Assembly: GCA_937858705.1 (NCBI GenBank)
Contig: CALLZM010000006.1
Coordinates: forward strand, 186,001 to 250,000
Length of the DNA: 64,000 nt
Direction: 5' to 3'
DNA from: an uncultured Candidatus Saccharibacteria bacterium
GTDB lineage: Bacteria > Patescibacteriota > Saccharimonadia > Saccharimonadales > Saccharimonadaceae
Shown here: piece by piece, positions 1 through 64,000 of the stretch
Layout of the letters: each line of letters begins with the position of its first letter
Numbering within the stretch: the stretch's first letter is position 1
The notes under the pieces: model-generated
Told to the model about the DNA's origin: nothing
The model's input: only the letters and a program-made list of their open reading frames with translations
Database searches by the model: none
Position numbers and translations under genes: made by a program

Positions 1-921
1 ACTCGATAGATACCAATTATAAGTATGTCTTAGTCCTTCATCAAGGCTAGTTGTATGACGCCAGCCTGCCGTGTGAAGTAGAGAGACATCCAGCAGTCTC
101 CTTGGCATACCGTCCGGTTTTGTAGCGTCAAATACAAGCTTGCCCTCGTAGCCTACTAGCTCTTTTATCTTCAGGGCGAGTTCTTTGATGGATATATCTT
201 CGCCAGTGCCGACATTAACGAATTGCTTATCACTATAATTCTCAAGGAGCCACACAATAGCACTAGCAAGATCGTCTATATACAGAAACTCACGTTGTGC
301 ATTGCCAGTGCCCCAGATGACCACCTCCGAAGTATTGGATATCTTTGCTTCGTGCATTCGGCGAATAAGAGAAGGAATAACATGTGCTGTTTCAGGATCA
401 AAGTTATCGTTTTCTCCGTAGAGGTTGGTCGGCATGCAAGAGATGAAGTCAAGGCCGTGTTCATCATTAATGTAGCTGCATAACTTCATGCCAGCTATCT
501 TTGCGTAGGCATAAGCTTCATTTGTTTGGTCGGGGGCACCTTTGCCAAAAGACTCCTCGTTGATGGGTTGCTCGGCATCACGCGGGTAGATAACGGAGCT
601 GCCAATAAAGAGGAATTTCTTAACACCCGATTCTTTCGCTGACCATATGAGATTGTTTTGGATTTGTAGATTTTCATACATAAACTCAGCAGGGTGGGCC
701 ATGTTTGCTTTCACACTACCAACTTTTGCAGCAGAGTCTATGACATATTCGGGGCGATCTTCAGCAAAGAACTCCTGAGTTGCCGCCTGATTGGTGAGAT
801 CGAGCTCTTTTCGAGTACGGGTAACTATATTTATGTAGCCGTCAGATATTAGCCGTTTCATAACCGCAGAGCCAACTAATCCTTGGTGCCCAGCAACATA
901 AATCTTAGCACTTTTATCCAC
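1..921 (-). CDS. fcl: GDP-L-fucose synthase / GDP-4-keto-6-deoxyhexose epimerase-reductase (3' end cut by window edge)
   Basis: Extended short-chain dehydrogenase/reductase that epimerises and reduces a GDP-4-keto-6-deoxy sugar with NADPH. The 307 codons in the window almost fill the family length (about 310-320 aa), so only the extreme C-terminus is missing. Seen: an N-terminal Rossmann glycine motif (GHQGLVGSA), the catalytic Ser in LFIGSSVIYP, and the Tyr/Lys pair in YAYAKIAG. The start is GTG at 921-919, directly after the TAA of the upstream dehydratase gene, so the two are translationally linked. In this context, next to a ColD-type dehydratase and gmd, it could act as ColC (GDP-colitose synthase) rather than making GDP-L-fucose; the two are homologous and the sequence alone does not decide. 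Confidence 0.88.
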   Translation of the reverse strand, partial: MDKSAKIYVAGHQGLVGSAVMKRLISDGYINIVTRTRKELDLTNQAATQEFFAEDRPEYVIDSAAKVGSVKANMAHPAEFMYENLQIQNNLIWSAKESGVKKFLFIGSSVIYPRDAEQPINEESFGKGAPDQTNEAYAYAKIAGMKLCSYINDEHGLDFISCMPTNLYGENDNFDPETAHVIPSLIRRMHEAKISNTSEVVIWGTGNAQREFLYIDDLASAIVWLLENYSDKQFVNVGTGEDISIKELALKIKELVGYEGKLVFDATKPDGMPRRLLDVSLLHTAGWRHTTSLDEGLRHTYNWYLSS

Positions 922-2085
922 TTAAGGCTCCAGTAGTGAGCAGAGCAGCTCTACTTCTTCGGTTGTCATCTCCGGGTTGTTGCCAAAATAGAAGCCATTT
1001 TCGTGGACTAAATCAGAGTTTGGCCGCGGAGCAGTGTCGCTGACATACTTTTGGTAAAACGGCTGTTTTGCCATATTGCCGGCAATAACTGGGCGGATTT
1101 CAACATCTGCTGCTGCGAATTTCTCGCGGTATTTACGTGCAAGCTCGAGCGTCTTGCAGATGACGGGCATAGCAAAGTTAGAGACGATATCCATGTGAGA
1201 CAAGTCGTAGTGATAGAAGTCATTATTTTTTGCCACTGCTTCGTTGAATTTGTGAAAGTTCTCAACGCGTTTGCCAACGATTTCATCCCAGTAGGGCATT
1301 TGTGTATTGCCGATAAAACCATTGATCTCGGTTGGTCGGAAGTTAGATGCAATATCGTAAAAAGTATATTTAGCGTAAAAATCATCAATATCAGCACCAG
1401 CTCGTAGCTCACTTTGCTTTTTTGGAGATATATTGCGATCCCAACCATGCGCGCGAGTCATCACTAGTGCATCACGAAGATCATCGTCATCAGTGCAGAC
1501 CATGCCGCCCTCAATGGTTGACATATGATGTCCAACAAAGAACGAGAATGTCGATGCAAGACCATAATTGCCGAGCAGCGTACCGGCGACTGACGAGCCA
1601 AGCGATTCGCAGTTATCTTCAATAAGTACAGTGCCATTTTCATCGCATAGTTGTTTGATCGCAGCAATATCATCAGCAAAGCCGAGTACATTAGTAAGGA
1701 ATAGTCCTTTAATATCACCAATATATTCTTTTAAGTTTTCAGGTGATACATTGAGGGTCTCAAGTTGGCAATCAATTGCGACAGGCTCTAGGCCTAGTTG
1801 GATAAGTGGCATAACATTTGTTGGCCAGGTAAGCGCAGAGAAGCCGATGCGATCGCCTTTCTGAAAAATACCAAGATTCATGAGCGACTGGATAAGTAGA
1901 AGATTCGCGACGCTACCGTTTGATACATACACCGCGTGCTTGCGACCTTGTTTGGCAGCGAAAGATTCTTCGAACTTCTTGCACTCCTTGTTCATACTAA
2001 GGATATCTTCATTAAGGATAAACTCGACAAGCGCTTTCTTGGTCTCAGCTTCATGGTAGAAACTAGACTTTATTAATTTGATCAT
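922..2085 (-). CDS. colD: ColD-type GDP-4-keto-6-deoxy-D-mannose 3-dehydratase (PLP, aspartate aminotransferase fold)
   Basis: 387-aa member of the DegT/DnrJ/EryC1/StrS fold. In normal sugar aminotransferases a Lys forms the PLP aldimine within SF-x-K-x-EGG. Here the motif is SFFVGHHMSTIEGG (about residues 181-194), with His186-His187 where the Lys would be. That replacement marks ColD (GDP-4-keto-6-deoxymannose 3-dehydratase) and RfbH-like 3-deoxygenases, which use PLP or PMP without a Lys. Other ColD-like stretches are LIEDNCESLG, TRAHGWDRN and the late RPVIAGN. Length matches ColD (about 388 aa). With gmd upstream and the epimerase/reductase downstream, the predicted product is GDP-4-keto-3,6-dideoxymannose, the precursor of GDP-L-colitose. 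Functional assignment is from family knowledge; the His replacement is directly visible. Confidence 0.85.
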   Translation of the reverse strand: MIKLIKSSFYHEAETKKALVEFILNEDILSMNKECKKFEESFAAKQGRKHAVYVSNGSVANLLLIQSLMNLGIFQKGDRIGFSALTWPTNVMPLIQLGLEPVAIDCQLETLNVSPENLKEYIGDIKGLFLTNVLGFADDIAAIKQLCDENGTVLIEDNCESLGSSVAGTLLGNYGLASTFSFFVGHHMSTIEGGMVCTDDDDLRDALVMTRAHGWDRNISPKKQSELRAGADIDDFYAKYTFYDIASNFRPTEINGFIGNTQMPYWDEIVGKRVENFHKFNEAVAKNNDFYHYDLSHMDIVSNFAMPVICKTLELARKYREKFAAADVEIRPVIAGNMAKQPFYQKYVSDTAPRPNSDLVHENGFYFGNNPEMTTEEVELLCSLLEP

Positions 2086-2126
2086 TTTACCTACTTTCGT
2101 TAGCTATTGTTCGTGAAGAGATCACA

Positions 2127-2159
2127 AGTCTTTACCTGCTATTGTAGCAGGTAAAGACT
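2127..2159. repeat. Perfect 14-bp inverted repeat with 5-nt loop, -10-like box at its centre
   Basis: AGTCTTTACCTGCT and its exact complement flank a 5-base loop. No T-run follows on either strand, so it is not a typical intrinsic terminator. Read on the minus strand, the centre contains TACAAT, a -10-like hexamer, about 45 bases before the colD start. It could be an operator overlapping a promoter or an mRNA-stabilising hairpin between the Nudix gene and colD. Confidence 0.6.
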
Positions 2160-2190
2160 ATAGAATATAGATGTGTTGAGATTTTTTTGC

Positions 2191-2925
2191 TTAGGTGTAT
2201 CTACTACTTGCGCGACCGATCTGCGCTTTGAGATAAGACAGTTTCGTAGTAGTGCGAAAAATATCTTCATCAATAGACGCTGGCTTGTCCGGAGTTGTGA
2301 GCGCATCTATTCCGTCACGAACCATGTCTACGACGGCAGGGTGGTATTCGCCAGGCTTGCTGTTTAGGATGTCCTCAAAAGGCACCCACTCGATAGCGCC
2401 GAACTCCTCGTTATAAGTATTTGTATTTAGCTGTTCTTTATTGAGAGGCAGTATATAGGCCGAAGATGTTGTATGGGAGCCTGTTACGGGCTCACCGCTC
2501 CGGCTTGTAGTGGTAATGTGCGCTTTTGAGCGAGTATCCCATATTTCGTCGTATTCGTGACCGGTATCGACTAAGGCCGTGGGGTCAATCTCAAGCCCGA
2601 ATTCGCGGCGCATATTAATGATGGCAGTCTCAGCATTTGTCTCTCCGGCACGCTTGCGACCGCCAAATACCCATTTGCCAGCCATGGGCTCTTGATTACG
2701 AGTAGCCACGAGTATCTCGCCGGTATTCTCGTCCATGACGACGATATCGACACATTTAATAACGGCACCACTCAATGTGTCGGCATATGATGCGTCAGGG
2801 ATGAATGGCTCAAATGTGGGGCGGTGACCATCTGTCGATGTGCTGTAGTGACGAGTTTTACCTCTTGTTTGATTTTCTTCAACAACTTTTTTGTGTATTT
2901 CTGGAACGAATGTTCTTTCAGTCAT
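2191..2925 (-). CDS. Nudix hydrolase, GDP-mannose mannosyl hydrolase-like
   Basis: 244 aa with a central Nudix fold. The Nudix box is degenerate: GGR-x4-ET-x3-A-x4-M-x2-E-x-GL, which lines up with the shifted box of GDP-mannose mannosyl hydrolase (Gmm) rather than with the canonical G-x5-E-x7-RE-x2-EE-x-G. Gmm releases mannose or fucose from GDP-sugars and is commonly encoded in GDP-colitose/GDP-fucose clusters, which fits this location between gmd and colD. The 60 residues before the fold and about 40 after it are not recognised and make it longer than Gmm (about 160 aa). The start at 2925 is supported by a consensus promoter placed 6 bases upstream. Substrate is inferred. Confidence 0.72.
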   Translation of the reverse strand: MTERTFVPEIHKKVVEENQTRGKTRHYSTSTDGHRPTFEPFIPDASYADTLSGAVIKCVDIVVMDENTGEILVATRNQEPMAGKWVFGGRKRAGETNAETAIINMRREFGLEIDPTALVDTGHEYDEIWDTRSKAHITTTSRSGEPVTGSHTTSSAYILPLNKEQLNTNTYNEEFGAIEWVPFEDILNSKPGEYHPAVVDMVRDGIDALTTPDKPASIDEDIFRTTTKLSYLKAQIGRASSRYT

Positions 2926-2960
2926 ACATCCATTGTAGCACAGATTATTTAAATTGTCAA
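2926..2960 (-). promoter_or_regulatory. Consensus sigma-70-type promoter giving a leaderless Nudix mRNA
   Basis: On the minus strand TTGACA (2960-2955), a 17-base spacer and TACAAT (2937-2932) are followed by only 6 bases before the ATG at 2925. Transcription should begin at or next to the start codon, so no Shine-Dalgarno could be transcribed. Confidence 0.7.
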
Positions 2961-2997
2961 ATAAATATAATGATATGAATGAAAAGTAGTCCGTCCG

Positions 2998-4047
2998 TTA
3001 CATAGAAAGAGATTTCTTAGATGTCTGTAGCTCAAGATCTGCATCAACCATAATTTCAACGAGCTCTTTAAACTTCACTTTTGGTTCCCAGCCTATTTGC
3101 TTCTTAGCCTTTGATGCATCTCCGATGAGGAGATCGACCTCTGCTGGACGGAAATAATGAGGATCGATGCGTATGATTACTTTGCCAGTCTTCTTGTCGG
3201 TGCCAATTTCATCGATACCCTCACCGCTCCATTCCAAGTCGAACCCTAATCGTTTTGAGGCGATCTCAATAAATTCTCGAACTGTGTGAGTCTCATTGGT
3301 GGCGAGTACATAGTCATCAGGCTTATCTTGCTGAAGCATAAGCCACATTCCTTCAACATAATCCTTAGCATACCCCCAGTCGCGTTTAGCATCTAGGTTG
3401 CCCATGTGTAGAGTGTCTTCGATGCCGAGCTTGATACGCGCGAGTCCACGAGTTACTTTGCGGGTAACAAATGTTTCGCCTCGACGAGGAGATTCATGGT
3501 TGAACAAGATTCCGTTACAGGCAAACAATCCGTAGCTTTCACGATAATTTTTGGTAATCCAGTACGCATAGACTTTGGCAACGCCATAGGGGGAGCGTGG
3601 ATAGAATGGAGTTTCTTCGGTTTGAGGGACTGCCTGTACAAGACCAAACATTTCTGAAGATGACGCCTGGTAGAACCTAGTCTTAATGCCTGCATCACGA
3701 ATAGCGTCAAGAATCCGGAGGGTGCCAAGACCGGTAACATCTCCGGTATATTCTGGAATATCAAAGCTAACCCGAACATGACTTTGTGCACCAAGGTGGT
3801 AAATTTCGTCTGGTTGAATTTTCTCTAGTAGTCGGGAGATATTACTCGCATCGGATAAATCGCCAAAATGAAGAAATAGGCGTGTGTCCTTTTCGTGGGC
3901 GTCTTGAAATATGTGGTCGATACGATCGGTATTAAAGGTGGATGATCGACGAACAATACCGTGAACTTCGTACCCTTTTTCTAGTAGTAACTCCGCCAAA
4001 TACGAACCATCTTGGCCAGTAATGCCGGTAATAAGTGCTTTCTTCAT
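2998..4047 (-). CDS. gmd: GDP-mannose 4,6-dehydratase
   Basis: 349 aa, full family length. Converts GDP-D-mannose to GDP-4-keto-6-deoxy-D-mannose with bound NADP+; cytoplasmic. Seen: N-terminal [12 protein letters not shown] Rossmann motif, [12 protein letters not shown], the SSSEMFG segment carrying the active-site Ser/Glu, [10 protein letters not shown] with the Tyr-x3-Lys pair, [16 protein letters not shown], and [11 protein letters not shown] near the C-terminus. These are the standard Gmd landmarks. It is the entry enzyme for the GDP-deoxysugar set encoded just downstream on the same strand (Nudix, colD, fcl/colC). The start has a GAGAGT-type ribosome-binding site shortly upstream. Confidence 0.95.
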
Positions 4048-4115
4048 AAACTCTCCCTCAATTTTCTGTTGCTGTACCTATAGTAGTCTATTGAGGTAGA
4101 AAAATAAAGGTGAGA

Positions 4116-4895
4116 CTATCGCTTGGATAGTTTTTTCGCGGCTAGTTTTGAGGCATATCGTGTTGGGACGAACCATAAAGGGGTGAGCGGTCGTAACAAT
4201 GGATGAGTGTATTTGTATTTTACAGCCTCGGCTTCTTTAGTAGCTATATCTCTACTGGCAACAGACATAGAATCACTGTGCCACCTAAATGCCGCTAGAG
4301 TGTGTTTTGTATTGATGAACTTGCCGATTTTTTTGAGCCGCAGGAAAATATCAAGGTCCATAGAGTGCTTATTTGACTCGTCGAACCCACCAACTTTTAG
4401 AATCGCATCTTTTCGAAAGAGGGCACCGGGTAGTGGGAGTAGGTTTGGTCCCCATGTCATAATCCATGGTGCAAGTGAGCCGGCTTTGCTTTTGAATAGG
4501 AAATCACCATTTTGGTCAATGTAGTCACAGTAGCCATAGGCTACGGGCGATGTCGGATTGTCTGAAAGCGCTCGAATGGCACGCTCAAGCGATTCGGGTG
4601 TGAGTAAATCGTCATCGCCAATCCAACTAATGAATTTGTGATGCGGCTTGGCCGCGGCAATTCCCGCATTGAGCGCAGCCGATAATCCACCTGGATCGGG
4701 CACTTTAATAGCGCCAAGTTCGTCTGCGATAGCTGTAACAAAACGGTTCTTAAGGGGGTACATGATTGCAATATCAAAGTCTTGATAAGTTTGCTGTTTG
4801 ATAGATGCAATAGTTTCTTTGAGGTATTCTTCGCGTTGACCAAGTGTTGGAAGAATAATGAGGGTATCATGTTTAGTCGTAGATTTCTTTACCAT
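4116..4895 (-). CDS. Family 2 glycosyltransferase
   Basis: 259 aa. GT-A fold enzyme that probably adds a sugar to a surface glycan from a nucleotide-sugar. Seen: LIILPTLGQREEYLKETIASI at the N-terminus, an acidic ISWIGDDDLLTPESLE motif (the DXD-like metal/nucleotide site), and the acceptor-side DLDIFLRLKKIG. The open frame extends to 4955, but I chose ATG 4895: that start avoids overlap with the divergent gene at 4934, and it is preceded by an AGAGAT stretch and a TATAAT box. Donor and acceptor are unknown. Its position beside gmd/colD suggests use of a GDP-deoxysugar. Confidence 0.85.
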   Translation of the reverse strand: MVKKSTTKHDTLIILPTLGQREEYLKETIASIKQQTYQDFDIAIMYPLKNRFVTAIADELGAIKVPDPGGLSAALNAGIAAAKPHHKFISWIGDDDLLTPESLERAIRALSDNPTSPVAYGYCDYIDQNGDFLFKSKAGSLAPWIMTWGPNLLPLPGALFRKDAILKVGGFDESNKHSMDLDIFLRLKKIGKFINTKHTLAAFRWHSDSMSVASRDIATKEAEAVKYKYTHPLLRPLTPLWFVPTRYASKLAAKKLSKR

Positions 4896-4933
4896 ATCTC
4901 TATTATATACTGCTTTGTGGTAAAATATAATCC

Positions 4934-5632
4934 ATGAAGAAGGAGAATGTTTCAACCGATACGGCTTTGATCATACCTGTATATAATGAGGGAAAAGTTA
5001 TTAGGAGAGTTGTGTCCCTAGCCCTCAAACGATATAAATATGTTATTTGCGTTAATGACGGCAGTAAAGATAACTCTCTAGAAGAGATTTGGGCAATGGG
5101 GGGGGGTGTGCACTGCATTGATCATCCTATCAATATGGGTCAGGGCGCTGCGTTGCAGACGGGCATAGAATACGCTCGAGTGCTACCCGTTAAGTACTTT
5201 TGTACATTTGATGCCGATGGTCAGCATCGTTTTGAGGATGTCGCTGCTATGGTGGAAGAAATAAAAAAGACAAAATGCGACATTGTACTTGGCTCTCGAT
5301 TTAGAGGAAAGGCGGTCAATATGCCGCATTCAAAGAAAATAATGCTGAAGCTTGCTGTATGGTTTACCAACCGTACGACAGGCCTCAAGTTAACTGACAC
5401 GCATAACGGACTTCGTGTATTTAATCGCAAGGTCGCAGAAGAACTGCAGATTACCTTACCTGATATGGCACATGCCTCGGAAATATTAGAGATCGTTGCT
5501 GCTAAAAAGTATCGCTATAGTGAAATTCCTGTAACGATCGAATATACAGCGTATTCCAAGAGCAAGGGCCAATCTATGATAAACGCAATTAATATCGGCT
5601 TCGATACATTGCTGAGGAGAATTACACGATGA
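4934..5632 (+). CDS. Polyprenol-phosphate mannosyl/glucosyltransferase-like GT2
   Basis: 232 aa, DPM1/GtrB-like GT2 that would transfer a hexose onto polyprenyl phosphate at the inner membrane face. Seen: ALIIPVYNEG, CVNDGSKDNS, NMGQGAALQTGIEYA, the FDADGQH DXD motif, and VLGSRF, in the usual order. It overlaps the DUF2304 gene by ATGA, a frequent pairing in this family. A run of nine G (5098-5106) sits inside the coding sequence and encodes Met-Gly-Gly-Gly-Val, so gain or loss of one G would frameshift the gene. The promoter is probably TGGTAAAAT ending 7 bases before the ATG (leaderless). The frame is intact here. Confidence 0.88.
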   Translation: MKKENVSTDTALIIPVYNEGKVIRRVVSLALKRYKYVICVNDGSKDNSLEEIWAMGGGVHCIDHPINMGQGAALQTGIEYARVLPVKYFCTFDADGQHRFEDVAAMVEEIKKTKCDIVLGSRFRGKAVNMPHSKKIMLKLAVWFTNRTTGLKLTDTHNGLRVFNRKVAEELQITLPDMAHASEILEIVAAKKYRYSEIPVTIEYTAYSKSKGQSMINAINIGFDTLLRRITR

Positions 5633-5988
5633 CATCAATCATTCAAATTATAATCATTATCTTTGCTATTATTATCGCGCTTGTAACTCTTGGAAGTCGT
5701 AGTACCCATTCTGGGAAAGCGTGGAAAAAAGTAGCGCTGGTCTTGCTTGCCGTGGGTATGATTATTGTTGTACTTTTCCCAGATATCACAAACCAACTAG
5801 CACATCTTGTTGGTGTTGGGCGTGGGGCTGACCTTCTTTTGTATGCTACGATCGTCTCTTTTATACTGTATGCACTCAATAACTACCTTTATCAGCAAGA
5901 CCAAAGGAATACACTGCATAGACTAGCACGCAAACTGGCCCTTATGGAGGCTAGTCAAACTAACGATAGCCGTAAAAACTCTAGGTAA
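5629..5988 (+). CDS. DUF2304 small membrane protein
   Basis: 119 aa with three hydrophobic helices (about residues 5-21, 33-50 and 69-87) and a basic tail. The segment FPDITNQLAHLVGVGRGADLLLY is the DUF2304 hallmark (quoted here in outline: FPD, then GVGRGADL). DUF2304 proteins are regularly encoded directly after GT2 polyprenol-phosphate glycosyltransferases and are thought to help place the lipid-linked sugar. The 4-base overlap with the preceding GT2 gene supports joint function. No catalytic residues are evident. Confidence 0.85.
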   Translation: MTSIIQIIIIIFAIIIALVTLGSRSTHSGKAWKKVALVLLAVGMIIVVLFPDITNQLAHLVGVGRGADLLLYATIVSFILYALNNYLYQQDQRNTLHRLARKLALMEASQTNDSRKNSR

Positions 5989-6002
5989 ACCAGCTTACGC
6001 TT

Positions 6003-8015
6003 ATGTTAGACTCAGTTCTCGACATGCTTCTCGTAAACGCCTACTGGTTTTCCCTGCCGTTTATTGGCTACATGTGTCTAGTATTTCTCGATAAGGCTCG
6101 TCACCCCTTTGAGCATTCTCGATATATTGCTAGGCGAGTACGACAACAACACCTATTCATCATAATGTTTGCATCATTTGCTGGGGTGGCTGGATTATTT
6201 GCTGCCATTTCGCTTCCATTATATATACTCAATGCGTCTACCCTTGTACTGACGGCTATATATATAGGGCTGCTTACCGGTTCGTTGGCGTACGGTCTTT
6301 ACTGGTTGTCTAAAAATATTTTTACCAAAAGAATATTTAATTTGTTTAAACTCTCTGGACAGCCTTTACTGGTAAGACTCGTCTTCTGGCTGCTGGCATT
6401 ACTGTTGATATTTGACTTTGCTCTAAGCCTTTATGTAAAATCGTATGCTAGTGGCGATACACTTTATCACTTGGCAAGAATCACAGCTATAATAAATGAC
6501 GGCTTTACGATAGCGAGCGGTCATTTTAGCCAGCTTGCTGATACGGCGTATCATTATAACTTTCTTTACGGTCTATATGCCGTAGCCACTAATATTCTGG
6601 ACATGGCACCAGTAGAAGTCTATAAGACATCTCTAGGCTTTTTCCGTATGGCTCAGTGGCTGGCGGTATTTACCCTCATGTGGTATGTTGCGAGGTTCTG
6701 GCTAAAGAATAAGAACGCGTTGCTACTCTCGTCACTGGCAACGATATTCACGATGTGCTTTCTTTCGGGCGCACTCTTTGTGGCAACATATCCAAATAAA
6801 ATTATCAATTTATGGGTAGTTCTATTCATCATCTGCCTGTCGCTATACGAGTCTGGTACAAAAAAGATGATAGTGCCGCTACTTGTGTCCTCGCTACTCA
6901 TAACGATGACACATGCTAGTGCTGCAATGGTCGTATTATTTATGGGGCTCTATGTATTGTACTGGATAGGTTCACAGGGGGTAGTTGCGGCCTTGAGGGA
7001 CAAGGGTAGAGTATTAGCGTATGCGTGTATTATAGGAATTCTATCCATTGGTCCGCTGATCACGCTAGCTATACCCGGCCATTTGACTGAAGACCAGATG
7101 CACCTAGGGGATTTTCCCGTACTCCATGTTGCAGGCATGACGATGCGCGATCCAGTTGCTGAGTGGCTATCGAAATCTACTGTTGAGCAAGCACTATTGT
7201 TAATCGGTATTGTCGGCACGGTATACCTCTTGATGAGGATATGGAAGAATGTTCGTCAGAGACAGATAATACTAGCTCTTTCGACTTTCTATATCTTTAT
7301 CATGTATATACCGCCCGTTTTTTCTATAGTAAACCAGTTTTTGCCAATGTGGGCTATGAATAGATTCTCATCAATGAATATCCTAGGGCTAATACTTATT
7401 CCTATAAGTATATATGCAATTGCAAACATGGTCATCGTTTCCTCGAAAATGATGAAGCAGCGATTTTCTATCGAGACAAGGCGAAAATATCGTGACGGTT
7501 TACTCATTATTGTCGTACTCTTACTATCACTACTTGTGGCCGTTCCTGGCTACACTAAGCTAGTAGCAGATAGGCAAAAAAAGAGTGACACATTTAGCCA
7601 GCTAGTACATGCCAATAGAGATCTTGGCAGGATACTATATGGGAATAAAGTTATTCTTGCCAGTCTGGGGACAAGCTATAATCTCACAGCGGTGTTAGAT
7701 ATCGATGTAGTAGCAGTCCCCTTGGGGCATTCCACATCATCTGCTGATACGATGAACAGGCTGGCTTGTCATAGGTACATGATGGAGGGCCTTGGCTATG
7801 ACGAGTTAGCGAGTGCGGGTGTTAGCTTCGTCGTATTCACCAAGAAAAGTGATTCAGTTGTCACAAAACAGCTAGCTGACTCAAAAGAGTATCTAAAAAT
7901 TGTAGCAGAGAATAGAGATTACATCGTGTATGCTCTTAAGAAGACGGCTGCAAATCCTAACCATGCATATGCTCCTTGCACCTTATATCAAAAGAACGAA
8001 CAAGGTAATCGTTGA
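6003..8015 (+). CDS. Large multi-TM protein, possible GT-C glycosyltransferase
   Basis: 670 aa with roughly 12 or more hydrophobic segments through residue 530 and a soluble C-terminal part. An early loop reads SGDTLYHLARI (about residues 149-159), an Asp/His/Arg pattern at the place where GT-C enzymes such as ArnT or PMT-like proteins keep catalytic acidic residues. It follows the GT2/DUF2304 pair by 14 bases and is probably co-transcribed, so use of the polyprenyl-phosphate sugar made by the GT2 enzyme is plausible. I do not recognise a precise family; it may also be a flippase-like or unknown membrane protein. Convergent with the secreted protein gene that follows. Confidence 0.6.
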   Translation: MLDSVLDMLLVNAYWFSLPFIGYMCLVFLDKARHPFEHSRYIARRVRQQHLFIIMFASFAGVAGLFAAISLPLYILNASTLVLTAIYIGLLTGSLAYGLYWLSKNIFTKRIFNLFKLSGQPLLVRLVFWLLALLLIFDFALSLYVKSYASGDTLYHLARITAIINDGFTIASGHFSQLADTAYHYNFLYGLYAVATNILDMAPVEVYKTSLGFFRMAQWLAVFTLMWYVARFWLKNKNALLLSSLATIFTMCFLSGALFVATYPNKIINLWVVLFIICLSLYESGTKKMIVPLLVSSLLITMTHASAAMVVLFMGLYVLYWIGSQGVVAALRDKGRVLAYACIIGILSIGPLITLAIPGHLTEDQMHLGDFPVLHVAGMTMRDPVAEWLSKSTVEQALLLIGIVGTVYLLMRIWKNVRQRQIILALSTFYIFIMYIPPVFSIVNQFLPMWAMNRFSSMNILGLILIPISIYAIANMVIVSSKMMKQRFSIETRRKYRDGLLIIVVLLLSLLVAVPGYTKLVADRQKKSDTFSQLVHANRDLGRILYGNKVILASLGTSYNLTAVLDIDVVAVPLGHSTSSADTMNRLACHRYMMEGLGYDELASAGVSFVVFTKKSDSVVTKQLADSKEYLKIVAENRDYIVYALKKTAANPNHAYAPCTLYQKNEQGNR

Positions 8016-8056
8016 GGTAGGTACTTGTTGCGAGTGAGAGTAAGCTGTATTTACAT

Positions 8057-10315
8057 CTAGTTAATATTGACCGTCGTTTGCCGTAGCATAGAGCTATCTT
8101 GACTAACGGGGAATGTATCGCTCCATGGGTAGGCATTTCTCTTATCGGCGATCCAGATTTTGAGCTGTGCGGCTGACGGCATTGTTCTTGATTCGGCATA
8201 TGTGTATATTTGCCCGGGGGCCAGCACGACATAGGGGCTATTTGGAAAATCAAGGTTGGTATTCTTACTATCTCGCACTGCTGGTTTTATGATACCTATT
8301 TCAACAGGGCGTGCACTGAAATTCTTAACACTAAATGTTGCTGATATCGTCCGTCCATTTACGGAAACTGATAATGGTGCGATGAGTCGAGCCATCGCTT
8401 GTAGGTTATAGCGGGTTTCTCGCTTCATTCCACTTGTTTCGCTAACGGGGAATGTATCGCTCCATGGATAGGCATCTCGCTTATTGGCGATCCAGATGCG
8501 TAAGTTGTCTGCACTCGGTAGAATGCGTGAATGGTTGTAGGCATATTCTTGGCCTGGCTCGAGCACGACATAGGGGCTATTTGGAAAATCAAGGTTGGTA
8601 TTCTTACTATCTCGCACTGCTGGTTTTATGATACCTATTTCAACAGGCACCGTACCATGATTCTTGAGTTTGAATGTGGCTGTTGCTTGGCTGCCAGCAA
8701 CAGGATTTGGCATTGTTATGTCAAGGGGCGATGTCAGAGTAACAGTATCTTTTACGGGTAGGACTATTTCTCGCTTCATTCCACTTGTTTCGCTAACGGG
8801 GAATGTATCGCTCCAGTTATATGTATCACGCACATTAGCTATCCACGCACGCACGGAGCCCGCACCCTCAATGGTACGCGTCTTCTGGTAAATGTATGTT
8901 TCGCCTGGGGCGAGTGTTTTGCTACCATCGTTTAAGAAATCAAGGTTTTTGTTTTTCGAGTCCCGCACAGCCACCTGGGTAATGCCGAGGTCTACGGGGT
9001 ATACACTAGGGTTTCTAATTTTAAACGATGCCGTAACAGACTGAGTATTATGAATTCCTCCGCTTGCATTAAGCGATAGCTGCTCCGACACAACTGGACT
9101 CTTTGTGATTCGTCTCGTAACTTCGCCATCACTTGATTGACCAAAGTTTCCAAAAGGCGGATAATGCCAATTTGTGCCGTCGTAGCGAGCAATAAAGAAT
9201 CGATAATCCCCCTCTTCACTACTGAATGATCGAGCTTTTGAGTATACATACGACTGTCCAGGGCTAAGTGATAGATTATCAATATAGTCGAAGTCAACAT
9301 TCTTATTCGAGGGGGAGCGGACGGCTATTTTTATCAGGCCAAAGTTAATGCGGCTTGTTGTATTGTTTTTGATGCTGAAGCTCGCTGTAATAGTATTATC
9401 GAGAAATGGCTGTGATTCGATAGTAATTCCGTTTACAGCAACTGAGCCAAGAGTTGAGCCAAACCAACTCGTAAACACCCACCAAAAATTCTTATTGCCA
9501 TAAGCCCCACAAGGCGCTGTGACCCCTATGCCTACTTTCTTGGTAGCTTCGTTTGGCTGGTAGGGAGTGTAGTTGTAGAGGCCAGCGGTGGCTTGGTTTT
9601 TGATATAGATGGTGGAGCCACCGCATGAGGCGTTTGGGTTGTATTGAACGAAGTTATTTCTTCCGGCAACATAGTTATAGTTGTTTGGGTTGGCTCGATA
9701 GAGCTTGTATTGCCTGGCCGCGCCGTATACTTGATTGAAAAAGCCGTTATATTTTGGATCGCAGGCAGCGGTATCTGGGCAGCCCATGCCAGTAGCTTCT
9801 TTATATTGACGGGCTAGGGGTGAATTGTCGGTGACGAGAGATTGCTCTTTTTGTAGCAATACTAAGAGCACTTTTGGGCTAATGCCGCATGATTTTGCTA
9901 CATCATTGATGATTTGAGCAGCGGTGCGACTACTGTAGCCAGGGGTGTACGAACATATGCCCGATTCGCTCCCGTTTATGGCAGGAGTTTGTTGCTTGTA
10001 GTCTTTTAGGCAAGTATAGGGGCCTGGTTCTCCGAGGGGTGTCCAGTATTGCTTGACGGTTTTGCCGGTGTTTAGGTATGGTTGACTACCTTGGGTGTCG
10101 CAGGTGGGCATTTTGCTATTGAGAAATTGCTGGATTTGAGTGGCATTCATAGAGCCCGAGTCGTAAAATACGACATCGTCCATGATGTTACCGGGGTCGA
10201 AATTTTTCATGTCGATGGCATGGGCTGGGCGAGTGCCGAAGTAGGCTATACCACCGATGAGCGCGAGACTGCTGATGGTGATAGCGATGGCGAGGCTCAT
10301 TTTACGAGTAAACAT
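8057..10315 (-). CDS. Secreted lysozyme-fold-like protein with four tandem Ig-like repeats
   Basis: 752 aa. N-terminal signal peptide (hydrophobic residues about 7-27, cleavage near PAHA). Residues about 130-290 resemble lytic transglycosylase/lysozyme-like domains: helix ISPKVLLVLLQKEQSLV with a candidate catalytic Glu, then GFFNQVYGAARQYKLY and a FWWVFTSWFG tail, plus several Cys likely forming disulfides. Four beta-rich repeats of about 105-115 residues follow (about 294-405, 406-515, 516-632, 633-752). Each carries a VRDSKN-x-NLDF core, and repeats 2 to 4 also carry WSDTFPVS. The last two repeats are nearly identical, also at DNA level. Probably a cell-wall-active or host-contact surface protein. 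It lacks an obvious C-terminal anchor; a membrane-anchored partner gene lies 3 bases upstream. Confidence 0.7.
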   Translation of the reverse strand: MFTRKMSLAIAITISSLALIGGIAYFGTRPAHAIDMKNFDPGNIMDDVVFYDSGSMNATQIQQFLNSKMPTCDTQGSQPYLNTGKTVKQYWTPLGEPGPYTCLKDYKQQTPAINGSESGICSYTPGYSSRTAAQIINDVAKSCGISPKVLLVLLQKEQSLVTDNSPLARQYKEATGMGCPDTAACDPKYNGFFNQVYGAARQYKLYRANPNNYNYVAGRNNFVQYNPNASCGGSTIYIKNQATAGLYNYTPYQPNEATKKVGIGVTAPCGAYGNKNFWWVFTSWFGSTLGSVAVNGITIESQPFLDNTITASFSIKNNTTSRINFGLIKIAVRSPSNKNVDFDYIDNLSLSPGQSYVYSKARSFSSEEGDYRFFIARYDGTNWHYPPFGNFGQSSDGEVTRRITKSPVVSEQLSLNASGGIHNTQSVTASFKIRNPSVYPVDLGITQVAVRDSKNKNLDFLNDGSKTLAPGETYIYQKTRTIEGAGSVRAWIANVRDTYNWSDTFPVSETSGMKREIVLPVKDTVTLTSPLDITMPNPVAGSQATATFKLKNHGTVPVEIGIIKPAVRDSKNTNLDFPNSPYVVLEPGQEYAYNHSRILPSADNLRIWIANKRDAYPWSDTFPVSETSGMKRETRYNLQAMARLIAPLSVSVNGRTISATFSVKNFSARPVEIGIIKPAVRDSKNTNLDFPNSPYVVLAPGQIYTYAESRTMPSAAQLKIWIADKRNAYPWSDTFPVSQDSSMLRQTTVNIN
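8223..8308 (-). repeat. 86-bp direct repeat, copy 1 (Ig-like repeat 4)
   Basis: Identical over 86 bases to 8562-8647, offset 339 bases (113 codons, in frame). It encodes the conserved core of the fourth Ig-like domain. Recent duplication or gene conversion between repeat units is the likely cause. Confidence 0.9.
8562..8647 (-). repeat. 86-bp direct repeat, copy 2 (Ig-like repeat 3)
   Basis: Second copy of the exact 86-base repeat, within the third Ig-like domain. A further shared stretch covering the WSDTFPVSETSGMKRE coding region links repeats 2 and 3 (around 8420-8465 and 8771-8816). Confidence 0.9.
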
Positions 10316-10318
10316 GGG

Positions 10319-10918
10319 CTATTTTACCTCTACAGATGGGGCATTATCGACAGGATTCGTGCCGTTTGCTGTTGCGGATGAATAGCTAAGAGAGGCAGTC
10401 CATTTGCCTGGGTGAAGTTGACTGGTTTTGATGCTTGACTGGCCGCAGGTGGTATTGGTGGCATTTTCGTGGCCTTTGCGGCTAGAAGTTACTTTTTTGC
10501 CAGATTCGTCGGTGAGGGTGAAGGTGCAGGTGCCGTCATTTTCGATGACCCCCGAAACGAAGCCGTTGGCGTGGACTTCGTTACCCTCTTGGTAAAGGGT
10601 GGTGATGGTGACGCTGACGGTTTTTTTGCCTTGGCTGGAGTTGCTTTCTTGATCGTTTTTCTGTGATTGCTCGTAGTTTGACTGTTTTTGCTCGTTGGCT
10701 TGTTGTTGGTCTTCTGAGGTGGCAGGGGTGTCGTCTATTTTTGATTCCTTGCCTTGGTTGGCGCTGTCTGCCTGCCGAGAAGTGTCTGAAGGAGTAGTTT
10801 TAGCATCGAACAGCCACTTGTGTGTGGTTTTGGCCAGCACAATATAGCCGAGGAGAGATACGGCGATGATAGCGATGATGATTTTTGGACATATGGATTT
10901 TTTTGTTTTTAATCTCAT
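10319..10918 (-). CDS. Membrane-anchored extracellular protein of unknown function
   Basis: 199 aa: short basic N-terminus, one TM helix (about residues 11-29), then a Gln/Ser/Asp/Asn-rich linker (about 38-98) and a compact beta-type C-terminal domain with two Cys (in DGTCTFTL and NTTCGQSS) that could form a disulfide. The topology is N-in, C-out. It ends 3 bases before the start of the lysozyme-like secreted gene, so the two are almost certainly co-transcribed and may act together at the cell surface. No enzymatic motif is seen. Confidence 0.7.
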   Translation of the reverse strand: MRLKTKKSICPKIIIAIIAVSLLGYIVLAKTTHKWLFDAKTTPSDTSRQADSANQGKESKIDDTPATSEDQQQANEQKQSNYEQSQKNDQESNSSQGKKTVSVTITTLYQEGNEVHANGFVSGVIENDGTCTFTLTDESGKKVTSSRKGHENATNTTCGQSSIKTSQLHPGKWTASLSYSSATANGTNPVDNAPSVEVK

Positions 10919-11059
10919 AGTGAATTCCTGTGAGTGAATGATACTCTAGTTTCATTATATATCATTTTGCTGAAAAACACAAGCTTTTTGGATATGGCGC
11001 TTGCTTTGGCGGTGCTATAATACTAATATTGCACCAAACAAAGAGAAAGAAGTTAGTCA

Positions 11060-11659
11060 ATGAGTTCCAATATAGCATTAGCAGATATTCTGCTCGATAC
11101 TCGTGAATGGCAAGCCTTTGATTGTAAACGAGCACACATTAAACCAGCCAAAATAGTCGAAACAATTTGCGCTTTTGCAAACAGTGACGGAGGGCGCTTA
11201 GTAGTAGGATTAGAGGATCCAGATAAGGCCTCGAGGAATGAGCGGCTCATTGGTATCGGAGAGGCGGAAGATAATGCATCTGAGATACTAAACATGCTCA
11301 GCAAGGAGTTTGAGCCGCCTTTACAAACGATTAAGACCAGCTATCTTGATATCACAAACACATCTGGCGTAGCCGATAAGCTGCTAATTATCACCGTCGG
11401 GAAAAGTAAAGATGTCCATTCACTAAAGAAAGGCGACACATTCATTCGTACGGGTCGCCAAAATCATAAGATCGGTGCATCGGAAATTACCCGTCTAAGG
11501 TACGAAAAGGGCACCCTGAAATACGAAGACGAGCTAAATGACGAAATTACACTAGACGATCTCAAACCGGACTTACTGGGCACCTATCAAAAAGATACTG
11601 AAAGCACACAACCAGACGATTATCAGTTCTTGAAAGATAATGGACTTGCGTCCACCTAA
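11060..11659 (+). pseudogene. AlbA_2 (Schlafen-like) domain protein, N-terminal half of a broken gene
   Basis: 199 aa. N-terminal AlbA_2/Schlafen AAA_4-type domain: WQAFDCKRAHIKPAKIVETICAFANSDGGRLVVGLEDP in outline, with a usual E replaced by D in the F-E-x-K motif, then DTFIRTGRQNHKIGASEI. Full-length relatives (RecG-like putative transcriptional regulators) continue through an LLFG-type linker into a HATPase_c_4 domain in one frame. Here the frame stops at 11659, and the C-terminal half follows in another frame after only about 20 overlapping bases. The usual 40-60 residue linker is missing, which suggests a deletion plus frameshift. Promoter: extended -10 TGCTATAAT at 11013-11021, leader with AGAAAGAAG. 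Confidence 0.7.
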
Positions 11660-12401
11660 TTTTGTTCGTCGTCCATTTACAATTGAGGGTCCCCTGCTTC
11701 ATCAAATCCAAAAAGCAATGGAGTATTTCCGTAGCGTTGTCAAAAGCTCGCCGCCAAAGCTTATTGGTGCTAGTTTTCTACCGTCGCTTCTCATACCTGA
11801 GTGGGCATTTCAGGAAGCTGTGACTAATGCTGTTATTCATCGCAACTACTACATTGAAGATGACATCCAGGTTCGTATATTTGATGACAGGATAGAGATC
11901 GAAAGCCCGGGCACATATCCCGGTTTCATAACGCCAAATAACATTCGACATGAACGCTTTGCGCGCAACCCTATTGTTCAACGAGTACTCAATCGTTTTC
12001 AGGCTGCCCCAAATCTTGATATCGGAGAGGGAGTTGATCGTATCTATCAAGTGATGCGCGAGAATAACCTTTACGAGCCGATATATGCCCCTGTTTCGAA
12101 GCGCCCCAACTCAGTCCTTTTGACATTGTTCAATCTGCAAAAAATAGACTACTGGGATACGGTCAGTAATTATCTTGACGATAACTATCGAATCAATAAT
12201 CAAACAGCACGAGAGATTACTGGCATAGCCGATTCTTCAAAAGTTTCACGCATGCTGGCTGCATGGGCAAGCAAGGGTCTTATCGAAAAGGTTGAAACGG
12301 GCTATAGGGGTAATACATTCTATAAAAAACCAGGTGTTGAGCTGCCCGATGCAGATACCGATTCATATGCAGAGGGTGGTGCAAATGGAGACGAACAATG
12401 A
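11640..12401 (+). pseudogene. HATPase_c_4-type C-terminal half of the AlbA_2 protein (separate frame)
   Basis: 253 aa. Seen: IEGPLLHQIQKAMEYFRSVV, then PEWAFQEAVTNAVIHRNYY (the N box of a GHKL-type ATPase fold), IESPGTYPGFITPNN, and GEGVDRIYQVM, ending with a winged-helix segment. These belong downstream of the AlbA_2 domain in the usual single protein. An ATG exists at 11640, so it could still be translated as a separate polypeptide, possibly coupled to the first half. The broken architecture argues for decay, but a functional split pair cannot be excluded. Confidence 0.68.
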
Positions 12402-12576
12402 ATTTCTACCTCTGTTACATAGACTGTGATCATTTGCAAGATGCTCTACTGAGTGGCAAAAGTACACGCAAGATAGTGCGGCTTATCCTCCGATAAGTAA
12501 AAAGTCCCCCGCATTGTAGCTCTGAGACTACCGGCCGGAGTGTCCATCCTCATTGCATTGATGTTATAATATTCCT

Positions 12577-12765
12577 ATGACGAAGGAGTTGGTTGATCCA
12601 TCTGTAGACAGAAGAAATATATTAAATAATTCTTTTGCTATGTCTGAGCTACAAGACCAGATTGGCGTGAAGGGAACACTTTTTGATGTATTGACCTTGA
12701 AAATGAAGCCCTTTACCTCTGGAAAAGGCAGTTTGCGAGTGACATGGATGTCACCCGCAAAATAA
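12577..12765 (+). CDS. Small protein of unknown function, 62 aa
   Basis: Supported by a TATAAT box ending 6 bases before the ATG (leaderless pattern seen at other genes here) and by tight spacing (22 bases) to the nucleotidyltransferase gene, which has its own AAGGAGG site. The protein has no TM helix or recognised motif. It may be a real small protein or a leader ORF. Confidence 0.45.
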   Translation: MTKELVDPSVDRRNILNNSFAMSELQDQIGVKGTLFDVLTLKMKPFTSGKGSLRVTWMSPAK

Positions 12766-12787
12766 CGATGTATAAACAAGGAGGAAT

Positions 12788-13627
12788 ATGACACTACAAT
12801 CAGAGCTAGACATCCTAGGCAGTAAAATAGCCAGTTTTCATGAACCAGAAGATCTGGCGGATGAAGAATGGCAGAATTTTGTAGAAAATACAACAGTAGC
12901 GTTGATGGCGGGTGGGGAAAGTAGTCGTTTTAGCTCGGTGCTAGAGGGTACGCAGGCGAATAAGAGCGCGTTTGAGCTGCCAAATGGCGATACGATGATA
13001 GAGATGATTATTCGGATGTATGCGCAGGCTGGATTTAAGCGGTTTGTGGCGTTGGTATTTCACAATGCTCGGAGTATTGAGGAGCGCTTGGGCGATGGGT
13101 CGGAATTTGGGGTGGAAATAGTGTATAGTTATGATCCAGAAATACCGATTGGTAAGGGTGGTGCGGTATTGAATGCACTAGAGAACGGCTCGATACCAGA
13201 AAGCCACAATCTCATTGTGGCGAATCCAGATGATGTAGTGTTGCACTTTCCAGATTTTCCGAAATATATCAGTAGCGCACATATAGAAGGGCTGAAACGG
13301 GGTGCGGTGGCGACGGCTGTGTTGGGGCAAGGACAGGCCTATCACTCGACAGGGATGATGGTGGTGGACAATAAGGTTGTCGATACTAAAATGTATCCGT
13401 TTATACCGGTACCAGCACATGTGGGAATTACGCTCTTTTCACCAGAGGCGTATCCATATTTTCGCGAGCATTTTAGCCTCACGGAGAAGTCGGATTTTGA
13501 AAATATCCTCTTCCCTATTCTGGCTAATGAGGGTAAGCTGTGGTCGGCTGGGCTGACTAGGGGTGTGTGGATTGCAGTGAATGACGCGAAGTCGTATAAG
13601 CAGTTGGTGGGAGAGCTGGGACTGTAG
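12788..13627 (+). CDS. Sugar-1-phosphate nucleotidyltransferase-like protein
   Basis: 279 aa. NTP_transferase fold that would form NDP-sugars. Seen: VALMAGGESSRFSS near residue 37 (a loose version of the G-G-x-G-x-R signature loop, with SSRF), Lys after the loop (NKSAFELPNG), IGKGGAVLNAL, and VANPDDVVLHF carrying the metal-binding Asp pair. The AACAAGGAGGAAT site 4 bases before the ATG fixes the start. It probably supplies a nucleotide sugar for the neighbouring glycan genes. Base and substrate cannot be told from sequence; the N-terminal 35 residues are not typical. Confidence 0.75.
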   Translation: MTLQSELDILGSKIASFHEPEDLADEEWQNFVENTTVALMAGGESSRFSSVLEGTQANKSAFELPNGDTMIEMIIRMYAQAGFKRFVALVFHNARSIEERLGDGSEFGVEIVYSYDPEIPIGKGGAVLNALENGSIPESHNLIVANPDDVVLHFPDFPKYISSAHIEGLKRGAVATAVLGQGQAYHSTGMMVVDNKVVDTKMYPFIPVPAHVGITLFSPEAYPYFREHFSLTEKSDFENILFPILANEGKLWSAGLTRGVWIAVNDAKSYKQLVGELGL

Positions 13628-13643
13628 CAAAAAGGAGGGCGAT

Positions 13644-14474
13644 ATGAGCGAAGATCAGAGGTTGGCGCTGTTTCAGAAAAAGGAGATCCGCAAGCAGTTG
13701 CATGGGGGTGAGTGGTGGTTTGTGATCACAGATGTGATAAGGGCACTAACAGACTCATCAAATCCGGCTCAGTATCTACAAAATGTACGAAGGCGTGATG
13801 AGGAATTGGCGGAGCTGTTTGAGCCTGTGGATAAAGGGGGTGTTCAAATTGAACCTCCCCTTTTCCTGCCCTTTACTACCCCTGGCGGTAAACAGACGCT
13901 TCGATGCTGGAATACAGAGGGTATTTTCCGTCTCGTTCAATCCATACCAAGCAAAAAAGCCGAGCCATTCAAGCGCTGGCTAGCACGGGTTGGCTATGAA
14001 CGCGTGCAAGAAATAGAAAATCCTGAGTTGGCGCAAAAACGCATGAAAATGCTGTACAAGCTAAAAGGCTATCCCGATGATTGGATTGAACGACGCGTGC
14101 AAGGAATGGAGGTTCGCCATGAATTGACTGAAGAGTGGGAAAAGCGAGGTGTGACTGAGGCGCAAGATTACGCTATATTGACTGCTGAGATATCTAAAGC
14201 TACTTTTGGCGTGACACCGAGTGAATACAAGAAGCTGAAAGGAATTAAGCGAGAAAATTTGCGTGACCATATGTCTAAGCTTGAGCTATTGTTTACACAA
14301 CTTGGTGAAGCCTCAACTACTGAGATTGCCCGCACTGATGATGTCTACGGCATGGCCGGCAATAAAGATGCCGCTAAACGAGGTGGTGCAGTGGCGGGAG
14401 CAGCACGCGAACAGCTTGAGAAAGAAACGGGGCGACGAGTTATTCGCTCGACCAAGAATGTGCTAGACGAATAG
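13644..14474 (+). CDS. BRO-N domain protein (DinD / phage antirepressor-like)
   Basis: 276 aa. The N-terminal BRO domain is visible: ALFQKKEIRKQLHGGEWWFVITDVIRALTDSSNP, then CWNTEGIFRLVQSIPSKKAEPFKRWLARVGYERVQE (both abbreviated here as landmarks). The middle carries a basic helical region and the end reads ETGRRVIRSTKN. Similar proteins include DNA-damage-inducible protein D and phage antirepressors. The open frame reaches back to 13581, but ATG 13644 has an AAAGGAGGG ribosome site 7 bases upstream. A second, different BRO-N protein sits in the type III restriction operon of this window. Role: probably nucleic-acid binding or regulation; unproven. Confidence 0.8.
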   Translation: MSEDQRLALFQKKEIRKQLHGGEWWFVITDVIRALTDSSNPAQYLQNVRRRDEELAELFEPVDKGGVQIEPPLFLPFTTPGGKQTLRCWNTEGIFRLVQSIPSKKAEPFKRWLARVGYERVQEIENPELAQKRMKMLYKLKGYPDDWIERRVQGMEVRHELTEEWEKRGVTEAQDYAILTAEISKATFGVTPSEYKKLKGIKRENLRDHMSKLELLFTQLGEASTTEIARTDDVYGMAGNKDAAKRGGAVAGAAREQLEKETGRRVIRSTKNVLDE

Positions 14475-14479
14475 CGGAC

Positions 14480-15493
14480 TTACTCTGTAAACCCATGGGG
14501 GTTTTGTGATTGCCAGCGCCATGAATCTTCGCAGGCTTGGCCTATGGAGTATTCGGCTTTCCAGTCCAGTTCTTGCTCGGCTTTTGATGAGTCGGCGTAG
14601 CACGCGGCAATATCGCCGGGACGACGGGGTTTGATGCTGTAGGAGATCTCTTTTCCGGAAGCCTCACTGAAGGCTTTTATGAGCTCAAGAACAGAAACGC
14701 CTTGGCCTGTGCCGAGGTTGTAGACAGAGAAGCCAGCGTGTGAATGCTCGAGGGCTTTGACATGTCCACGGGCGAGGTCGACAACATGAATGTAGTCGCG
14801 GATGCCAGTGCCGTCTGGTGTGTTGTAGTCATCGCCAAAAACGCCTACTTCTGGCAAACGACCGACGGCTACTTGTGAGACAAAAGGCAAAAGATTGTTC
14901 GGGATGCCGTGTGGATCTTCGCCAATGAGTCCGCTGCTGTGAGCGCCGACGGGGTTGAAGTAGCGCAAGACGGTTATCTCGAGGTCGGTATTGGCGAGTG
15001 AGGCATCTTTGAGAATTTGCTCGATCATATACTTGGTCTGGCCGTATGGGTTGGTGATGCCAATGCCAACGGGTGAGTTTTCGGTGAGCGGCAATTGTTC
15101 TGGCGTACCATATACAGTGGCAGAGCTAGAGAAAACGATGGCGGGAACCGACATTTCGCGCATGACTTCAAGGAGGATAAGGCTCGAGCCGATGTTGTTA
15201 TTATAATATTCAAGTGGTTTCGCGACTGATTCACCGACTGCCTTAAGGCCAGCGAAATGAATGACTGAATCTGGCTGTTCGGTCTCGAATATTTCTGTGA
15301 GTTTTGCTTTGTCGCGGATATCTGCTTTATAGAATGGTATCGTTTGTTCAGTGATGTACTCAACGCGTTTGATGCTTTCGATGGAACTATTGGATAGATT
15401 GTCGACAATGACCACTGAGTGGCCGTTGCTAATGAGTTCGATGGCGGTATGCGAGCCAATGTAGCCTGCGCCGCCGGTGAGTAGTACTTTCAT
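14480..15493 (-). CDS. galE: UDP-glucose 4-epimerase
   Basis: 337 aa, full length. Interconverts UDP-glucose/UDP-galactose (or their N-acetyl forms) with tightly bound NAD+. Seen: LLTGGAGYIGSHTAIEL at the N-terminus, VIHFAGLKAVGES, the catalytic SSSATVYG Ser, and NPYGQTKYMIE with Tyr-x3-Lys, then ITVLRYFNPVGAHSSGLIGEDP, all typical of GalE. Start overlaps the stop of the upstream GT1 gene (ATGA), so the two form one operon for surface glycan synthesis. Confidence 0.95.
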   Translation of the reverse strand: MKVLLTGGAGYIGSHTAIELISNGHSVVIVDNLSNSSIESIKRVEYITEQTIPFYKADIRDKAKLTEIFETEQPDSVIHFAGLKAVGESVAKPLEYYNNNIGSSLILLEVMREMSVPAIVFSSSATVYGTPEQLPLTENSPVGIGITNPYGQTKYMIEQILKDASLANTDLEITVLRYFNPVGAHSSGLIGEDPHGIPNNLLPFVSQVAVGRLPEVGVFGDDYNTPDGTGIRDYIHVVDLARGHVKALEHSHAGFSVYNLGTGQGVSVLELIKAFSEASGKEISYSIKPRRPGDIAACYADSSKAEQELDWKAEYSIGQACEDSWRWQSQNPHGFTE

Positions 15494-16623
15494 GATTTTT
15501 CTCCTTTATAGTTATCTTGGACGATTTTACGAATCTTGGTGATAAATAAACTTTTGTCGAATCGTTTGGCGGTGCGGGCGAGCTTTGATGGAAAGAAGTG
15601 AATTCCTTCAGCTTTTTGAATGGCTTTTTTGACAGATGCGACCGTTTGTTCGACAAAGAGTACTCCGGTTTCGCCGTCTTGTACGATATCGAGCGTACCG
15701 CCCTTGGCGTAGCCGATGACTGGCGCACCAGCTGCGAGGGCTTCCGCCTGGACAATACCAAAATCTTCTTCGGCGGCATAAATAAACCCACGGGCGTTAT
15801 TGAGGGATGCTTCAACGGCTGCATCGGACGCATCACTGTTCCTATCGGTAAAGAACTGGACGCTAGGGCCAGCTATATCGACAAGTCGTTGGTGCTCACT
15901 GCCATTGCCATAGACTTTAAGGGGGACGCCTAGCTCAGTACAGGCCTGAATGGTGAGATCGACGCGCTTATACGGGACTTGACGGCACATGGTGGCAAAG
16001 TACGGTTGTCGTTCTCTAGCAGGCTGGAAGCGCTTTGTGTCAACAGGCGGGTGGAGAACGGTGGACGGCCGATTGTAATATTTTTCAATACGGCGTTTCA
16101 CTTCTTCTGAGTTTGCCAAGAACGCATCGACAGCTTGAGCAGCCGCATAGTCGGCTTTTTTGAGGGACGGCACTAAGAGCGGCATGGCGAGCCGTACGAG
16201 CCAGTTAAGCCCACCAAAGCCCGGATCTTTCTTGTATTCCGCATAGTGACTCCAGTAGTAACGAATAGGCGTATGGCAATAGCAGATGTGAACTTGGTCG
16301 GATCTGGTTTTGCGCACTTGCTTTGCTTCGGCGCTTGAGCTAGAGATGATAATATCGAATTCGGAAAGATCGAGCTTTTGAAATGCTTTCACCCGAAGTA
16401 TGGGGAAGAATTTGTGGAGCTTTGTGAGGGGTTTTGGCAAGTTTTGCAGGTGTGTAGTGCGAATGTCGAGGTGTTTGAATTTTGGCATTTTGTCTGGGTC
16501 GTAGGTGCTGGTATAAATAGGTGCGCCTGGAAAAGCTTCGGCGAGCGCGAGCACTACCTCTTCGGCGCCACCCATGTTGGTGAGCCAGTCGTGGACAATA
16601 CAAATTTTTGGTGTCTGAACCAT
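15490..16623 (-). CDS. Family 1 glycosyltransferase, mannosyltransferase (WbaZ)-like
   Basis: 377 aa GT-B fold enzyme. Seen: N-terminal ICIVHDWLTNMGGAEEVVLALAEAF, CYCHTPIRYYW, NSEEVKRRIEKYY, and the C-terminal nucleotide-sugar motif FIYAAEEDFGIVQAEALAAGAPVIGYAKGG with the E-x7-E pair. These are typical of GT4-family mannosyl/rhamnosyl transferases of O-antigen clusters. The frame extends to 16689 but ATG 16623 is chosen: the conserved N-terminus starts there and TATTAT lies 6 bases upstream (leaderless). Divergent from the SGNH hydrolase gene and overlapping galE. Confidence 0.88.
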   Translation of the reverse strand: MVQTPKICIVHDWLTNMGGAEEVVLALAEAFPGAPIYTSTYDPDKMPKFKHLDIRTTHLQNLPKPLTKLHKFFPILRVKAFQKLDLSEFDIIISSSSAEAKQVRKTRSDQVHICYCHTPIRYYWSHYAEYKKDPGFGGLNWLVRLAMPLLVPSLKKADYAAAQAVDAFLANSEEVKRRIEKYYNRPSTVLHPPVDTKRFQPARERQPYFATMCRQVPYKRVDLTIQACTELGVPLKVYGNGSEHQRLVDIAGPSVQFFTDRNSDASDAAVEASLNNARGFIYAAEEDFGIVQAEALAAGAPVIGYAKGGTLDIVQDGETGVLFVEQTVASVKKAIQKAEGIHFFPSKLARTAKRFDKSLFITKIRKIVQDNYKGEKS

Positions 16624-16641
16624 GTATCTATAATAGATGGC

Positions 16642-16670
16642 TTGCCCATCATACACAACCTGGTTACAAT
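16642..16670 (+). promoter_or_regulatory. Promoter of the SGNH hydrolase gene
   Basis: TTGCCC (16642-16647), 17-base spacer, TACAAT (16665-16670); the ATG at 16679 follows after 8 bases, again a leaderless arrangement. The divergent GT1 promoter lies within the same 55-base gap. Confidence 0.6.
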
Positions 16671-16678
16671 AAAAGCTA

Positions 16679-19270
16679 ATGATGCGCATAGTTCAAGCTG
16701 TGGGAGTGGGCTTTCTGGCGATAGTGGTCGGGGTGGCTTTTGGTGGAATGAGCGCAGGGGCGGAGGCTCAATATGATTGGTTGGATGCGGAGACGGGGCC
16801 GAAGGTTTTGGAAGCACAGAATGTTGGGCAGCGTATTGGCTGTGAAACCGAGAAGGTGCCAACAAAAGATACACCGAGTAGTCCTATAGTGGAACAAGAT
16901 CTGTGCATTCAGAAGGGCAAGAATATCAAGACTGGACTGGGGCAGTTGCATAAAGACTATATCCTGATGCCAGGGGATACTGTGTATAAGATGACGAGCA
17001 GTACTTATATAGAAAAATTCTTCGCTATTGAAGGCACGAACGGGATACTTGCACAGATTGCTTCGCCATATACTAGTGGCTATACTTTTGAGGTATATCG
17101 TGATTACACCGATGTCATAGCTGAACAGCCAGACGATCATAACTTCTTTACTATAGCCTATGGTCTTGTGGATAATCCTGACATGATAAAGTTCTATGGT
17201 TTTTCATACGGCATATCAAATAATGGTACATTTCTTGTATATACTACCGGGGGTAATTATGGATACCGAGGAAAAGTGTATCTGATCAATTTAGAAACAG
17301 GTGACCAGCAATTCATAGGTTACGAGGGGTACAACTACACCTATAGCCCTTTGCCCACACCTTCTTATGCGGTTTCCAATGATGGAAAGACTGTTGTTGA
17401 GGGAGGCCATAGCCTAAAGATATGGCGAATCGATGAGCCTAACTGTAGGGACAGTGAAGAATGGAAGGAAGGGTACGGGTATGATAGGTGTCGCTTTGAA
17501 TGGTATGGATGGGAGAGATATGGCGTACCTGATGCTACGAAGGATTATTACTTTGTTGACACGATGAGATTCAACAATTCGGCGAGCGAACTGAGCTTCT
17601 TATTTCACGGATATACCGATTATAACTACTTTGTGACCCTCGAAGCGCCTGGCTATAAGGCACCCGAGGGGCAGTTGGAGTACTTGGCTTTAGGCGATTC
17701 TTATACGAGTGGGGAGGGGGACACTCAAGACGGCGGGCAGTTCTATTTACTGGGTACAGAAGGAAGAGATCAGTGCCACTTAAGTAGTCGATCATATCCG
17801 TACTTATTGCGAGATCATTACAATATACCAGCGCATAAAATGGCTTCCGTTGCTTGTTCTGGCGCACAAGTAGTGTTTGATTATATTGGGGTGAGTGATA
17901 ATTACTCGGGGCAAGGAGAAAGATTGAGAGAGCAGGGACTCACGGGGACTAAGTTGGACGAAGCTAAGTCTGATGCATTGAATAATTTTAAGCCCGGTAT
18001 AATCAAACAACTCGATTTTATCAGAAGATATCAACCAAAAACAGTGACTTTCACTGGTGGTGGAAATGATGTTGGGTTTGCGGATATACTAAAGTATTGT
18101 GCTCAACCAGCGGCAATCCTGGTTCCATACACCTGTGAATATGCCAAAGAGGGTTCATTGCTTAATAAAATGTTGTACGATTCTATAGATACTCAATACG
18201 CGTACACGAAAATGCTGATTAACGGCATAAGAGAAGCCTCTCCTGACTCTGAAATAATCATCATTGGTTATCCTAGCTTCATTTCTGAAGTGAGCGGAGC
18301 TTGCTATTTGAGCGGGGCTTCACTTAACCGTGCCGAAAAGGTGCTCATCAATAAAGCAGTGAGCTATATGAACAAGATGTTACAATCCGTTGCTTACGAT
18401 ATGGGGACTGGTTTTGTTGATATTGAGGACTCTTTGCATGGCGGGAGGATTTGCGAGGATGTCAGTAACAATAACTATGTTAATGGACTATTGAATGTTG
18501 GACCAGTAAGGGCGTTTACAAGCGGAGTCGGAGAGTCGTTCCATCCAAATTCTAGAGGACACCAAAAGATAGCCCAGGCGATAATTGACTCTAAAGAGCT
18601 GGAATTTACGAATACGGCAAGTTCTAACGGTTATGAGCCGAATGAGAAATCCATAAATACTCAGCGAATTGATATGGTTGAGCGAGATCAGCCAAAAGGA
18701 GGAAAGCTCAAAGCCGCAATCAAGAGTGTCTTTAAGCCGAATTCTATTGTTAAGGTAACACTTCACTCCGACCCTATCGATTTAGGGCCTATGGTGGCTA
18801 ATGAAACGGGAGATGTAAACTTCTCAATAGATACGAATGAGTTGCCTCTAGGAAATCATCTACTAGTCTTGGAGGGAGTTGATCTGAGCGAAGAGCCAAT
18901 TCGATACTATCAGTTTATTGAGATATTTGAAGAAGAGCTCGTCCCACAGGAAGAGAACAAGAGCAATGTAGATGAGCAGGAAAGAGGCAGTGTTAGTAAG
19001 ATAAATAAACAAAATATATTTGAGGATAATTCTACTCAAAATAGCGATGGAAGCATTCTTGATGCTCGGCAGAAGCCTCTACTGGCTTACAATGATGACG
19101 ATACACCCAGCGATGTGGTAGTAAAAGAAAACCAGAGTAAATCCAGTCTCCATGGAACACTTGTAGGCGACGAAACTAAAACTGATAACAGTTACATGTA
19201 TCCGCTGCTTATATTCGCAATATTATTAACAGGAGCAATATTTTATGTCAAAACCCACAAAAAAATCTAA
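16679..19270 (+). CDS. Surface-anchored SGNH/GDSL hydrolase
   Basis: 863 aa. Signal peptide (about residues 1-30), then an unrecognised beta-rich N-terminal part of about 300 residues, then an SGNH esterase/lipase domain. Block I: ALGDSYTSGEGD (about residues 336-347, Ser nucleophile). Block II: ACSGA. Block III: GGGNDVGF (about 459). Block V: SFHPNSRGH (about 620) with the catalytic Asp replaced by Ser but His present. A low-complexity polar stalk follows, and a C-terminal TM helix with a KTHKKI tail anchors it, so the enzyme faces outward. Resembles SEST-type actinobacterial esterases. Likely removes acyl groups from host or own glycans/lipids; substrate unknown. Confidence 0.82.
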   Translation: MMRIVQAVGVGFLAIVVGVAFGGMSAGAEAQYDWLDAETGPKVLEAQNVGQRIGCETEKVPTKDTPSSPIVEQDLCIQKGKNIKTGLGQLHKDYILMPGDTVYKMTSSTYIEKFFAIEGTNGILAQIASPYTSGYTFEVYRDYTDVIAEQPDDHNFFTIAYGLVDNPDMIKFYGFSYGISNNGTFLVYTTGGNYGYRGKVYLINLETGDQQFIGYEGYNYTYSPLPTPSYAVSNDGKTVVEGGHSLKIWRIDEPNCRDSEEWKEGYGYDRCRFEWYGWERYGVPDATKDYYFVDTMRFNNSASELSFLFHGYTDYNYFVTLEAPGYKAPEGQLEYLALGDSYTSGEGDTQDGGQFYLLGTEGRDQCHLSSRSYPYLLRDHYNIPAHKMASVACSGAQVVFDYIGVSDNYSGQGERLREQGLTGTKLDEAKSDALNNFKPGIIKQLDFIRRYQPKTVTFTGGGNDVGFADILKYCAQPAAILVPYTCEYAKEGSLLNKMLYDSIDTQYAYTKMLINGIREASPDSEIIIIGYPSFISEVSGACYLSGASLNRAEKVLINKAVSYMNKMLQSVAYDMGTGFVDIEDSLHGGRICEDVSNNNYVNGLLNVGPVRAFTSGVGESFHPNSRGHQKIAQAIIDSKELEFTNTASSNGYEPNEKSINTQRIDMVERDQPKGGKLKAAIKSVFKPNSIVKVTLHSDPIDLGPMVANETGDVNFSIDTNELPLGNHLLVLEGVDLSEEPIRYYQFIEIFEEELVPQEENKSNVDEQERGSVSKINKQNIFEDNSTQNSDGSILDARQKPLLAYNDDDTPSDVVVKENQSKSSLHGTLVGDETKTDNSYMYPLLIFAILLTGAIFYVKTHKKI

Positions 19271-19655
19271 ATTTATGTCCACTTCTAAATCACCCGTAAT
19301 TATATGGGTGAAAAAGCACGAAAAAGGATGCAAGGCATTTTTAGTGACTCTCGGTATAGTATGGCTTATTACTGATCTCATAGGCATCGGTGGCAATATC
19401 CGTTTTTACGCCAAGTGGATAGAGTGTGGAAGGAAACCAGTGGTTTCGGCATATGTTTTCAAGAAAACGCCACACTATATCGAAAATACCCCCATTCTTC
19501 CGACGATACGATTATTGCCTGATCAATTCTGTAGTCCCAAAGAAGCCGAGCTGGCGGGATATTCTGTAAATGAGAGTGGATATGACTTTCGATATACTAC
19601 AGACGAGGAAAGGCAAAGGAGCTACGAACTAAGACAAAAAAGCCAAAATCATTAG
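19245..19655 (+). CDS. Small single-TM protein of unknown function
   Basis: 136 aa. One TM helix (about residues 30-52) after a basic N-terminus, then a polar domain with two Cys (WIECGRK and DQFCSPKE) likely outside the cell. The gene overlaps the 3' end of the SGNH hydrolase gene by 26 bases in another frame. The overlap and shared direction suggest co-expression. No known family is recognised; a start at the second Met (11 residues later) is also possible. Confidence 0.6.
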   Translation: MSKPTKKSKFMSTSKSPVIIWVKKHEKGCKAFLVTLGIVWLITDLIGIGGNIRFYAKWIECGRKPVVSAYVFKKTPHYIENTPILPTIRLLPDQFCSPKEAELAGYSVNESGYDFRYTTDEERQRSYELRQKSQNH

Positions 19656-19662
19656 TACGGCC

Positions 19663-21108
19663 CTACCTCGCCCCAATTCGCCCAATCACCGTCACGACAG
19701 TCTTCAGCAAAATCTTGATGTCGAGCCAGAAGCTCCAGTTGCGGACATAGTATAGCTCGAGCTTGATACGGGTTTCGGTATCGATGTTGCTCCTGCCGGA
19801 GACTTGCCATAGACCGGTGAGGCCGCTGCGGACTTCGAGCAGTAAAGCCGCACGCTTTTGGCTGAATTTTGCTTTTAGCTCACGACTTGGTATAGGGCGA
19901 GGACCAACGAGGCTGATGTCGCCCTTGAGGACATTGATGACTTGCGGAAGTTCATCGAGTGAACTCTTACGCAAAAAACTGCCAAAACGGGTGATACGAG
20001 GGTCTTTTTCTACTTTAAAGTTCTGCTGATACTCTTTTACCAAGTCTTCCCTGCCCATGAGACGAAACTCCTCAACGGGGTCGAGATGAGCTGTTGATCG
20101 GTGCTTCATACTCCGAAATTTATACAAACCAAACACGCGGCCATGCTTTGTGAGCCGTTTACTTTTATAGAAAATAGGGCCAGGATTGAGCACGAGCTGT
20201 AGGAGGGAAATGATAATGAGAATGATCAACCACAAAGGTGCTGTAATAATAACAACAAAAGCATCGAAAAACCTCTTTAAAATAGCTCCCCAGCCGATGA
20301 GTGGCGTTTGGCTGACGGTAATCATAGGATAGCCGAGGAAGACATCGACCGTATTTTTACCAGTGTAGAATTCTGCTTCGCCTGGAATGAAGCTATAGTT
20401 TAAATGATTCGTTTGGGCGGTACTTAAAATTTCACTATTGCGCTCTTCCGACTCGTACAATTCAGTCTGAATGATAGTAGTAATCCCTAGTTCTTTCACT
20501 TGTTTTAACGCTGCATGGGCATTCGAAAAGTGGAGAGCTGAAGCTCCTTCAGGAAAAACGCTCTTTGGGCAAGCGATGGCAGCAATGTGATAGCCGCTTT
20601 TCTGCGTGTCGCTCAGATTGATGGCAATGTCTGTGATGGTTTTTGATGAGCCAATAAGTAAGACATTGCTCACGCCTTTGCCATACAAAAAAGCAAGCCC
20701 TCGGCTAAGCCGTAGCAATTCCCTGCCAAGTATCATGAGAGCAGTCGATCCGATAAAGGCATACAGTGTGGTGAGACGGGCTGGAAAAAAGGCCTTGTCA
20801 GATACATACTCCCAGCCAATGATGAGCAGTATACCGATAAAACAGCCAATAATAATTTTTGCCCATTCAACCAAGCGGCGATTGTAAATAGTTGCGCTGT
20901 AGAGTCCGATACTTGCAAAAATGAGTATCCATAAAGGTAAGACTGTCAAGAAGGCGATAAGATAGTCGAACGCATAGATTTCGGTAAAAAGAGGCCGATG
21001 GTCCCACTGTACTCGCATGATGTACGCGAGCGTAAAGGCTGCGGTTAACACAAAAATGTCGACAAACAACAAGAGGAGACTGTAGTAACGACTATTTCGG
21101 GTCATCAT
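19663..21108 (-). CDS. Undecaprenyl-phosphate glycosylphosphotransferase (WcaJ/WbaP-like)
   Basis: 481 aa. Starts synthesis of a surface polysaccharide by moving a sugar-1-phosphate onto polyprenyl phosphate. Seen: four N-terminal TM helices, a CoA-binding-like central Rossmann part ([15 protein letters not shown]), one more TM helix pair near residue 290, and the C-terminal bacterial sugar transferase domain: [44 protein letters not shown]-like segment, SLVGPRPI, and [13 protein letters not shown]. All hallmark residues are present. Full length for the family (about 460-490 aa). Either of two adjacent ATGs (21108, 21105) may be used; TATAAT lies 9 bases upstream. Confidence 0.93.
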   Translation of the reverse strand: [481 protein letters not shown]

Positions 21109-21198
21109 ATGGTATAGATTATATCACGACGAGATAGTGAGCTACACCTCTTGGTGACAATGGCGCATTTGAATGAGCTTACGGTATAATAGGAGGCA

Positions 21199-22506
21199 GT
21201 GAAGCCAAATCGACTGATAGAGACAATTTTTGCGCTACTAGCCACTGTATTTTTAGGGGTGGTTCTTCATGCTCCGTACACTGTCTTTATTGGAAGTGCC
21301 TTTCCTGAGATAGCAGTACCGATAAAGGCTTGGAAAGAGGCGCTGATGTTAGTGGCGGGCGTGCTACTACTTGTAGAAATTATTCGCAAGAAACAGTGGC
21401 GAATTGTCTGGGACAGTTGGCTTATGCGGTTGATGATAGCGTTTGTTGGCCTTCATCTGTTAATGCTACCGGTATTTTGGCAAGGATCAGTTGCGGCGGT
21501 CGCTGGACTGATGATCGATCTACGATTTATCGCCTTCTTCATGCTGGTGTATGTCTTTTTACGGCTCGCACCAGGCTATAAAGAGCTATTTTGGCGAATT
21601 GGTGCGATTGGTGCAATCATTGTCATTGGATTTGGCTTTTTACAACTGTTTTTACCGCACGATATACTGCGACACATTGGTTATAGCAATGAAACGATCC
21701 GACCGTATACAACGGTTGATCGAAATTATGACTATATTCGTATTAATAGTACGCTGCGAGGTCCAAACCCGCTCGGTGCGTATGCTGGTATGGTGGTGTT
21801 GTTTTTGGCGGCGTTTGTGACGACAAAACAGTTCAGGCGCCTTTCGCAATACTGGAAGATAGGCTTGATACTGGCGGGCAGCATGACTTTGGTAGTATTG
21901 TTTATCAGCCATGGTAGAGCAGCATGGCTGGGTACAGTGGTGGGGCTGATGGTGATGCTAGCTATTCGGTATTGGAAATATATCAATCGTATGGTGGTGT
22001 CGATTGGCGTGGTCGGTGTGTTGTTGACAGGGGGCGTTCTCTATATGATGAAGGACAACCCAGCCGTTTCGACGGTACTTTGGCATGAAGATCCGTATGA
22101 AGGCGGTGAAGTGAATTCAAATGACGGACATTGGCATTCGCTTGTCGACGGAACGGAGCGGATGTTGCGCCAACCATTTGGCGCAGGGGTTGGCTCGACT
22201 GGTTCAGCATCGCTCATGAATGACAACCAGTCGTTGATCATTGAAAACCAATACTTGTTTATTGCTCATGAAGTGGGATGGCTAGGCCTAGGACTTTTCG
22301 GGGCGATATTCGTCATGACTATGCGTCAACTATGGTTTGGTAGAGGTGATTGGCGAGTATTAGCGGTATTTGCTTCTGGCATTTGTCTTGCTGTGATCGG
22401 ACTATTGCTACCTGTCTGGGTGGACGATACGGTTTCTATCGTCTGGTGGGGATTGGCGGCTATCGGTATTGCTACCATGAATAAAAGAAAGATGAAAACA
22501 ATATGA
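21199..22506 (+). CDS. O-antigen ligase/polymerase family membrane protein (Wzy_C)
   Basis: 435 aa with about 11 TM helices. The long periplasmic-side loop between TM regions (about residues 290-330) holds the PFGAGVGSTG stretch, the usual Wzy_C/WaaL ligase landmark, and HGRAAWLG sits before a TM helix. It would polymerise or ligate lipid-linked glycan repeat units at the outer face. The start is GTG at 21199: TATAAT ends 8 bases before it, and an AGGAGG is present but would be mostly at or upstream of the expected transcription start. The stop overlaps the LexA-like gene (ATGA). Confidence 0.8.
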   Translation: MKPNRLIETIFALLATVFLGVVLHAPYTVFIGSAFPEIAVPIKAWKEALMLVAGVLLLVEIIRKKQWRIVWDSWLMRLMIAFVGLHLLMLPVFWQGSVAAVAGLMIDLRFIAFFMLVYVFLRLAPGYKELFWRIGAIGAIIVIGFGFLQLFLPHDILRHIGYSNETIRPYTTVDRNYDYIRINSTLRGPNPLGAYAGMVVLFLAAFVTTKQFRRLSQYWKIGLILAGSMTLVVLFISHGRAAWLGTVVGLMVMLAIRYWKYINRMVVSIGVVGVLLTGGVLYMMKDNPAVSTVLWHEDPYEGGEVNSNDGHWHSLVDGTERMLRQPFGAGVGSTGSASLMNDNQSLIIENQYLFIAHEVGWLGLGLFGAIFVMTMRQLWFGRGDWRVLAVFASGICLAVIGLLLPVWVDDTVSIVWWGLAAIGIATMNKRKMKTI

Positions 22507-22892
22507 CGCAATTACCAACCAAGAAGCAAAAACAAATTCTCGACTTTATCGCTACTTTTACGGGCGGTAATGGCTACGGACCGAGCTACCGTGAAGTGAT
22601 GCAAGGACTGGGGTACAAGTCGGTCAGTACAGTGGCAGTACATATTGACAGCCTCATGGCTAAGGGATATCTAAGAAAAGGCGAAGGCTATTCTGCTCGC
22701 TCGCTTGAAATTACGACACCTCAGCAGAGTGGGGAAAACCCTGTGGATGAGCGGGAAAAGTGGCTTATGAAAGAAATTGAGACAAGAATGAGAGAGTCTA
22801 ATGCTGATGAAGTGAAAATATTGGTCGAATCACTTAAAATACTTGGGTTTGAGGAAGCATATGAACGCATGCGAAGAAAGCTGGAGTTGTAA
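22503..22892 (+). CDS. LexA-like winged-helix DNA-binding protein without S24 peptidase domain
   Basis: 129 aa. Residues 1-65 match the LexA DNA-binding domain: LPTKKQKQILDFIATF, GYGPSYREVMQGLGYKSVSTVAVHIDSL, KGYLRKGEGYSARSLEI. Complete LexA proteins (about 200 aa) continue into an Ala-Gly cleavage site and an S24 Ser/Lys protease domain. Here the rest is a short charged helix pair (about residues 80-129) instead. It therefore cannot self-cleave in the SOS manner. It overlaps the ligase gene and precedes the beta-lactamase-like gene by 3 bases, so it may regulate envelope genes. Target unknown. Confidence 0.8.
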   Translation: MTQLPTKKQKQILDFIATFTGGNGYGPSYREVMQGLGYKSVSTVAVHIDSLMAKGYLRKGEGYSARSLEITTPQQSGENPVDEREKWLMKEIETRMRESNADEVKILVESLKILGFEEAYERMRRKLEL

Positions 22893-22895
22893 GGT

Positions 22896-24608
22896 ATGTT
22901 CGGTAATTATCACGAACAGTCAACCAATACGGCAACCACTGCTCGCCGGTTTTCTCCGAAGAACATTGCTCTATTGTCTGGCGGATTGTTGCTTGTAATA
23001 GCACTCGCCTTTCAGCTACTCTATCCATCCGATACCCTTCTGCCCTTCACAAAGATAGACGGTATAGCTGTCGGTGCCAAGAAGCAGGCAGCCGTAGCGA
23101 GTGAGCTCGATGCTGTGTATGCGGCGGTCAAGGTTCCCGTCTATTTTTCAAGTGACGACACCGTAAAAGTGGAGCCTAGGTATGCTGATATAGGAGTGAA
23201 CGCAAGCAATAGTGAACGCGTAAAACAGTATAATTACCCGTGGTATATCCGGCTCATCCCAAGCTCGGTGCTATGGTACGGCTTCGTTGACAAGACGAAC
23301 GAGCCAGAAGTAAGACGAAGCAAGAAGGTGCTAGAGGGGTACATTGCCGGGCACTTTGGCAGTGACTGCAAATTGAAACCAGTGAACGCAACTATCCAGG
23401 TGGCGAAGAGCGAACTTAAGGTTGTGCCGAGTGTAAATGGCGGTGAGTGTGACTACGACGAGTTGTATACAAAGCTCGAAAAAGTGCCAGTTCAACTTCA
23501 GCCAGATAAAATAGTTGTAAAAGGCACAACAATTGAGCCAACATTGTCTGATGCTAAAGCTGAAGCAGAAATAAGTCGTGCGCAGAACATAATAGACGCA
23601 GGATTGACGCTTCAGGTCGCCGATGCGGAACACAAGGTGTCAAAAGACAAAGTATATGAATGGCTGAGCTATTCCGTAAAAGATGATGAGTTGGTCGCCA
23701 TGCTGAATGCCAAAAAGGCAGAAACTTGGTTACAAGATACTTATGGCAAGCAGTTGGCGGTTTCTCCAGGTGTGACAACAGTTGTCACTAGAGATTTTAC
23801 TGAATTATCGCGAAAAACGGGAAAAACTGGCCAGGCCATTGATGCGGGTGCTACCAGGCAGGCTCTCGAAGAGCAATTGCAGGGCAAAACGGTAGTCTCG
23901 AAAGTGGTGACGAAAACCATATCACCAACGGTGGCATATGAGCGAAGTTATAGTCCGACAGACAGAGGGATTTCTGCGCTATTGAAGAATTTTGCCGCTG
24001 ATCATGCTGGTTCATACGCTATGACCTACATCGAACTCGATGGTAAAAAGCGCCGGGCTGAGTATCAGGGAGACAAGCAATTCGTCACCGCCAGTACCTA
24101 TAAGTTATTTGCAGCGTATAGTTTACTCAAGCGAGTCGATGACGGTCGGGAAACATGGTCGGCGAATGCTGATTGTTTCGATAAGATGATTCGTGTGTCG
24201 GATAACCCTTGTGCTGAGGCGTATTTGAGTACATTTGGGCTGACTGCTATTACTAATGAAATACAGTCTATCGGTTTGAAAAACTCTAATTTTACGGTGA
24301 GAGGCGGTCCGTTTACGACGGCAAATGACCTAGCGCTATTGCTCGGACAATTGCAAGCGAAGCAAAACTTTAGTACACTCGGGCGCGATAGGCTTCTGAG
24401 CGCGATGCGCGCTAATATTTTTCGCCAGGGTATACCAGCGGGGTCTAAGGGGCAAGTGGCTAATAAAGTCGGCTTTCTCGACGGTTTGCTGCATGATGCA
24501 GCGATAGTGTACACTTCTAGCGGCACCTATATTTTAGTGGTGTTGAGTGACGGCAGCTCGTGGCAAAACATCGCGGAATTGACCCGCCAGATTGAGAAAA
24601 TCCGCTAA
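22896..24608 (+). CDS. Membrane-anchored class A beta-lactamase-like serine hydrolase
   Basis: 570 aa. N-terminal TM anchor (about residues 28-47), a central region with PG_binding_4/VanW-associated-type repeats (about 50-350), then a beta-lactamase class A/PBP-like fold. Active-site motifs: STYK (residues 400-403, Ser nucleophile plus general-base Lys), SDN (435-437), KVG (524-526). All three class A signatures are present, although the loop Glu is not obvious. It would lie outside the membrane. Probably acts on peptidoglycan peptides or beta-lactams; the fused binding region favours a cell-wall role rather than secreted resistance. Confidence 0.82.
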   Translation: MFGNYHEQSTNTATTARRFSPKNIALLSGGLLLVIALAFQLLYPSDTLLPFTKIDGIAVGAKKQAAVASELDAVYAAVKVPVYFSSDDTVKVEPRYADIGVNASNSERVKQYNYPWYIRLIPSSVLWYGFVDKTNEPEVRRSKKVLEGYIAGHFGSDCKLKPVNATIQVAKSELKVVPSVNGGECDYDELYTKLEKVPVQLQPDKIVVKGTTIEPTLSDAKAEAEISRAQNIIDAGLTLQVADAEHKVSKDKVYEWLSYSVKDDELVAMLNAKKAETWLQDTYGKQLAVSPGVTTVVTRDFTELSRKTGKTGQAIDAGATRQALEEQLQGKTVVSKVVTKTISPTVAYERSYSPTDRGISALLKNFAADHAGSYAMTYIELDGKKRRAEYQGDKQFVTASTYKLFAAYSLLKRVDDGRETWSANADCFDKMIRVSDNPCAEAYLSTFGLTAITNEIQSIGLKNSNFTVRGGPFTTANDLALLLGQLQAKQNFSTLGRDRLLSAMRANIFRQGIPAGSKGQVANKVGFLDGLLHDAAIVYTSSGTYILVVLSDGSSWQNIAELTRQIEKIR

Positions 24609-24633
24609 AAGGAATAGCTTCATGGATAATTCG

Positions 24634-24662
24634 TTGACTAGGGTAGTTTCTCAAGGTATAAT
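24634..24662 (+). promoter_or_regulatory. tRNA-Asn promoter
   Basis: TTGACT (24634-24639), 17-base spacer, TATAAT (24657-24662). Predicted transcription start near 24669, about 40 bases before the mature tRNA 5' end. Confidence 0.75.
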
Positions 24663-24707
24663 ACTCTTTGTACTTTAATATCAACGATTGTATTCTTGGC
24701 AACATAT

Positions 24708-24782
24708 TCCTGCGTAGCTCAGTGGTAGAGCGGTTGGCTGTTAACCAATAGGTCGCTGGTTCGAGCCCAGCCGCAGGAGCCA
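24708..24782 (+). tRNA. tRNA-Asn (anticodon GTT), CCA encoded
   Basis: Cloverleaf can be drawn by eye: acceptor TCCTGCG pairs with CGCAGGA, D stem GCTC/GAGC, anticodon stem GTTGG/CCAAT with loop CTGTTAA (anticodon GTT), T stem GCTGG/CCAGC with loop TTCGAGC, discriminator G and encoded CCA. 75 bases including CCA. It borders the defence island downstream and could have served as an integration site. Confidence 0.96.
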
Positions 24783-24888
24783 GACTCAGCAGGTAAATAC
24801 CCAGACCGGGTTCCCTGACCAAAAGTCAGATTTACCCCTTGAGTCAGACAAGAGTACCAATTGTTACCAAAAGGTACGAAACCGATGG

Positions 24889-24912
24889 AACCGTCCGAAA
24901 GGGCGGTTTTTT
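24889..24912 (+). terminator. Rho-independent terminator after tRNA-Asn
   Basis: AACCGTCC / GGGCGGTT stem (one T-G pair) with a GAAA tetraloop followed by a T-run (six T counting the last two stem bases). The remaining gap between tRNA and radC (24783-25129) otherwise shows only one short open frame. Confidence 0.85.
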
Positions 24913-24977
24913 GTGTTCGCCCCTGGTGTTTAGTCCTGATATTGACCAGTTTTTCCTAGAGTGACTAGATAGCCGAA

Positions 24978-25097
24978 ATGCTGACCGGGTTCATTGACCG
25001 ATCTAGACTACGTAATGAATCTTATTCAGCAGAGTTACGACATCAATCAGTAGTGGGTGGTCTCAAGGTGCTTTTAGAAAAAAGCCGCAACGACTAG
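24978..25097 (+). other. Short open frame, possible gene remnant (39 aa)
   Basis: An ATG-to-TAG frame encoding 39 residues with a protein-like helical composition (LRNESYSAELRHQSVVGGL in the middle). It has no clear ribosome site and follows two stops in the same frame. It could be the tail of a lost gene, for example from the event that brought in the island, or chance. No family recognised. Confidence 0.2.
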
Positions 25098-25129
25098 AGC
25101 AAATAGTAAACAAGGTATATACTGCAAAT

Positions 25130-25774
25130 ATGAAGATGTCGGATCGTCGCAAAGACTTACGTCCAAGGGAGAAGCTCCAGGCGCGAGGTGCTGAGGCACT
25201 GAGCGACTACGAACTTCTGATGGCGATAATTGGCAGCGGTACGCAGTACGCTGATGTGACTAAGCTTGCTCGCGAGGTGCAAAAATTACTGAAAGAAAAA
25301 GGCAGCGAACTAGCTTACGAAGATTTACTTAGTATAAAAAGTCTTGGCCCAGCAAAAGCAACAAATATTATGGCCGGGTTCGAGCTGTGGCGCAGACAGT
25401 TTGAAGTTAGCGAGCGTCCAATCATCGACAGTCCCGAAAAAGCCGCCGAGCAGTTGAGCGACATTCGTGACAAAAAGCAAGAATACTTCGTCTGCCTCAC
25501 GCTCGACGGCGCCAATCGCCTCATCGCCAAGCGCATCATCACCATCGGCACACTCACCGCTAGTTTGGTTCATCCGCGCGAAGTCTTTGCCGAAGCCATA
25601 ACCGATCGCGCCGCCAGTATCATCGTGGCGCATAATCATCCGAGTGGAAATACGGAGCCGAGCCAGGCTGATCGCGATGTGACAGAACGGTTAAAAGAAG
25701 CTGGTTTGATATTAGGAGTTCAATTGGAAGATCACTTGATAGTAACCAGTAAGTCCTATCTATCTATTGTGTAG
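25130..25774 (+). CDS. radC: RadC family JAB/MPN metalloprotein
   Basis: 214 aa, full length. N-terminal UPF0758 helix-hairpin-helix part (SIKSLGPAKATNIMAGFEL) and C-terminal JAMM domain with HNHPSGNTEPSQAD (His-x-His...Asp zinc ligands) and an upstream Glu (EVFAEAI). RadC-type proteins are common near mobile and defence DNA; the old DNA-repair role is not established. First gene of the + strand island after tRNA-Asn; the next gene has its own promoter 2 bases after its stop. Confidence 0.93.
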   Translation: MKMSDRRKDLRPREKLQARGAEALSDYELLMAIIGSGTQYADVTKLAREVQKLLKEKGSELAYEDLLSIKSLGPAKATNIMAGFELWRRQFEVSERPIIDSPEKAAEQLSDIRDKKQEYFVCLTLDGANRLIAKRIITIGTLTASLVHPREVFAEAITDRAASIIVAHNHPSGNTEPSQADRDVTERLKEAGLILGVQLEDHLIVTSKSYLSIV

Positions 25775-25775
25775 A

Positions 25776-25804
25776 TTGCACAACAGAGGTAATTAGTATA
25801 TAAT
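25776..25804 (+). promoter_or_regulatory. Promoter of the SNF2-helicase/Gabija-like operon
   Basis: TTGCAC (25776-25781), 17-base spacer, TATAAT (25799-25804), then 7 bases to the ATG at 25812. Leaderless arrangement. Confidence 0.65.
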
Positions 25805-25811
25805 TTTATCA

Positions 25812-28664
25812 ATGATTTCATCTGCATATCAGGCCAAGTATGTTGTACATGAACTTGAGCGAGTTCATGCTAATGATGATGTCGCCAAACTCTCTGGTCT
25901 GATGTTCGATGCTCAGATAATGCCAACGCCACATCAGGTTGATGCGGCACTTTTTGCTCTAAACTCGCCTAATACAAAGGGTATTATCATGGCTGACGAA
26001 GTGGGTCTCGGTAAAACGATTGAAGCCGGCATAGTTGTCATGCAATACTGGGCCGAACGCAAACGTAAAATTCTTGTTATCTCACCATCCAGCTTGCGCC
26101 AGCAGTGGTCCCAAGAGCTTTCCGAAAAGTTTAACCTTCCATCGGCTGTTGTTGATTCAAAATGGCTAAAAGCTCATAAAAACTTCGATAAAAACGGTAT
26201 TTATATATGTTCCTATGAATTTGCAAATCGAAACTCGCAAAAGCTCTCAGCTGGCTGGGATTTGATGATCCTAGATGAGGCGCACAAACTACGTAACTTC
26301 TACACAAACAAAAAAGGTATAGCCGGTTCGATCGCTGAAATTTCGAAATGGACAACTAAGGTCTTACTTCTCACTGCTACGCCACTTCAAAACAAGCTTG
26401 AAGAGCTGTATGGATTGGTGTCCGTGTTCGATCCCAAGTACTTCCATTCGTTAGATGTTTTCAAACAGCGCTATATCAAATCAAGCCATCCGTATGCGTT
26501 AGAAGATTTACGCGACCGCATGTCAAAAATCGCCAAGCGAACACTTCGAAAAGAGGCTGAGCGATATGTTAAATACACCAACCGTGTAGCGCAAACAGTA
26601 CAATTTACACCATCTGGAGATGAACAGAAGTTATATGAGCTTGTCGATGACTATCTTCATCGCGAAAAACTCTGGGCATTTGCTTCTTCGCAGCGGCATC
26701 TGTCAGCGCTTATTTTGCGTAAGCGCTTAGGTTCATCAACGTTTGCTGTATCCAGCACACTTAGACGAATCGTGTCACGTATGGAAGATGAGTATTCAGC
26801 TGGCAAAGTTCGAGATAATCGCGGCGGACTAGTCGAATTTGATGACTTATCTGAAGAAGAGATAGAGGCATTTGAACAGTCTGGCGCTATAGATAACTAT
26901 GCACTCGATTCTGCTAAACAGCGCGCCGAATTCCGAGCTGAGATCGATGAACTGAAAAGCTATGCTGATCTAGCAGAATCCATCACTAGCAATGTCAAAG
27001 CCGAACACTTAGTCGACGCAATAAATCTTGGTTTCCAAGCTCTCGAATCAAAAGCTGCGCGCAAGGCTATCATATTTACCGAATCCACAATCACTCAGGA
27101 CTACATAGCTAGTGTGCTCGAAAAAGAAGGTTTTGGTGGAAAATACATTAAGTTTAACGGTCAAAACAATTCACCAGAAGCCAACAAGATTTACAATGAG
27201 TGGAAAGAAGCTAACAAAGACACTGACTTGATAACTGGCATTGAATCAGCTGATCGTCGCAAGGCACTCATAGACAAATTCAAAGAAGATGACTTGCAGA
27301 TAATGATCGCCACCGAAGCCGCTAGCGAAGGTATCAACTTGCAGTTTTGTTCGATGATGATCAACTACGACCTACCGTGGAATCCACAGCGCGTCGAGCA
27401 GAGAATTGGTCGTATTCATCGTATGGGCCAGCAGTTCGATGTTGTGGTTGTGAACTTTAGTAATCAAGGTAACGTAGCTGAGCAGAGGATCCTCGAGCTA
27501 CTGGCAGATAAGTTCAGCTTATTTAAAGATACTTTTGGTGCCAGCAACGAAGTTCTTGGTGCAATCGAAGATGGCTTTGATTTTGAAAAAACCATCAGCA
27601 ATATTCTCAACACTTGCCGTACAGATAAAGAAATTACGGAGAAGTTTGCCAAGCTTCAAGACGAGTTCAAAGACGAGATTTCGTCAGAACAGTTACGCGC
27701 CCGTGCTAAGATCTTCGAAGGGCTTGACCCACACGTACAGGATCGGTTTAAACGCTACGGGGAACAGACTGAAGAAGCATTCAACAGTTTTGAGCGCATG
27801 TTTATGGGGCTCACCCGATATGAGTTGCGAGACTATGCTGACTTTCAAGACAACCACATCTTTACGTTAAGTACTTCGCCAGCCAAAGACGCGCCAGCTG
27901 GTAAGTATTTTTATAAAAAGCGTGAGCAGCCTGCGCACTCGCGTCAATACAAATACTCAGGTGAACTAGCTGAATACGTGCGCGACACGGCTCGTAAAAC
28001 TGATACACCACCGGCCAAACTGACTTTCTGCATTGACGAGTCTGAGCGTGTCGGTAGCGATGTTAAAAAGCTAAAGGGTCGCAGCGGTACTATGCTTGTT
28101 CGAAGTGTCACATTCCCGATCAAAGTAGGGCAGAGTGACATGAGCGAGAACTATGTACTAGCTTCTGCCGAGCTAGACAATGGCGATATGCTCGATGGCG
28201 AAGCATGTCGCAACCTGCTGTCGTTAAAAGTTGTTGATATCGATAAACTAGATAGTATTAAATCCTCAGACCTACTAGATATCTACACAAATCGCCTGAT
28301 AGAAGAGCTGCACGAAGAAGTAAAAGAGCGCAACACGGCCGTCTACATGGACAAAAAAGACCTCCTCGAGCGCCAGTACAAAGACAAAGTCACCGAATAC
28401 GAGATGAAAGAAGACGCTTTGTCGTCAAAAATCCGCGAAAAAGAGCGACTAGAAAAACAAGCTCCTACCAATGCCGAGAAACTCCGTATAGCAGGCGAGA
28501 TACAGGCCCTTCGCAAAAAACGCCGAGCCCTGCAGCACGAACGCCTTAATCTTGAAGATAGTATGGAAGACGAAATCTATGACAAGATCTCGGCTGCGCA
28601 GCAGGCAAGTGAGGGTGAGGTTGTTCAGGAGCGGCTATTTGAAGTGTACATTAGTGTTATTTAG
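25812..28664 (+). CDS. SNF2-family DEAD/DEAH helicase with C-terminal coiled coil
   Basis: 950 aa. ATP-driven DNA translocase. Motif I: MADEVGLGKTIEAG (about residues 57-70). Motif Ia: ILVISPSSLRQQW. Motif II: LMILDEAHKLRN. Motif III: LLLTATPLQN. Motifs V/VI: ATEAASEGINLQF and QRIGRIHRMGQ, so it is of the RapA/HepA-like branch. Residues about 820-915 form a charged coiled coil. The 8-base gap to the OLD-family nuclease gene, which starts with a good GGAGAGG site, points to one operon with the Gabija-like pair. DISARM DrmD is also an SNF2 helicase, but no other DISARM genes are present. Probably an anti-phage component; role inferred from context. Confidence 0.85.
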   Translation: MISSAYQAKYVVHELERVHANDDVAKLSGLMFDAQIMPTPHQVDAALFALNSPNTKGIIMADEVGLGKTIEAGIVVMQYWAERKRKILVISPSSLRQQWSQELSEKFNLPSAVVDSKWLKAHKNFDKNGIYICSYEFANRNSQKLSAGWDLMILDEAHKLRNFYTNKKGIAGSIAEISKWTTKVLLLTATPLQNKLEELYGLVSVFDPKYFHSLDVFKQRYIKSSHPYALEDLRDRMSKIAKRTLRKEAERYVKYTNRVAQTVQFTPSGDEQKLYELVDDYLHREKLWAFASSQRHLSALILRKRLGSSTFAVSSTLRRIVSRMEDEYSAGKVRDNRGGLVEFDDLSEEEIEAFEQSGAIDNYALDSAKQRAEFRAEIDELKSYADLAESITSNVKAEHLVDAINLGFQALESKAARKAIIFTESTITQDYIASVLEKEGFGGKYIKFNGQNNSPEANKIYNEWKEANKDTDLITGIESADRRKALIDKFKEDDLQIMIATEAASEGINLQFCSMMINYDLPWNPQRVEQRIGRIHRMGQQFDVVVVNFSNQGNVAEQRILELLADKFSLFKDTFGASNEVLGAIEDGFDFEKTISNILNTCRTDKEITEKFAKLQDEFKDEISSEQLRARAKIFEGLDPHVQDRFKRYGEQTEEAFNSFERMFMGLTRYELRDYADFQDNHIFTLSTSPAKDAPAGKYFYKKREQPAHSRQYKYSGELAEYVRDTARKTDTPPAKLTFCIDESERVGSDVKKLKGRSGTMLVRSVTFPIKVGQSDMSENYVLASAELDNGDMLDGEACRNLLSLKVVDIDKLDSIKSSDLLDIYTNRLIEELHEEVKERNTAVYMDKKDLLERQYKDKVTEYEMKEDALSSKIREKERLEKQAPTNAEKLRIAGEIQALRKKRRALQHERLNLEDSMEDEIYDKISAAQQASEGEVVQERLFEVYISVI

Positions 28665-28672
28665 GAGAGGCT

Positions 28673-30697
28673 ATGAGAATATCGACAATATACATAAAGA
28701 ACTATCGTCTACTCGAAGACTTTGAGCTATCACCTAACGATAGTAGTGATTTCATGTTATGTATTGGACGTAATAATGTTGGAAAAACCTCGATTCTCAC
28801 CCTTTTAGACGAATGTCTAAATAATGATATGCAGAAAGTATCTTTTGATGATATAACACTTGCTCGGCGCCGTGAATTAGTCAGACTTATCATTGCATAT
28901 CAAAAAAAAGAAAAGACTCTTGATGAAGCAAAGGACACGCTACTGTCATTAGCATCAGAACTCGCCATAACAATTGACTATTCAGACCCGTCATCCGACC
29001 TTTCTCTAATTCCAGTGCTATCACTTGATGATAAGCATCAGAGTGTGACAATTTCTCTTCGCAAGCCATTAGACTATCAAAAGTTAGACGAATTACTAGA
29101 GGAGTTCGAAGCAGGCAAAGAGCAGTATGGGGGCAAGCTAGAGAACTTTCTCGAAAAACGCTGGTATTCCTACGCATCTGTACTATGCTGTGCATCATCG
29201 GGTGAAGTGATTCTTGACTATGATTCGCACGATAAAAGTCATGGCAGATACTTTGGTATATCAGATATTATTAAATTATACTCTATCAAAGCAAAGAGGG
29301 GCGTAGCAAACGACGCTGACGATAAATACGAGCGTGCAACATTATCAAAATACGTGCATACATATCTGGGGAGTGAAAGTGATAATTCGGAGCAGCTTAA
29401 AGAACTATATGGGTTAATTGCTGAGACTGATAAGAACCTGACTGAAAAGTATAATAATTCTAAGGACGGCATTTTTAAAAATGTAATAGATGATATTAAA
29501 GAATTTATTCCAGGCACTGAAGAACAAAAACTTTTTGTTCGTTCTATGATACGCAATGAATCTCTTTTAGGCTACGGCAACACAAAGATTTTCTACGGAG
29601 ATGAGGATAGGCGACTCCCTGAGGGGCATAGCGGATTAGGTTATATGAATATGTACGCAATTATTATTAAACTCCGTACAATTATAGAGAGAATTGAACG
29701 CACTCGGGGTAAAGTATTGGCAAATATTTTATTTATTGAAGAGCCAGAAGCACACACACATCCGCACATGCAATACGTCTTCGCTAACAAAATAAAAAGC
29801 TTTTTAAATAAGCAGAATGTCAACAATCTGCTAACCATAGCAACGACGCACTCTTCCCATATTATCTCTCAGTTTAGCGACACGGATGATATAGTTTTTC
29901 TTCGTAAATTGGAGAGTAAGGTAAAGCCGATACATGTTCGCGAGGCGTATTCTGGCAAAGAGCATGAAGCATTTCTGAAGCAATATTTGACGGTTCATAG
30001 AGCAGAGCTCTTCTTTGCAGACAAAGTGATCTTTATAGAGGGCGATACCGAGCGTATCTTGATGCCTTATTTCATCAAACTTCACGATAAGAATAAACGC
30101 ACAGATTTGGGCTCGCAATACATTTCTACTATCGACGTCGGTAATTACATGTACCTTTTCGAAGACTTTATCCGGTTACTAGGAGTGCCAACTCTAATGA
30201 TTACCGACATTGACACTGGCAAAAAGAATGATTCAAATAGATATGTAAAATGTGCCACAGCAGAAGCGGAAGCAACAACGAACCCTACACTGAAACATTA
30301 TTTTCCTAACGATGAGATATCAAACATTAAGAGTAAAGATTTTGACAACAAGAGGTTTGATCTTAGTGGGGGCACATTTACACCAAGTAACGACGGCAAT
30401 CTGCAGATAACTTACCAAACTGAGCAAGGGTCATACTTAGCTCGAAGCTTTGAGGACTCATTTATGTCGATAAATAAAAACTGGCTCGTTACAAACAAGA
30501 CTTTATTTAAATCCAGCTTGAGCAGTAAGTTCGATGCATCTTCAGCTGTCACGTACACAGCCGATGAAGACTACATCAAATCGAAGGCTATGTTTGCCAT
30601 AGATATCATCAATGCGGATTCGAAGCTAGGAAGTGGTAGCAGCATTCAGATACCAAAATACATCGAAGAAGGTCTCGAGTGGTTAGCAAAGAATTAA
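28673..30697 (+). CDS. OLD-family ATPase/TOPRIM nuclease (GajA-like)
   Basis: 674 aa. N-terminal ABC/SMC-type ATPase: Walker A GRNNVGKTS (about residues 32-40), signature-region GHSGLGYMNMY, Walker B ILFIEEPEAHTHP. C-terminal TOPRIM: VIFIEGDTERILMPYFI with the catalytic Glu, and MITDIDTGKK with the Asp-x-Asp. This is the architecture of GajA in the Gabija anti-phage system and of OLD nucleases. GajA is usually about 580 aa; this one is longer in the middle. The stop overlaps the start of the UvrD-like helicase gene by 19 bases, which matches the GajA-GajB order. Confidence 0.87.
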   Translation: MRISTIYIKNYRLLEDFELSPNDSSDFMLCIGRNNVGKTSILTLLDECLNNDMQKVSFDDITLARRRELVRLIIAYQKKEKTLDEAKDTLLSLASELAITIDYSDPSSDLSLIPVLSLDDKHQSVTISLRKPLDYQKLDELLEEFEAGKEQYGGKLENFLEKRWYSYASVLCCASSGEVILDYDSHDKSHGRYFGISDIIKLYSIKAKRGVANDADDKYERATLSKYVHTYLGSESDNSEQLKELYGLIAETDKNLTEKYNNSKDGIFKNVIDDIKEFIPGTEEQKLFVRSMIRNESLLGYGNTKIFYGDEDRRLPEGHSGLGYMNMYAIIIKLRTIIERIERTRGKVLANILFIEEPEAHTHPHMQYVFANKIKSFLNKQNVNNLLTIATTHSSHIISQFSDTDDIVFLRKLESKVKPIHVREAYSGKEHEAFLKQYLTVHRAELFFADKVIFIEGDTERILMPYFIKLHDKNKRTDLGSQYISTIDVGNYMYLFEDFIRLLGVPTLMITDIDTGKKNDSNRYVKCATAEAEATTNPTLKHYFPNDEISNIKSKDFDNKRFDLSGGTFTPSNDGNLQITYQTEQGSYLARSFEDSFMSINKNWLVTNKTLFKSSLSSKFDASSAVTYTADEDYIKSKAMFAIDIINADSKLGSGSSIQIPKYIEEGLEWLAKN

Positions 30698-32508
30698 GCC
30701 CGATAGAGCAAGTGTTTGCTTGTATCGACAACAACCGGCATTTTCTTCTCCATGGGGGCGCAGGCAGTGGTAAAACACATTCTTTAGTGGAGATCATTCA
30801 ATACAAGTACACGAAAGACCCAAATGCTCGAATAGCCTGTATTACTTATACAAATGCAGCAGTAGACGTAGTAAACGAAAGATATCAGAACGATAACTTG
30901 TCTGTATCGACGATTCATAATTTCCTGTGGAATCAATTAAAAAACTATCAAAAAGAACTGGTTGATTCCGTAATTCATCTAGCCAATAGCGGTAAAATAT
31001 CCGTTCCAGCAGGCCTAGAGTTGACACGCAGCCTATTTGAGGATGGTGTGAAATACGGGCAATACCTGAGTCTTCGCAACGGTCAAGTATCACATGATGA
31101 GGTGATTTACCTTGCTGATTATATGTATCAAAAGCATCCACTGCTAGCTCGCGTTACGAAATCACAATATGACCTTATTCTAATCGATGAGTACCAGGAT
31201 ACCCATAAAGAGATCGTATCGAGGTTATTTGAAAGTATCATCCCCGTTGATACCGCAAATCACTCGCTTACGATTGGTTTATTTGGCGACCACATGCAAA
31301 AAATCTACGAGACTAGCGTAGACGACTTGCGCTACGATGAGTGGGCAATAACAAGAATTACGAAACCCGACAACTACCGTAGTTGTCAAGCAATTATCGA
31401 CGGGTTTAATAACAAAATTCGCCACGATGATATATTACAAAATGCTGTCGGTCAGCATAAAGACTATCTAGGGACTGTTAGGTTTGTATACTCGACTAGT
31501 CGCTACGACATGAAGCAGTTCATGGAAGATTTTGATGTACAAAAACCACGCAAAGCACTCTATTTAACTCATCGCCTACTGGCCCGTAATGCTGGCTACC
31601 AAGAGCTTTATGATACATATGATACGCCCGGCTGGACTATGCAAGAAGTTGCAAGGAGATTGAAGGAACTCAAGGTTCTGGATTTACAAAAAAATCAAGA
31701 ATATACTCTTCGAGAAGTTGTAAATCTGATAAACAGTAGTGGTATAGATTTATCAGAGGCCAGTATTGACGAAGAAAAACTATCGCTTTTTCTTGACATG
31801 AAATATTTGGATGTAGGACATCTCAGTAAACGTCTTGTGACCGACAAAGAAAACTTATGCCCATTTCTTGAGTTCTTGCTACGCATAGAAGGCGTTGTTG
31901 ATTTATATAAAGACAATAAAATACCCAAAATGATGGAGGTACTTGGCTTAGAAATAAAGTCACATGTACAGCGAAAAGCCTTAAAGCAGGGGTTAGACAC
32001 CTTGGCTTTGGCCAGGCGGGGGACGATAAGTGATGTAATCGATACTTGTGAACGATATAGTAATATTTTCGTAAAGGGGGATAGATATACCGAGCGAGCC
32101 ACTCAAGCGTCACGGTTACTTAGCCATCTAAAAAGCATCTCTTATTCAGAAGTCATCAACCTGTACGAGTCTTTATTAAAAGACGACGGAGAGTTCGGTA
32201 CGCAACATAGCTCAAAAGGCAATGCTTACGATAACGTTGTTGCCGTTATGGATAATGGCAACTGGTGGCAGGGCAGTAACTATGAAAATATTTTTACAAC
32301 AGATGACAGTAAAAGGTCTGACATAAAGACCAGGAGGCTGGTCTATACAGCTGGCTCGCGTGCAATTAAAAATCTTGTGATATTTTTCTACGTTGATGTT
32401 ACGGCCGAGTGGAAGCGCCAGAAGGCCCTTTCGGTCATCGAGGATGCGAAAGCGTTCTTCGGTAAAGATAACGTAAGTGTCTATCCCACTGGTGATTCTG
32501 TTTTGTAA
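30679..32508 (+). CDS. UvrD/PcrA-like superfamily 1 helicase (GajB-like)
   Basis: 609 aa. Motif I: GGAGSGKTHSL (about residues 24-34). Motif II: LILIDEYQDTH. Motif III: IGLFGDHMQKIY. Motif IV: NYRS. Motif V: QHSSKGNAYDNVV. Motif VI: YTAGSRAIKNL, keeping the Arg. The start is a GTG inside the 3' end of the nuclease gene (19-base overlap), so translation is coupled. In Gabija, GajB is a UvrD-like helicase next to GajA, which fits. It is larger than typical GajB (about 490 aa) because of an inserted region between motifs IV and V. Ends the operon; a 117-base AT-rich gap follows. Confidence 0.86.
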   Translation: MVSKELSPIEQVFACIDNNRHFLLHGGAGSGKTHSLVEIIQYKYTKDPNARIACITYTNAAVDVVNERYQNDNLSVSTIHNFLWNQLKNYQKELVDSVIHLANSGKISVPAGLELTRSLFEDGVKYGQYLSLRNGQVSHDEVIYLADYMYQKHPLLARVTKSQYDLILIDEYQDTHKEIVSRLFESIIPVDTANHSLTIGLFGDHMQKIYETSVDDLRYDEWAITRITKPDNYRSCQAIIDGFNNKIRHDDILQNAVGQHKDYLGTVRFVYSTSRYDMKQFMEDFDVQKPRKALYLTHRLLARNAGYQELYDTYDTPGWTMQEVARRLKELKVLDLQKNQEYTLREVVNLINSSGIDLSEASIDEEKLSLFLDMKYLDVGHLSKRLVTDKENLCPFLEFLLRIEGVVDLYKDNKIPKMMEVLGLEIKSHVQRKALKQGLDTLALARRGTISDVIDTCERYSNIFVKGDRYTERATQASRLLSHLKSISYSEVINLYESLLKDDGEFGTQHSSKGNAYDNVVAVMDNGNWWQGSNYENIFTTDDSKRSDIKTRRLVYTAGSRAIKNLVIFFYVDVTAEWKRQKALSVIEDAKAFFGKDNVSVYPTGDSVL

Positions 32509-32590
32509 ATATATAGCCAAATGTTACAAGTATAAATAAAATTATATCACTATTTAACAGATACGAGTACAATTAATTTGTTATAAACAC

Positions 32591-32619
32591 TTGTATAAAA
32601 TAATAGATAGTCTTATAAT
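32591..32619 (+). promoter_or_regulatory. Promoter of the Fic/type III R-M operon
   Basis: TTGTAT (32591-32596), 17-base spacer, TATAAT (32614-32619), 6 bases to the Fic ATG at 32626. Leaderless arrangement. Confidence 0.65.
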
Positions 32620-32625
32620 AATTCT

Positions 32626-33780
32626 ATGAAACCAATAAAGGCAATCAATCCACCTTTTGACTCACCACTAGTGAGTGAGATATTTGCACTCGAAAAACTC
32701 CGCTACACACGACTAGGGGGCACGACGCCACCTTGGCTGTTCTTTGATCTAAAGGAGATTATGCATATCCTAGAGAGTGTCGCTAGTGCTCGCATAGAGG
32801 GTAATCGCACGACCGTTGTTGGTGCAGCCATGGACTCGCTGGAGCAAGACAAGGCTCCTAAAAGTGAAGACGCCAGAGAATTACGTAATATTCGCGCAGC
32901 AATAGAGTTTATAGAAGATGCCTTTAGTGAAGATACCGCGCTTAAAATCACTCCGTCTCTCATCCGTGAGCTTCATAAGATCCTTGTAGAGGGCTTGAAA
33001 AAAGATGGCAGTAAAACTCCAGGCAGGTGGCGTACCGAGCCTGTAAGAATCGAAAAAAGCACTCACACACCGCCAGAACACACAGAGGTGCCATCACTTA
33101 TGCAAGAGCTGTGCGATTACATCAATGAGGATGCAGCCAGCCAGCATGACATTATTAAGATTGCCATTGCTCATCATCGTTTTGCAGCTATCCATCCGTT
33201 TGACAATGGTAATGGGCGAACAGCCCGCCTACTTACGTATGCAATGCTTGTCCGCTCGGAGTATATCAATAAAACGAAGCGCACGATTCTTAACCCGTCA
33301 GCAATATTCTGCATCGATCGCCAAAAGTATTACGACATGCTCGCGATAGCGGACAAAGGCACTGAAAAGGGCACAGAGCAATGGTGTCTGTACGTAGCAC
33401 AGGGTATCTCTGCTGAGATGGACCGTGTTAACCGGCTACTTGATCGCGATTATGCAACAAATAATATCATTGAACCGGCACTAAAAAACGCTGTCGACAG
33501 TAAATTTTTGTCCAATGAGGAATATCAGATCCTTAAAATTGCCATGCGCGACGACATTATTCAGGTGCAGAACATCAAACACCTTTTCGGCACAACCGCA
33601 TCTGACGCTGTACAAGCGTCGCGTGTTATTGCTAATATGAGAGACAAGAAGCTGCTGATGATACACCCGAATTACCAAAAAAAGTACATTATGCGATTCG
33701 CAAATAATTACTTGTTGCACGATGTGTTAAAGGCAATGGATAAAAATGGATTACTGGTTGTAAAGAATGAGGCAGAGTAG
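32626..33780 (+). CDS. Fic family protein with N-terminal inhibitory motif
   Basis: 384 aa. AMP-transferase fold. Catalytic motif HPFDNGNGR (residues 190-198) with all key residues, so an active Fic is expected. An N-terminal SARIEGN (about residues 54-60) fits the [S/T]-x3-E-[G/N] autoinhibitory helix of class II Fic proteins. The C-terminal 100 residues look like a winged-helix segment. Fic enzymes attach AMP to target proteins; the target is unknown. The gene begins the operon that continues with mod 7 bases later, so it may protect, regulate or accompany the restriction system. Confidence 0.9.
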   Translation: MKPIKAINPPFDSPLVSEIFALEKLRYTRLGGTTPPWLFFDLKEIMHILESVASARIEGNRTTVVGAAMDSLEQDKAPKSEDARELRNIRAAIEFIEDAFSEDTALKITPSLIRELHKILVEGLKKDGSKTPGRWRTEPVRIEKSTHTPPEHTEVPSLMQELCDYINEDAASQHDIIKIAIAHHRFAAIHPFDNGNGRTARLLTYAMLVRSEYINKTKRTILNPSAIFCIDRQKYYDMLAIADKGTEKGTEQWCLYVAQGISAEMDRVNRLLDRDYATNNIIEPALKNAVDSKFLSNEEYQILKIAMRDDIIQVQNIKHLFGTTASDAVQASRVIANMRDKKLLMIHPNYQKKYIMRFANNYLLHDVLKAMDKNGLLVVKNEAE

Positions 33781-33787
33781 GGGATTT

Positions 33788-35680
33788 ATGCAAAGCGATC
33801 AAAATACAGATATTCACGAACTAGACGGTAAATCGCCAGAGTTCCGTACGCAACTAGCGAAGCAGTTGGAGGATTTGGTGCCAGAGGCGATTGCTGATGG
33901 CAAAGTTGATGTTGCTAAGCTCAAGGAATTGCTAGACGAAGACGCTGGCGATACAAACGAGCGGTTCGGTCTGTTTTGGCCGGGCAAGAAGCGTGCGATG
34001 CGAGCGGCGCAGAACCCGACGACTGCCACGCTGAAGCCTGCCAAAGAGCTGAGCAAAGACTGGGACACTACCCAAAATATCTTTATCGAGGGCGACAACC
34101 TTGAGGTGCTAAAGGTGTTACAAAAGCAATATCACAACGCCATCAAGATGATCTACATCGACCCTCCGTACAACACCGGCAAAGATTTCGTCTACCCAGA
34201 CAACTTCAAAGAAGGCCTGCAAAACTACCTAGAATTTAGCAAACAAGTTGACGAGGGTGGTAAAAAGATTAGCACCAATGCCGAAACCCAAGGGCGCTAC
34301 CACAGCAATTGGCTGAATATGATGTATCCACGACTGAAGCTGGCACGGAATTTGCTGACAGATGATGGGGTGATTTTTATTTCGATTGATGACTCCGAGC
34401 AAGATAATTTGAAAAAGCTGTCCTGTGAAGTTTTTGGTGAAGGAAATTTTGTAGGTTCATTTATTTGGAAAAAAAAAGGAACATCAACTAACGTAGCGGG
34501 TGCGCAGCTTAGCGCACTGACAGAGTACGTTTTATGTTTTGCAAGAAATGCAGCGAAACTTCCCTTGAATTCGCGAGTTGTGTCGTCTTCTGAACGAAGT
34601 TATCCATTTGAAGACGCAGAAGGTAAGTATCGCACCGCAGGATTAGAGAAGAAGAGCACCGGTGACTATAACCGTGAGTCAATGAAGTTTGAAATAATAG
34701 GTCATGCCCCACGTCCTGGAAAAAGATGGCAAATCGGGATCGATAAAGCTCGTGAACTCGAATCAAAGAATCGATTTATTTTCGATAACGGCATCGTAAA
34801 GCTAAAGATCTACGATTTCGAAGACGGTGACTCCTATTCTGCAAATCCAAACCTTTTGCTTGATGTTGGCTCGACTCAAAGCGGACAATCCGAAGTCGAT
34901 AGTTTGATGAGCGGTAACCTTTTCGACACCCCAAAACCATCGAGCCTAATTTCGCATCTTATAAATATTGGCACGAAAAATAATTCCACTATCCTTGATT
35001 TCTTTTCAGGCTCAGGCACCACGGCTCACGCCGTCATGCAACTCAACGCCGAGGACGGTGGCAATCGCAAGCATATACAAGTGCAGTTACCTGAACCGAT
35101 AGACGAAAAGAGCGAAGCTTACAAAGCCGGTTACCGCAAAATTAGCGACATCGCTCGTGAGCGCATCAACCGCGCGGGCGAAAAGATAAAGGCGGACTTT
35201 GCCGATAAACTTGCCGAACGCGACACTCCACTCGACGCTGGCTACCGCACCTACAAACTCAGCGACACCAACTTTACCAAATGGAAATCTGAGGCCACAA
35301 ATGACCTCGGCGAATTGCAAATGCGCCTCGATGCTATGCGAAGCAGTAGTGATGACAACGCTAGCGAAGAAGACTTGCTAGTAGAGGTCATGCTCAAACT
35401 CGGCCTGCCACTCACTGGTCGCACGCAAACTCGTGACCTCGACGGCCTAACAGTACACCAGGTAGTGGCAAGTGACTATGATGTAGACAGTAGCACACAA
35501 CCAGTCTTTTATCTCAACGAACACATCAAACCAACCCTAGAACAACTCCGCGCCATCGTAACCGAGCTAACTCCAAGCCGCTTCGTCATCCTCGACGACG
35601 CGTTCCAGGGTGACAGTCAGCTAAAAACCAATCTTGTACAGACTTGTAAAAGTTATGATGTAGAGCTTTGGACGGTGTAG
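33788..35680 (+). CDS. mod: Type III restriction-modification methyltransferase (Mod)
   Basis: 630 aa. N6-adenine DNA methyltransferase of the beta class: catalytic DPPY (residues 125-128, in IYIDPPYNTG) comes before the AdoMet motif DFFSGSGTTAHAV (about 400-412). N-terminal and central target-recognition parts lie around them, as expected for Mod. The frame extends to ATG 33767, but ATG 33788 with GTAGGGG 4-5 bases upstream is preferred. A run of nine A (34469-34477) encodes Lys-Lys-Lys inside the gene, a possible slippage tract. Works with Res encoded two genes downstream. Confidence 0.93.
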   Translation: MQSDQNTDIHELDGKSPEFRTQLAKQLEDLVPEAIADGKVDVAKLKELLDEDAGDTNERFGLFWPGKKRAMRAAQNPTTATLKPAKELSKDWDTTQNIFIEGDNLEVLKVLQKQYHNAIKMIYIDPPYNTGKDFVYPDNFKEGLQNYLEFSKQVDEGGKKISTNAETQGRYHSNWLNMMYPRLKLARNLLTDDGVIFISIDDSEQDNLKKLSCEVFGEGNFVGSFIWKKKGTSTNVAGAQLSALTEYVLCFARNAAKLPLNSRVVSSSERSYPFEDAEGKYRTAGLEKKSTGDYNRESMKFEIIGHAPRPGKRWQIGIDKARELESKNRFIFDNGIVKLKIYDFEDGDSYSANPNLLLDVGSTQSGQSEVDSLMSGNLFDTPKPSSLISHLINIGTKNNSTILDFFSGSGTTAHAVMQLNAEDGGNRKHIQVQLPEPIDEKSEAYKAGYRKISDIARERINRAGEKIKADFADKLAERDTPLDAGYRTYKLSDTNFTKWKSEATNDLGELQMRLDAMRSSSDDNASEEDLLVEVMLKLGLPLTGRTQTRDLDGLTVHQVVASDYDVDSSTQPVFYLNEHIKPTLEQLRAIVTELTPSRFVILDDAFQGDSQLKTNLVQTCKSYDVELWTV

Positions 35681-35682
35681 AA

Positions 35683-36504
35683 ATGGATCATAACGTTTTC
35701 GAGCAATCAAAAAAGATAAATGAATACGGCGCAGAGTACTGGACGGCGCGAGATTTGTATAAAATCCTAGAATATGCAGAATATCGGAATATTCTGCCTG
35801 TATTAGAGAAAGCAAAGGAAGCCGCGAAGAACAGTGGGGCAGTTGTCCACAACCATTTCGTGGACATTAACGAAATGGTTACGATAGGCTCTGGAGCACA
35901 GCGCGAACGCGACAATGTGATACTTGATCGCTATGCTTGCTATCTTATTGTGCAGAACTCTGATCCGTCAAAGGAAATCGTTGCACTTGGACAAACATAC
36001 TTTGCCATACAGACGAGACGTCAAGAAGCAGCAGATAGCTTACTAGAAGACCGAAAGCGTGTAATGCTGCGTGATGAAGTGACCAAACATAATGCAAGTC
36101 TAGCTAGCTCTGCCAAAGAAGCAGGTGTTGCAGATTTTGCGCGATTTCAAAATGCAGGTTATCAAGGACTGTATGGCGGAATGAGTGCTAGTCAGATAAA
36201 ACAGCGCAAAAAACTTAAGAAATCACAACAAATCCTCGACCATATGGGAAGTGAAGAGTTAGCCGCTAATCTATTTCGAGCAACGCAAGCCGATGCAAAA
36301 CTGAAAAGAGAAGGTATTCGAGGAGAATATAGTGCTAATCTAGCGCACTACGAAGTAGGTCAGAAGGTCCGTAAAACTATTAAAGACCTCGGTGGAACGA
36401 TGCCGGAAAATCTCCCAACGCCAGATGGCATTGGTCGTGCTAAAACTCGAATTAAATCAGATGACAAGAGAAAACTGAAAGAAAGTCAATCGAATGAAAA
36501 TTAA
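35683..36504 (+). CDS. DinD-like BRO-N protein inserted between mod and res
   Basis: 273 aa. N-terminal BRO domain: WTARDLYKILEYAEYRNILPVLEKA, then DRYACYLIVQNSDPSKEIVALGQTYFAIQTRR (landmarks abbreviated); the C-terminal half is basic and helical with LRGEYSANLAHYEVGQKVRKTI-like composition. Close in layout to DNA-damage-inducible protein D. ATG 35683 is preferred over a TTG at 35668 that overlaps mod. It overlaps res by 11 bases. DinD-type proteins occur as cargo in R-M operons, possibly as regulators of DNA repair; function here is unknown. Confidence 0.82.
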   Translation: MDHNVFEQSKKINEYGAEYWTARDLYKILEYAEYRNILPVLEKAKEAAKNSGAVVHNHFVDINEMVTIGSGAQRERDNVILDRYACYLIVQNSDPSKEIVALGQTYFAIQTRRQEAADSLLEDRKRVMLRDEVTKHNASLASSAKEAGVADFARFQNAGYQGLYGGMSASQIKQRKKLKKSQQILDHMGSEELAANLFRATQADAKLKREGIRGEYSANLAHYEVGQKVRKTIKDLGGTMPENLPTPDGIGRAKTRIKSDDKRKLKESQSNEN

Positions 36505-39415
36505 ATACGATGCACGACAAGATTTTCAGATAAAAGCGATCGACGCGATTGCTGATATATTCGAAGGCCAGCCGAACGATGCTGAAGATTTTAGCACCGC
36601 ACTGAAGTCGCGTGCGGTACCTGGGGCGCAAGCTGGGTTATTTAACGAAATCGGCGCGATTGGCAATAACCTGCTGCTCGATGAGGATTCGATACTAGAA
36701 AATGTCCGCTCTATTCAAAATGAAAATGGGATAGAGCCAGGTGCTAAGCTCGATGGCCTAAACTTCAGTATCGAGATGGAAACCGGTACAGGTAAGACAT
36801 ACGTGTATCTGCGGACGGCATTTGAGCTGGCACAAAAATACAACTTCCGTAAATTTATTATTTTAGTCCCAAGTATCGCCATCAAAGAGGGTGTAAAGAG
36901 TAGCATCGATAGTATGCGCGAGCACTTCCGAGAGATTTATCCGAATTTGCCATTCGATACAAACGTGTATGACGGCAAAAGCCCAGAAGTGGTACAAAGC
37001 TTCGCTACAAGCACAAGTATGCAGTTTATGATTATGACGATCCAGTCGATCAAGGGCGATAGTTCAAATAGGATATTTCATCAAGAACGCGACAAATTGA
37101 ACGGAATTGCTCCGGTCGATTTTATGGCGGCTACAAACCCTATTGTTATCATGGATGAACCACAAAATATGGAAGGCGATTTGTCTGGCGGAGCTATCGA
37201 AAAGCTGAGCCCGATGTGTACGTTGCGCTATAGCGCTACACATGTGCGTGAATACAATATGATGTATCGACTCGATCCGGTAGACGCACACCGCGAAAAG
37301 CTCGTCAAAGGCATCGTAGTAGCTAATGCTCAGCAGCAGGGTAGCGATGCCAAGCCGTACATCAAGCTGCTCGACGTACGTAATACGCCGAAACTACAAG
37401 CCTATGTAGAAGTGCTGGTGCGTGACAAAAACGGCAATGTTGGCCGCAAGCCACTATGGGTGAATCATCATGACAAGCTCGATATCCGCACTAATAATAG
37501 TATTTACGATGGATATACGATAAATGATATTTCGACTATCCCTGCAAATGTCGATATCGGCTCACACGGCGTGTTGATGCTTGGCGAAAATTGGGGCGGC
37601 AACGAAGACCAAATAATGCGCGAGATGATACGCACGACTATTCGTGAACATATCAAGCGCGAGTATATTCTAAAAGGCTCAAATATAAAGGTGCTGAGCC
37701 TGTTCTTTATCGATAAAGTCGAGAACTACTTGGCATATGACGATGATGGAAATCAGATTGATGGCAAATTCGTGAAGTGGTTTAACGAACTCTATATCGA
37801 AGAGCGCAATAAAAGTCACTTGTATCAGGAAATCCTGCCAGAAGACCCAGAGGAAGTACGAAAAGCCTACTTCGCCGAAATGCGAAAAGGCGGCAAAACG
37901 ACATTTGTTGACAGCAAAGAGGGTCGCGGCAACGCCAACGACGAATCAGCCTACGACCTCATCATGAGCGGTAAAGAAAAGCTGCTCGACAATGCCAATC
38001 CAGTACGGTTTATCTTTAGCCACTCTGCTCTCAAAGAAGGTTGGGATAATCCAAATGTATTCCAGATATGTATGATGCGCGAAAGCAACAGCGCCAAGGA
38101 TCGCCGCCAAACAATTGGCCGTGGATTGCGCTTGGCTGTGCAACAGGTTGGAAATGAATATATCCGCACGTTTGATGAGCAAGTCAATCAGCTGATAGTG
38201 ATTGCCAATGAATCATATCGTGACTTTGCTAACAACCTTCAGAAAGAATATAAACAAGCTGGGATTCAGATTGGCTATGTGAGAAAGGGAGAGTTCGCAC
38301 GAATACAACTACATGACGAGCCAGAAAAGACCCTTGGTCACGAGGCCTCAAAAAAAGTGTGGGAGCATTTGAATCGGCGCGGATTTATAGACGATGAAGG
38401 TCGAGTGCTTGCCAACTTTGCACCACAGAACTTGGGCTTTAACCTTGATCTACCTGATGGACTGCAAGGTTATCATGCAGAAGTTGTCGATGTGATAGAG
38501 GGATGTAAGCTCGATAAATTTGTCAAAGACGCACGCAAAAAAGAGACAATTCGACTAAATAAAGAAGTGATGTACAGCCCTGTCCTGGAAAAACTTTGGA
38601 AGAAGATTTCTCGCAAAACGACCTACAGGGTGGAGTTTGATAACGGGCAAGTGGTGATGGCGGCGATCGAAGCTATTAAACGAGCGTCGGAAGTAAAGCC
38701 TCTGCGAATCGAGGTAAAGAAGAACCGAGTACTACTTAGGCGTGGTGGCGTGACGAATGCTGGCATGGTAGGCGAAAGCTCGACAGACCTCACGGGTACA
38801 TTTGAACTGCCGGACATTATTAGTGAGTTGCAGGACGACACTGGTCTGACGCGCCACACAATCGTCGATATACTGCTCGGTAGCAATCGACTACATGAGT
38901 TCTTGCAAAACCCCTACGATTATATCCAGATGGTGAAGAATGCAATCAAGTCGGTACTCTCAAGTCTAGTTGTAGATGGCATCAAATATGAAAAAATAGG
39001 CGAAGAGGTCTATGAGCTTCGTAACTTCCAGCGTGACAGCGAAGAAGAGACCGAAAGGTTTATCGATCGGCTTTACGAGGTGCATAATACGCAGAAAACT
39101 ATTACCGATAAACTATCGCTCGACTCCTCGGTTGAGCAAGAGTTTGCGAAACTTCTTGATAGTCGTGAGGATATAAAGCTGTTTCTTAAACTGCCAGCAA
39201 AGTTTGTCGTACCTACGCCTGTCGGTGACTACAATCCTGACTGGGCAATCGTCAAAGAAGTTGACGGACAGGAGAAAATTTATATGGTGCGGGAGACAAA
39301 AGGCGGTAGTGAACGCGAATCAGAGCTGCAGAAAATTGAGTGTGCTAAAAGACACTTCACGGAGATTGGAATGTATGATTACGCTAAGGCTACTCCGGAT
39401 AATTGGAGAATATAG
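36494..39415 (+). CDS. res: Type III restriction endonuclease/helicase subunit (Res)
   Basis: 973 aa, normal length. SF2 helicase part: Walker A METGTGKTYVY (about residues 95-105), motif II IMDEPQNME, motif III LRYSATH, motif V FSHSALKEGWDNPN, motif VI RRQTIGRGLRL. C-terminal PD-(D/E)XK nuclease: NPDW with Asp915, then RETKGG with Glu934 and Lys936. All catalytic elements are intact, so an active enzyme is expected. It cleaves unmethylated DNA together with Mod after translocation. Start ATG overlaps the DinD-like gene. Confidence 0.95.
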   Translation: MKIKYDARQDFQIKAIDAIADIFEGQPNDAEDFSTALKSRAVPGAQAGLFNEIGAIGNNLLLDEDSILENVRSIQNENGIEPGAKLDGLNFSIEMETGTGKTYVYLRTAFELAQKYNFRKFIILVPSIAIKEGVKSSIDSMREHFREIYPNLPFDTNVYDGKSPEVVQSFATSTSMQFMIMTIQSIKGDSSNRIFHQERDKLNGIAPVDFMAATNPIVIMDEPQNMEGDLSGGAIEKLSPMCTLRYSATHVREYNMMYRLDPVDAHREKLVKGIVVANAQQQGSDAKPYIKLLDVRNTPKLQAYVEVLVRDKNGNVGRKPLWVNHHDKLDIRTNNSIYDGYTINDISTIPANVDIGSHGVLMLGENWGGNEDQIMREMIRTTIREHIKREYILKGSNIKVLSLFFIDKVENYLAYDDDGNQIDGKFVKWFNELYIEERNKSHLYQEILPEDPEEVRKAYFAEMRKGGKTTFVDSKEGRGNANDESAYDLIMSGKEKLLDNANPVRFIFSHSALKEGWDNPNVFQICMMRESNSAKDRRQTIGRGLRLAVQQVGNEYIRTFDEQVNQLIVIANESYRDFANNLQKEYKQAGIQIGYVRKGEFARIQLHDEPEKTLGHEASKKVWEHLNRRGFIDDEGRVLANFAPQNLGFNLDLPDGLQGYHAEVVDVIEGCKLDKFVKDARKKETIRLNKEVMYSPVLEKLWKKISRKTTYRVEFDNGQVVMAAIEAIKRASEVKPLRIEVKKNRVLLRRGGVTNAGMVGESSTDLTGTFELPDIISELQDDTGLTRHTIVDILLGSNRLHEFLQNPYDYIQMVKNAIKSVLSSLVVDGIKYEKIGEEVYELRNFQRDSEEETERFIDRLYEVHNTQKTITDKLSLDSSVEQEFAKLLDSREDIKLFLKLPAKFVVPTPVGDYNPDWAIVKEVDGQEKIYMVRETKGGSERESELQKIECAKRHFTEIGMYDYAKATPDNWRI

Positions 39416-39418
39416 CTA

Positions 39419-40771
39419 TTGATAATCTCTAAGTCCGACTACATGCTCTTTCTCCGCCAGCCAGCCTGGCTTTGGCTGAAGAAGAATGAACCGAGCAAGC
39501 TTCCACCTGTCGATGCAGCGACACAAGCAATGTTCGACGCCGGGCATGCATTTGAGCCGTATGTTGAGTCACTGTTTCCAGAAGGGGTAACGCTCGGCTT
39601 TAGTGATTTTGATGAATACCGCTCACTACCACTGCGAACCCAGCAAGCTTTTGAGTCTGGTGCTCAAGTTGTATTCCAGCCTCGGTTTGAATGGAATGGG
39701 TTTACTTGCATTTCAGATATCGTTTCAGTCATAGAGGATAAGACGATTGACTTGTATGAGATTAAATCTAGCACACGCGTTAAGCCCGATCACCTGTACG
39801 ATCTTGTTTTCCAAAAAACCGTGCTTGAGGGCAACGGCTTTACGGTTCGAAACGCATCAGTGATTCATGTAAATAATCAGTATGTCCGCGAGGGTGACGT
39901 TAATCCAATAGAGCTCACGACGTTTGCTGACGTGACCGACGAGGTAAATGAAATTGCTTTAAAAACTCCAGAATACATGGAAGCAGCAAAGAAAGCTGCT
40001 GCGCAAGCAGAAATGCCAGATCCAAATCCAGAACTTGCTAAGCTTGGTTCAAAATCTGAATGGATGAAAGTCTATGACAATATCTTTCCGCCCGAACCAA
40101 AGGTGTGGCCAGAAGATACTCGAGCCGAAATCAACAAGCAAGAGATCGAACGCTTTTTGGGTGAACTACAATATCCGCTCTACTTCTTTGATTACGAAAC
40201 AATGCAGGGTCTTGTGCCGTATTTCGACGGCCAGCGACCGTACCAGCAAGTACCGTTTCAATATTCTCTGCATATCATCCGTGAGCCAGGCGCGGAAGTT
40301 GAACATAAAGAGTATCTTCACAGAGAAAATACTAATCCAGCGCCAGACTTAGCTAAGCAACTAGTAGAAGACATGGGCGATGCTGGCTCGATCATCACCT
40401 GGAATATGCGCTTCGAAAAATCGGTAAACGAAGAGCTTGGGCGGATGTATCCGGAGTATGCCGAGCAAATTACGGCCATCAACGAACGTGTCGTCGACCT
40501 CATGATTCCATTTAAGGCAAAGTGGTATGACGATCCGCGCTGCGAGGGAAGTGCGAGCATCAAAAAGGTGTTGCCAGTAGTGTGCCCTGAGCTAAGCTAT
40601 AAAGATCTTGGCATTCAAGACGGCAACTCGGCTCAACGGCTCTGGATGGAAGCGGTGCTCGATGAAACACGAGCGGACCAGAAAGATCAGATACTCGCCG
40701 ACCTAACCGAATATTGCAAGATGGATACGTGGGCGATGGTACGAATATGGCAGGAGCTGTTAAAAATATGA
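39419..40771 (+). CDS. DUF2779 protein, Cas4-like plus RNase H-like nuclease domains
   Basis: 450 aa. The N-terminal half looks like a Cas4/PD-(D/E)XK fold: ISKSDYMLFLRQPAWLWLKK, then CISDIVSV and DLYEIKSSTRVKPDH (Asp...Glu-x-Lys). The C-terminal half is the DUF2779 domain: YFFDYETMQGLVPYFDG, resembling DEDD/RNase H-like exonucleases, with MRFEKSVNEELGRMYPEY and a final EYCKMDTWAMVRI. The start is a TTG at 39419, three bases after the res stop. Often found beside type III or abortive systems. Last gene of the island operon; probably a nuclease with unknown target. Confidence 0.82.
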   Translation: MIISKSDYMLFLRQPAWLWLKKNEPSKLPPVDAATQAMFDAGHAFEPYVESLFPEGVTLGFSDFDEYRSLPLRTQQAFESGAQVVFQPRFEWNGFTCISDIVSVIEDKTIDLYEIKSSTRVKPDHLYDLVFQKTVLEGNGFTVRNASVIHVNNQYVREGDVNPIELTTFADVTDEVNEIALKTPEYMEAAKKAAAQAEMPDPNPELAKLGSKSEWMKVYDNIFPPEPKVWPEDTRAEINKQEIERFLGELQYPLYFFDYETMQGLVPYFDGQRPYQQVPFQYSLHIIREPGAEVEHKEYLHRENTNPAPDLAKQLVEDMGDAGSIITWNMRFEKSVNEELGRMYPEYAEQITAINERVVDLMIPFKAKWYDDPRCEGSASIKKVLPVVCPELSYKDLGIQDGNSAQRLWMEAVLDETRADQKDQILADLTEYCKMDTWAMVRIWQELLKI

Positions 40772-40914
40772 AACCGACTTTGTATTTAGACGTGTCCGAT
40801 TTGTAGCCTACTATCCCTGTTAGATAGTTCCAGGTCACAAGGGGAGCCAGACATAGGCACTATAACGAAAGAAATAATTTTTTGTTTTTACACTGTTGGC
40901 ATATTTTCAACACT

Positions 40915-41244
40915 TTACTTTACTGGCGACGTCTTCAGTGCTTTGTTGATGGTGGCAGTATAGATAATAATTCCGGCTGTAATCAAAATGTGTCCGAGAC
41001 CAGAAATACCCACAAGAGCTTTACTTTCCTCGCCGCCATTCGCCTGAATGACACCGATAGCAAACATAGATACAACGGTCGTCGCAAGACCAACTGAGTA
41101 TGTCCAAAAAAAGGCAGAAAATAGTTTTTTCAGACGACTGAGTGTATACAGTTTCTCAAGTGCTAGTGTGATAAGGAAGAAGAAAAACCCAAGCGTTAAA
41201 AGGCGGGTATGGAGTACTGAGAGATGAGTGGATGAGAACGAGGG
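40915..41244 (-). pseudogene. DUF2871 membrane protein, 5'-truncated remnant
   Basis: Translating the minus strand gives an unbroken frame of about 105 residues ending in TAA at 40915-40917: LSVLHTRLLTLGFFFF, LSRLKKLFSAFFWTYSVGL, VGISGLGHILITAGIII. These match the DUF2871 family from its second conserved block onward, but the first 40-45 residues and any start codon are missing; an in-frame stop lies just upstream. Genes of this family often follow YhgE/Pip-type genes, as here. The rest of the 40772-41311 gap holds nothing else I can support. Confidence 0.65.
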
Positions 41245-41311
41245 CCCGCATATTAATTACCAAACTAGATAGTGTCAGGAAGTAGCGTATCGGGCTATAC
41301 TCACGCGATTG

Positions 41312-43291
41312 TTAGGCATCAATGCTTTCATGCTGGAAGCGTCGATTTCCGTGGATCCGCAGAGCAATAAGAAGCATAAGGTTTGCGGCCACGCCAATCG
41401 CAACGAGTACAAGTAAGCTAGACCAGTAGGCATGGGTGCCGATACCAGATGAAATTGCTTCTCGGAATCCATAAATTGAATACGTCATTGGCATCAAAGG
41501 GTTCACTGCCTGGAAGAAGCCAGATGAAAGGAGAATAGGAAATGCACCACCGGCCGCTCCAAGTTGTAAGACTAATAGCAACATGGCGAGGAAGCGACCA
41601 ACGTTATCGAGTGCAATCGCGAGGAACGAAACAATCGACATGTAGGTCAGTGAGGTGATGATGCTCAGTAGTACGAATTTGCCAAGTTGATCGGGATGGA
41701 GGCCGAGCCCCATGATCATAATGGCATCAAGCACGAGTGCTTGGCCGATTGCCACAGCAAAGGCGACGGACATTTTGGCGTACCACCACGAACGAGAGCT
41801 TCGAGGGTTTGCGTATAAGCGACGCACCGGATAGATGACGTTAAACACCAACGCACCTACGTAAAGACCGAGGGATAGAACATAGGGCGACAGCGCATAA
41901 CCATAATTAGGCACGTCGGCGGTTTCGTTGTGATGAGTGTCGACCGGCGTGGCAAGCTGTTTGGCTGTGGCCTCACCTGTAGGCTGAACAGATACCTGCT
42001 GTGCGGCGCTCGTCAGAGCGTTGGCGAGAGTTGACGTACCGCCGCTCATTTGGGCGGCACCGTCGTTCAGTGCGGCTGACGAAGCGGTTAGCTGGTTTGT
42101 ACCAGCCAGAAGTTGCGAGCTGCCAGAAGCCAGCGTCGTATACCCATCGACAGCACTCAGGAGACCGGGAGTAAGCGTGTTGACGCCGGTATTTAGGGTT
42201 GCTACTGAACTCTTTAGAGTAGCCTGCTGCGTATTGAGCATAGTGGTGAGCGTATTGAGGTTTGTGAGTAGGCTAACAGACTTTTGTGTAACAGTCTGTG
42301 AGACACTCAGTACCTGAAGTGCTGCAGATATATCACTCGAATTGACGGTCACTGTTGGGGTGCCGGATGCCAGCGCTGTTTGCAAGGCCGTCAAGCTCGA
42401 GGTATTTGCTGTGGCGGCAGCTTGATAGTTCATAAGTGCCGCATGCAGCGCCGCCGCATCACTTTGCACCTGTGTTTGCTGGGCAACCACAGTACTATTA
42501 GGTGTAGACACAGCGGTGTTGAGGGCATTTACGCCCGACTGTACGCTTTTAACCCCATCTGAAAGTTGTGCAATTTGTGACGCTGTAGGTAGCCCGGCTG
42601 AGAGCTGCTCTATGCCATTACGAACCTTAGCAACACCACCGGTGTAGGTACTGATGCCCGACTGCAGCTGTGCCGAACCGTTACTCAACTGAGTAGCACC
42701 GTCGGCGGCTGTATTTAGGCCAGTCTTCAGTTCGCCTATTTGATCAAGGACAGCTTGAGCGTAGGACGTCGTGATTTTGGATGAAACATTTTGAGCGATG
42801 GTTTGGGCTGCTTGGTTTGTTAAAAGTGAAGCAATATAGTTACGCGATGGAGTTGTCGTGTAGGCGATGGTTGTTTTTGATGGTGTATCAGAGGTAATAG
42901 TTGTGACATTTTCTGACGCGTTCTCTGGGATGACAATTTTCATATAGTAACTGCCGTCATCTAGACCTTTGTCGGCTTTATCCTCAGATACAAAATGCCA
43001 TTCAAACGAGTGTTCGTCCTTGAGTGTATTAACGAGCTCGTCCCCCACCGCAACCTTCTTGTCTTTAAGGGTTGCGCCTGTATCGTTATTGACAACCGCA
43101 ACAGGAAGGTTTTTCGTATTGCCGTACGGGTCCCAAATAGACCCAAGGAAAAAGCCCCCGTACATGATAGGAATGAACAGCATTACGATGACCGATACTA
43201 TTAATATGCGGTTTGTTTTAAGATGGTGCCACTCGTTGTAGAGTGCTGTATCTCGCAGAGTTTTCTTCGTGGTGCGGTTTTGTTTAGTCAT
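41312..43291 (-). CDS. YhgE/Pip-type membrane protein (ABC-2 superfamily)
   Basis: 659 aa. N-terminal TM helix (about residues 29-51), a long extracellular part with YhgE/Pip N-terminal motif VAVVNNDTGATLKDK, then coiled, Ser/Ala/Thr-rich X-heptad repeats (about 190-440: many short LNTA/GSAQLQSG-like units), and five TM helices at the C-terminus (about 465-645). This is the phage-infection-protein/YhgE layout and resembles type VII-export-associated and ABC-2-type permeases. It overlaps the stop of the Rrf2 regulator gene by 1 base, so the pair is an operon. Substrate unknown. Confidence 0.87.
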   Translation of the reverse strand: MTKQNRTTKKTLRDTALYNEWHHLKTNRILIVSVIVMLFIPIMYGGFFLGSIWDPYGNTKNLPVAVVNNDTGATLKDKKVAVGDELVNTLKDEHSFEWHFVSEDKADKGLDDGSYYMKIVIPENASENVTTITSDTPSKTTIAYTTTPSRNYIASLLTNQAAQTIAQNVSSKITTSYAQAVLDQIGELKTGLNTAADGATQLSNGSAQLQSGISTYTGGVAKVRNGIEQLSAGLPTASQIAQLSDGVKSVQSGVNALNTAVSTPNSTVVAQQTQVQSDAAALHAALMNYQAAATANTSSLTALQTALASGTPTVTVNSSDISAALQVLSVSQTVTQKSVSLLTNLNTLTTMLNTQQATLKSSVATLNTGVNTLTPGLLSAVDGYTTLASGSSQLLAGTNQLTASSAALNDGAAQMSGGTSTLANALTSAAQQVSVQPTGEATAKQLATPVDTHHNETADVPNYGYALSPYVLSLGLYVGALVFNVIYPVRRLYANPRSSRSWWYAKMSVAFAVAIGQALVLDAIMIMGLGLHPDQLGKFVLLSIITSLTYMSIVSFLAIALDNVGRFLAMLLLVLQLGAAGGAFPILLSSGFFQAVNPLMPMTYSIYGFREAISSGIGTHAYWSSLLVLVAIGVAANLMLLIALRIHGNRRFQHESIDA

Positions 43292-43725
43292 TATCGTGTA
43301 GTCTTTGCCTTACTAATTAGTTGTTCCATTGTTATGAGATTAAGCTCATCAAACCATTTCTGCTCCGCGCGCATGAAGCCATCGTGTAATAGCTTAACAC
43401 CCTTATGCACTATGTAATCTTGAGCGGGAAAAGCTTGTTTTATAACATTTGTTGGTCGAAAAAAGGGCTGTGACCCATCTGTGGCTTTAACGACCTCACC
43501 AAGCTTAATAGAAGTCATCGGTTGTGCGAGTATAAAGCCACCTTTGACGCCCTGTGCGGATGTAATAATGCCCGCGATAACCAATTTGCGAGTTATTTTG
43601 GTAAGGTATGATTGCGATACATTCATGCGCTCGTTCAACTCAACGTTTGTCACGGGTTGACCGTGATGCTCGGCAAGAATAGATAGTATGCAACACGCCT
43701 GTTCGACTGTTTTCGATAACCTCAT
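43291..43725 (-). CDS. Rrf2 family transcriptional regulator
   Basis: 144 aa. Winged helix: RLSKTVEQACCILSILAEHHGQPVTNVELNERMNVSQSYLTKITRKLVIAGII (abbreviated: VSQSYLTKI recognition helix), then GVKGGFILAQP wing. It lacks the three-Cys cluster of Fe-S Rrf2 sensors such as IscR and NsrR, so it is probably not an iron-sulfur protein. It probably controls the YhgE gene it overlaps. Upstream (43734-43780) is an AT-rich stretch with ATGTC repeats that could hold its operator. Confidence 0.87.
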   Translation of the reverse strand: MRLSKTVEQACCILSILAEHHGQPVTNVELNERMNVSQSYLTKITRKLVIAGIITSAQGVKGGFILAQPMTSIKLGEVVKATDGSQPFFRPTNVIKQAFPAQDYIVHKGVKLLHDGFMRAEQKWFDELNLITMEQLISKAKTTR

Positions 43726-43848
43726 ATGTCATCTATTATATACATTTAATGTCTATAATTCAACCCCTTTTACAAAACGATATTTGCGTATAATACGCTA
43801 AGGTCATCGATAAGAAAAAACTCAAACGAAGAAAGCAATAACCTCGTA

Positions 43849-43987
43849 ATGGGTATCGTATTAGGACTCTGCCTAGGCGCTGGATTTTGGACTGGCGCTA
43901 CTAGATAATGTTGCAATAGGAATCCCTATCGGTCTGTTGTTGGGTCCCCTCATCGGAAAAGCACTAAGCAAAAAGAGAAATGTTTAG
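43849..43987 (+). pseudogene. Small glycine-zipper membrane protein, frameshifted
   Basis: From ATG 43849: MGIVLGLCLGAGFWTGAT then a stop. After a +1 shift near 43910 the reading continues LDNVAIGIPIGLLLG, PLIGKALSKKRNV and a stop at 43985-43987. Joined, this gives a typical small two-helix glycine-zipper protein. A TATAAT (43789-43794) sits inside a GCGTA/TACGC inverted repeat upstream. The remaining parts of the 43726-44141 gap contain only the terminator below. Confidence 0.45.
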
Positions 43988-44061
43988 TAATTTATTTTAT
44001 TTTAAAGTCCGTGACCTGTAAGCGGAGCCAAGAATAGAATTGTTGAGTTAGGGTGAGTAGA

Positions 44062-44090
44062 CTGTCGGCATAGCAATGCCGGCAGTTTTT
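44062..44090 (+). terminator. Strong Rho-independent terminator
   Basis: CTGTCGGCAT / ATGCCGGCAG 10-bp stem (one T-G pair), AGCA loop, then TTTTT. Follows the frameshifted small gene. Confidence 0.88.
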
Positions 44091-44141
44091 GTTAGGAATA
44101 TTCGAGGTTTCCATTTGGTATAATAGCTAGTGAGAAAGTAT

Positions 44142-44552
44142 ATGAAATTCCAAAAAATCACCTATCAAAATCTCAACGCTCGGCAGAAAGAAAATTACAA
44201 CTTTCATAAAATAGCAGCAGCTTTGGCTGACTATGGCTATTCTTGCATGTGGCTGAATGACGATTGGCAGGGGGCGGACTTTATCGCCCATCATGTAGAT
44301 GGTGTAGACTTTTTGAAAGTGCAACTGAAGAGCCGTTTGACGATAAGCCGAAAATACGAGGGCAAAGATATTCATATCGCCTTTAGAAATGGCGACGATA
44401 TATATGTGTATCCACACGATGAGCTAAAAGATACGCTATTTGCGCTATTGCCACGAACAGAAGCTCGAGCCTCCTGGAGGGTGGGCGGCAGTTTTTCTTG
44501 GCCGAAACTGAGTGAGAAGCTTAAGGTGTTGTTGGCTGGGTATAAACTATAA
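44142..44552 (+). CDS. Conserved-looking small protein, possible PD-(D/E)XK-like fold
   Basis: 136 aa. Pattern NDDWQGADFIAHHVDGVDFLKVQLKSRLTI (shown in outline) puts an Asp about 15 residues before a Q-x-K, similar to the core Asp...(E/Q)-x-K of PD-(D/E)XK nucleases. No other motif. TATAAT ends 5 bases before a GTG at 44130 that would add four residues; ATG 44142 has a GAGAAAG close upstream. Either start is possible. Convergent with the next gene. Function unknown. Confidence 0.65.
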   Translation: MKFQKITYQNLNARQKENYNFHKIAAALADYGYSCMWLNDDWQGADFIAHHVDGVDFLKVQLKSRLTISRKYEGKDIHIAFRNGDDIYVYPHDELKDTLFALLPRTEARASWRVGGSFSWPKLSEKLKVLLAGYKL

Positions 44553-44580
44553 CTTATGCTTTCAGCAGATTGGGCTTGAG

Positions 44581-45369
44581 CTATCCAGCATCCGTGCCCA
44601 TAGCAACATGTCTGCCACTTTTTATGACAATTTGACCAATTGCAGCAGTGCGCTTGTGGTGTGGTAATTGTGTAATTTCATGGTAGTGAATGATACCTTC
44701 GATCCAATGCCGGAAGTCTTCTTCGGTGTTGAGTTTTCGATGCCCTTTGGCTGTCGTTGGGGTAAGGAGGCCTGGTATGAATCGTTCGCCGAGCCATGAG
44801 AACATTTTAAAAACATCTTTTCCTTGCGTTTCTGGGCTTTGAAGGGCGACTGCTTCGAGTGCGTGTGCAAACGAATCATTTGAATTATCGCCACGAAGGT
44901 CTATTTCACTCTGAAGGACTGGTCTGCCGCCGCCAACTAAGTTGATATCCATCGCATTAGGAAATAGAGTGCGACCAACGCCGAAAACATTGACGGCAAG
45001 CTGCGGTACTTCATCGACACTGAGTTTGCGAGCAAGCGACAGTATTTCTGGTATGCGAAACTGACCAATTTCCTTGGTTGGTAGGCCAGCTTGGGCAAGT
45101 AAAGCGGCAAATGCTATACCTTCTTCGGTGAGGGGGTACATGGTTTGGAGCTTTACGATGTCGGCTGTGCGTATATTGTTTTCATCATCCCAACCTGATA
45201 CTCGTGGTTGTGTGTAGAATAGCTGTGTTGCAATACTTCGACTACCATCCGACCAAGGCGCCAATAAGCCTGCGCGGTGAGGGTTTGCAGTTCCGTCGCG
45301 CAGTTCATTGAAGAGCCTTAATGCTTCATTAGAAGTAGTAGTATGATTGAATGAATGCATATGCATCAT
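44581..45369 (-). CDS. Protein of unknown function, 262 aa
   Basis: Soluble protein without TM helices or recognised domain. Notable parts: a helical N-terminus, LAVNVFGVGRTLFPNAMDINLVGGGRP in the middle, and His-rich IHYHEITQLPHHKR near the end. The frame reaches a TTG at 45387; ATG 45369 is preferred because TACAAT ends 6 bases upstream, the leaderless pattern common here. Stands alone between the small gene at 44142 and the hydrolase gene. Confidence 0.65.
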   Translation of the reverse strand: MMHMHSFNHTTTSNEALRLFNELRDGTANPHRAGLLAPWSDGSRSIATQLFYTQPRVSGWDDENNIRTADIVKLQTMYPLTEEGIAFAALLAQAGLPTKEIGQFRIPEILSLARKLSVDEVPQLAVNVFGVGRTLFPNAMDINLVGGGRPVLQSEIDLRGDNSNDSFAHALEAVALQSPETQGKDVFKMFSWLGERFIPGLLTPTTAKGHRKLNTEEDFRHWIEGIIHYHEITQLPHHKRTAAIGQIVIKSGRHVAMGTDAG

Positions 45370-45429
45370 CCTTTCATTGTAGCACAATATGTAAAAATAG
45401 TCAAGTTTAGGGTATGAATTGGAAAAAAG

Positions 45430-46212
45430 CTATATTTTCAGCCGATTGATAATCTTACCGATAGTTCGCCCTTGTCGCGGCGTTAGTTCATGAGGTCCAA
45501 TTGTACGGCGAAGGCGAGTATAAGTGCGATTTTCTCGGCAAATGGCGCGAATATTCCGTCGAATGATGAAAATATCGAGAAGGCCATTTACAAATATGCT
45601 GGGAGTATGAAGTTGTACCGCTTTGGTAAATGATTGTTGTTGCATGATGGTGTGTTCGAGGCTTTTCGTGAAGGCCGGCCAGGTTTCATCGGTAATATTC
45701 ATGCCTTTTACGAAAGGTAATAGTTCGTTTGCGAGGTCACTCCCTGTTTTTATGGCCTCTGGATGTCGCTGTATGACTTCAAATAGCGAAAAATACAATC
45801 CTTCAGCGCGGAACCATTTGTGTCTCCAGCTGTGTGTTGGTGTTGCTTTATAGAGTGGTGCGCCAAGAAGCAAGAGCGATATTGCTCGTTTGGGCCAAGT
45901 GTGTGCTATCTCGATGGCTACGATACAGCCCATAGAATGCCCCGCAAATACAGCTTGTTCAATACCGAGCGCATCAAGAGTTGCCAGCACTGCCTTGGCG
46001 TGATCTTTTGGGGTGTAGTTGCTATTGTTTGGCTTTGGAGCATCGCCGAATCCTAATAAATCGAGAGTAATAACGCGAAATTTCGTATAATCAATGTACT
46101 TTAGAACAAATTGCCAGCTAGTATGATTATTTCCAAGGCCATGGAGCAAAACGAGTGGTGTACCCGTGCCTTTGTCTGATGTGATTGGGAGATTTTTCTG
46201 GATAGTACTCAT
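45430..46212 (-). CDS. Alpha/beta hydrolase
   Basis: 260 aa. Alpha/beta hydrolase fold: oxyanion-hole LVLLHGLGNNHTSW, nucleophile elbow VFAGHSMGCIV (Ser), an Asp in the late LLDIF region, and a terminal His within TIGPHELTPRQG. It therefore has a full Ser-Asp-His triad. Soluble. Substrate cannot be told; families with this layout include esterases, lactonases and haloperoxidase-like enzymes. The gene follows the Crp-type regulator gene on the same strand with a 58-base gap. Confidence 0.88.
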   Translation of the reverse strand: MSTIQKNLPITSDKGTGTPLVLLHGLGNNHTSWQFVLKYIDYTKFRVITLDLLGFGDAPKPNNSNYTPKDHAKAVLATLDALGIEQAVFAGHSMGCIVAIEIAHTWPKRAISLLLLGAPLYKATPTHSWRHKWFRAEGLYFSLFEVIQRHPEAIKTGSDLANELLPFVKGMNITDETWPAFTKSLEHTIMQQQSFTKAVQLHTPSIFVNGLLDIFIIRRNIRAICRENRTYTRLRRTIGPHELTPRQGRTIGKIINRLKI

Positions 46213-46270
46213 AAGTACAGTGTATCAAGCTATATCGTGCTTGTGTATAGGAGTTAACGGTGCCTTTTCT

Positions 46271-46933
46271 CTACGCGTATAATGCTTTGCGTAACTTCTC
46301 GATATCTGGCACGGTGATGAAGCGATGTTTGATATGAATGAGCCCTTGTTTTTTTAGTTCGCTGATAATTTTGCTGGTGGTTTCGCGGCTAAGATGAGTC
46401 CAGCTGGCGATGATACTTTGATTCACGGGGATCTCGATAAAATAACTGTCATCGGGTTGATGAAAGCTGTAATAGCGAGCCATGGCGAGAAGCCAGCTGA
46501 TGATACGACGGCGGGGTTGTTTTTCTCCGATATAGAGGATGCGCTCGATGAGGAGGTTGTGGTTTTGTAAAATTCGTTCGTGCCATTCGCGGAATATCTC
46601 AGGATTTTGTTGCATCGCAGCGATAAACTCACTTCTTGGCATGCGCCAGACGATACAGTCGGTGTGGGCTTCGTACTCTAGCTCGACATGCGGCATACTG
46701 TAGAACGACCCACTTTGGGTGATGGTCATGCCTGGGATGCCAAAGCCGAGCACGCGTTCGTTGCCGATATCGTCGGTGAACATCATTTTCACATACCCAC
46801 TCTCGATGAAGAAACTCCATGGACTGTCTTCTTCGCGCCGTACGAGCAGCTGCCCCTTTTTGTAGATGACTTTTTGGCCGTGCTTTTGCAGATAAGCAAG
46901 GTGGCTGTGGGCGTAGCTGTGAAAATCTGACAT
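46271..46933 (-). CDS. Crp/Fnr-family transcriptional regulator
   Basis: 220 aa from ATG 46933 (an ATG at 46945 would add four residues but abuts the likely -10). N-terminal cyclic-nucleotide-binding-like beta-roll, lacking the GE-x2-AL/RTA phosphate-binding cassette of CRP and lacking the Cys cluster of Fnr (one Cys only). C-terminal helix-turn-helix with recognition helix HLSRETTSKIISEL: Arg183, Glu184 and Lys188 match the CRP contacts Arg180, Glu181, Arg185 that read TGTGA. A perfect TGTGA-N6-TCACA lies in its own promoter, and two more copies precede the cobalamin/ribonucleotide reductase genes. Signal is unknown. Confidence 0.92.
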   Translation of the reverse strand: MSDFHSYAHSHLAYLQKHGQKVIYKKGQLLVRREEDSPWSFFIESGYVKMMFTDDIGNERVLGFGIPGMTITQSGSFYSMPHVELEYEAHTDCIVWRMPRSEFIAAMQQNPEIFREWHERILQNHNLLIERILYIGEKQPRRRIISWLLAMARYYSFHQPDDSYFIEIPVNQSIIASWTHLSRETTSKIISELKKQGLIHIKHRFITVPDIEKLRKALYA

Positions 46934-46954
46934 ACTTTCCAGCATATCATAAAA

Positions 46955-46970
46955 TGTGATTCAGTTCACA
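46955..46970. promoter_or_regulatory. Crp-type palindrome TGTGATTCAGTTCACA over the regulator's promoter
   Basis: Perfect match to TGTGA-N6-TCACA. On the minus strand a TATGAT -10 lies at 46951-46946, so the site is centred about 23-24 bases upstream of the expected start and would block polymerase: autorepression is likely. It is also about 65 bases upstream of a possible + strand promoter (TAGACA 46992-46997, TATAGT 47016-47021) of the lectin gene. Confidence 0.78.
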
Positions 46971-47084
46971 AAAATAATGTGGTTTCATTCATAGACATGG
47001 GCTATGCCATTTATGTATAGTGATAGACAAACCAGTAATGCTTGGGCTGTGGGAGTGGTCCTGAAGGGGTAGAGGGAGTTTGAG

Positions 47085-49031
47085 GTGAAGATAGCAACAC
47101 AACGAAAAAATATTATGCAGCGCGTGCAGCTCTTTGTGGCGGCAGCGGTGCTGGCAACGAGTAGTCTGTATGGCTTGGTGACATCACATACCGCTAGTGC
47201 GGCAATCGACCGCGATGCAGTGGCGATGCACGGGCAGATTATCGACACCTACGACAATCAGCCGATTCCATCTGCAGAGATTTGGGCTGGCTGTGGCGAA
47301 AGCCTTGGCACACTGATTCAGGCTGACGCCACGGGGTCATATAGTCTCACGAAAGGGCAATTGTACGATTTTATTGACTATGAGTGTCCGTTCGCTCTGG
47401 GTTTGGCCATGAATGCCTACGAAGAGCAGTATGATCGGGGTGATGACGAGTGGGTCAATTTCGACCATGATTATGATGATTGGGATCAGTGGATTGACGA
47501 GCACTTTACTGGGCAATATTTTGACTTCCACTTGACTGGTGACGGCAGCCAGGACAAAACAGCACAGACCGGATTTACAAATGTAAGCGACAAGATGGCC
47601 ATGACTGGCACGACACTGGCGGTTACTGACCTGCAGGTTACCGGTGCGGGCAACGATGAGCTGGATGTAACTCTCAAGGCGACTGGCGGCGGCACGATTG
47701 ATTTTACACATGTAACTGGAGTAACGGCTACTGGCCGTGGCACGAGCTATGTCATGTTGACAGGTAATCGCGATGATATCAACAGCGCCCTGGCTACTAT
47801 GCAATACACAGCTGGCAGTGTTGGCGAGGTGACTATCACGGCAGAACTGGGCAATAATGTCGGCGATGTGTTATGGAATAATGGTGAGGACGGCAATGGT
47901 CACGCCTACATCGTGGTGAGCGACTCTATGACATGGCACCAAGCCGAAGCGGCTGCCCAAACCTACAGATTTGGCGGACAGACCGGTTATCTCGCGACAA
48001 TCACCAGCGCACAGGAAAATGCATTCATCTACAACAATTTGCCCTCTGCTAACCGCACTGGCTGGCTGGGTGCCACCGATGAGGCCGTCGAGGGTACCTG
48101 GCGCTGGCAAACTGGCCCCGAGGCCGGAGACTTGCTGAGCTACACCAACTGGAGCGCTGGCGAGCCAAACAATCAGAGCAACGAAGATTGTATGCAATTC
48201 GTCACTGGTGGCCAGTGGAACGACATTTCATGCAGTAGCTCTCGCCGATTTGTCGTCGAGTTCGGTGGTGCCTCGCTGCCACAACCGACTCGCAGCCAGT
48301 TTACGATCACTGTCGTCCCACGCACCTACACGCTGACATTTGACACGCAGGGCGGCAGCGCCGTCGCGCCAATCACCGGCCTTGATCAGAATGAAGAGGC
48401 AACCCTGCCCGCTGCACCAACCCGAACTGGCTATGTGTTTGTGGAATGGAACACGGACGCCGACAGAGAGGGTATCGACTTTAACGCTGGCGAGACCGTC
48501 GTTATCAGCGACGACATGACATTCTATGCCATCTGGGACGAAGATGCGAACGATGATACTATTCCTGACGGCAACCAAAATGTCATCAGCCTGACCGACC
48601 CAACGACAGATAGCAAAGTGGTGCTGGAAGTAGATGATAGCTGTGACGTATCCCTTGCCTCTATGGTGCGTGCCAGCGACTTCACGGTCAAAGACGCTGC
48701 GTACACATATGACACTGGCTTTGTGGATTTCACGGCGACAGGCTGCGACGACGACAAAACGATCGTCAAACTGTATTACTACGGCGTCTCGGCCGACGGC
48801 TTGACCGTGCGCAAACACAACCCGAACAACAACAGCTTCTTCACGATTAACGACGCCTTGCTAACCAAACGCATCATCACCGAGCAAAATGTCACGGTCG
48901 TATCATACGAAGTTACCGACGGCGGCGACCTCGACATCGACGGACTGAAAAACGGCACCATTGTCGACCCAGTGGGCTTAGGAAAATTAGTTATAGGCGT
49001 ACCAAACACTGGCCTCGGCGGCAGGCAATAA
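47085..49031 (+). CDS. Secreted C-type lectin-domain surface protein with LPXTG-like end
   Basis: 648 aa. Signal peptide (about residues 11-42). A short N-terminal beta domain (GQIIDTYDNQPIPSAEIWAGC), a cadherin-like middle, then a C-type lectin fold (about 270-390): SWYQAEA-like TWHQAEAAAQTY, GYLATITSAQEN, TGWLGATDEAVEGTWRW, NWSAGEPNNQSNEDCMQF and a closing Cys. A Listeria-Bacteroides (Flg_new) repeat follows (about 415-485). The C-terminus reads VIGVPNTGLGGRQ then stop: VPNTG resembles a sortase motif, but the usual hydrophobic helix and basic tail are absent. The start is GTG with AGGGAG upstream. Directly followed by a sortase-fusion gene. Probably binds sugars at the host or own surface. 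Confidence 0.82.
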   Translation: MKIATQRKNIMQRVQLFVAAAVLATSSLYGLVTSHTASAAIDRDAVAMHGQIIDTYDNQPIPSAEIWAGCGESLGTLIQADATGSYSLTKGQLYDFIDYECPFALGLAMNAYEEQYDRGDDEWVNFDHDYDDWDQWIDEHFTGQYFDFHLTGDGSQDKTAQTGFTNVSDKMAMTGTTLAVTDLQVTGAGNDELDVTLKATGGGTIDFTHVTGVTATGRGTSYVMLTGNRDDINSALATMQYTAGSVGEVTITAELGNNVGDVLWNNGEDGNGHAYIVVSDSMTWHQAEAAAQTYRFGGQTGYLATITSAQENAFIYNNLPSANRTGWLGATDEAVEGTWRWQTGPEAGDLLSYTNWSAGEPNNQSNEDCMQFVTGGQWNDISCSSSRRFVVEFGGASLPQPTRSQFTITVVPRTYTLTFDTQGGSAVAPITGLDQNEEATLPAAPTRTGYVFVEWNTDADREGIDFNAGETVVISDDMTFYAIWDEDANDDTIPDGNQNVISLTDPTTDSKVVLEVDDSCDVSLASMVRASDFTVKDAAYTYDTGFVDFTATGCDDDKTIVKLYYYGVSADGLTVRKHNPNNNSFFTINDALLTKRIITEQNVTVVSYEVTDGGDLDIDGLKNGTIVDPVGLGKLVIGVPNTGLGGRQ

Positions 49032-49051
49032 GGTACAATAGGCCATAGACT

Positions 49052-50476
49052 ATGATGTGGGGAATGCTACTATTGGCCCACCTGGTGGGGCTGGTCGGCT
49101 ACAACTTGCTGCTGCGGCGCACGGCCGTGGCGGGCAAGTTCCACCCGTGGGTGCTGGCCACGCTGTTGCAGACGGGCATCATGGTGCCGATGCTGCTGGC
49201 TGCGCCGTTTTTGCCGATGGACTTTGGCCGGATTGACGCTGCGGCTGCGGCGGTGATGGGCCTAGCGGTCGTGCTCGGTATCGTGCTGCTGGTCGGCATC
49301 ACCAAGGCACTGCACTATCTCGAGGCCAGCACATTTTCGATTGTCTATAATCTCCGCATCATCATTGTCACGCTACTGGCAGCCTTGCTATTGTCTGAGC
49401 TGCCGTCGCTGGCGCAAATCGGCGGCGGGCTGCTGATACTGGCCGCCATCTTCATCGTCCGACAAAAGGGCAGCCAAAAGATGACGCGCCGTGGCTTTGC
49501 CTGGGGTATTGCCATGGCGTGTACGATTAGTGTCCTCGGCGTCGCCGAAAAGTACATCATCAATGAAGTCGGCGTCTACACGGCCGCGCCCATCGTCACA
49601 CTGACAGTCGGCGTCATTATGTGGGCAGTGGTGCTGGCGCGGCGCTTGCCCGTGCCAAAGCGGCAGGTGTTTACCAAGCATGTCATCTGGCTGCTGGTGC
49701 TGCGCTCGCTGTCCAACTGGGCATTTATCTTTGCGCTGGCGGCTGGTGCGCTGGTGGGTGTGGCGACATTTGTATCGGCGCTCAGTGTGGTGGCGATTGT
49801 GGCGCTGGGTGCGCTACTGCTGGGCGAGCGGGATTATTTACGGCGTAAAGTTATCGCAGCCGCCATTGCTGTTATCGGCCTGGTGGCGGTGCTATTTGGC
49901 AGCAACCTGTGGCCGCTGGCGCAGCAGCCTGCCCAACCAGCGCAGCCCGCCGCCGTCATCACACACTCCACCGACCAGCCTGATGAGAAAAAGCCGAGTG
50001 CAGACTACAAATGGCAAGGCAGCGCCAACGACCCCAAGAAGATTATCATGCCAAGCATCGGCGTCGATGCCTACCTACAAAATGTCGGTGTTGACCAAAA
50101 TAAAGAAGTTGCCGTGCCGAACAATATTCACATAGGCGGCTGGTTTGTCGACAGCGTCCGCCCGGGCGAAAAAGGCCTCAGTATCATCGACGGCCACTTA
50201 AATGGGCCGAACGAAGACGGTATATTTATCAACCTCGACAAAGTCAAGCCAGGCGACACCTACACCATCGAGTTTGGCGACGGCAGCAAAAAAGACTTCC
50301 GTATCAAATCCATTCAAGCGGTAGACCTCAAAGAAGCCGCCAGCGTCCTCTTCTCGCAGGGCCCAAGTATCGCCAACCAACTCACCCTCATCACCTGCGG
50401 AGGCACCTATGATCAGGCGATGCATTTGTACGACAAGCGCATTATTGTTGTCTCGGAGCTAGCATCGTATAATTAG
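49052..50476 (+). CDS. EamA (DMT) transporter fused to a class F-type sortase
   Basis: 474 aa. Residues 1-290 give ten hydrophobic helices in two EamA-type halves. After a Pro/Ala-rich linker (about 291-325) comes a sortase domain: IIMPSIGVDAYLQNVGVD, HIGGWF, IIDGHLNGP with His382, LTLITCGG with Cys449, and YDKRIIVV with Arg463, the full catalytic triad. Basic loops after helices 1, 5, 7 and 9 predict both ends outside, so the sortase would be extracellular. The fusion is unusual. The stretch is clearly GC-rich (42 of 60 bases at 49081-49140), unlike its neighbours, suggesting transfer or different selection. The lectin protein 20 bases upstream is the obvious candidate substrate. Confidence 0.85.
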   Translation: MMWGMLLLAHLVGLVGYNLLLRRTAVAGKFHPWVLATLLQTGIMVPMLLAAPFLPMDFGRIDAAAAAVMGLAVVLGIVLLVGITKALHYLEASTFSIVYNLRIIIVTLLAALLLSELPSLAQIGGGLLILAAIFIVRQKGSQKMTRRGFAWGIAMACTISVLGVAEKYIINEVGVYTAAPIVTLTVGVIMWAVVLARRLPVPKRQVFTKHVIWLLVLRSLSNWAFIFALAAGALVGVATFVSALSVVAIVALGALLLGERDYLRRKVIAAAIAVIGLVAVLFGSNLWPLAQQPAQPAQPAAVITHSTDQPDEKKPSADYKWQGSANDPKKIIMPSIGVDAYLQNVGVDQNKEVAVPNNIHIGGWFVDSVRPGEKGLSIIDGHLNGPNEDGIFINLDKVKPGDTYTIEFGDGSKKDFRIKSIQAVDLKEAASVLFSQGPSIANQLTLITCGGTYDQAMHLYDKRIIVVSELASYN

Positions 50477-50500
50477 CAGTACGAGAGGAGTGTAGACGAA

Positions 50501-51046
50501 ATGCCACATATTCACAACGAGCCAGGGCAGATAGATGCCACCGTGACTGCATATGTATGCCGTAAACGCCATGATGAGCTGGAGATTATGCTTCATATGC
50601 ATAAGAAACTTGGAATACTATTGCCCGTGGGTGGACACATAGAACTTGACGAAACGCCATGGCAGGCAGTGGCACATGAACTCGAAGAAGAGTCGGGGTA
50701 TGAATTATCACAACTGAGACTTCTTCAGCCAAAGCTTCGCCTAAAATGGCTCGACGGTGCAGTGTTGCATCCTCAGCCATTGCTGCTCAATACGCACGCT
50801 ATAACGAATGAACATTGTCACAGCGATATTACTTATGCCTTTTTTACAGAAGATGAGCCGAGGAAACACCTCTCCGAGGGCGAATCGCACGATATTCGCT
50901 GGTTGACGAAGCAGCAGATAGGTGCGCTAGACGGAAGCGCTATATATGCGAATACACGGACGGTATACGATTTTATTTTGACGAATTTTGATACATGGGA
51001 ACTAGTGGAAACTTCCCGTTTCTCGCTTGAGAAAAGTTTAGGTTAA
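50501..51046 (+). CDS. Nudix hydrolase
   Basis: 181 aa. Canonical-like Nudix box: G-x5-E-x6-ELEEESG in GGHIELDETPWQAVAHELEEESG (outline), with both catalytic Glu present. A TATAAT (50467-50472) and a GAGAGGAG ribosome site precede the ATG, so this gene has a true leader. Substrate is unknown; Nudix proteins of this size hydrolyse diverse nucleoside diphosphates. Convergent with and overlapping a small membrane-protein gene by 4 bases. Confidence 0.85.
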   Translation: MPHIHNEPGQIDATVTAYVCRKRHDELEIMLHMHKKLGILLPVGGHIELDETPWQAVAHELEEESGYELSQLRLLQPKLRLKWLDGAVLHPQPLLLNTHAITNEHCHSDITYAFFTEDEPRKHLSEGESHDIRWLTKQQIGALDGSAIYANTRTVYDFILTNFDTWELVETSRFSLEKSLG

Positions 51047-51330
51047 GTTTGCTGATTTGTCGTTGCAGGGCTATCTGTGTGTATGGCTGCTAAACGAGGC
51101 GACAAGTCTTCCCTTTTATCTCTTTCGTTCATTTCTTTTAGAATATTGCGAATTTCAATGATAGCCCGTTGTACTTCTCGTTGGTGTATTCGGTTAATAA
51201 CCCAAAAAACAAGCACGATGACTGTTATAACTACTGAGCCGATGGTAATGGCGAACAATATACCATTGAGCGATGAGGTGAGGCCTTCGAGCGGATATTT
51301 GCCGAGCGATTCAAAAGCTTGAGTGTCCAT
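51043..51330 (-). CDS. Small single-TM protein with cytoplasmic helix
   Basis: 95 aa. A short N-terminal segment outside, one strong TM helix (about residues 23-46), then a long charged amphipathic helix (REVQRAIIEIRNILKEMNERDKRE in outline) and a Thr/Pro/Gln tail. Topology is probably N-out, C-in. Typical of small membrane proteins with a coiled-coil tail; no function is known. The gene overlaps the Nudix gene 3' end in the opposite direction. Confidence 0.6.
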   Translation of the reverse strand: MDTQAFESLGKYPLEGLTSSLNGILFAITIGSVVITVIVLVFWVINRIHQREVQRAIIEIRNILKEMNERDKREDLSPRLAAIHTDSPATTNQQT

Positions 51331-51391
51331 ACATAATAGTATAGCATTGTCTTGACGCGCGGCTACTGAATCCCTATACTATGAACGATGC

Positions 51392-51414
51392 TTTCGCTTC
51401 TTTTATGAGCGAAA
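51392..51414. repeat. Inverted repeat in the leader of the MFS transporter gene
   Basis: TTTCGCT and AGCGAAA, 7-bp arms with a 9-base loop, 33 bases before the MFS ATG and downstream of a TATACT box (51374-51379). No T-run, so more likely an operator or mRNA hairpin than a terminator. Confidence 0.45.
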
Positions 51415-51446
51415 AAGGGTATATCTAAAAATAAGGACAAATTGGT

Positions 51447-53039
51447 ATGAATATATTTTCTCGGAAAAAGATAGATACGCGTGCGCCAAAAAAAGGTGGT
51501 GGCACCAAAGATTTGGAAGGAATTGACCCCATAACCTATGCGAGGCGATGGTGGATTCTTGGTACACTCTGTCTGACGCTTCTTGGTGTTATGCTGGCGA
51601 ACAGTAGCCTGAATATGGCACTGCCGATGATGGCGAAAGACCTTACGCTAAGCCAGCTGGATCTTACCTGGGTGGTCAATGTCTATACGCTCGTGTTTGC
51701 TAGCTTGCTGTTTGTGGCGGGTGCAGTGGGTGATCGCTATGGTCGTAAGCTAGCCATGCAAATCGGCCTGGCGATTTTTACGCTGGGGTCGTTGTACGCA
51801 GGCTTTTTGGCGCAGACTGGTGCCGAACTGATCATTTCTCGAATAGTGATGGGAATGGGTGCGGCGTTTGTCATGCCGACAACACTATCGATTATCAACA
51901 ATACTTTTCCGAAGGGTGAACGAGCCCGGGCGGTGGCTATTTGGGGGGCTGTTGCTGGTGTTGGTATGATGTTTGGTTCAGTCATCAGCGGTATTTTGCT
52001 TGAGCATTTTTCATGGCATTCATTGTTTTATTTTAGCGCCGCAATCGCTATCATCGGGCTCATCGCCAACCAATATTTGGCACACGAATCGAAAGATGAA
52101 AAAGAAACACCCGTAGATTGGCTGGGCGGCGTGCTATCGTCACTCGCCATCTTCGGCATTGTCTATGGTGTGACAGAAGCGCCTTCGGTTGGCGTAGCTG
52201 AACCAGCAGTGGCAGCAAGCTTGATCGGTGGTTTGGTCATGTTGGTGCTCTTTGTTCTTTGGGAACGCCGTACGAAGACACCGATGCTGGATATGGATCT
52301 CTTTAAAAATCGTGCCTTTGCTATATCAAGTCTTACGCTGACGCTAGTATTTTTGGCGATGTCTGGTGTATTTTTCTCGATGAGCCAACTCATGCAGCTT
52401 GTTATGAATTACACACCCCTTGAATCATCACTCAGGACTATTCCGCTCATGCTACCAATGATGTTCATTTCGCCGCTTGTGCCGAATATTGTGAAAAAAA
52501 TCGGCGCTCGCACGGCAATTGGCATAGGACTTACTCTTACATCCATCGCATTTCTTATCATGTCGACATGGACGATCGATCTCACCTACGGCTTTCTTTT
52601 TGTGACCATGCTTATTATGATGCTTGGTATTACGCTTGCTATGACACCGGGTACAAATATTCTCATGGCATCGGTGCCGCGTAACCGTTCAGGTATGGGC
52701 TCGGCGATGAATGATACCACACGAGAGCTCGGTGGTGCATTGGGAGTGGCGGTGCTTGGTGCGGTACTGAGTGCAAGCTATGAAAATAGTATCGCTGAAA
52801 CGGCAGCAAAATTTCCAGGCGCAATCGGCGATGCTTTGCAAAGTTCGCTCGCGGTTGCCATGCAAGTAGCAGATAAGCTTGGCCCATTGGCCGAGCAGGT
52901 AGTGCATGCTGCGCAAAACGCCTTTATGAATGGCGTGTCACATTCGGCGCTTATTGCTGCTGCTATCATTTTCGCAGCAGCGCTGATTGCCTTTTTTGGT
53001 CTGCCGAAACATACTTCAAAAGAGAGCGATACGATTTAA
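51447..53039 (+). CDS. MFS transporter, DHA2 (14-TM) family, EmrB/QacA-like
   Basis: 530 aa with about 14 TM helices. Seen: loop 2-3 motif GAVGDRYGRKLAMQIG, LTWVVNVYTLVFASLLF, motif C-type MGMGAAFVMPTTLSIINNTFP and VGMMFGSVISGILLEHFSW (short landmarks only). It is a proton-driven exporter of drugs or other small lipophilic compounds by family. A hairpin in its leader could bind a local regulator. Stop overlaps the convergent DsbA-like gene by 4 bases. Confidence 0.92.
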   Translation: MNIFSRKKIDTRAPKKGGGTKDLEGIDPITYARRWWILGTLCLTLLGVMLANSSLNMALPMMAKDLTLSQLDLTWVVNVYTLVFASLLFVAGAVGDRYGRKLAMQIGLAIFTLGSLYAGFLAQTGAELIISRIVMGMGAAFVMPTTLSIINNTFPKGERARAVAIWGAVAGVGMMFGSVISGILLEHFSWHSLFYFSAAIAIIGLIANQYLAHESKDEKETPVDWLGGVLSSLAIFGIVYGVTEAPSVGVAEPAVAASLIGGLVMLVLFVLWERRTKTPMLDMDLFKNRAFAISSLTLTLVFLAMSGVFFSMSQLMQLVMNYTPLESSLRTIPLMLPMMFISPLVPNIVKKIGARTAIGIGLTLTSIAFLIMSTWTIDLTYGFLFVTMLIMMLGITLAMTPGTNILMASVPRNRSGMGSAMNDTTRELGGALGVAVLGAVLSASYENSIAETAAKFPGAIGDALQSSLAVAMQVADKLGPLAEQVVHAAQNAFMNGVSHSALIAAAIIFAAALIAFFGLPKHTSKESDTI

Positions 53040-53668
53040 GCAGTGCTATCGACGATTGGATAACCACTGCGCGTGCGTTTTATCTCATAAAAACTGGAAG
53101 TCGTAGCTAGTTGTTCGAGGCCGTCCCAGATGGCGAGTGATTCATCGAGGCTATCCGGCAACTCATTCAATACGGGGCCAAAATACCCAAGCCGCTTATT
53201 GTTTTTATCGGTGAAGACGATGACTGGTACGCCAATATCTGTGCCAGCAGCATCAAGGGCAGCATCAAGTTCACGCATAAGACGAGTATCTATCGAAGTA
53301 TCATTGGCTGCTTGAAGTAGCTCAACGGGCAAGTGATGGGCTGCTAATACTTCTTGAATCAGCTCATCATCATACGGCCGTTTTTCTAGATGGTGACGAG
53401 TGCCAAAAGTCGAGTAGAGATCGATAGAAGAAGCGAGTTGTTGACTAGTCGCTTGTCGAATAACGCGATGTATACGATGTGAATCTCGGTGGGAAAGGGC
53501 ATGCTCTGACTCATCACCTCTTGGTGCCAGTTCATCATTTTTTAGCGCTAGACTAAATTGTCGCCAAGTTATGTTAATGGTGCGTTCGGCACTTACTTGG
53601 AGGAGCCATCGACTGGTGATCCAGCAAAATGGGCATATTGGATCGTAATAAAATTCTATAGCGGCCAT
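53036..53668 (-). CDS. DsbA/FrnE-like thioredoxin-fold oxidoreductase
   Basis: 210 aa. Starts MAAIEFYYDPICPFCW: a CPFC redox centre directly after the first beta strand, as in DsbA/FrnE and 2-hydroxychromene-2-carboxylate isomerase-like proteins. Later GTDIGVPVIVF carries the cis-Pro loop. No signal peptide, so it is probably cytoplasmic. The open frame runs to 53935, but ATG 53668 is chosen because the domain begins there and TATACT ends 6 bases upstream. Substrate unknown. Confidence 0.85.
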   Translation of the reverse strand: MAAIEFYYDPICPFCWITSRWLLQVSAERTINITWRQFSLALKNDELAPRGDESEHALSHRDSHRIHRVIRQATSQQLASSIDLYSTFGTRHHLEKRPYDDELIQEVLAAHHLPVELLQAANDTSIDTRLMRELDAALDAAGTDIGVPVIVFTDKNNKRLGYFGPVLNELPDSLDESLAIWDGLEQLATTSSFYEIKRTRSGYPIVDSTA

Positions 53669-53769
53669 ATATCTAGTATACACTGCGAGCAGAGTAAGCG
53701 CTTGCGTTATTACTCTCGGCAAATTATGATAGGAGCATAACTTATAGATGCTAAAAATAGGGAGTGTGC

Positions 53770-55218
53770 ATGAATGACCAGGATCGTATGAATGATAATC
53801 CTCAGGAACTACCGAATGAACGACCGGAAGAACAACAGTATGATGATGGAATAGATCAGTTTGTTGCTGACGAGCCTGCAATAGAAGCCAAAAATCCAGA
53901 AAGCGAACCCACCGAAGGCGATGAAATGTCGGCATATCATCCAGAAATTATGCGAGTTGAAGAATCATCTTCTGATACTTTTGTAGAGCCAGTACTTCCC
54001 TCTCAGCCGACGAGTGAAGCGGTCTCGACGCATACTCTTGAGGAGCCAGTGAGAAAGAAGTCGAAGCGACCTCTTGTATTTGCCTTGCTTGGTGTAGCGT
54101 TGGTGCTCGCCGCGACTGTGATTGTGTATGTGTTGATGCAGCAAAATAGTTCGGAAGAGGCAACAGGGCATGATCAATCTGCTACTCCTCAAACTCAAAG
54201 AAATGTGCTCGGTTTGCAGGCAATTGTGGTTGATGGCGGTGCGGAATATCGAGCGCAGTCAGGTGACTGGCAGGCGTTAGCAGTTAATATGCAGGTTGCC
54301 GAAGGTGGTGAAGTTCGAACGGCACCTAATGGTCGAGTGGTATTGTCTTTTGATGACGGGAGTGTCCTTCGGCTCGATGCTAACAGCCAAGCTCGAATCG
54401 ATAGTCTTGCTACGAATGATATAAAAATTGCTCACTTAAGCGGCACGGTGTATTCTCGAGTGGTTGAGAGCGATCGAAGCTTTGTGGTAACGGTTGACGG
54501 AACTTCATTTACTGCTCTTGGCACAGCATTTGCTACCACGAATACCGTGAGTGAAAAAGGTGTGCAAGTATACCAAAGCCAAGTGAAGGCGAGTGAAGTT
54601 GCAGAGGCTATTGCTGAAGGGAAGCAATATTATAAAATGAATCCAGATAAAACATTGAAGGATTCAGTAACCGATATCGATGTGAGTGCACTTGCAGATA
54701 ATGCCTTTTTAGCATGGAACACGAGCGAAGACGAAAAAGACGCCAAATTTAAAGATAAGCTCGGTATTCTCAGCAAAGTAAAAGAAAAATCGAACGAAAA
54801 AGCTGAAGAAAAAGAGAAAAAACAGCAAGCTGAGAAAAGTGTAACCGAAAAAACTAAGCAAGAAACAGAAAAAAAGACAAAAGAAAAGCAACAAAAATCT
54901 GAAAAGCAAAACAATAGCAGCAAAGAAAAAGTCACGCCTGGGACGATGAGTATTACTGCCTACGGCGATAAGGTTCGCTGGAGTTACACAGGCAAGGCGG
55001 TACATGGCTATAAGATGGTAGTGAGTAAAACCAGCCAAACGCCAACTTTTGGCAAAGATCATGCAATATATTACCCTACTATCGGTGATGAATGGGGTGA
55101 ACTCGGCAAAAAAGATGCTCCAGGAACCTATTCCGTACGAGTGTGTGCCTACACTGCCGGTACACAAGACCAGCCTTGCATTGATTACTCACCCGTCGTT
55201 ACTATTACGAAAAAATAA
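53770..55218 (+). CDS. FecR-domain membrane protein with Lys/Glu-rich coiled coil
   Basis: 482 aa. An acidic, disordered N-terminal cytoplasmic part (1-95), one TM helix (about 102-122), then an extracellular FecR domain (about 140-270): VDGGAEYRAQSGDWQAL, AEGGEVRTAPNGRVVLSFDDGSVLRLDANSQARI (landmarks). A long Lys/Glu/Gln coiled coil (about 325-385) and a final beta domain follow. FecR normally couples a TonB receptor to a FecI sigma factor, but neither is nearby; in other bacteria isolated FecR domains sense or bind surface molecules. ATG 53770 with AGGGAG upstream is chosen over GTG 53764. Confidence 0.78.
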   Translation: MNDQDRMNDNPQELPNERPEEQQYDDGIDQFVADEPAIEAKNPESEPTEGDEMSAYHPEIMRVEESSSDTFVEPVLPSQPTSEAVSTHTLEEPVRKKSKRPLVFALLGVALVLAATVIVYVLMQQNSSEEATGHDQSATPQTQRNVLGLQAIVVDGGAEYRAQSGDWQALAVNMQVAEGGEVRTAPNGRVVLSFDDGSVLRLDANSQARIDSLATNDIKIAHLSGTVYSRVVESDRSFVVTVDGTSFTALGTAFATTNTVSEKGVQVYQSQVKASEVAEAIAEGKQYYKMNPDKTLKDSVTDIDVSALADNAFLAWNTSEDEKDAKFKDKLGILSKVKEKSNEKAEEKEKKQQAEKSVTEKTKQETEKKTKEKQQKSEKQNNSSKEKVTPGTMSITAYGDKVRWSYTGKAVHGYKMVVSKTSQTPTFGKDHAIYYPTIGDEWGELGKKDAPGTYSVRVCAYTAGTQDQPCIDYSPVVTITKK

Positions 55219-55223
55219 GAATC

Positions 55224-56378
55224 CTAGGCTTGTTTGCCGAGCGGATCGTTAGCGGCGTGCTTCATAAAGCTGTCGTGGTCTTTCTCGAACTCAATCGCCA
55301 TGTCATAAAGATTTGAGAGCAGCGCATGTCCAAAATCATCCTGCATGGTACGGTTGATGTCTGTGTGTATGGCAGCTAGCATGGTGTCGTATTCTTGATT
55401 GGTTTTTGCGCGACCGTCTTTATCGGCTTTGGTGTCAATAATCTTGTTGTGTACCGTATCGCAAAACTTAGCTATCATGGCTCGAATGGACGAAGTGCAC
55501 TGCTGAACATACTCTGTTGGTTCCTGAGATTTGCCGTCTAGTCCTCGAGTTTTAGTGACTAGCATAAGGTCGCGAACGATATCGGTTGCGTGCTGTGTAT
55601 CTTCACCAAGTTCTATTAGTACTTTGTAGAGCAGTAATGGTGTTGTTCGAAGAGTGCTACCATCTAGGAATGATTGCCGCGGATCTTTATGAATCATATC
55701 TTCGAAGGCATCATGCATGAGGTTCACGAATAGTTGTCGGTGTAGCCATGTCTCATCGGGTGCTTCTATATGGCTGACTGTTTTGTTCCAGGATTTTTGA
55801 TACAATATTGCTGTTGCCAAGGGGTGCGAGAAGTAGGGACGAGATTGGCCGTTTTCATCAAGATTCTGACGGAATTGGCCCCGGTGTGATGCGAAAGACA
55901 ATAAAAGACCTGCGAGCACCAGAGTATTGGTTTGTCGATTTATTGGTACACCAAGTAGTGTACTGAGCGTCTCTAGCTGCTCATCATCGTTCGCAACCCG
56001 TACTATATACTCGGCAATGAGACGGGCTGCTAGTTCGGTATCGTTTTCTACTATCGTTTCTATGGTTTGTAAAGATTCTGCCGATTCACCAGTAATGCCA
56101 GCAAATTCATGGCGTAAGGTATTATCACTGGCGAGTGAAGCATGGGTTGTCTCCGCCCAGATGAGTGACGCACCTGATAGTCTGGTGGGCTCTGGATGAA
56201 TATGCAAAGCGGCCCCAGCGAGGCCGCGAATGGTCGTTATGTTTGTGGGCGTTTGTCGTTTCTCACACAAATGAGTGACAAGTAAACCGAGATTTTTTTG
56301 TGTATTGCGCGGGTCATAAAGCCTCCAAAAAGCCTCAGTCTGATCTAGGCGAGGTATATCAAATCCTTCTGCTACCAT
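55224..56378 (-). CDS. HD-domain-like protein, RelA/SpoT-hydrolase-type
   Basis: 384 aa. A middle segment reads YFSHPLATAILYQKSWN and later LFVNLMHDAFEDM, matching the H...HD-x2-ED metal-binding pattern of RelA/SpoT-type HD hydrolases; helical elsewhere. No synthetase or ACT domain is seen. It may cleave a nucleotide such as (p)ppGpp, but this is inference. ATG 56378 is preferred to the upstream in-frame ATG at 56471 because TATATT ends 6 bases before it and the longer form would overlap the divergent mscS-like gene. Confidence 0.62.
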   Translation of the reverse strand: MVAEGFDIPRLDQTEAFWRLYDPRNTQKNLGLLVTHLCEKRQTPTNITTIRGLAGAALHIHPEPTRLSGASLIWAETTHASLASDNTLRHEFAGITGESAESLQTIETIVENDTELAARLIAEYIVRVANDDEQLETLSTLLGVPINRQTNTLVLAGLLLSFASHRGQFRQNLDENGQSRPYFSHPLATAILYQKSWNKTVSHIEAPDETWLHRQLFVNLMHDAFEDMIHKDPRQSFLDGSTLRTTPLLLYKVLIELGEDTQHATDIVRDLMLVTKTRGLDGKSQEPTEYVQQCTSSIRAMIAKFCDTVHNKIIDTKADKDGRAKTNQEYDTMLAAIHTDINRTMQDDFGHALLSNLYDMAIEFEKDHDSFMKHAANDPLGKQA

Positions 56379-56457
56379 ATGTATAATATACATACATTGT
56401 GATGGTTGTAAATAGTACTGTTCTTTGGGCGAAGGGAGCATGATACAATAGCTATCG

Positions 56458-57399
56458 ATGATTGAAGACATAGTGCATACTGGACCATTTCAAGAAGTAG
56501 CAAAATTCTTTAGCCAAAAGAATGCGTTTAGCGCCGTGCTGCTGTTTATCTTGGTGCTTGTTTTGGCATTTTTCCTCAGTCGCTATGTTGCCAAGCTTCT
56601 CATATGGGCAGCACAAAAAGTGGCAGTCCATGCCGACAGAACCGATAACGAACTAAAAATGATGCAACTACGGCAAGTTGAGACATATCTTAGTATCGCT
56701 GTAGCGGTGATCCGAGCATTGATAGTGGCAGTGGTGGCGTATATTACTTGGCGTATTTTGAGTCCGACCGATAACCCGAGCGGCGTCGCAGCTATTGGAG
56801 CAAGTGCTTTTTTTGTGGTATTTGCAGGCCAGACACTTGGTATGCTACTAAGAGATATTACTTCAGGCGCGATGATGATCACCGAGCAATGGTTTGGTGT
56901 GGGTGATCATGTGAGGATTGAGCCGTTCAATGAATTGACGGGAGTAGTAGAGCGGTTTAACCTCCGTTCAACGAAACTTCGTAGCCTAAATGGTGAAGTG
57001 ATTTGGGTAAATAACCAATACATTCAAGCGGTACATGTGACTCCAAGAGGTCTGCGCACTATTGCGGTCGATGTGTTCACTCGAGACGCCGATCGGGCGG
57101 TGAACACTATCAAAGAAATTATCGGTACTATACCAACGGGCACCATGATGCTTGCATCGCCGCTGAAAATAACCAGAGTAGAAAAATGGGCGAGTGATAC
57201 AACGCGCATTACCGTAGTTGGGCAGACCGCACCAGGGAGAGAATGGCTTATCCAAGAATTTTTAGTAAATGCCATTGCCGATGTCGATGAAGGAGTCGAG
57301 AAAGATAAGCGACTCTTTCTCTATAAGCCATTTGCACGGTTTGCCGATGAAACGGCGACGAAAAAATTCAAACGAGCCGTCCGAGCAAAACAGCAATAG
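56458..57399 (+). CDS. MscS-family mechanosensitive channel
   Basis: 313 aa. Three N-terminal TM helices; the third (about residues 90-155) contains the pore-lining Gly/Ala helix GVAAIGASAFFVVFAGQTLGML, followed by the beta domain ITSGAMMITEQWFGVGDHVRI and VVERFNLRSTKLRSLNGEVIWVNNQYI (landmarks), typical of MscS. It releases solutes upon osmotic downshock. TACAAT ends 8 bases before the ATG. Convergent with the Clp-like ATPase gene. Confidence 0.9.
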   Translation: MIEDIVHTGPFQEVAKFFSQKNAFSAVLLFILVLVLAFFLSRYVAKLLIWAAQKVAVHADRTDNELKMMQLRQVETYLSIAVAVIRALIVAVVAYITWRILSPTDNPSGVAAIGASAFFVVFAGQTLGMLLRDITSGAMMITEQWFGVGDHVRIEPFNELTGVVERFNLRSTKLRSLNGEVIWVNNQYIQAVHVTPRGLRTIAVDVFTRDADRAVNTIKEIIGTIPTGTMMLASPLKITRVEKWASDTTRITVVGQTAPGREWLIQEFLVNAIADVDEGVEKDKRLFLYKPFARFADETATKKFKRAVRAKQQ

Positions 57400-57402
57400 A
57401 CA

Positions 57403-59106
57403 CTATTGTAGCCACGGTTCATCACCGGTGATAATTACGCCGCCATCGAGTTGTCCGCTAATAATTCGTTCAGCAATCGGCATTTCGAAGTGATTGGCAA
57501 CAAGCCGTTTTACAGGCCGTGCACCAAATAGGGGGTTGTAGTCGGCTTGCAATAGGGTTTCGAGAGTTTTGTCCGATATATGAAATGATATATTTTTGGA
57601 ATGCAAACGGTGTTCGAGTTTCGTTATCTCTCGCTGTGCGAGTGCTATTAATTGCGACACGGCAAGAGGTTGATACACCAGTATGGCATCGAAGCGGTTA
57701 ATGAACTCTGGGCGAAAACTTTTTAGTAGCAATGGCATAAGTGTGGTTGAAGCAAACTGAGGCGTAGTGATATCTATGCCTTTTTGTGCGGCGTTGGCGA
57801 TTTCGAGACTACCGATGTTTGAGGTGGCAAGCACCATTGTATGCGTGAAATCGACGGTAGTGCCGCTCGAATCAGTAAGGCGGCCGTCATCGAGCAGCTG
57901 CAAAAATACATCAAATAACTTGGCATGCGCTTTCTCTATTTCATCGAGCAGCACCAGCGAATACGGTTGGCGCATGACAGCGCCTGTGAGCTGCCCGCCT
58001 TCCTCGAAACCAACATAGCCTGGCGGCGAACCAGTCAAACGAATAGCGCTATGTGATTCGGAATATTCGCTCATATCAAGGCGCACCATGGCTTTGGGAT
58101 TATCAAATACGATATTGGTGAGTGCTTTAGCTGTCTCGGTTTTACCAACGCCCGATGGCCCGAGCAGCAAGAACGAACCCCTCGGCCGCGTTTCATCAGT
58201 AAGCCCGAGTTCATTCTTGATGATTGAGCGAGATATCACTTTCAGTGCAGCTGCTTGACCAATCACTTGTTGATTGAGCCGTTTCTCTAGATCGGTTAAG
58301 TGGGAATGATCTTTTTGTGTTAGGCTGGCGAGCGGTACTTTTTCTCGTTCGGCTATAAACGACTTTATATCATTGGCACTCACTTGGTGTTTGCCGTCAA
58401 ATGCGGCCCGAATAGCAATATCTTCGATGAGTCGTATGCCGGTATCTGGCAGTTCACGCCCATGTCCATAGCGCCTGGCTAGCTTCATGAGTGTATCGAT
58501 AGCATCATCGTCTGCCTTGATCCGTTGATCGGCGAATGATTGTCGCAAAATGCGAGCGATAGTGTGGTCCGGTAGAGATTCAACTTCAAGCGAAGTGAAC
58601 AGGCGACTAAACGAATAATCATGTCGAAATAGACGGTCGAAAGCCGTCTTGGTGGTGCTGGCAATTAGCCAAACATTAGGGATATCGGCAATCATTTGGA
58701 GTAGTCCGACTGTTTGCTCTAATCTCGTAGAGTTGTTGGCGGCGAGTAGTTGGATATCTTCGACCACCACAATAGCACCGGGCAATTTGGCAAGGTTGGT
58801 ATGGATAGCTTGGTAGCAACTCTGAACGCTGTCGCCTGCTACCAATAGGTTGAGAACTGGCGTAATATCGAGCTCGTACACTTTGCTGGGTAAATGAGGC
58901 AGTGCGCCCTCGCCGACTGCTTGAGCCAGCATAGCGATCAAACTCGTTTTTCCAAGGCCTGGCTCACCAACAATAATTGCATGATGATGATTTGGCTTAA
59001 GGAGAATTTGCACTAAACGGCGCAACTCTGCTTCACGACCAGCGATGGGCCGTAGCTTTTTAGACCGCGCTGTCAGATTGCGAAACTTCAACGAAACTTC
59101 GGTCAT
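57403..59106 (-). CDS. Short Clp-type AAA+ ATPase (two AAA modules, no N or M domain)
   Basis: 567 aa. First AAA module: Walker A GEPGLGKTS (about residues 47-55), Walker B AIVVVEDIQLL. Second module: GPSGVGKTETA (about 316-326), SPPGYVGFEEGGQL, Walker B LVLLDEIEKAH, sensor ATSNIGS, FRPEFINRFDAILVY, and the C-terminal D2-small domain. ClpA/B/C have 750-870 aa; here the N-terminal domain is missing and the middle domain is absent or minimal. The first module lacks some usual pore and Arg-finger signatures. No ClpP-binding tripeptide was found. It overlaps the acidic disordered protein gene by ATGA, suggesting joint action. Confidence 0.85.
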   Translation of the reverse strand: MTEVSLKFRNLTARSKKLRPIAGREAELRRLVQILLKPNHHHAIIVGEPGLGKTSLIAMLAQAVGEGALPHLPSKVYELDITPVLNLLVAGDSVQSCYQAIHTNLAKLPGAIVVVEDIQLLAANNSTRLEQTVGLLQMIADIPNVWLIASTTKTAFDRLFRHDYSFSRLFTSLEVESLPDHTIARILRQSFADQRIKADDDAIDTLMKLARRYGHGRELPDTGIRLIEDIAIRAAFDGKHQVSANDIKSFIAEREKVPLASLTQKDHSHLTDLEKRLNQQVIGQAAALKVISRSIIKNELGLTDETRPRGSFLLLGPSGVGKTETAKALTNIVFDNPKAMVRLDMSEYSESHSAIRLTGSPPGYVGFEEGGQLTGAVMRQPYSLVLLDEIEKAHAKLFDVFLQLLDDGRLTDSSGTTVDFTHTMVLATSNIGSLEIANAAQKGIDITTPQFASTTLMPLLLKSFRPEFINRFDAILVYQPLAVSQLIALAQREITKLEHRLHSKNISFHISDKTLETLLQADYNPLFGARPVKRLVANHFEMPIAERIISGQLDGGVIITGDEPWLQ

Positions 59107-60878
59107 ACTCTATTCACCTGTAGTTGCTCTTGAGAAGGATTTGATCCCCTGGGAGTTGCGCTGAAAGTAAATACCAAGTCGGTAGGGTCGGCTTGAGTCG
59201 TGTCGTTGACGGAGAAGCTATACGATATTTGCTGCTGAAAAAGATTCGTGTGATGGTCGAATGATTGCGAAGTAGTTTGCTGCTGTCTTTGATTTTGCTT
59301 TGGCGAACTAATAGCTTCTTCTTGAGGAGGGTAGCTATAGCTGTAAGTACTTGTTCCAGGTGGAGCGAAGTTGTTTTCTGATAGAAATTCGAAATGAGTT
59401 TTAGTGGGTTCTTGCATTTCTTTGGGTGTGGCTGTGATTGGCTTTTTGGCGATAACTTCCGCTGGTTGATGATAGAATCTCTCTTCGATCTTGGGTGTTG
59501 CATGTTGTTTCTCGGCGATCGGCTGTTTGTTTTGTGCAGTCTGTGCGACGGCTATCTCTTTTTGGGCTTTTACAATGTTTACAGCAGGAGCTGGCGCAAC
59601 TTTTTCTTCAACTGCCGGTTTTTGTCGTAATTGGACGAATACAGCTTTTTCCTCAACTTCCTCAATTTTCGCCGGTATTAGTACGGACGGTGATGCTTCA
59701 GCCGTTGTTTTTTTGACAACTATTTCTCTTTTTGGCTCCTCTCGATTTGATATAGCTTCTCTTTTTGGTTGCTCGGCAATCGTTTCTGGATCAATTGTTA
59801 CGCTCTCGGTAATTTTCTCTTCGGTTTTCTGATGGATCGCACCTTCTGTATCAGTATCGGCGGATGAAATGGTTGGCGCGATTTCTTCTACTGTTGTTTC
59901 CGAGCTTATTGCTGGAGCTTCTTTCGTAGTTGTTTCTAGCGCTGGAGTATCAACTATTGCCTCATTTTCTATCACTAGTGAATCGTTGATATCTTCTATC
60001 TCTGCTTCCGCCATAGATTCTTCGCTCTTTGCTGCCACTGGAGTTTCTTCTGTTGTAATTTCCTCGACAACAGAGTCAGTTCTTTCAGATAGACTTTCTG
60101 TGCCTATGTCATAGACAGGCAATTCATCGACCGTATCAACTTTTTCCATAATTTCTTCTGAATCGTCAGTCAATGCACTCGTCTCCACAGCACCAGTATC
60201 GGCATCACTTTCAAATATCACGCCATATTCTGCCTCACCCGTCTCTAGCTTTTCCGTTTCTGCTGTTTCTGTTACGGCCACATATAAATCTCCACCACCG
60301 TCACCGTCATCTGGTTGCGTTTCATTATCTGGCTCGTGATTCTTCACGGTTTCTGCCAACTCGGCAGTATCAGTGATTCCACTATCGCCGTCTTCAACTT
60401 CGGGTTCTTCTAGCAACTCAATCAGTCGCAATTCCATGGTGGCGACAATAGTCATGAGCTGGTTGCCATGAGCATCGTAACCCTTGGGCACATAGGTCTG
60501 AACCGACCAAGCTTCATGCTCGTCATCGCCAAAACCGAAACTAGGGTCGAGTTTTGTTTCAACCGTCGCAGGTTCTAGAAGTGCTATGACTTCATTAAAT
60601 ATTGCAGCCTGATCGGTATCCAAAATGAGAGGCATATGGAGCAGTGGTTCGCCATTTTCATCTTGAGCATATATGCCGCTTTCGAGAACAATATAAGGAA
60701 ATTCAGTAGAAACTTTACTCTCGGTTTCCGCATTGCTGGGGTCGAGTTCTGAGCTATGCTCGAAAGGAGGCATTGCAGCGTGCACTTCTTCGTCTGTTTC
60801 GAAAGGATTTTCAGGCGCGCGCGCGATTTCGACTTCAGGAGTAAACGGACGCAATTCGGCTGTTGCTGGCGATGTCAT
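59103..60878 (-). CDS. Large acidic, mostly disordered protein paired with Clp-like ATPase
   Basis: 591 aa. A short ordered-looking N-terminal region (about 40-165: TEFPYIVLESGIYAQDENGEPLLHMPLI, and a MTIVATMELRLIELLEEPE helix, in outline), then about 350 residues dominated by Glu, Thr, Val, Ser and Ala with little order, and a Gln/Ser/Pro-rich tail ending FTFSATPRGS. No TM helix. Start ATG 60878 has AAGGGGGAAA upstream; a longer frame to 61028 is less likely. The stop overlaps the Clp-like gene (ATGA). It may be an adaptor or substrate of that ATPase; no family recognised. Confidence 0.68.
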   Translation of the reverse strand: MTSPATAELRPFTPEVEIARAPENPFETDEEVHAAMPPFEHSSELDPSNAETESKVSTEFPYIVLESGIYAQDENGEPLLHMPLILDTDQAAIFNEVIALLEPATVETKLDPSFGFGDDEHEAWSVQTYVPKGYDAHGNQLMTIVATMELRLIELLEEPEVEDGDSGITDTAELAETVKNHEPDNETQPDDGDGGGDLYVAVTETAETEKLETGEAEYGVIFESDADTGAVETSALTDDSEEIMEKVDTVDELPVYDIGTESLSERTDSVVEEITTEETPVAAKSEESMAEAEIEDINDSLVIENEAIVDTPALETTTKEAPAISSETTVEEIAPTISSADTDTEGAIHQKTEEKITESVTIDPETIAEQPKREAISNREEPKREIVVKKTTAEASPSVLIPAKIEEVEEKAVFVQLRQKPAVEEKVAPAPAVNIVKAQKEIAVAQTAQNKQPIAEKQHATPKIEERFYHQPAEVIAKKPITATPKEMQEPTKTHFEFLSENNFAPPGTSTYSYSYPPQEEAISSPKQNQRQQQTTSQSFDHHTNLFQQQISYSFSVNDTTQADPTDLVFTFSATPRGSNPSQEQLQVNRV

Positions 60879-61099
60879 TGTTCCGTTTCCCCCTTCCGCT
60901 ATAGTACGAGCGGGTGGGGAAGTCTTGTTGGATAAGACTGCCTGCTCTTTTCCGCGAAGACCATAGCATATTGCTCGGATAGGGCGGTTTTCTGGCTTTA
61001 CAGTTGCGCGACAGTGGAGGAATTGCACCTCACTTACCCGTGACCCCTATTCGAAATGTATTGTGTATAGTTACTGTACGCCAAAACCGAGCAAAACAC

Positions 61100-61115
61100 T
61101 GTGATATATGTCACT
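61100..61115. promoter_or_regulatory. Crp-type palindrome upstream of the adenosyltransferase gene
   Basis: TGTGATATATGTCACT matches TGTGA-N6-TCACA at 9 of 10 fixed positions. It lies 4 bases upstream of the first NrdR-like box, in the divergent gap between the acidic-protein gene and the adenosyltransferase gene. Confidence 0.75.
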
Positions 61116-61118
61116 TAT

Positions 61119-61167
61119 TCACTAAATATAGGGGTATATGTCGTAATTTTGACACTATATTTAGTGG
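61119..61167. promoter_or_regulatory. Pair of NrdR boxes before the cobalamin adenosyltransferase
   Basis: Two 16-mers, tcaCTAAATATAGggg (61119-61134) and acaCTATATTTAGtgg (61152-61167), match the NrdR consensus acaCwAtATaTwGtgt closely. They start 33 bases apart, about three helical turns, which is the usual arrangement for NrdR. The second overlaps a TTGACA (61149-61154). NrdR represses ribonucleotide reductase genes when dATP is high. Confidence 0.75.
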
Positions 61168-61204
61168 TTTTATTGACAATGAAAAGAATAAGCAGGTACC
61201 ATAG

Positions 61205-61774
61205 ATGAATATGGAAGGATACGAGACGAAACCGTCAGTTGTGCTGGTATATACTGGGGATGGCAAAGGTAAGACCAGCGCAAGCCTTGGGTTGATGGCG
61301 CGAGCGCTAGGCGGTGGCTGGAAGGTCGCATATCTCCAATTCATCAAGCATTGGCGGGTGGGCGAGCATGAATTTATCGAAAAAATCCAGCCTTTGTATA
61401 GCGATCAGCTCTATTTTTACAGGGGTGGAAAAGGGTTTTACAATGCCGGCACAATGAGTGCCAAGCATGTATCGGAGCATGAACATAAAGTCGCGGCCGA
61501 AGATACCTATGCGATAGCGCAAACTCTCGCAAGCAGCGGGGAATACCAACTGGTGATTTGCGACGAAATAAACAACGCTGTGCACGATGGTCTTCTCACG
61601 AAGAAGCAGCTGTCATCACTCATCACTACAAAACATGCTACGACGAGCCTGTGTTTAACAGGTCGCAATTTTCCAAGTAGCCTCCTTTCAAAAGTCGATA
61701 TCGCCACAGATATGCATAAAATAAAACATCATTACGACGATAAATTTCTCGCCAACCCCGGCATCGATTACTAG
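61205..61774 (+). CDS. Cob(I)yrinic acid a,c-diamide/cobalamin adenosyltransferase (BtuR/CobA family)
   Basis: 189 aa. Makes adenosylcobalamin by transferring the adenosyl group of ATP to cob(I)alamin or a corrinoid. Seen: P-loop TGDGKGKTSAS (about residues 17-27), VAYLQFIKH, the LVICDEINNAVHDGLL strand-loop typical of CobA, and TGRNFP...IKHHYDDKFLANPGIDY-type C-terminus (outlined). Family proteins are about 170-200 aa, so it is complete. ATG 61205 or ATG 61211 is possible; TACCAT lies 8 bases before the latter (leaderless pattern). It provides the cofactor for the adjacent class II ribonucleotide reductase. Regulatory boxes upstream tie it to deoxynucleotide control rather than to corrinoid synthesis. 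Confidence 0.93.
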   Translation: MNMEGYETKPSVVLVYTGDGKGKTSASLGLMARALGGGWKVAYLQFIKHWRVGEHEFIEKIQPLYSDQLYFYRGGKGFYNAGTMSAKHVSEHEHKVAAEDTYAIAQTLASSGEYQLVICDEINNAVHDGLLTKKQLSSLITTKHATTSLCLTGRNFPSSLLSKVDIATDMHKIKHHYDDKFLANPGIDY

Positions 61775-61780
61775 AGAGCC

Positions 61781-61853
61781 ACACTACATATAGCGGGTCC
61801 TAAAATGGAGGCAGTATTTACGCTATATATGGTGTACACGCTATATATAGCGT
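61781..61853. promoter_or_regulatory. Three NrdR boxes upstream of the class II ribonucleotide reductase
   Basis: acaCTACATATAGcgg (61781-61796), acgCTATATATGGtgt (61820-61835) and acgCTATATATAGcgt (61838-61853, a perfect palindrome). Core identity to CwAtATaTwG is clear in all three. They lie upstream of a TATACT -10 (61916-61921) and of the Crp-type site. Confidence 0.8.
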
Positions 61854-61878
61854 TGTAATATTAACTATTACACCTAAA

Positions 61879-61894
61879 TGTGATGTATGTCACA
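61879..61894. promoter_or_regulatory. Perfect Crp-type palindrome at -41.5 of the nrdJ promoter
   Basis: TGTGATGTATGTCACA matches TGTGA-N6-TCACA exactly. A TATACT -10 at 61916-61921 predicts a start near 61928, placing the site centre (61886.5) at about -41.5, the classic position for class II activation by CRP. No good -35 is present, as expected for an activated promoter. Confidence 0.8.
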
Positions 61895-61970
61895 GATTTA
61901 TTGTTTTTGCTTACCTATACTAAGTATATTGCTTCTAGAAAGCACACAAACATTTTAAGAGGGGGTTATA

Positions 61971-64000
61971 ATGGCAGAAACAGCCGCTAAAGAGCGGACA
62001 GCTAAGTCATCGACAGACGACAGAACAGTCCAAATCTATAACAAATATATACCATTCACCAAGAAGCGAGACGACCGTAAGGTGCCGTTTGAGTTTAATA
62101 AAATTGTCCGTGCTATTTCTAAAGCCATGAAAGAAACTAGCGAAGGCAGTGAGGCCGAAGCAGCTATCGTGGCGCACCGCGTGGCGAGTGAGCTGATGTT
62201 GACCGCAAAGAAATATAAGACATTTGTACCAACCGTCGAAGCAGTCCAAGACGAAGTAGAGCGCCAGCTGATGCTCGCAGAATACACCGCTACCGCCAAA
62301 GCCTACATCATTTACCGCGAAGAGCATGCCAAAAAGCGCGAGCAAGAAGCGCTGGTGTCACCAGAAGTGAAAGAGGCAATTGCTTCGAGTAGCAAGTATT
62401 TCAAGTCTTCGTATCAAGAGTTCATTTTCTACCAGTTTTATGCAAGGTGGCGTGATGATCTTGGCCGCCGTGAAACTTGGGAAGAGGCCATCGATCGTTT
62501 TATGGAATACATGAAATTCAAGCTTGGCGATAAGCTAAAAGCCAGCGAATACAAAGAGGTTCGCGAAGGTATATTGAAGCAAGAAGTTTGTCCTTCGATG
62601 CGACTACTGTGGTCAGCTGGCGAAGCGTGCGATGCAACCAATGTTACTGCCTACAACTGTGCCTACATTGCGCCAAAAACCTGGCAAGATCTCTCGGAAA
62701 TTATGTATGTTTCGATGTGTGGCGCAGGATGCGGTTTCTCAGTTGAGTCAGAAAATGTCGAGCTCTTTCCGCAAATTCAAAAGCAATCTGGCAATAAGGT
62801 AGATCCTATCGTTGTCGAAGATAGCAAAGAAGGCTGGTGCCGCGCGTATGTTGAGGCATGCCAAGTCTGGGCAAGCGGTGACGATGTAGATATCGACTAT
62901 TCTCAGCTGCGACCAGCTGGTGCACGACTGTTTACTATGGGTGGTCGTTCATCTGGTCCAGCACCACTTCGTGAACTGATGGACTTTACTCGCAAGAAAA
63001 TGCTGGCTCGCCAAGGTCGTCGCCTGTCGACACTCGATCTCCACGATATTATCTGCCAAATTGGACTGATTGTGGTAGCAGGTGGTGTTCGTCGCTCGGC
63101 TCTCATTTCTCTCTCTGCTCTCGATGATGTCGCCTTGCGTGACTCAAAAAAGGGTGCCTTTTGGCAAACTGAAGGTCAACGAAGTATGGCAAATAACTCA
63201 GCAGTCTATGAGGTAAAGCCAAGTGCTGGTGAGTTCTTGCAAGAGTGGACGGCCCTGGTGACATCTGGCTCTGGTGAACGAGGTATTTACAACCGCGGCG
63301 GTCTTGAACAGCAAGTGCCAGCTCGTCGTTGGGAGCAAATTAAAGATCAATCACAGGTGGGCGTCAACCCATGTGGCGAGATCTACCTCCGCAGCAAGCA
63401 ATTTTGCAACCTTACTTCTATCGTAGTGCGACCAGAAGATAGCATGGATGACCTCAAGCGCAAAATGCGTCTGGCGACTATCCTTGGTACCTATCAAGCT
63501 ACCTTGACGCACTTTGGCTACCTTGACAAAGCATGGCAAGATAACTGTGAGGCTGAGCAGCTTCTTGGTGTCTCGATCACTGGGTATTACGACAACGACC
63601 TTGTACGCACCGACTCTACTCTGAAGGCGCTTCGCAAAGAGGCGATCGATGTCAACAAAGAATACGCCAAGCGATTCGATGCTAACCCATCGACTGCCAT
63701 CACTTGTGTGAAGCCGCACGGCAACTCTGGCCAGCTTCTCGGCGTTGGCTCAGGCATGCATCCATGGTTTGCCAAGCACTATATTCGTCGCGTCCGTATC
63801 AGCGTTAACGACCCATTGCTCAAGCTGGCTCGCGACCAAGGTGTGCCTATCTTCCCAGAAGTTGGCTATTCGACTGCCACCGCCACCACTATGGTGATGG
63901 AATTCCCAGTCAAAGCTCCAGAGGGCGCAGTCGTCTCGAAAGATGTTTCAGCGCTCGAAATGCTCAAAGAATGGAAGCGACTCAAAGAAAACTTTACCGA
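61971..64000 (+). CDS. nrdJ: Adenosylcobalamin-dependent ribonucleoside-triphosphate reductase, class II (3' end outside window)
   Basis: First 676 codons. Reduces NTPs (or NDPs) to deoxy forms with a radical generated from adenosylcobalamin. Residues about 30-120 are an ATP-cone (KVPFEFNKIVRAISKAM, then PTVEAVQDEVE and AKAYIIYRE), an allosteric dATP/ATP site. The catalytic barrel follows: Asn466, Cys468 and Glu470 in NPCGEI, and Cys479 eleven residues later, the same spacing as Asn406/Cys408/Glu410 and Cys419 of Lactobacillus leichmannii RTPR; the partner half-cystine is in TAYNCAYIAP. The start has GAGGGGG about 7-8 bases upstream. Upstream NrdR and Crp-type sites indicate dual control. The C-terminal shuttle Cys pair would lie beyond the window. 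Confidence 0.95.
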   Translation, partial: MAETAAKERTAKSSTDDRTVQIYNKYIPFTKKRDDRKVPFEFNKIVRAISKAMKETSEGSEAEAAIVAHRVASELMLTAKKYKTFVPTVEAVQDEVERQLMLAEYTATAKAYIIYREEHAKKREQEALVSPEVKEAIASSSKYFKSSYQEFIFYQFYARWRDDLGRRETWEEAIDRFMEYMKFKLGDKLKASEYKEVREGILKQEVCPSMRLLWSAGEACDATNVTAYNCAYIAPKTWQDLSEIMYVSMCGAGCGFSVESENVELFPQIQKQSGNKVDPIVVEDSKEGWCRAYVEACQVWASGDDVDIDYSQLRPAGARLFTMGGRSSGPAPLRELMDFTRKKMLARQGRRLSTLDLHDIICQIGLIVVAGGVRRSALISLSALDDVALRDSKKGAFWQTEGQRSMANNSAVYEVKPSAGEFLQEWTALVTSGSGERGIYNRGGLEQQVPARRWEQIKDQSQVGVNPCGEIYLRSKQFCNLTSIVVRPEDSMDDLKRKMRLATILGTYQATLTHFGYLDKAWQDNCEAEQLLGVSITGYYDNDLVRTDSTLKALRKEAIDVNKEYAKRFDANPSTAITCVKPHGNSGQLLGVGSGMHPWFAKHYIRRVRISVNDPLLKLARDQGVPIFPEVGYSTATATTMVMEFPVKAPEGAVVSKDVSALEMLKEWKRLKENFT

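What the first reader, a model, noticed from the sequence alone, without database searches (positions are those of the whole stretch)
25812..32508. Three-gene defence operon: SNF2 helicase plus Gabija-like nuclease and helicase
The SNF2-type helicase has its own promoter and lies 8 bases before the GajA-like gene, which overlaps the GajB-like gene by 19 bases. Standard Gabija has only the last two. Both Gabija-like proteins are larger than usual. This could be an extended Gabija variant or a distinct system.
Basis: partly seen in the sequence, partly recalled or inferred. Interest (0 to 1): 0.66.

Follow-up and report, generated by a model that had tools for sequence, protein, structure and literature searches.

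The report
Gabija nested in type III restriction operon
A tiny-genome bacterium carries an intact Gabija anti-phage gene pair, but the helicase gene in front of it belongs to a neighbouring restriction-modification system whose operon seems to act as a docking site for many different phage-defence genes.

Summary
The three genes are real, intact and placed as described. GajA and GajB are a genuine Gabija pair and are not unusually large for the family. The SNF2 gene is not an extra Gabija gene. The gene block continues downstream: Fic, type III Mod, DinD, type III Res, DUF2779 (25812-40771). SNF2 relatives in other genomes sit with type III Mod in 46 of 50 loci with enough flank, and with GajA/B in 1. 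None of 16 loci found by searching with GajA has this SNF2. The window's SNF2, Mod and Res share the same nearest relatives, none of which has Gabija. So the core is SNF2-Mod-Res, a published but uncharacterised subgroup (PMC8259958). Gabija plus Fic lies in a slot between SNF2 and Mod; DinD lies in a second slot between Mod and Res. Elsewhere the same slots hold Shedu, PARIS-like pairs, AIPR, Abi_2, Schlafen, SIR2, GmrSD, RhuM or Fic. Gabija recurs beside type III Mod/Res in Aliarcobacter and Marinobacter. The parts are known; the two-slot platform, with Gabija in it, I did not find described.

The parts
25776..25804 (+). promoter-like site of the SNF2 transcript (TATAAT 25799-25804, 7 nt before the ATG; leaderless layout)
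   Evidence: sequence; one search lists TGCACA-16-TATAAT, 10 of 12; one search shows a -10-like hexamer 5-9 nt before other starts of this window too; no transcript data
25812..28664 (+). SNF2/RapA-like ATPase, 950 aa, associated subunit of the type III RM core
   Evidence: Pfam SNF2-rel_dom and Helicase_C; DrmD-like but under the DISARM cut-off, 574 of 950 bits; next to Mod in 46 of 50 relatives with flank; RapA fold over 723 aligned residues
28673..30697 (+). GajA: OLD-family ABC ATPase + TOPRIM nuclease, 674 aa (slot 1 cargo)
   Evidence: PADLOC GajA 516 bits over residues 1-673; AAA_15 + OLD-like_TOPRIM; motifs intact
30679..32508 (+). GajB: UvrD-like helicase, 609 aa, GTG start (slot 1 cargo)
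   Evidence: PADLOC GajB 444 bits over residues 9-600; Walker A and DEYQD intact
32614..32619 (+). TATAAT 6 nt before the Fic ATG, likely start of a second transcript
   Evidence: sequence; weak -35, not listed
32626..33780 (+). Fic-family protein, 384 aa, HPFDNGNGR motif intact (slot 1 cargo)
   Evidence: PF02661 84 bits; PADLOC SoFic 184.5 bits; motif
33767..35680 (+). type III methyltransferase Mod, 637 aa, DPPY and FSGSG motifs
   Evidence: PADLOC MTase_III 625 bits; motifs
35668..36504 (+). DinD-like protein with Bro-N domain, 278 aa (slot 2 cargo)
   Evidence: NF008573 364 bits, cut-off 242; Bro-N
36494..39415 (+). type III restriction subunit Res, 973 aa, GTGKT and PD...ETK motifs
   Evidence: PADLOC REase_III 889 bits; RE_endonuc; motifs
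39419..40771 (+). DUF2779 protein, 450 aa, last gene of the block
   Evidence: PF11074 145 bits; a 449 aa ORF also lies at the end of the homologous operon L011 (its family was not scanned)

Best explanation
The locus is an SNF2-associated type III restriction-modification operon (SNF2 ATPase, Mod, Res) that carries other defence modules in two slots: GajA-GajB plus Fic between SNF2 and Mod, DinD between Mod and Res. How it most likely works: Mod methylates one strand of a short asymmetric site and so marks host DNA; Mod-Res cuts incoming unmarked DNA (established type III knowledge, not shown here). The RapA-like SNF2 protein is an ATP-driven DNA translocase that clears or remodels proteins on the target DNA for the complex (inferred; the published ATPase of this position was not needed for methylation and was not found with the cutting enzyme). 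Gabija is a separate, complete second layer: GajA nicks or cuts phage DNA with GajB as helicase partner. It shares the SNF2 promoter because it was inserted into the operon, not because it needs SNF2. Fic and DinD are further accessory modules. Shown here: gene content, intact motifs, shared nearest relatives of SNF2/Mod/Res, and turnover of the slot genes. Inferred: expression, activity and division of labour.
For: Mod in 46 of 50 strong SNF2 loci with at least 5 kb to the right, or 43 of 51 in an unbroken same-strand run by a second count. Patescibacterial relatives outside the window: 8 of 9 have Mod in the run, 7 of 9 are complete SNF2..Mod..Res, none has GajA/B. Nearest relatives of SNF2, Mod and Res are L009 first, then L014 Kocuria and L015 Schaalia (with viral contig L094 for SNF2 and Res); the SNF2 clade of 5 has support 100; none has Gabija. 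Within that clade the slots differ: GajAB+Fic/DinD in the window, a 318 aa protein/Shedu in L009, empty in Kocuria. Complete loci with an occupied slot: 23 of 41 genome loci, 7 of 18 viral, 3 of 7 patescibacterial. Slot genes are defence-like. E. coli TB06051 reads HTH-SNF2-Abi-AIPR-Mod-Res and an Aeromonas plasmid SNF2-Mod-AAA+DUF4276-Res. Gabija beside type III genes in two other lineages. GajAB GC3 0.385/0.411 and DinD 0.344 against 0.445-0.508 for SNF2, Mod and Res.
Against: SNF2-GajA-GajB looks like one transcript, with 8 nt and overlapping junctions, and a possible promoter cuts it off from Fic-Mod; in this genome SNF2 could have been recruited by Gabija. 4 of 50 flanked SNF2 loci lack Mod (L048, L071, L072, L087), and one patescibacterial relative sits next to a type ISP-like gene instead (L198). 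Gabija in slot 1 was seen only once, in this window. The GC3 contrast is small (window sd 0.071).
Confidence: 0.82

Rival explanations
1. Extended Gabija: SNF2 works with GajAB as a three-gene system, delivering or exposing DNA to GajA.
For: Tight junctions and one shared promoter-like site.
Against: SNF2 relatives with GajA/B: 1 of 67, and there GajAB follows Res. GajA-found loci with SNF2: 0 of 16. GajA in 3 of 294 class genomes and SNF2 in 4 of 294, together only in the window's genome.
Confidence: 0.06
2. Coupled platform: slot modules such as Gabija are guards, switched on when phage defeats the type III core (anti-restriction protein, failed cutting), with the SNF2 ATPase as the sensor or switch.
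For: Slots are filled again and again with effector-type genes. A PARIS-like AAA+DUF4276 pair occupies slot 2 on an Aeromonas plasmid. Published reasoning for effectors embedded in BREX/BR loci, and PARIS sensing of Ocr, is given in PMC12839542 (section 35 part 1 read).
Against: No functional data; Gabija works alone in other hosts (PMC12407980, passages); slots are empty in 18 of 41 genome loci, so the core does not need them.
Confidence: 0.2
3. Plain defence-island clustering: neighbours by chance accumulation, with no slot preference.
For: Defence genes cluster in general; in G105 of the same genus RadC is followed by what looks like type I RM genes instead (by eye).
Against: The inserted genes lie inside the core operon, on its strand, in 23 of 41 complete genome loci, and core order is mostly kept.
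Confidence: 0.14
4. DISARM or a DISARM-like system, because the SNF2 resembles DrmD.
For: Best PADLOC and NCBIfam hits are DrmD.
Against: 574 bits against a cut-off of 950; no MZB/DUF1998 domain (the DrmB domain, as I recall) in the genome; the neighbours are type III RM.
Confidence: 0.02

Closest known systems
m4C type III RM systems with an extra helicase-like ATPase: Eco86II, BspHIV (PMC8259958; passages, section 13 part 1 and section 17 read)
   Same: SF2 helicase-like ATPase gene 5' of mod, then res; said to occur in more than 500 genomes; role unknown
   Different: Here GajAB and Fic lie between the ATPase and Mod, and DinD between Mod and Res; the methylated base is unknown; homology to the Eco86II ATPase itself was not tested
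Gabija (GajA + GajB)
   Same: Both proteins, gene order, overlap and motifs
   Different: Embedded in a type III operon behind an SNF2 gene
Auxiliary/backup effectors embedded in BREX and BREX-related loci (PMC12839542; abstract, sections 28 and 35 part 1, passages read)
   Same: Defence modules including Shedu, GmrSD, PARIS and Gabija inside a modification-restriction operon; some of those cores also have a RapA-like SNF2 helicase
   Different: Core here is type III Mod/Res; no PglZ, BrxC or DUF499 among the genes of the block
DISARM DrmD
   Same: SNF2 helicase resembling DrmD (572-574 bits)
   Different: Under the family cut-off; no other DISARM gene seen
RapA (RNA polymerase-associated SNF2 ATPase)
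   Same: Predicted fold matches along most of the chain, 723 aligned residues, Z 22.6, rmsd 7.2
   Different: Only 20% identity; the match starts at RapA residue 123, so RapA's N-terminal part is missing; no sign that it binds RNA polymerase

Membership tests
Gabija | GajA: OLD-family ATPase + TOPRIM nuclease with intact motifs | tested here: met
Gabija | GajB: UvrD-like helicase directly after GajA | tested here: met
   19 nt overlap
Gabija | Phage restriction by the GajAB complex | not testable with these tools
   needs plaque assays
Extended Gabija with SNF2 | SNF2 gene keeps its place before GajA in other genomes | tested here: not met
   0 of 16 GajA-found loci; 1 of 67 SNF2 loci has GajA/B, and it lies after Res
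Type III RM | Mod beta-class methyltransferase with DPPY and AdoMet motif | tested here: met
Type III RM | Res: SF2 ATPase + PD-(D/E)XK endonuclease | tested here: met
Type III RM | Methylation of one strand and cutting of unmethylated DNA | not testable with these tools
   needs long-read methylome and restriction assays
SNF2-associated type III subgroup (Eco86II/BspHIV kind) | SNF2-type ATPase linked to Mod and Res across genomes | tested here: met
   46 of 50 with Mod; 41 of 69 complete SNF2..Mod..Res, contig ends included
SNF2-associated type III subgroup (Eco86II/BspHIV kind) | Homology of the ATPase to that of Eco86II or BspHIV | not tested
   those sequences were not compared; E. coli has SNF2-Mod-Res loci of this kind
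SNF2-associated type III subgroup (Eco86II/BspHIV kind) | m4C as the modified base | not testable with these tools
   sequence does not decide m4C against m6A here
DISARM | DrmD over the NCBIfam cut-off | tested here: not met
   574.4 of 950 and 277.1 of 610 bits
DISARM | DrmB (MZB/DUF1998) in the genome | tested here: not met
   no match in G000, 96% complete, 31 contigs
BREX / BREX-related | PglZ, BrxC or DUF499 next to the SNF2 helicase | tested here: not met
   no such Pfam match in the ten proteins of 25812-43725; rest of the genome not searched

The most novel reading that the evidence does not exclude
SNF2-Mod-Res operons are a general, phylum-crossing platform with two docking slots. 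Whatever effector sits there (Gabija, PARIS, Shedu, AIPR, Abi, Schlafen, SIR2, Fic) is put under control of the type III core, so that the SNF2 ATPase senses failed or blocked restriction and releases the effector as a backup.
Probability: 0.2. Interest if true: 0.75.

Novelty: new variant of a known kind. Interest (0 to 1): 0.45.

Why it matters
It corrects a tempting misreading (a three-gene Gabija) and gives the unexplained helicase of type III systems a testable setting: its operon takes up effector modules at two fixed places in many phyla. If the modules are coupled to the core, type III RM would be more than a two-subunit enzyme, and reading these slots would be a way to find new effectors. 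It also shows such a layered operon in a genome of only 0.91 Mb.

Tried and rejected
Extended Gabija: rejected. DISARM: rejected. BREX/BR (Hma): at first I took the large SNF2-MTase-1060 aa loci for DUF499 systems; Pfam shows a methylase and a ResIII helicase instead, so they are type III-like. Island ends: no direct repeat at the tRNA-Asn (24708-24782) that would mark an integration site; the same-genus genome G105 has a different neighbourhood after RadC and its contig ends there, so no clean empty site. RecBCD link: Gabija was reported to act on DNA free of RecBCD (PMC12407980, abstract and passages); no RecB over the cut-off in this genome, but one 1092 aa UvrD + PDDEXK_1 protein, so nothing follows. 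Structure search: the C-terminal part of the SNF2 model was not searched alone; no nuclease was sought there beyond Pfam.

Rows dropped: 13 of 80 loci had SNF2 under 500 bits or none, and 17 of the 67 left had under 5 kb to the right. In one search, 44 of 53 slot-1 genes were scanned (left out: 5 of L074, one SNF2 fragment of L081, and 3 in L009/L194/L196), 14 of 17 slot-2 genes (left out: a second Mod of L025, one gene of L067, the SduA of L009, which one search covers). Of 42 plasmid GajA records I opened 8; of 21 viral GajA loci I used the 6 with long matches, one of which (L173) ends right after GajA.

Not found in print: searches returned no paper whose listing or the passages I read describe effector slots in type III operons; only open-licence PMC papers are searched, most listed papers were not opened, and supplements were not read.

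Full report
What is there. The window is a stretch of a 0.91 Mb genome (31 contigs, 96% complete). The finding's three ORFs exist as stated: SNF2 25812-28664, GajA-like 28673-30697, GajB-like 30679-32508. All are open and carry intact motifs: DEVGLGKT, DEAH, TATPL and QRIGRIHRMGQ in SNF2; GRNNVGKTS, EEPEAH, EGDTE and ITDID in GajA; GGAGSGKT and DEYQD in GajB (one further SNF2 pattern of mine found nothing because it was too strict for a motif seen). PADLOC gives GajA 516 bits over residues 1-673 and GajB 444 bits over residues 9-600; Pfam gives AAA_15 + OLD-like_TOPRIM and UvrD-helicase. Sizes are ordinary for the family.

The block goes on. Downstream on the same strand lie Fic (32626-33780), type III Mod (33767-35680), DinD (35668-36504), type III Res (36494-39415) and DUF2779 (39419-40771), with overlaps of 14, 13 and 11 nt and a gap of 3 nt. 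Mod has DPPY and FSGSG; Res has GTGKT and PD...ETK. A perfect TATAAT ends 7 nt before the SNF2 start and another 6 nt before the Fic start; similar hexamers precede several other genes of the window without a ribosome-binding site, which fits leaderless messages (inference). So SNF2-GajA-GajB and Fic-Mod-DinD-Res-DUF2779 may be two transcripts.

Whose is the SNF2? In the class of the window's genome, SNF2 relatives occur in 4 of 294 genomes and GajA relatives in 3 of 294; only the window's genome has both. The three other SNF2 genes stand before type III genes: L011 SNF2-Mod-Res; L009 SNF2-318 aa-Mod-Shedu-Res-GmrSD; L010 SNF2-Mod-Res. In a phylum-wide sample, SNF2 relatives were in 7 of 379 genomes and GajA in 1 of 379, the window's own. 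Of nine patescibacterial SNF2 loci other than the window's, 8 have Mod in the run, 7 are complete SNF2..Mod..Res, none has GajA/B, and one (L198) has a type ISP-like gene instead.

Across bacteria, a scan of species genomes kept the 80 best of 537 relatives. Of 67 with a strong SNF2 ORF, 51 have a Mod on the same strand; of the 50 with at least 5 kb on the right, 46 do. GajA/B is present in 1 of the 67 (L084, Marinobacter). By a stricter count over 69 loci (unbroken same-strand run), 51 have Mod and 41 are complete. The misses are L048, L071, L072 and L087. In whole genomes of 50 SNF2 carriers, 6 have a GajA- or OLD-like match; one is linked to the SNF2 operon. From the GajA side, none of 16 loci found with GajA has this SNF2, and one has type III Mod/Res. 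In E. coli, DNA relatives of one plasmid SNF2 gene are in 251 of 5,426 complete genomes; the two chromosomal ones I opened read SNF2-Mod-Res and HTH-SNF2-Abi-AIPR-Mod-Res.

Core and cargo have different histories. The nearest relatives of the window's SNF2 are L009 (55.7%), L014 Kocuria (52.5%), and L094 and L015 Schaalia (48.0% each). For Mod they are L009 (56.1%), L015 and L014 (48.9, 48.8%). For Res they are L009 (54.4%), L014 (52.2%), L094 (50.6%) and L015 (49.3%). The SNF2 tree of 89 rows puts window, L009, Kocuria, Schaalia and L094 in one group with support 100. None of the four others carries Gabija, and their slots differ; in Schaalia and L094 the order is Mod-Res-SNF2. GC3 is 0.385 and 0.411 for GajA and GajB and 0.344 for DinD, against 0.445, 0.508 and 0.487 for SNF2, Mod and Res; the window mean is 0.465, sd 0.071, so this is only suggestive.

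Two slots. Among complete SNF2..Mod..Res loci, slot 1 (SNF2|Mod) is occupied in 21 of 41 genome loci, 6 of 18 viral and 3 of 7 patescibacterial; slot 2 (Mod|Res) in 10, 2 and 1. Of 44 slot-1 genes scanned, Pfam finds AAA_15 or SMC-type ATPases in 9 each (overlapping counts), AIPR in 7, DUF4276 in 4, and 2 each of Fic, Schlafen AlbA_2 and Bro-N; one each of kinase, Abi_2, SIR2, GmrSD and Abi_C. Of 14 slot-2 genes, 4 are RhuM and one each YhcG, Abi_2, Schlafen and Fic. Shedu is in slot 2 of L009 and a PARIS-like AAA + DUF4276 pair in slot 2 of an Aeromonas plasmid (the PARIS reading is mine). Fic follows SNF2 directly in L028 and L038. Gabija recurs in two other type III settings: Aliarcobacter plasmid, DUF2130-GajA-GajB-Mod-RhuM-Res without SNF2; and Marinobacter, SNF2-Mod-RhuM-Res-GajA-GajB. 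I did not test slot enrichment against flank density.

The SNF2 protein. A 40-sequence AlphaFold model (mean pLDDT 82) matches RapA along the chain: 723 aligned residues, model 3-950 on RapA 123-966, Z 22.6, rmsd 7.2, 20% identity; other SNF2 cores score Z 21-26 over about 400-480 residues. RapA is also the best PDB sequence match. This suggests a RapA-like DNA translocase (inference). It scores as DrmD-like but under that family's cut-off, and no DrmB domain is in the genome, so it is not filed as DISARM.

Comparison with print. PMC8259958 (passages, section 13 part 1 and section 17 read) describes type III systems Eco86II and BspHIV with a conserved SF2 helicase-like ATPase 5' of mod, near mod/res in more than 500 genomes, not needed for methylation, not detected with the Eco86II enzyme, of unknown role. 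This is the closest known kind; direct homology was not tested. PMC12839542 (Rakesh and Krishnan; abstract, sections 28 and 35 part 1, passages) describes auxiliary effectors, including Shedu, GmrSD, PARIS and Gabija, inside BREX and BREX-related loci. Passages of PMC2292703 and PMC10853773 did not describe this arrangement. The type III SNF2 operon with the same habit was not seen in what my searches returned.

Verdict. A Gabija pair nested, with Fic and DinD, in an SNF2-associated type III RM operon. The likely function is two or more stacked defence layers; coupling between them is possible but unshown. New variant of a known kind.

Noticed in passing
window 60979-61050 (-), 61205-61774 (+): An AdoCbl-II riboswitch (42.9 bits) lies over the start of a 641 aa ORF with no Pfam or NCBIfam match, beside a divergent BtuR/CobO adenosyltransferase and a ClpA/B-like ATPase: cobalamin-linked genes in a 0.91 Mb genome.
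   Followed up: partly
window 25812-39415; L009, L014, L015, L094: SNF2, Mod and Res of this small genome group with those of Kocuria and Schaalia odontolytica (Actinomycetota). If the organism is a Saccharibacterium, as I suspect mainly from genome size, this would be exchange with the phylum of its usual hosts (the host relation is recalled).
   Followed up: partly
window 25130-25774; L227 7569-8216: RadC stands directly before the defence genes here and, in the same-genus genome G105, before genes that look like a type I RM system (by eye): a possible defence hotspot.
   Followed up: partly
L162 9001-13697: Pontibacter plasmid with GajA-GajB-Fic in the same order as the window, without SNF2 or type III genes.
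   Followed up: no
L010 15043-18168, L011 8737-10530, L009 1042-2820: Genes after Res in the relatives are also defence-like: a large SMC-type ATPase and GmrSD-type nucleases, so the tail may be a third slot.
   Followed up: partly
window (many starts): TANNNT hexamers 5-9 nt before start codons without a ribosome-binding site at several genes suggest leaderless transcripts in this lineage.
   Followed up: partly
L044 17234-21141, L055, L059, L109, L118: A conserved pair of about 380 and 922 aa follows Res in five loci (SNF2 of L044 and L109 is identical); family not identified.
   Followed up: no

Follow-up and report, generated by a model that had tools for sequence, protein, structure and literature searches.

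A candidate NrdR and Crp/Fnr regulon joining a corrinoid adenosyltransferase to a B12-dependent ribonucleotide reductase in a Saccharibacteria genome

The window, that is, the whole 64 kb stretch of DNA analysed here, belongs to a genome of 910 kb in 31 contigs that is 96 percent complete. A corrinoid adenosyltransferase gene (ATR) and a ribonucleotide reductase gene (nrdJ) lie on the plus strand, each with a separate upstream region, and a riboswitch-led operon diverges from ATR. The features of the region are the following:

57403-59106, minus strand: second gene of the divergent operon, ClpA/ClpB-like AAA+ ATPase (AAA_2)
59103-60878, minus strand: first gene of the riboswitch-led operon, acidic protein of 591 aa (open reading frame)
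60979-61050, minus strand: AdoCbl-II (B12) riboswitch aptamer (RF01689, 42.9 bits, gathering cut-off 36.5, E 9.3e-7)
61100-61115, plus strand: CRP-type palindrome TGTGATATATGTCACT, 1 mismatch, upstream of ATR
61119-61134, plus strand: weak NrdR box TCACTAAATATAGGGG, 4 mismatches, 10.0 bits, rank 5 of the window, upstream of ATR
61152-61167, plus strand: NrdR box ACACTATATTTAGTGG, 2 mismatches, 13.9 bits, upstream of ATR
61205-61774, plus strand: ATR, corrinoid adenosyltransferase of BtuR/CobA type, 189 aa (PF02572)
61781-61796, plus strand: NrdR box ACACTACATATAGCGG, 2 mismatches, 19.1 bits, upstream of nrdJ
61820-61835, plus strand: NrdR box ACGCTATATATGGTGT, 1 mismatch, 23.0 bits, upstream of nrdJ
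61838-61853, plus strand: perfect NrdR box ACGCTATATATAGCGT, 0 mismatches, 26.7 bits, upstream of nrdJ
61879-61894, plus strand: CRP-type palindrome TGTGATGTATGTCACA, 0 mismatches, upstream of nrdJ
61916-61921, plus strand: putative -10 element TATACT, 21 bp downstream of the nrdJ palindrome
61971-64283 (61971-64000 within the window), plus strand: nrdJ, 770 aa, ATP-cone at the N-terminus, 3′ end outside the window

The first-pass annotation had described five NrdR-like 16-mers, two before ATR and three before nrdJ, together with two Crp-type palindromes upstream of the same genes, and all of them were recovered at the positions given above. The ATR protein matched PF02572 with 159.3 bits (cut-off 25.7, E 1.4e-46) as well as the solved enzymes 4hut and 1g5r. 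Its score against the cobA equivalog TIGR00708 (125.4 bits) fell below the cut-off of 167.75; the protein is a divergent relative, and we do not assign it to the cobA equivalog as such. The window part of the nrdJ product, used as query, reached 227.5 bits against TIGR02505 (E 2.7e-67, cut-off 340). This protein resembles the Lactobacillus-type RTPR (structure 1l1l), with the active-site motif NPCGEI aligned, its full-length form carries CVGGAC at the C-terminus, and its nearest named record is from Candidatus Saccharibacteria (76 percent). Neither a class I small subunit nor an NrdA-like match, a second B12 reductase or another ATP-cone RNR was detected in the genome. Because no other RNR gene was found in a genome 96 percent complete, nrdJ is probably the sole RNR of the organism.

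The ATR and nrdJ boxes are 16-bp palindromes near ACRCTATATATAGYGT, as is characteristic of NrdR promoters. When up to 3 mismatches were allowed, the pattern matched 5 times in the window, 4 of them in the ATR/nrdJ region, against an expectation of 1.05, and none of 100 shuffles reached 5 matches. A matrix built from 37 promoter sites of nrdR, nrdA and nrdD in other genomes, with no window sites, placed the five 16-mers at ranks 1-5 of the 64 kb, rank 6 scoring 8.8 bits. Because these training sites had originally been chosen by a pattern modelled on the window boxes, the fair tests are the controls in relatives.

In the 800 bp upstream of ATR, a site of at least 10 bits was present in 16 of the 47 loci of relatives, compared with 0/47 downstream, and 40 dinucleotide shuffles yielded a mean of 0.6 and a maximum of 2 loci with a site. 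The other 31 loci had no box above 10 bits in this stretch, and at one of the 16 boxed loci (L059) the site lies within an opposite-strand open reading frame. Most of the boxes upstream of ATR precede a co-directional pair or trio of genes in other families, for example glutaredoxin (grx), a gene X and ATR; the two X proteins tested had no Pfam match. Within 400 bp upstream of ATR, no box with 2 mismatches or fewer was found in relatives outside the window's genome. That these empty stretches refute conservation was considered and rejected, since the operon promoters sit 450-750 bp upstream. Neighbouring box pairs in the examined loci were separated by 32 bp in 12/53 cases and by 33 bp in 21/53, the latter being the commonest spacing and also that of the ATR pair. 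These values are close to those published for Mycobacterium tuberculosis, where the nrdH boxes are spaced 32 bp apart according to the available part of PMC4428469, and for Escherichia coli, where the accessible text of PMC12176259 gives linkers of 15-16 bp. Boxes with up to 3 mismatches also occurred before nrdR(-nrdJ) in 23 of the 29 order-level loci with nrdR placed by script (L173 dropped), and further boxes lie upstream of nrdA and nrdD in relatives.

A lack of box conservation in close relatives had been named by the first-pass annotation as a refuting result, and the loci examined do not refute its reading. Beyond the genus, a box is kept at nrdJ in the only two further genomes, among 100 searched, with strong similarity to this gene (G031 and G039, 77 percent): the G039 promoter has a box with 2 mismatches and a perfect palindrome, and that of G031 a weaker box (3 mismatches) and a palindrome with 1 mismatch. 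Boxes also precede ATR operons of other families. The two same-genus genomes contain neither ATR nor nrdJ of the window type and therefore cannot test box conservation. The arrangement of the two genes varies, with nrdJ and ATR forming one operon in G031 and L285, ATR directly 3′ of nrdJ in L270, L271 and L276, and nrdJ present with ATR not detected in G039. Across the order, a class II RNR was found in 47 of the 48 genomes with ATR (p 1e-22), and ATR was absent in 4 of the 51 class II genomes. The usual B12 reductase of the order is of a different type (PRK06556 family) and adjoins nrdR. Because other families have the link between NrdR and ATR with this different type of reductase, the link, as judged from these loci, is older than the window-type nrdJ. 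Acquisition of ATR together with the window-type nrdJ was rejected, ATR being widespread alongside the other B12 reductase.

NrdR-like boxes were also observed elsewhere. In three relatives (L148, L150 and L151) they lie between proS-like and greA-like genes, named by eye. A further group consists of 36-bp double palindromes, in which two NrdR-like 16-mers are separated by a 4-bp gap and which may be a repeat element instead of NrdR sites. They often lie just 3′ of stop codons (glyS, metK) or around metK, and two are inside open reading frames that by eye are murD-like (L019) and rnhB-like (L159). Their positions are:

L007:1501-1536, 36-bp double palindrome
L009:1501-1536, 36-bp double palindrome
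L011:1481-1516, 36-bp double palindrome
L012:1501-1536 and 2712-2747, 36-bp double palindromes
L019:1636-1671, 36-bp double palindrome
L159:1481-1516, 36-bp double palindrome

The absence of nrdR from the genome had been set beforehand as the observation that would speak against a shared repressor. The gene was found directly after ftsZ (G000:C25), its product scoring 131.5 bits against TIGR00244 (cut-off 124.65) and matching the ATP-cone PF03477 (E 1.9e-19):

L001:1363-1815, window's genome: NrdR without the four zinc-ribbon cysteines

The definition of NrdR includes two zinc-holding CXXC motifs, according to the accessible portion of PMC12176259, and the zinc-ribbon domain of the protein in the window's genome contains no cysteine. 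A script identified such zinc-less NrdR in 39 genomes, the window's own and 38 relatives, all of the same family; 31 rows had four or more cysteines and 23 were ambiguous, the script having lost the frame or the motif, although by eye most of these have CXXC. In none of the 39 genomes does a box with up to 3 mismatches precede their own nrdR, and the usual B12 reductase of the order is absent from all of them. The zinc-less protein keeps the arginine-rich RRRRE and the remaining domain (Zn_ribbon_NrdR, E 2.5e-10). Sites with at most 1 mismatch numbered 75 in the 39 genomes, compared with 4 control sites (summed by hand). Because strong boxes persist at nrdA/nrdD in zinc-less genomes (L145, L155, L156 and L157), we think that the domain folds and binds DNA without zinc. 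The window's genome also encodes a 93-aa protein with little beyond an ATP-cone (L003, G000:C7:4967-5167, minus strand), beside a gene for an FAD-type oxidoreductase.

CRP-like sites are not in excess, with 27 in the window against 30 expected and 20 genome-wide against 32 for a reversed-pattern control. These counts are not above chance; the case for the two palindromes relies on position and conservation. A Crp/Fnr-family gene lies 3′ of nrdJ in the window's genome, or of nrdJ-ATR in G031, and is oriented towards it. Among 83 nrdJ loci, 7 of the 8 with a crp-like neighbour have a palindrome in the 350 bp upstream of nrdJ, against 4 of the 75 without one (p 6e-7); at the eighth locus (L279), TGTGACGGCTGTCACA is present once the start codon is correctly set, which brings the count to 8/8. 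The recognition helix of all eight neighbouring proteins contains RETV(N/S/G)R, and a RETVxR helix reads TGTGA by CRP rules, not the FNR half-site. The protein in the window's genome matches NtcA, CRP and FNR chains, and that of G031 has cNMP-binding and Crp-like HTH domains (Pfam). A -10 element with 5-6 of 6 matches follows the palindrome by 21-22 bp in 6 of 9 nrdJ promoters, namely those of the window's genome (G000), G039, G031, L210, L242 and, by eye, L279; in L244 and L285 only 4 of 6 positions match, and L212 has none. We take the distance at nrdJ to be the geometry of a class II activator, at about -41.5. Downstream of the ATR palindrome the -10 element is poor (TATATG at 19 bp). The activator that had been proposed alongside the repressor thus has a candidate gene, and it is probably the Crp/Fnr-family protein encoded beside nrdJ. 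Two more Crp-like genes are present in the window's genome. A perfect TGTGATTCAGTTCACA occurs at 46955-46970, just 5′ of a gene of the Crp/Fnr family on the minus strand (about 46310-46864), a possible case of autoregulation.

The AdoCbl-II riboswitch, missed by the first-pass annotation, belongs to the leader of the divergent operon, back to back with the promoter of ATR. The 591-aa acidic protein had no Pfam family above cut-off, and the Clp-like ATPase matched ClpB (E 4.9e-128) and ClpA (E 4e-123) in NCBIfam, both under the cut-offs. A homologous acidic-protein operon with the same gene order follows an AdoCbl-II riboswitch in G039. This riboswitch was found in 25 of 100 genomes (14 above the family cut-off), every one of which also has a class II RNR (p 1e-9). 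In G030 and G036, such elements stand ahead of nrdD or nrdA. Among relatives, 18/25 of these riboswitches have a NrdR box (at least 10 bits) no more than 150 bp upstream, compared with 0/25 in each of two control stretches (a set of 25 from which the window's own riboswitch was dropped and to which G036 contributes two). In many families of the order, proteins of about 450 aa are encoded behind a NrdR box and an AdoCbl-II riboswitch (L327-L348). Judged by this position they are candidate corrinoid-related genes; 18 of the 26 compared form one large cluster, and three that were scanned had no Pfam match above cut-off save a marginal CBFNT (22.9 vs 22 bits). A FecCD/BtuC importer homologue, such as might serve the scavenging of corrinoids from a host that the first-pass annotation thought likely, was found in 5/100 genomes at E <= 0.001 and not in the window's genome.

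The presence of boxes at both promoters, of nrdR in the genome and of boxes at the ATR operons of relatives supports the earlier proposal that ATR and nrdJ would answer to one NrdR repressor. On sequence grounds, we consider it likely that the region forms a regulon of two promoters serving adenosyl-B12-dependent deoxynucleotide synthesis, repressed by NrdR and activated by a Crp/Fnr-family protein. The binding, direction of effect and nucleotide and cofactor responses suggested by these genes, sites, statistics and conservation would be as follows. When DNA precursors are sufficient, NrdR loaded with ATP/dATP would bind the boxes and switch off nrdJ together with the cofactor-making ATR. The Crp/Fnr-family protein encoded next to nrdJ would bind the TGTGA-N6-TCACA palindromes and activate, at nrdJ from about 41 bp upstream of the transcription start, and the divergent AdoCbl-II-led operon would respond to the level of finished cofactor. 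The nrdJ boxes, spaced 39 and 18 bp apart and all upstream of the activator site, lack the 32-33 bp spacing, so that the mode of repression is less clear there than at ATR. Further points that weigh against the regulon are the 31 ATR loci without a box, the site of L059, the absence of both genes from the same-genus genomes, the weak nrdJ box of G031, the undetected ATR of G039, the loss of the zinc ligands said to support the DNA-binding domain of NrdR, the lack of a genome-wide excess of CRP-like sites and the poor -10 element at ATR.

Other readings of these sites have to be weighed. NrdR might control both genes while the CRP-type palindromes are fortuitous or are bound by some unrelated paralogue of Crp; the lack of a genome-wide excess and the two further Crp-like genes fit this, but the tie between palindrome and adjacent crp-like gene over the 83 nrdJ loci and the constant distance to the -10 element make it rather unlikely. 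Recognition of the boxes by some other protein, the zinc-less NrdR having lost DNA binding, is likewise improbable. The four cysteines are indeed gone in all 39 genomes, none of which has a box before its own nrdR, yet RRRRE, the rest of the domain and the ATP-cone are kept, and the zinc-less genomes retain strong nrdA/nrdD boxes and the surplus of 75 sites over 4.

Finally, the sites could be AT-rich palindromes with no regulatory meaning, as the similar double palindromes near unrelated genes in the window's genome might suggest. Against this stand the ranks 1-5 in 64 kb, the enrichment before ATR and before AdoCbl-II riboswitches (18/25 vs 0/25 twice) and the 32-33 bp spacing of the pairs, and we regard it as very improbable. 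Beyond the two-promoter regulon, we tentatively propose, at somewhat short of even odds, that across this order, whose members are host-dependent, a dATP-sensing repressor runs a complete corrinoid-linked DNA-precursor regulon, comprising the class II reductase, the adenosyltransferase, the glutaredoxin-led operon and the AdoCbl-II-led genes, and that one large clade does so through a zinc-free NrdR. The AdoCbl-II-led genes may serve corrinoid acquisition.

Regulation in such reduced genomes has hardly been described. If the proposal is true, supply and use of a cofactor are wired to a single DNA-precursor signal, and nature provides a zinc-free version of a well-studied repressor. The combination of NrdR box and AdoCbl-II riboswitch would also offer a route to unrecognised corrinoid-import genes, useful because BtuC-like proteins are missing. 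In the open literature searched, we found no paper joining NrdR with a BtuR/corrinoid adenosyltransferase or with Patescibacteria/Saccharibacteria, and none on a Saccharibacteria/Patescibacteria RNR with cobalamin or on a Saccharibacteria cobalamin riboswitch; the available part of PMC4428469 mentions NrdR, adenosyltransferase and nrdJ and draws no link among them.

The closest known systems share parts of this arrangement. As in the NrdR regulon of E. coli, Streptomyces and Pseudomonas aeruginosa, 16-bp palindromic boxes precede RNR genes and nrdR is in the genome; in P. aeruginosa, nrdJ is itself under NrdR control, as stated in the accessible part of PMC4409342. In contrast to that regulon, the window adds a cofactor-making enzyme, a repressor without zinc ligands and an unusual spacing of the nrdJ boxes. 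In Propionibacterium acnes, an actinobacterial nrdRJ occurs alongside nrdAB and nrdDG that carry cobalamin riboswitches, as far as the available text of PMC3848588 goes. On that account, P. acnes resembles the present case in uniting NrdR and a B12 riboswitch in one RNR network, and its adjacency of nrdR and nrdJ is shared with other families of the window's order. The riboswitch of P. acnes, as there described, leads B12-independent RNRs, whereas that of the window leads the acidic protein and the Clp-like ATPase divergent from ATR. The Pseudomonas nrdJ is controlled by Anr/Dnr, so that a Crp/Fnr-family activator and NrdR likewise meet at a class II RNR; in the window, by contrast, the putative activator gene adjoins nrdJ, and the RETVxR helix of its product suits TGTGA.
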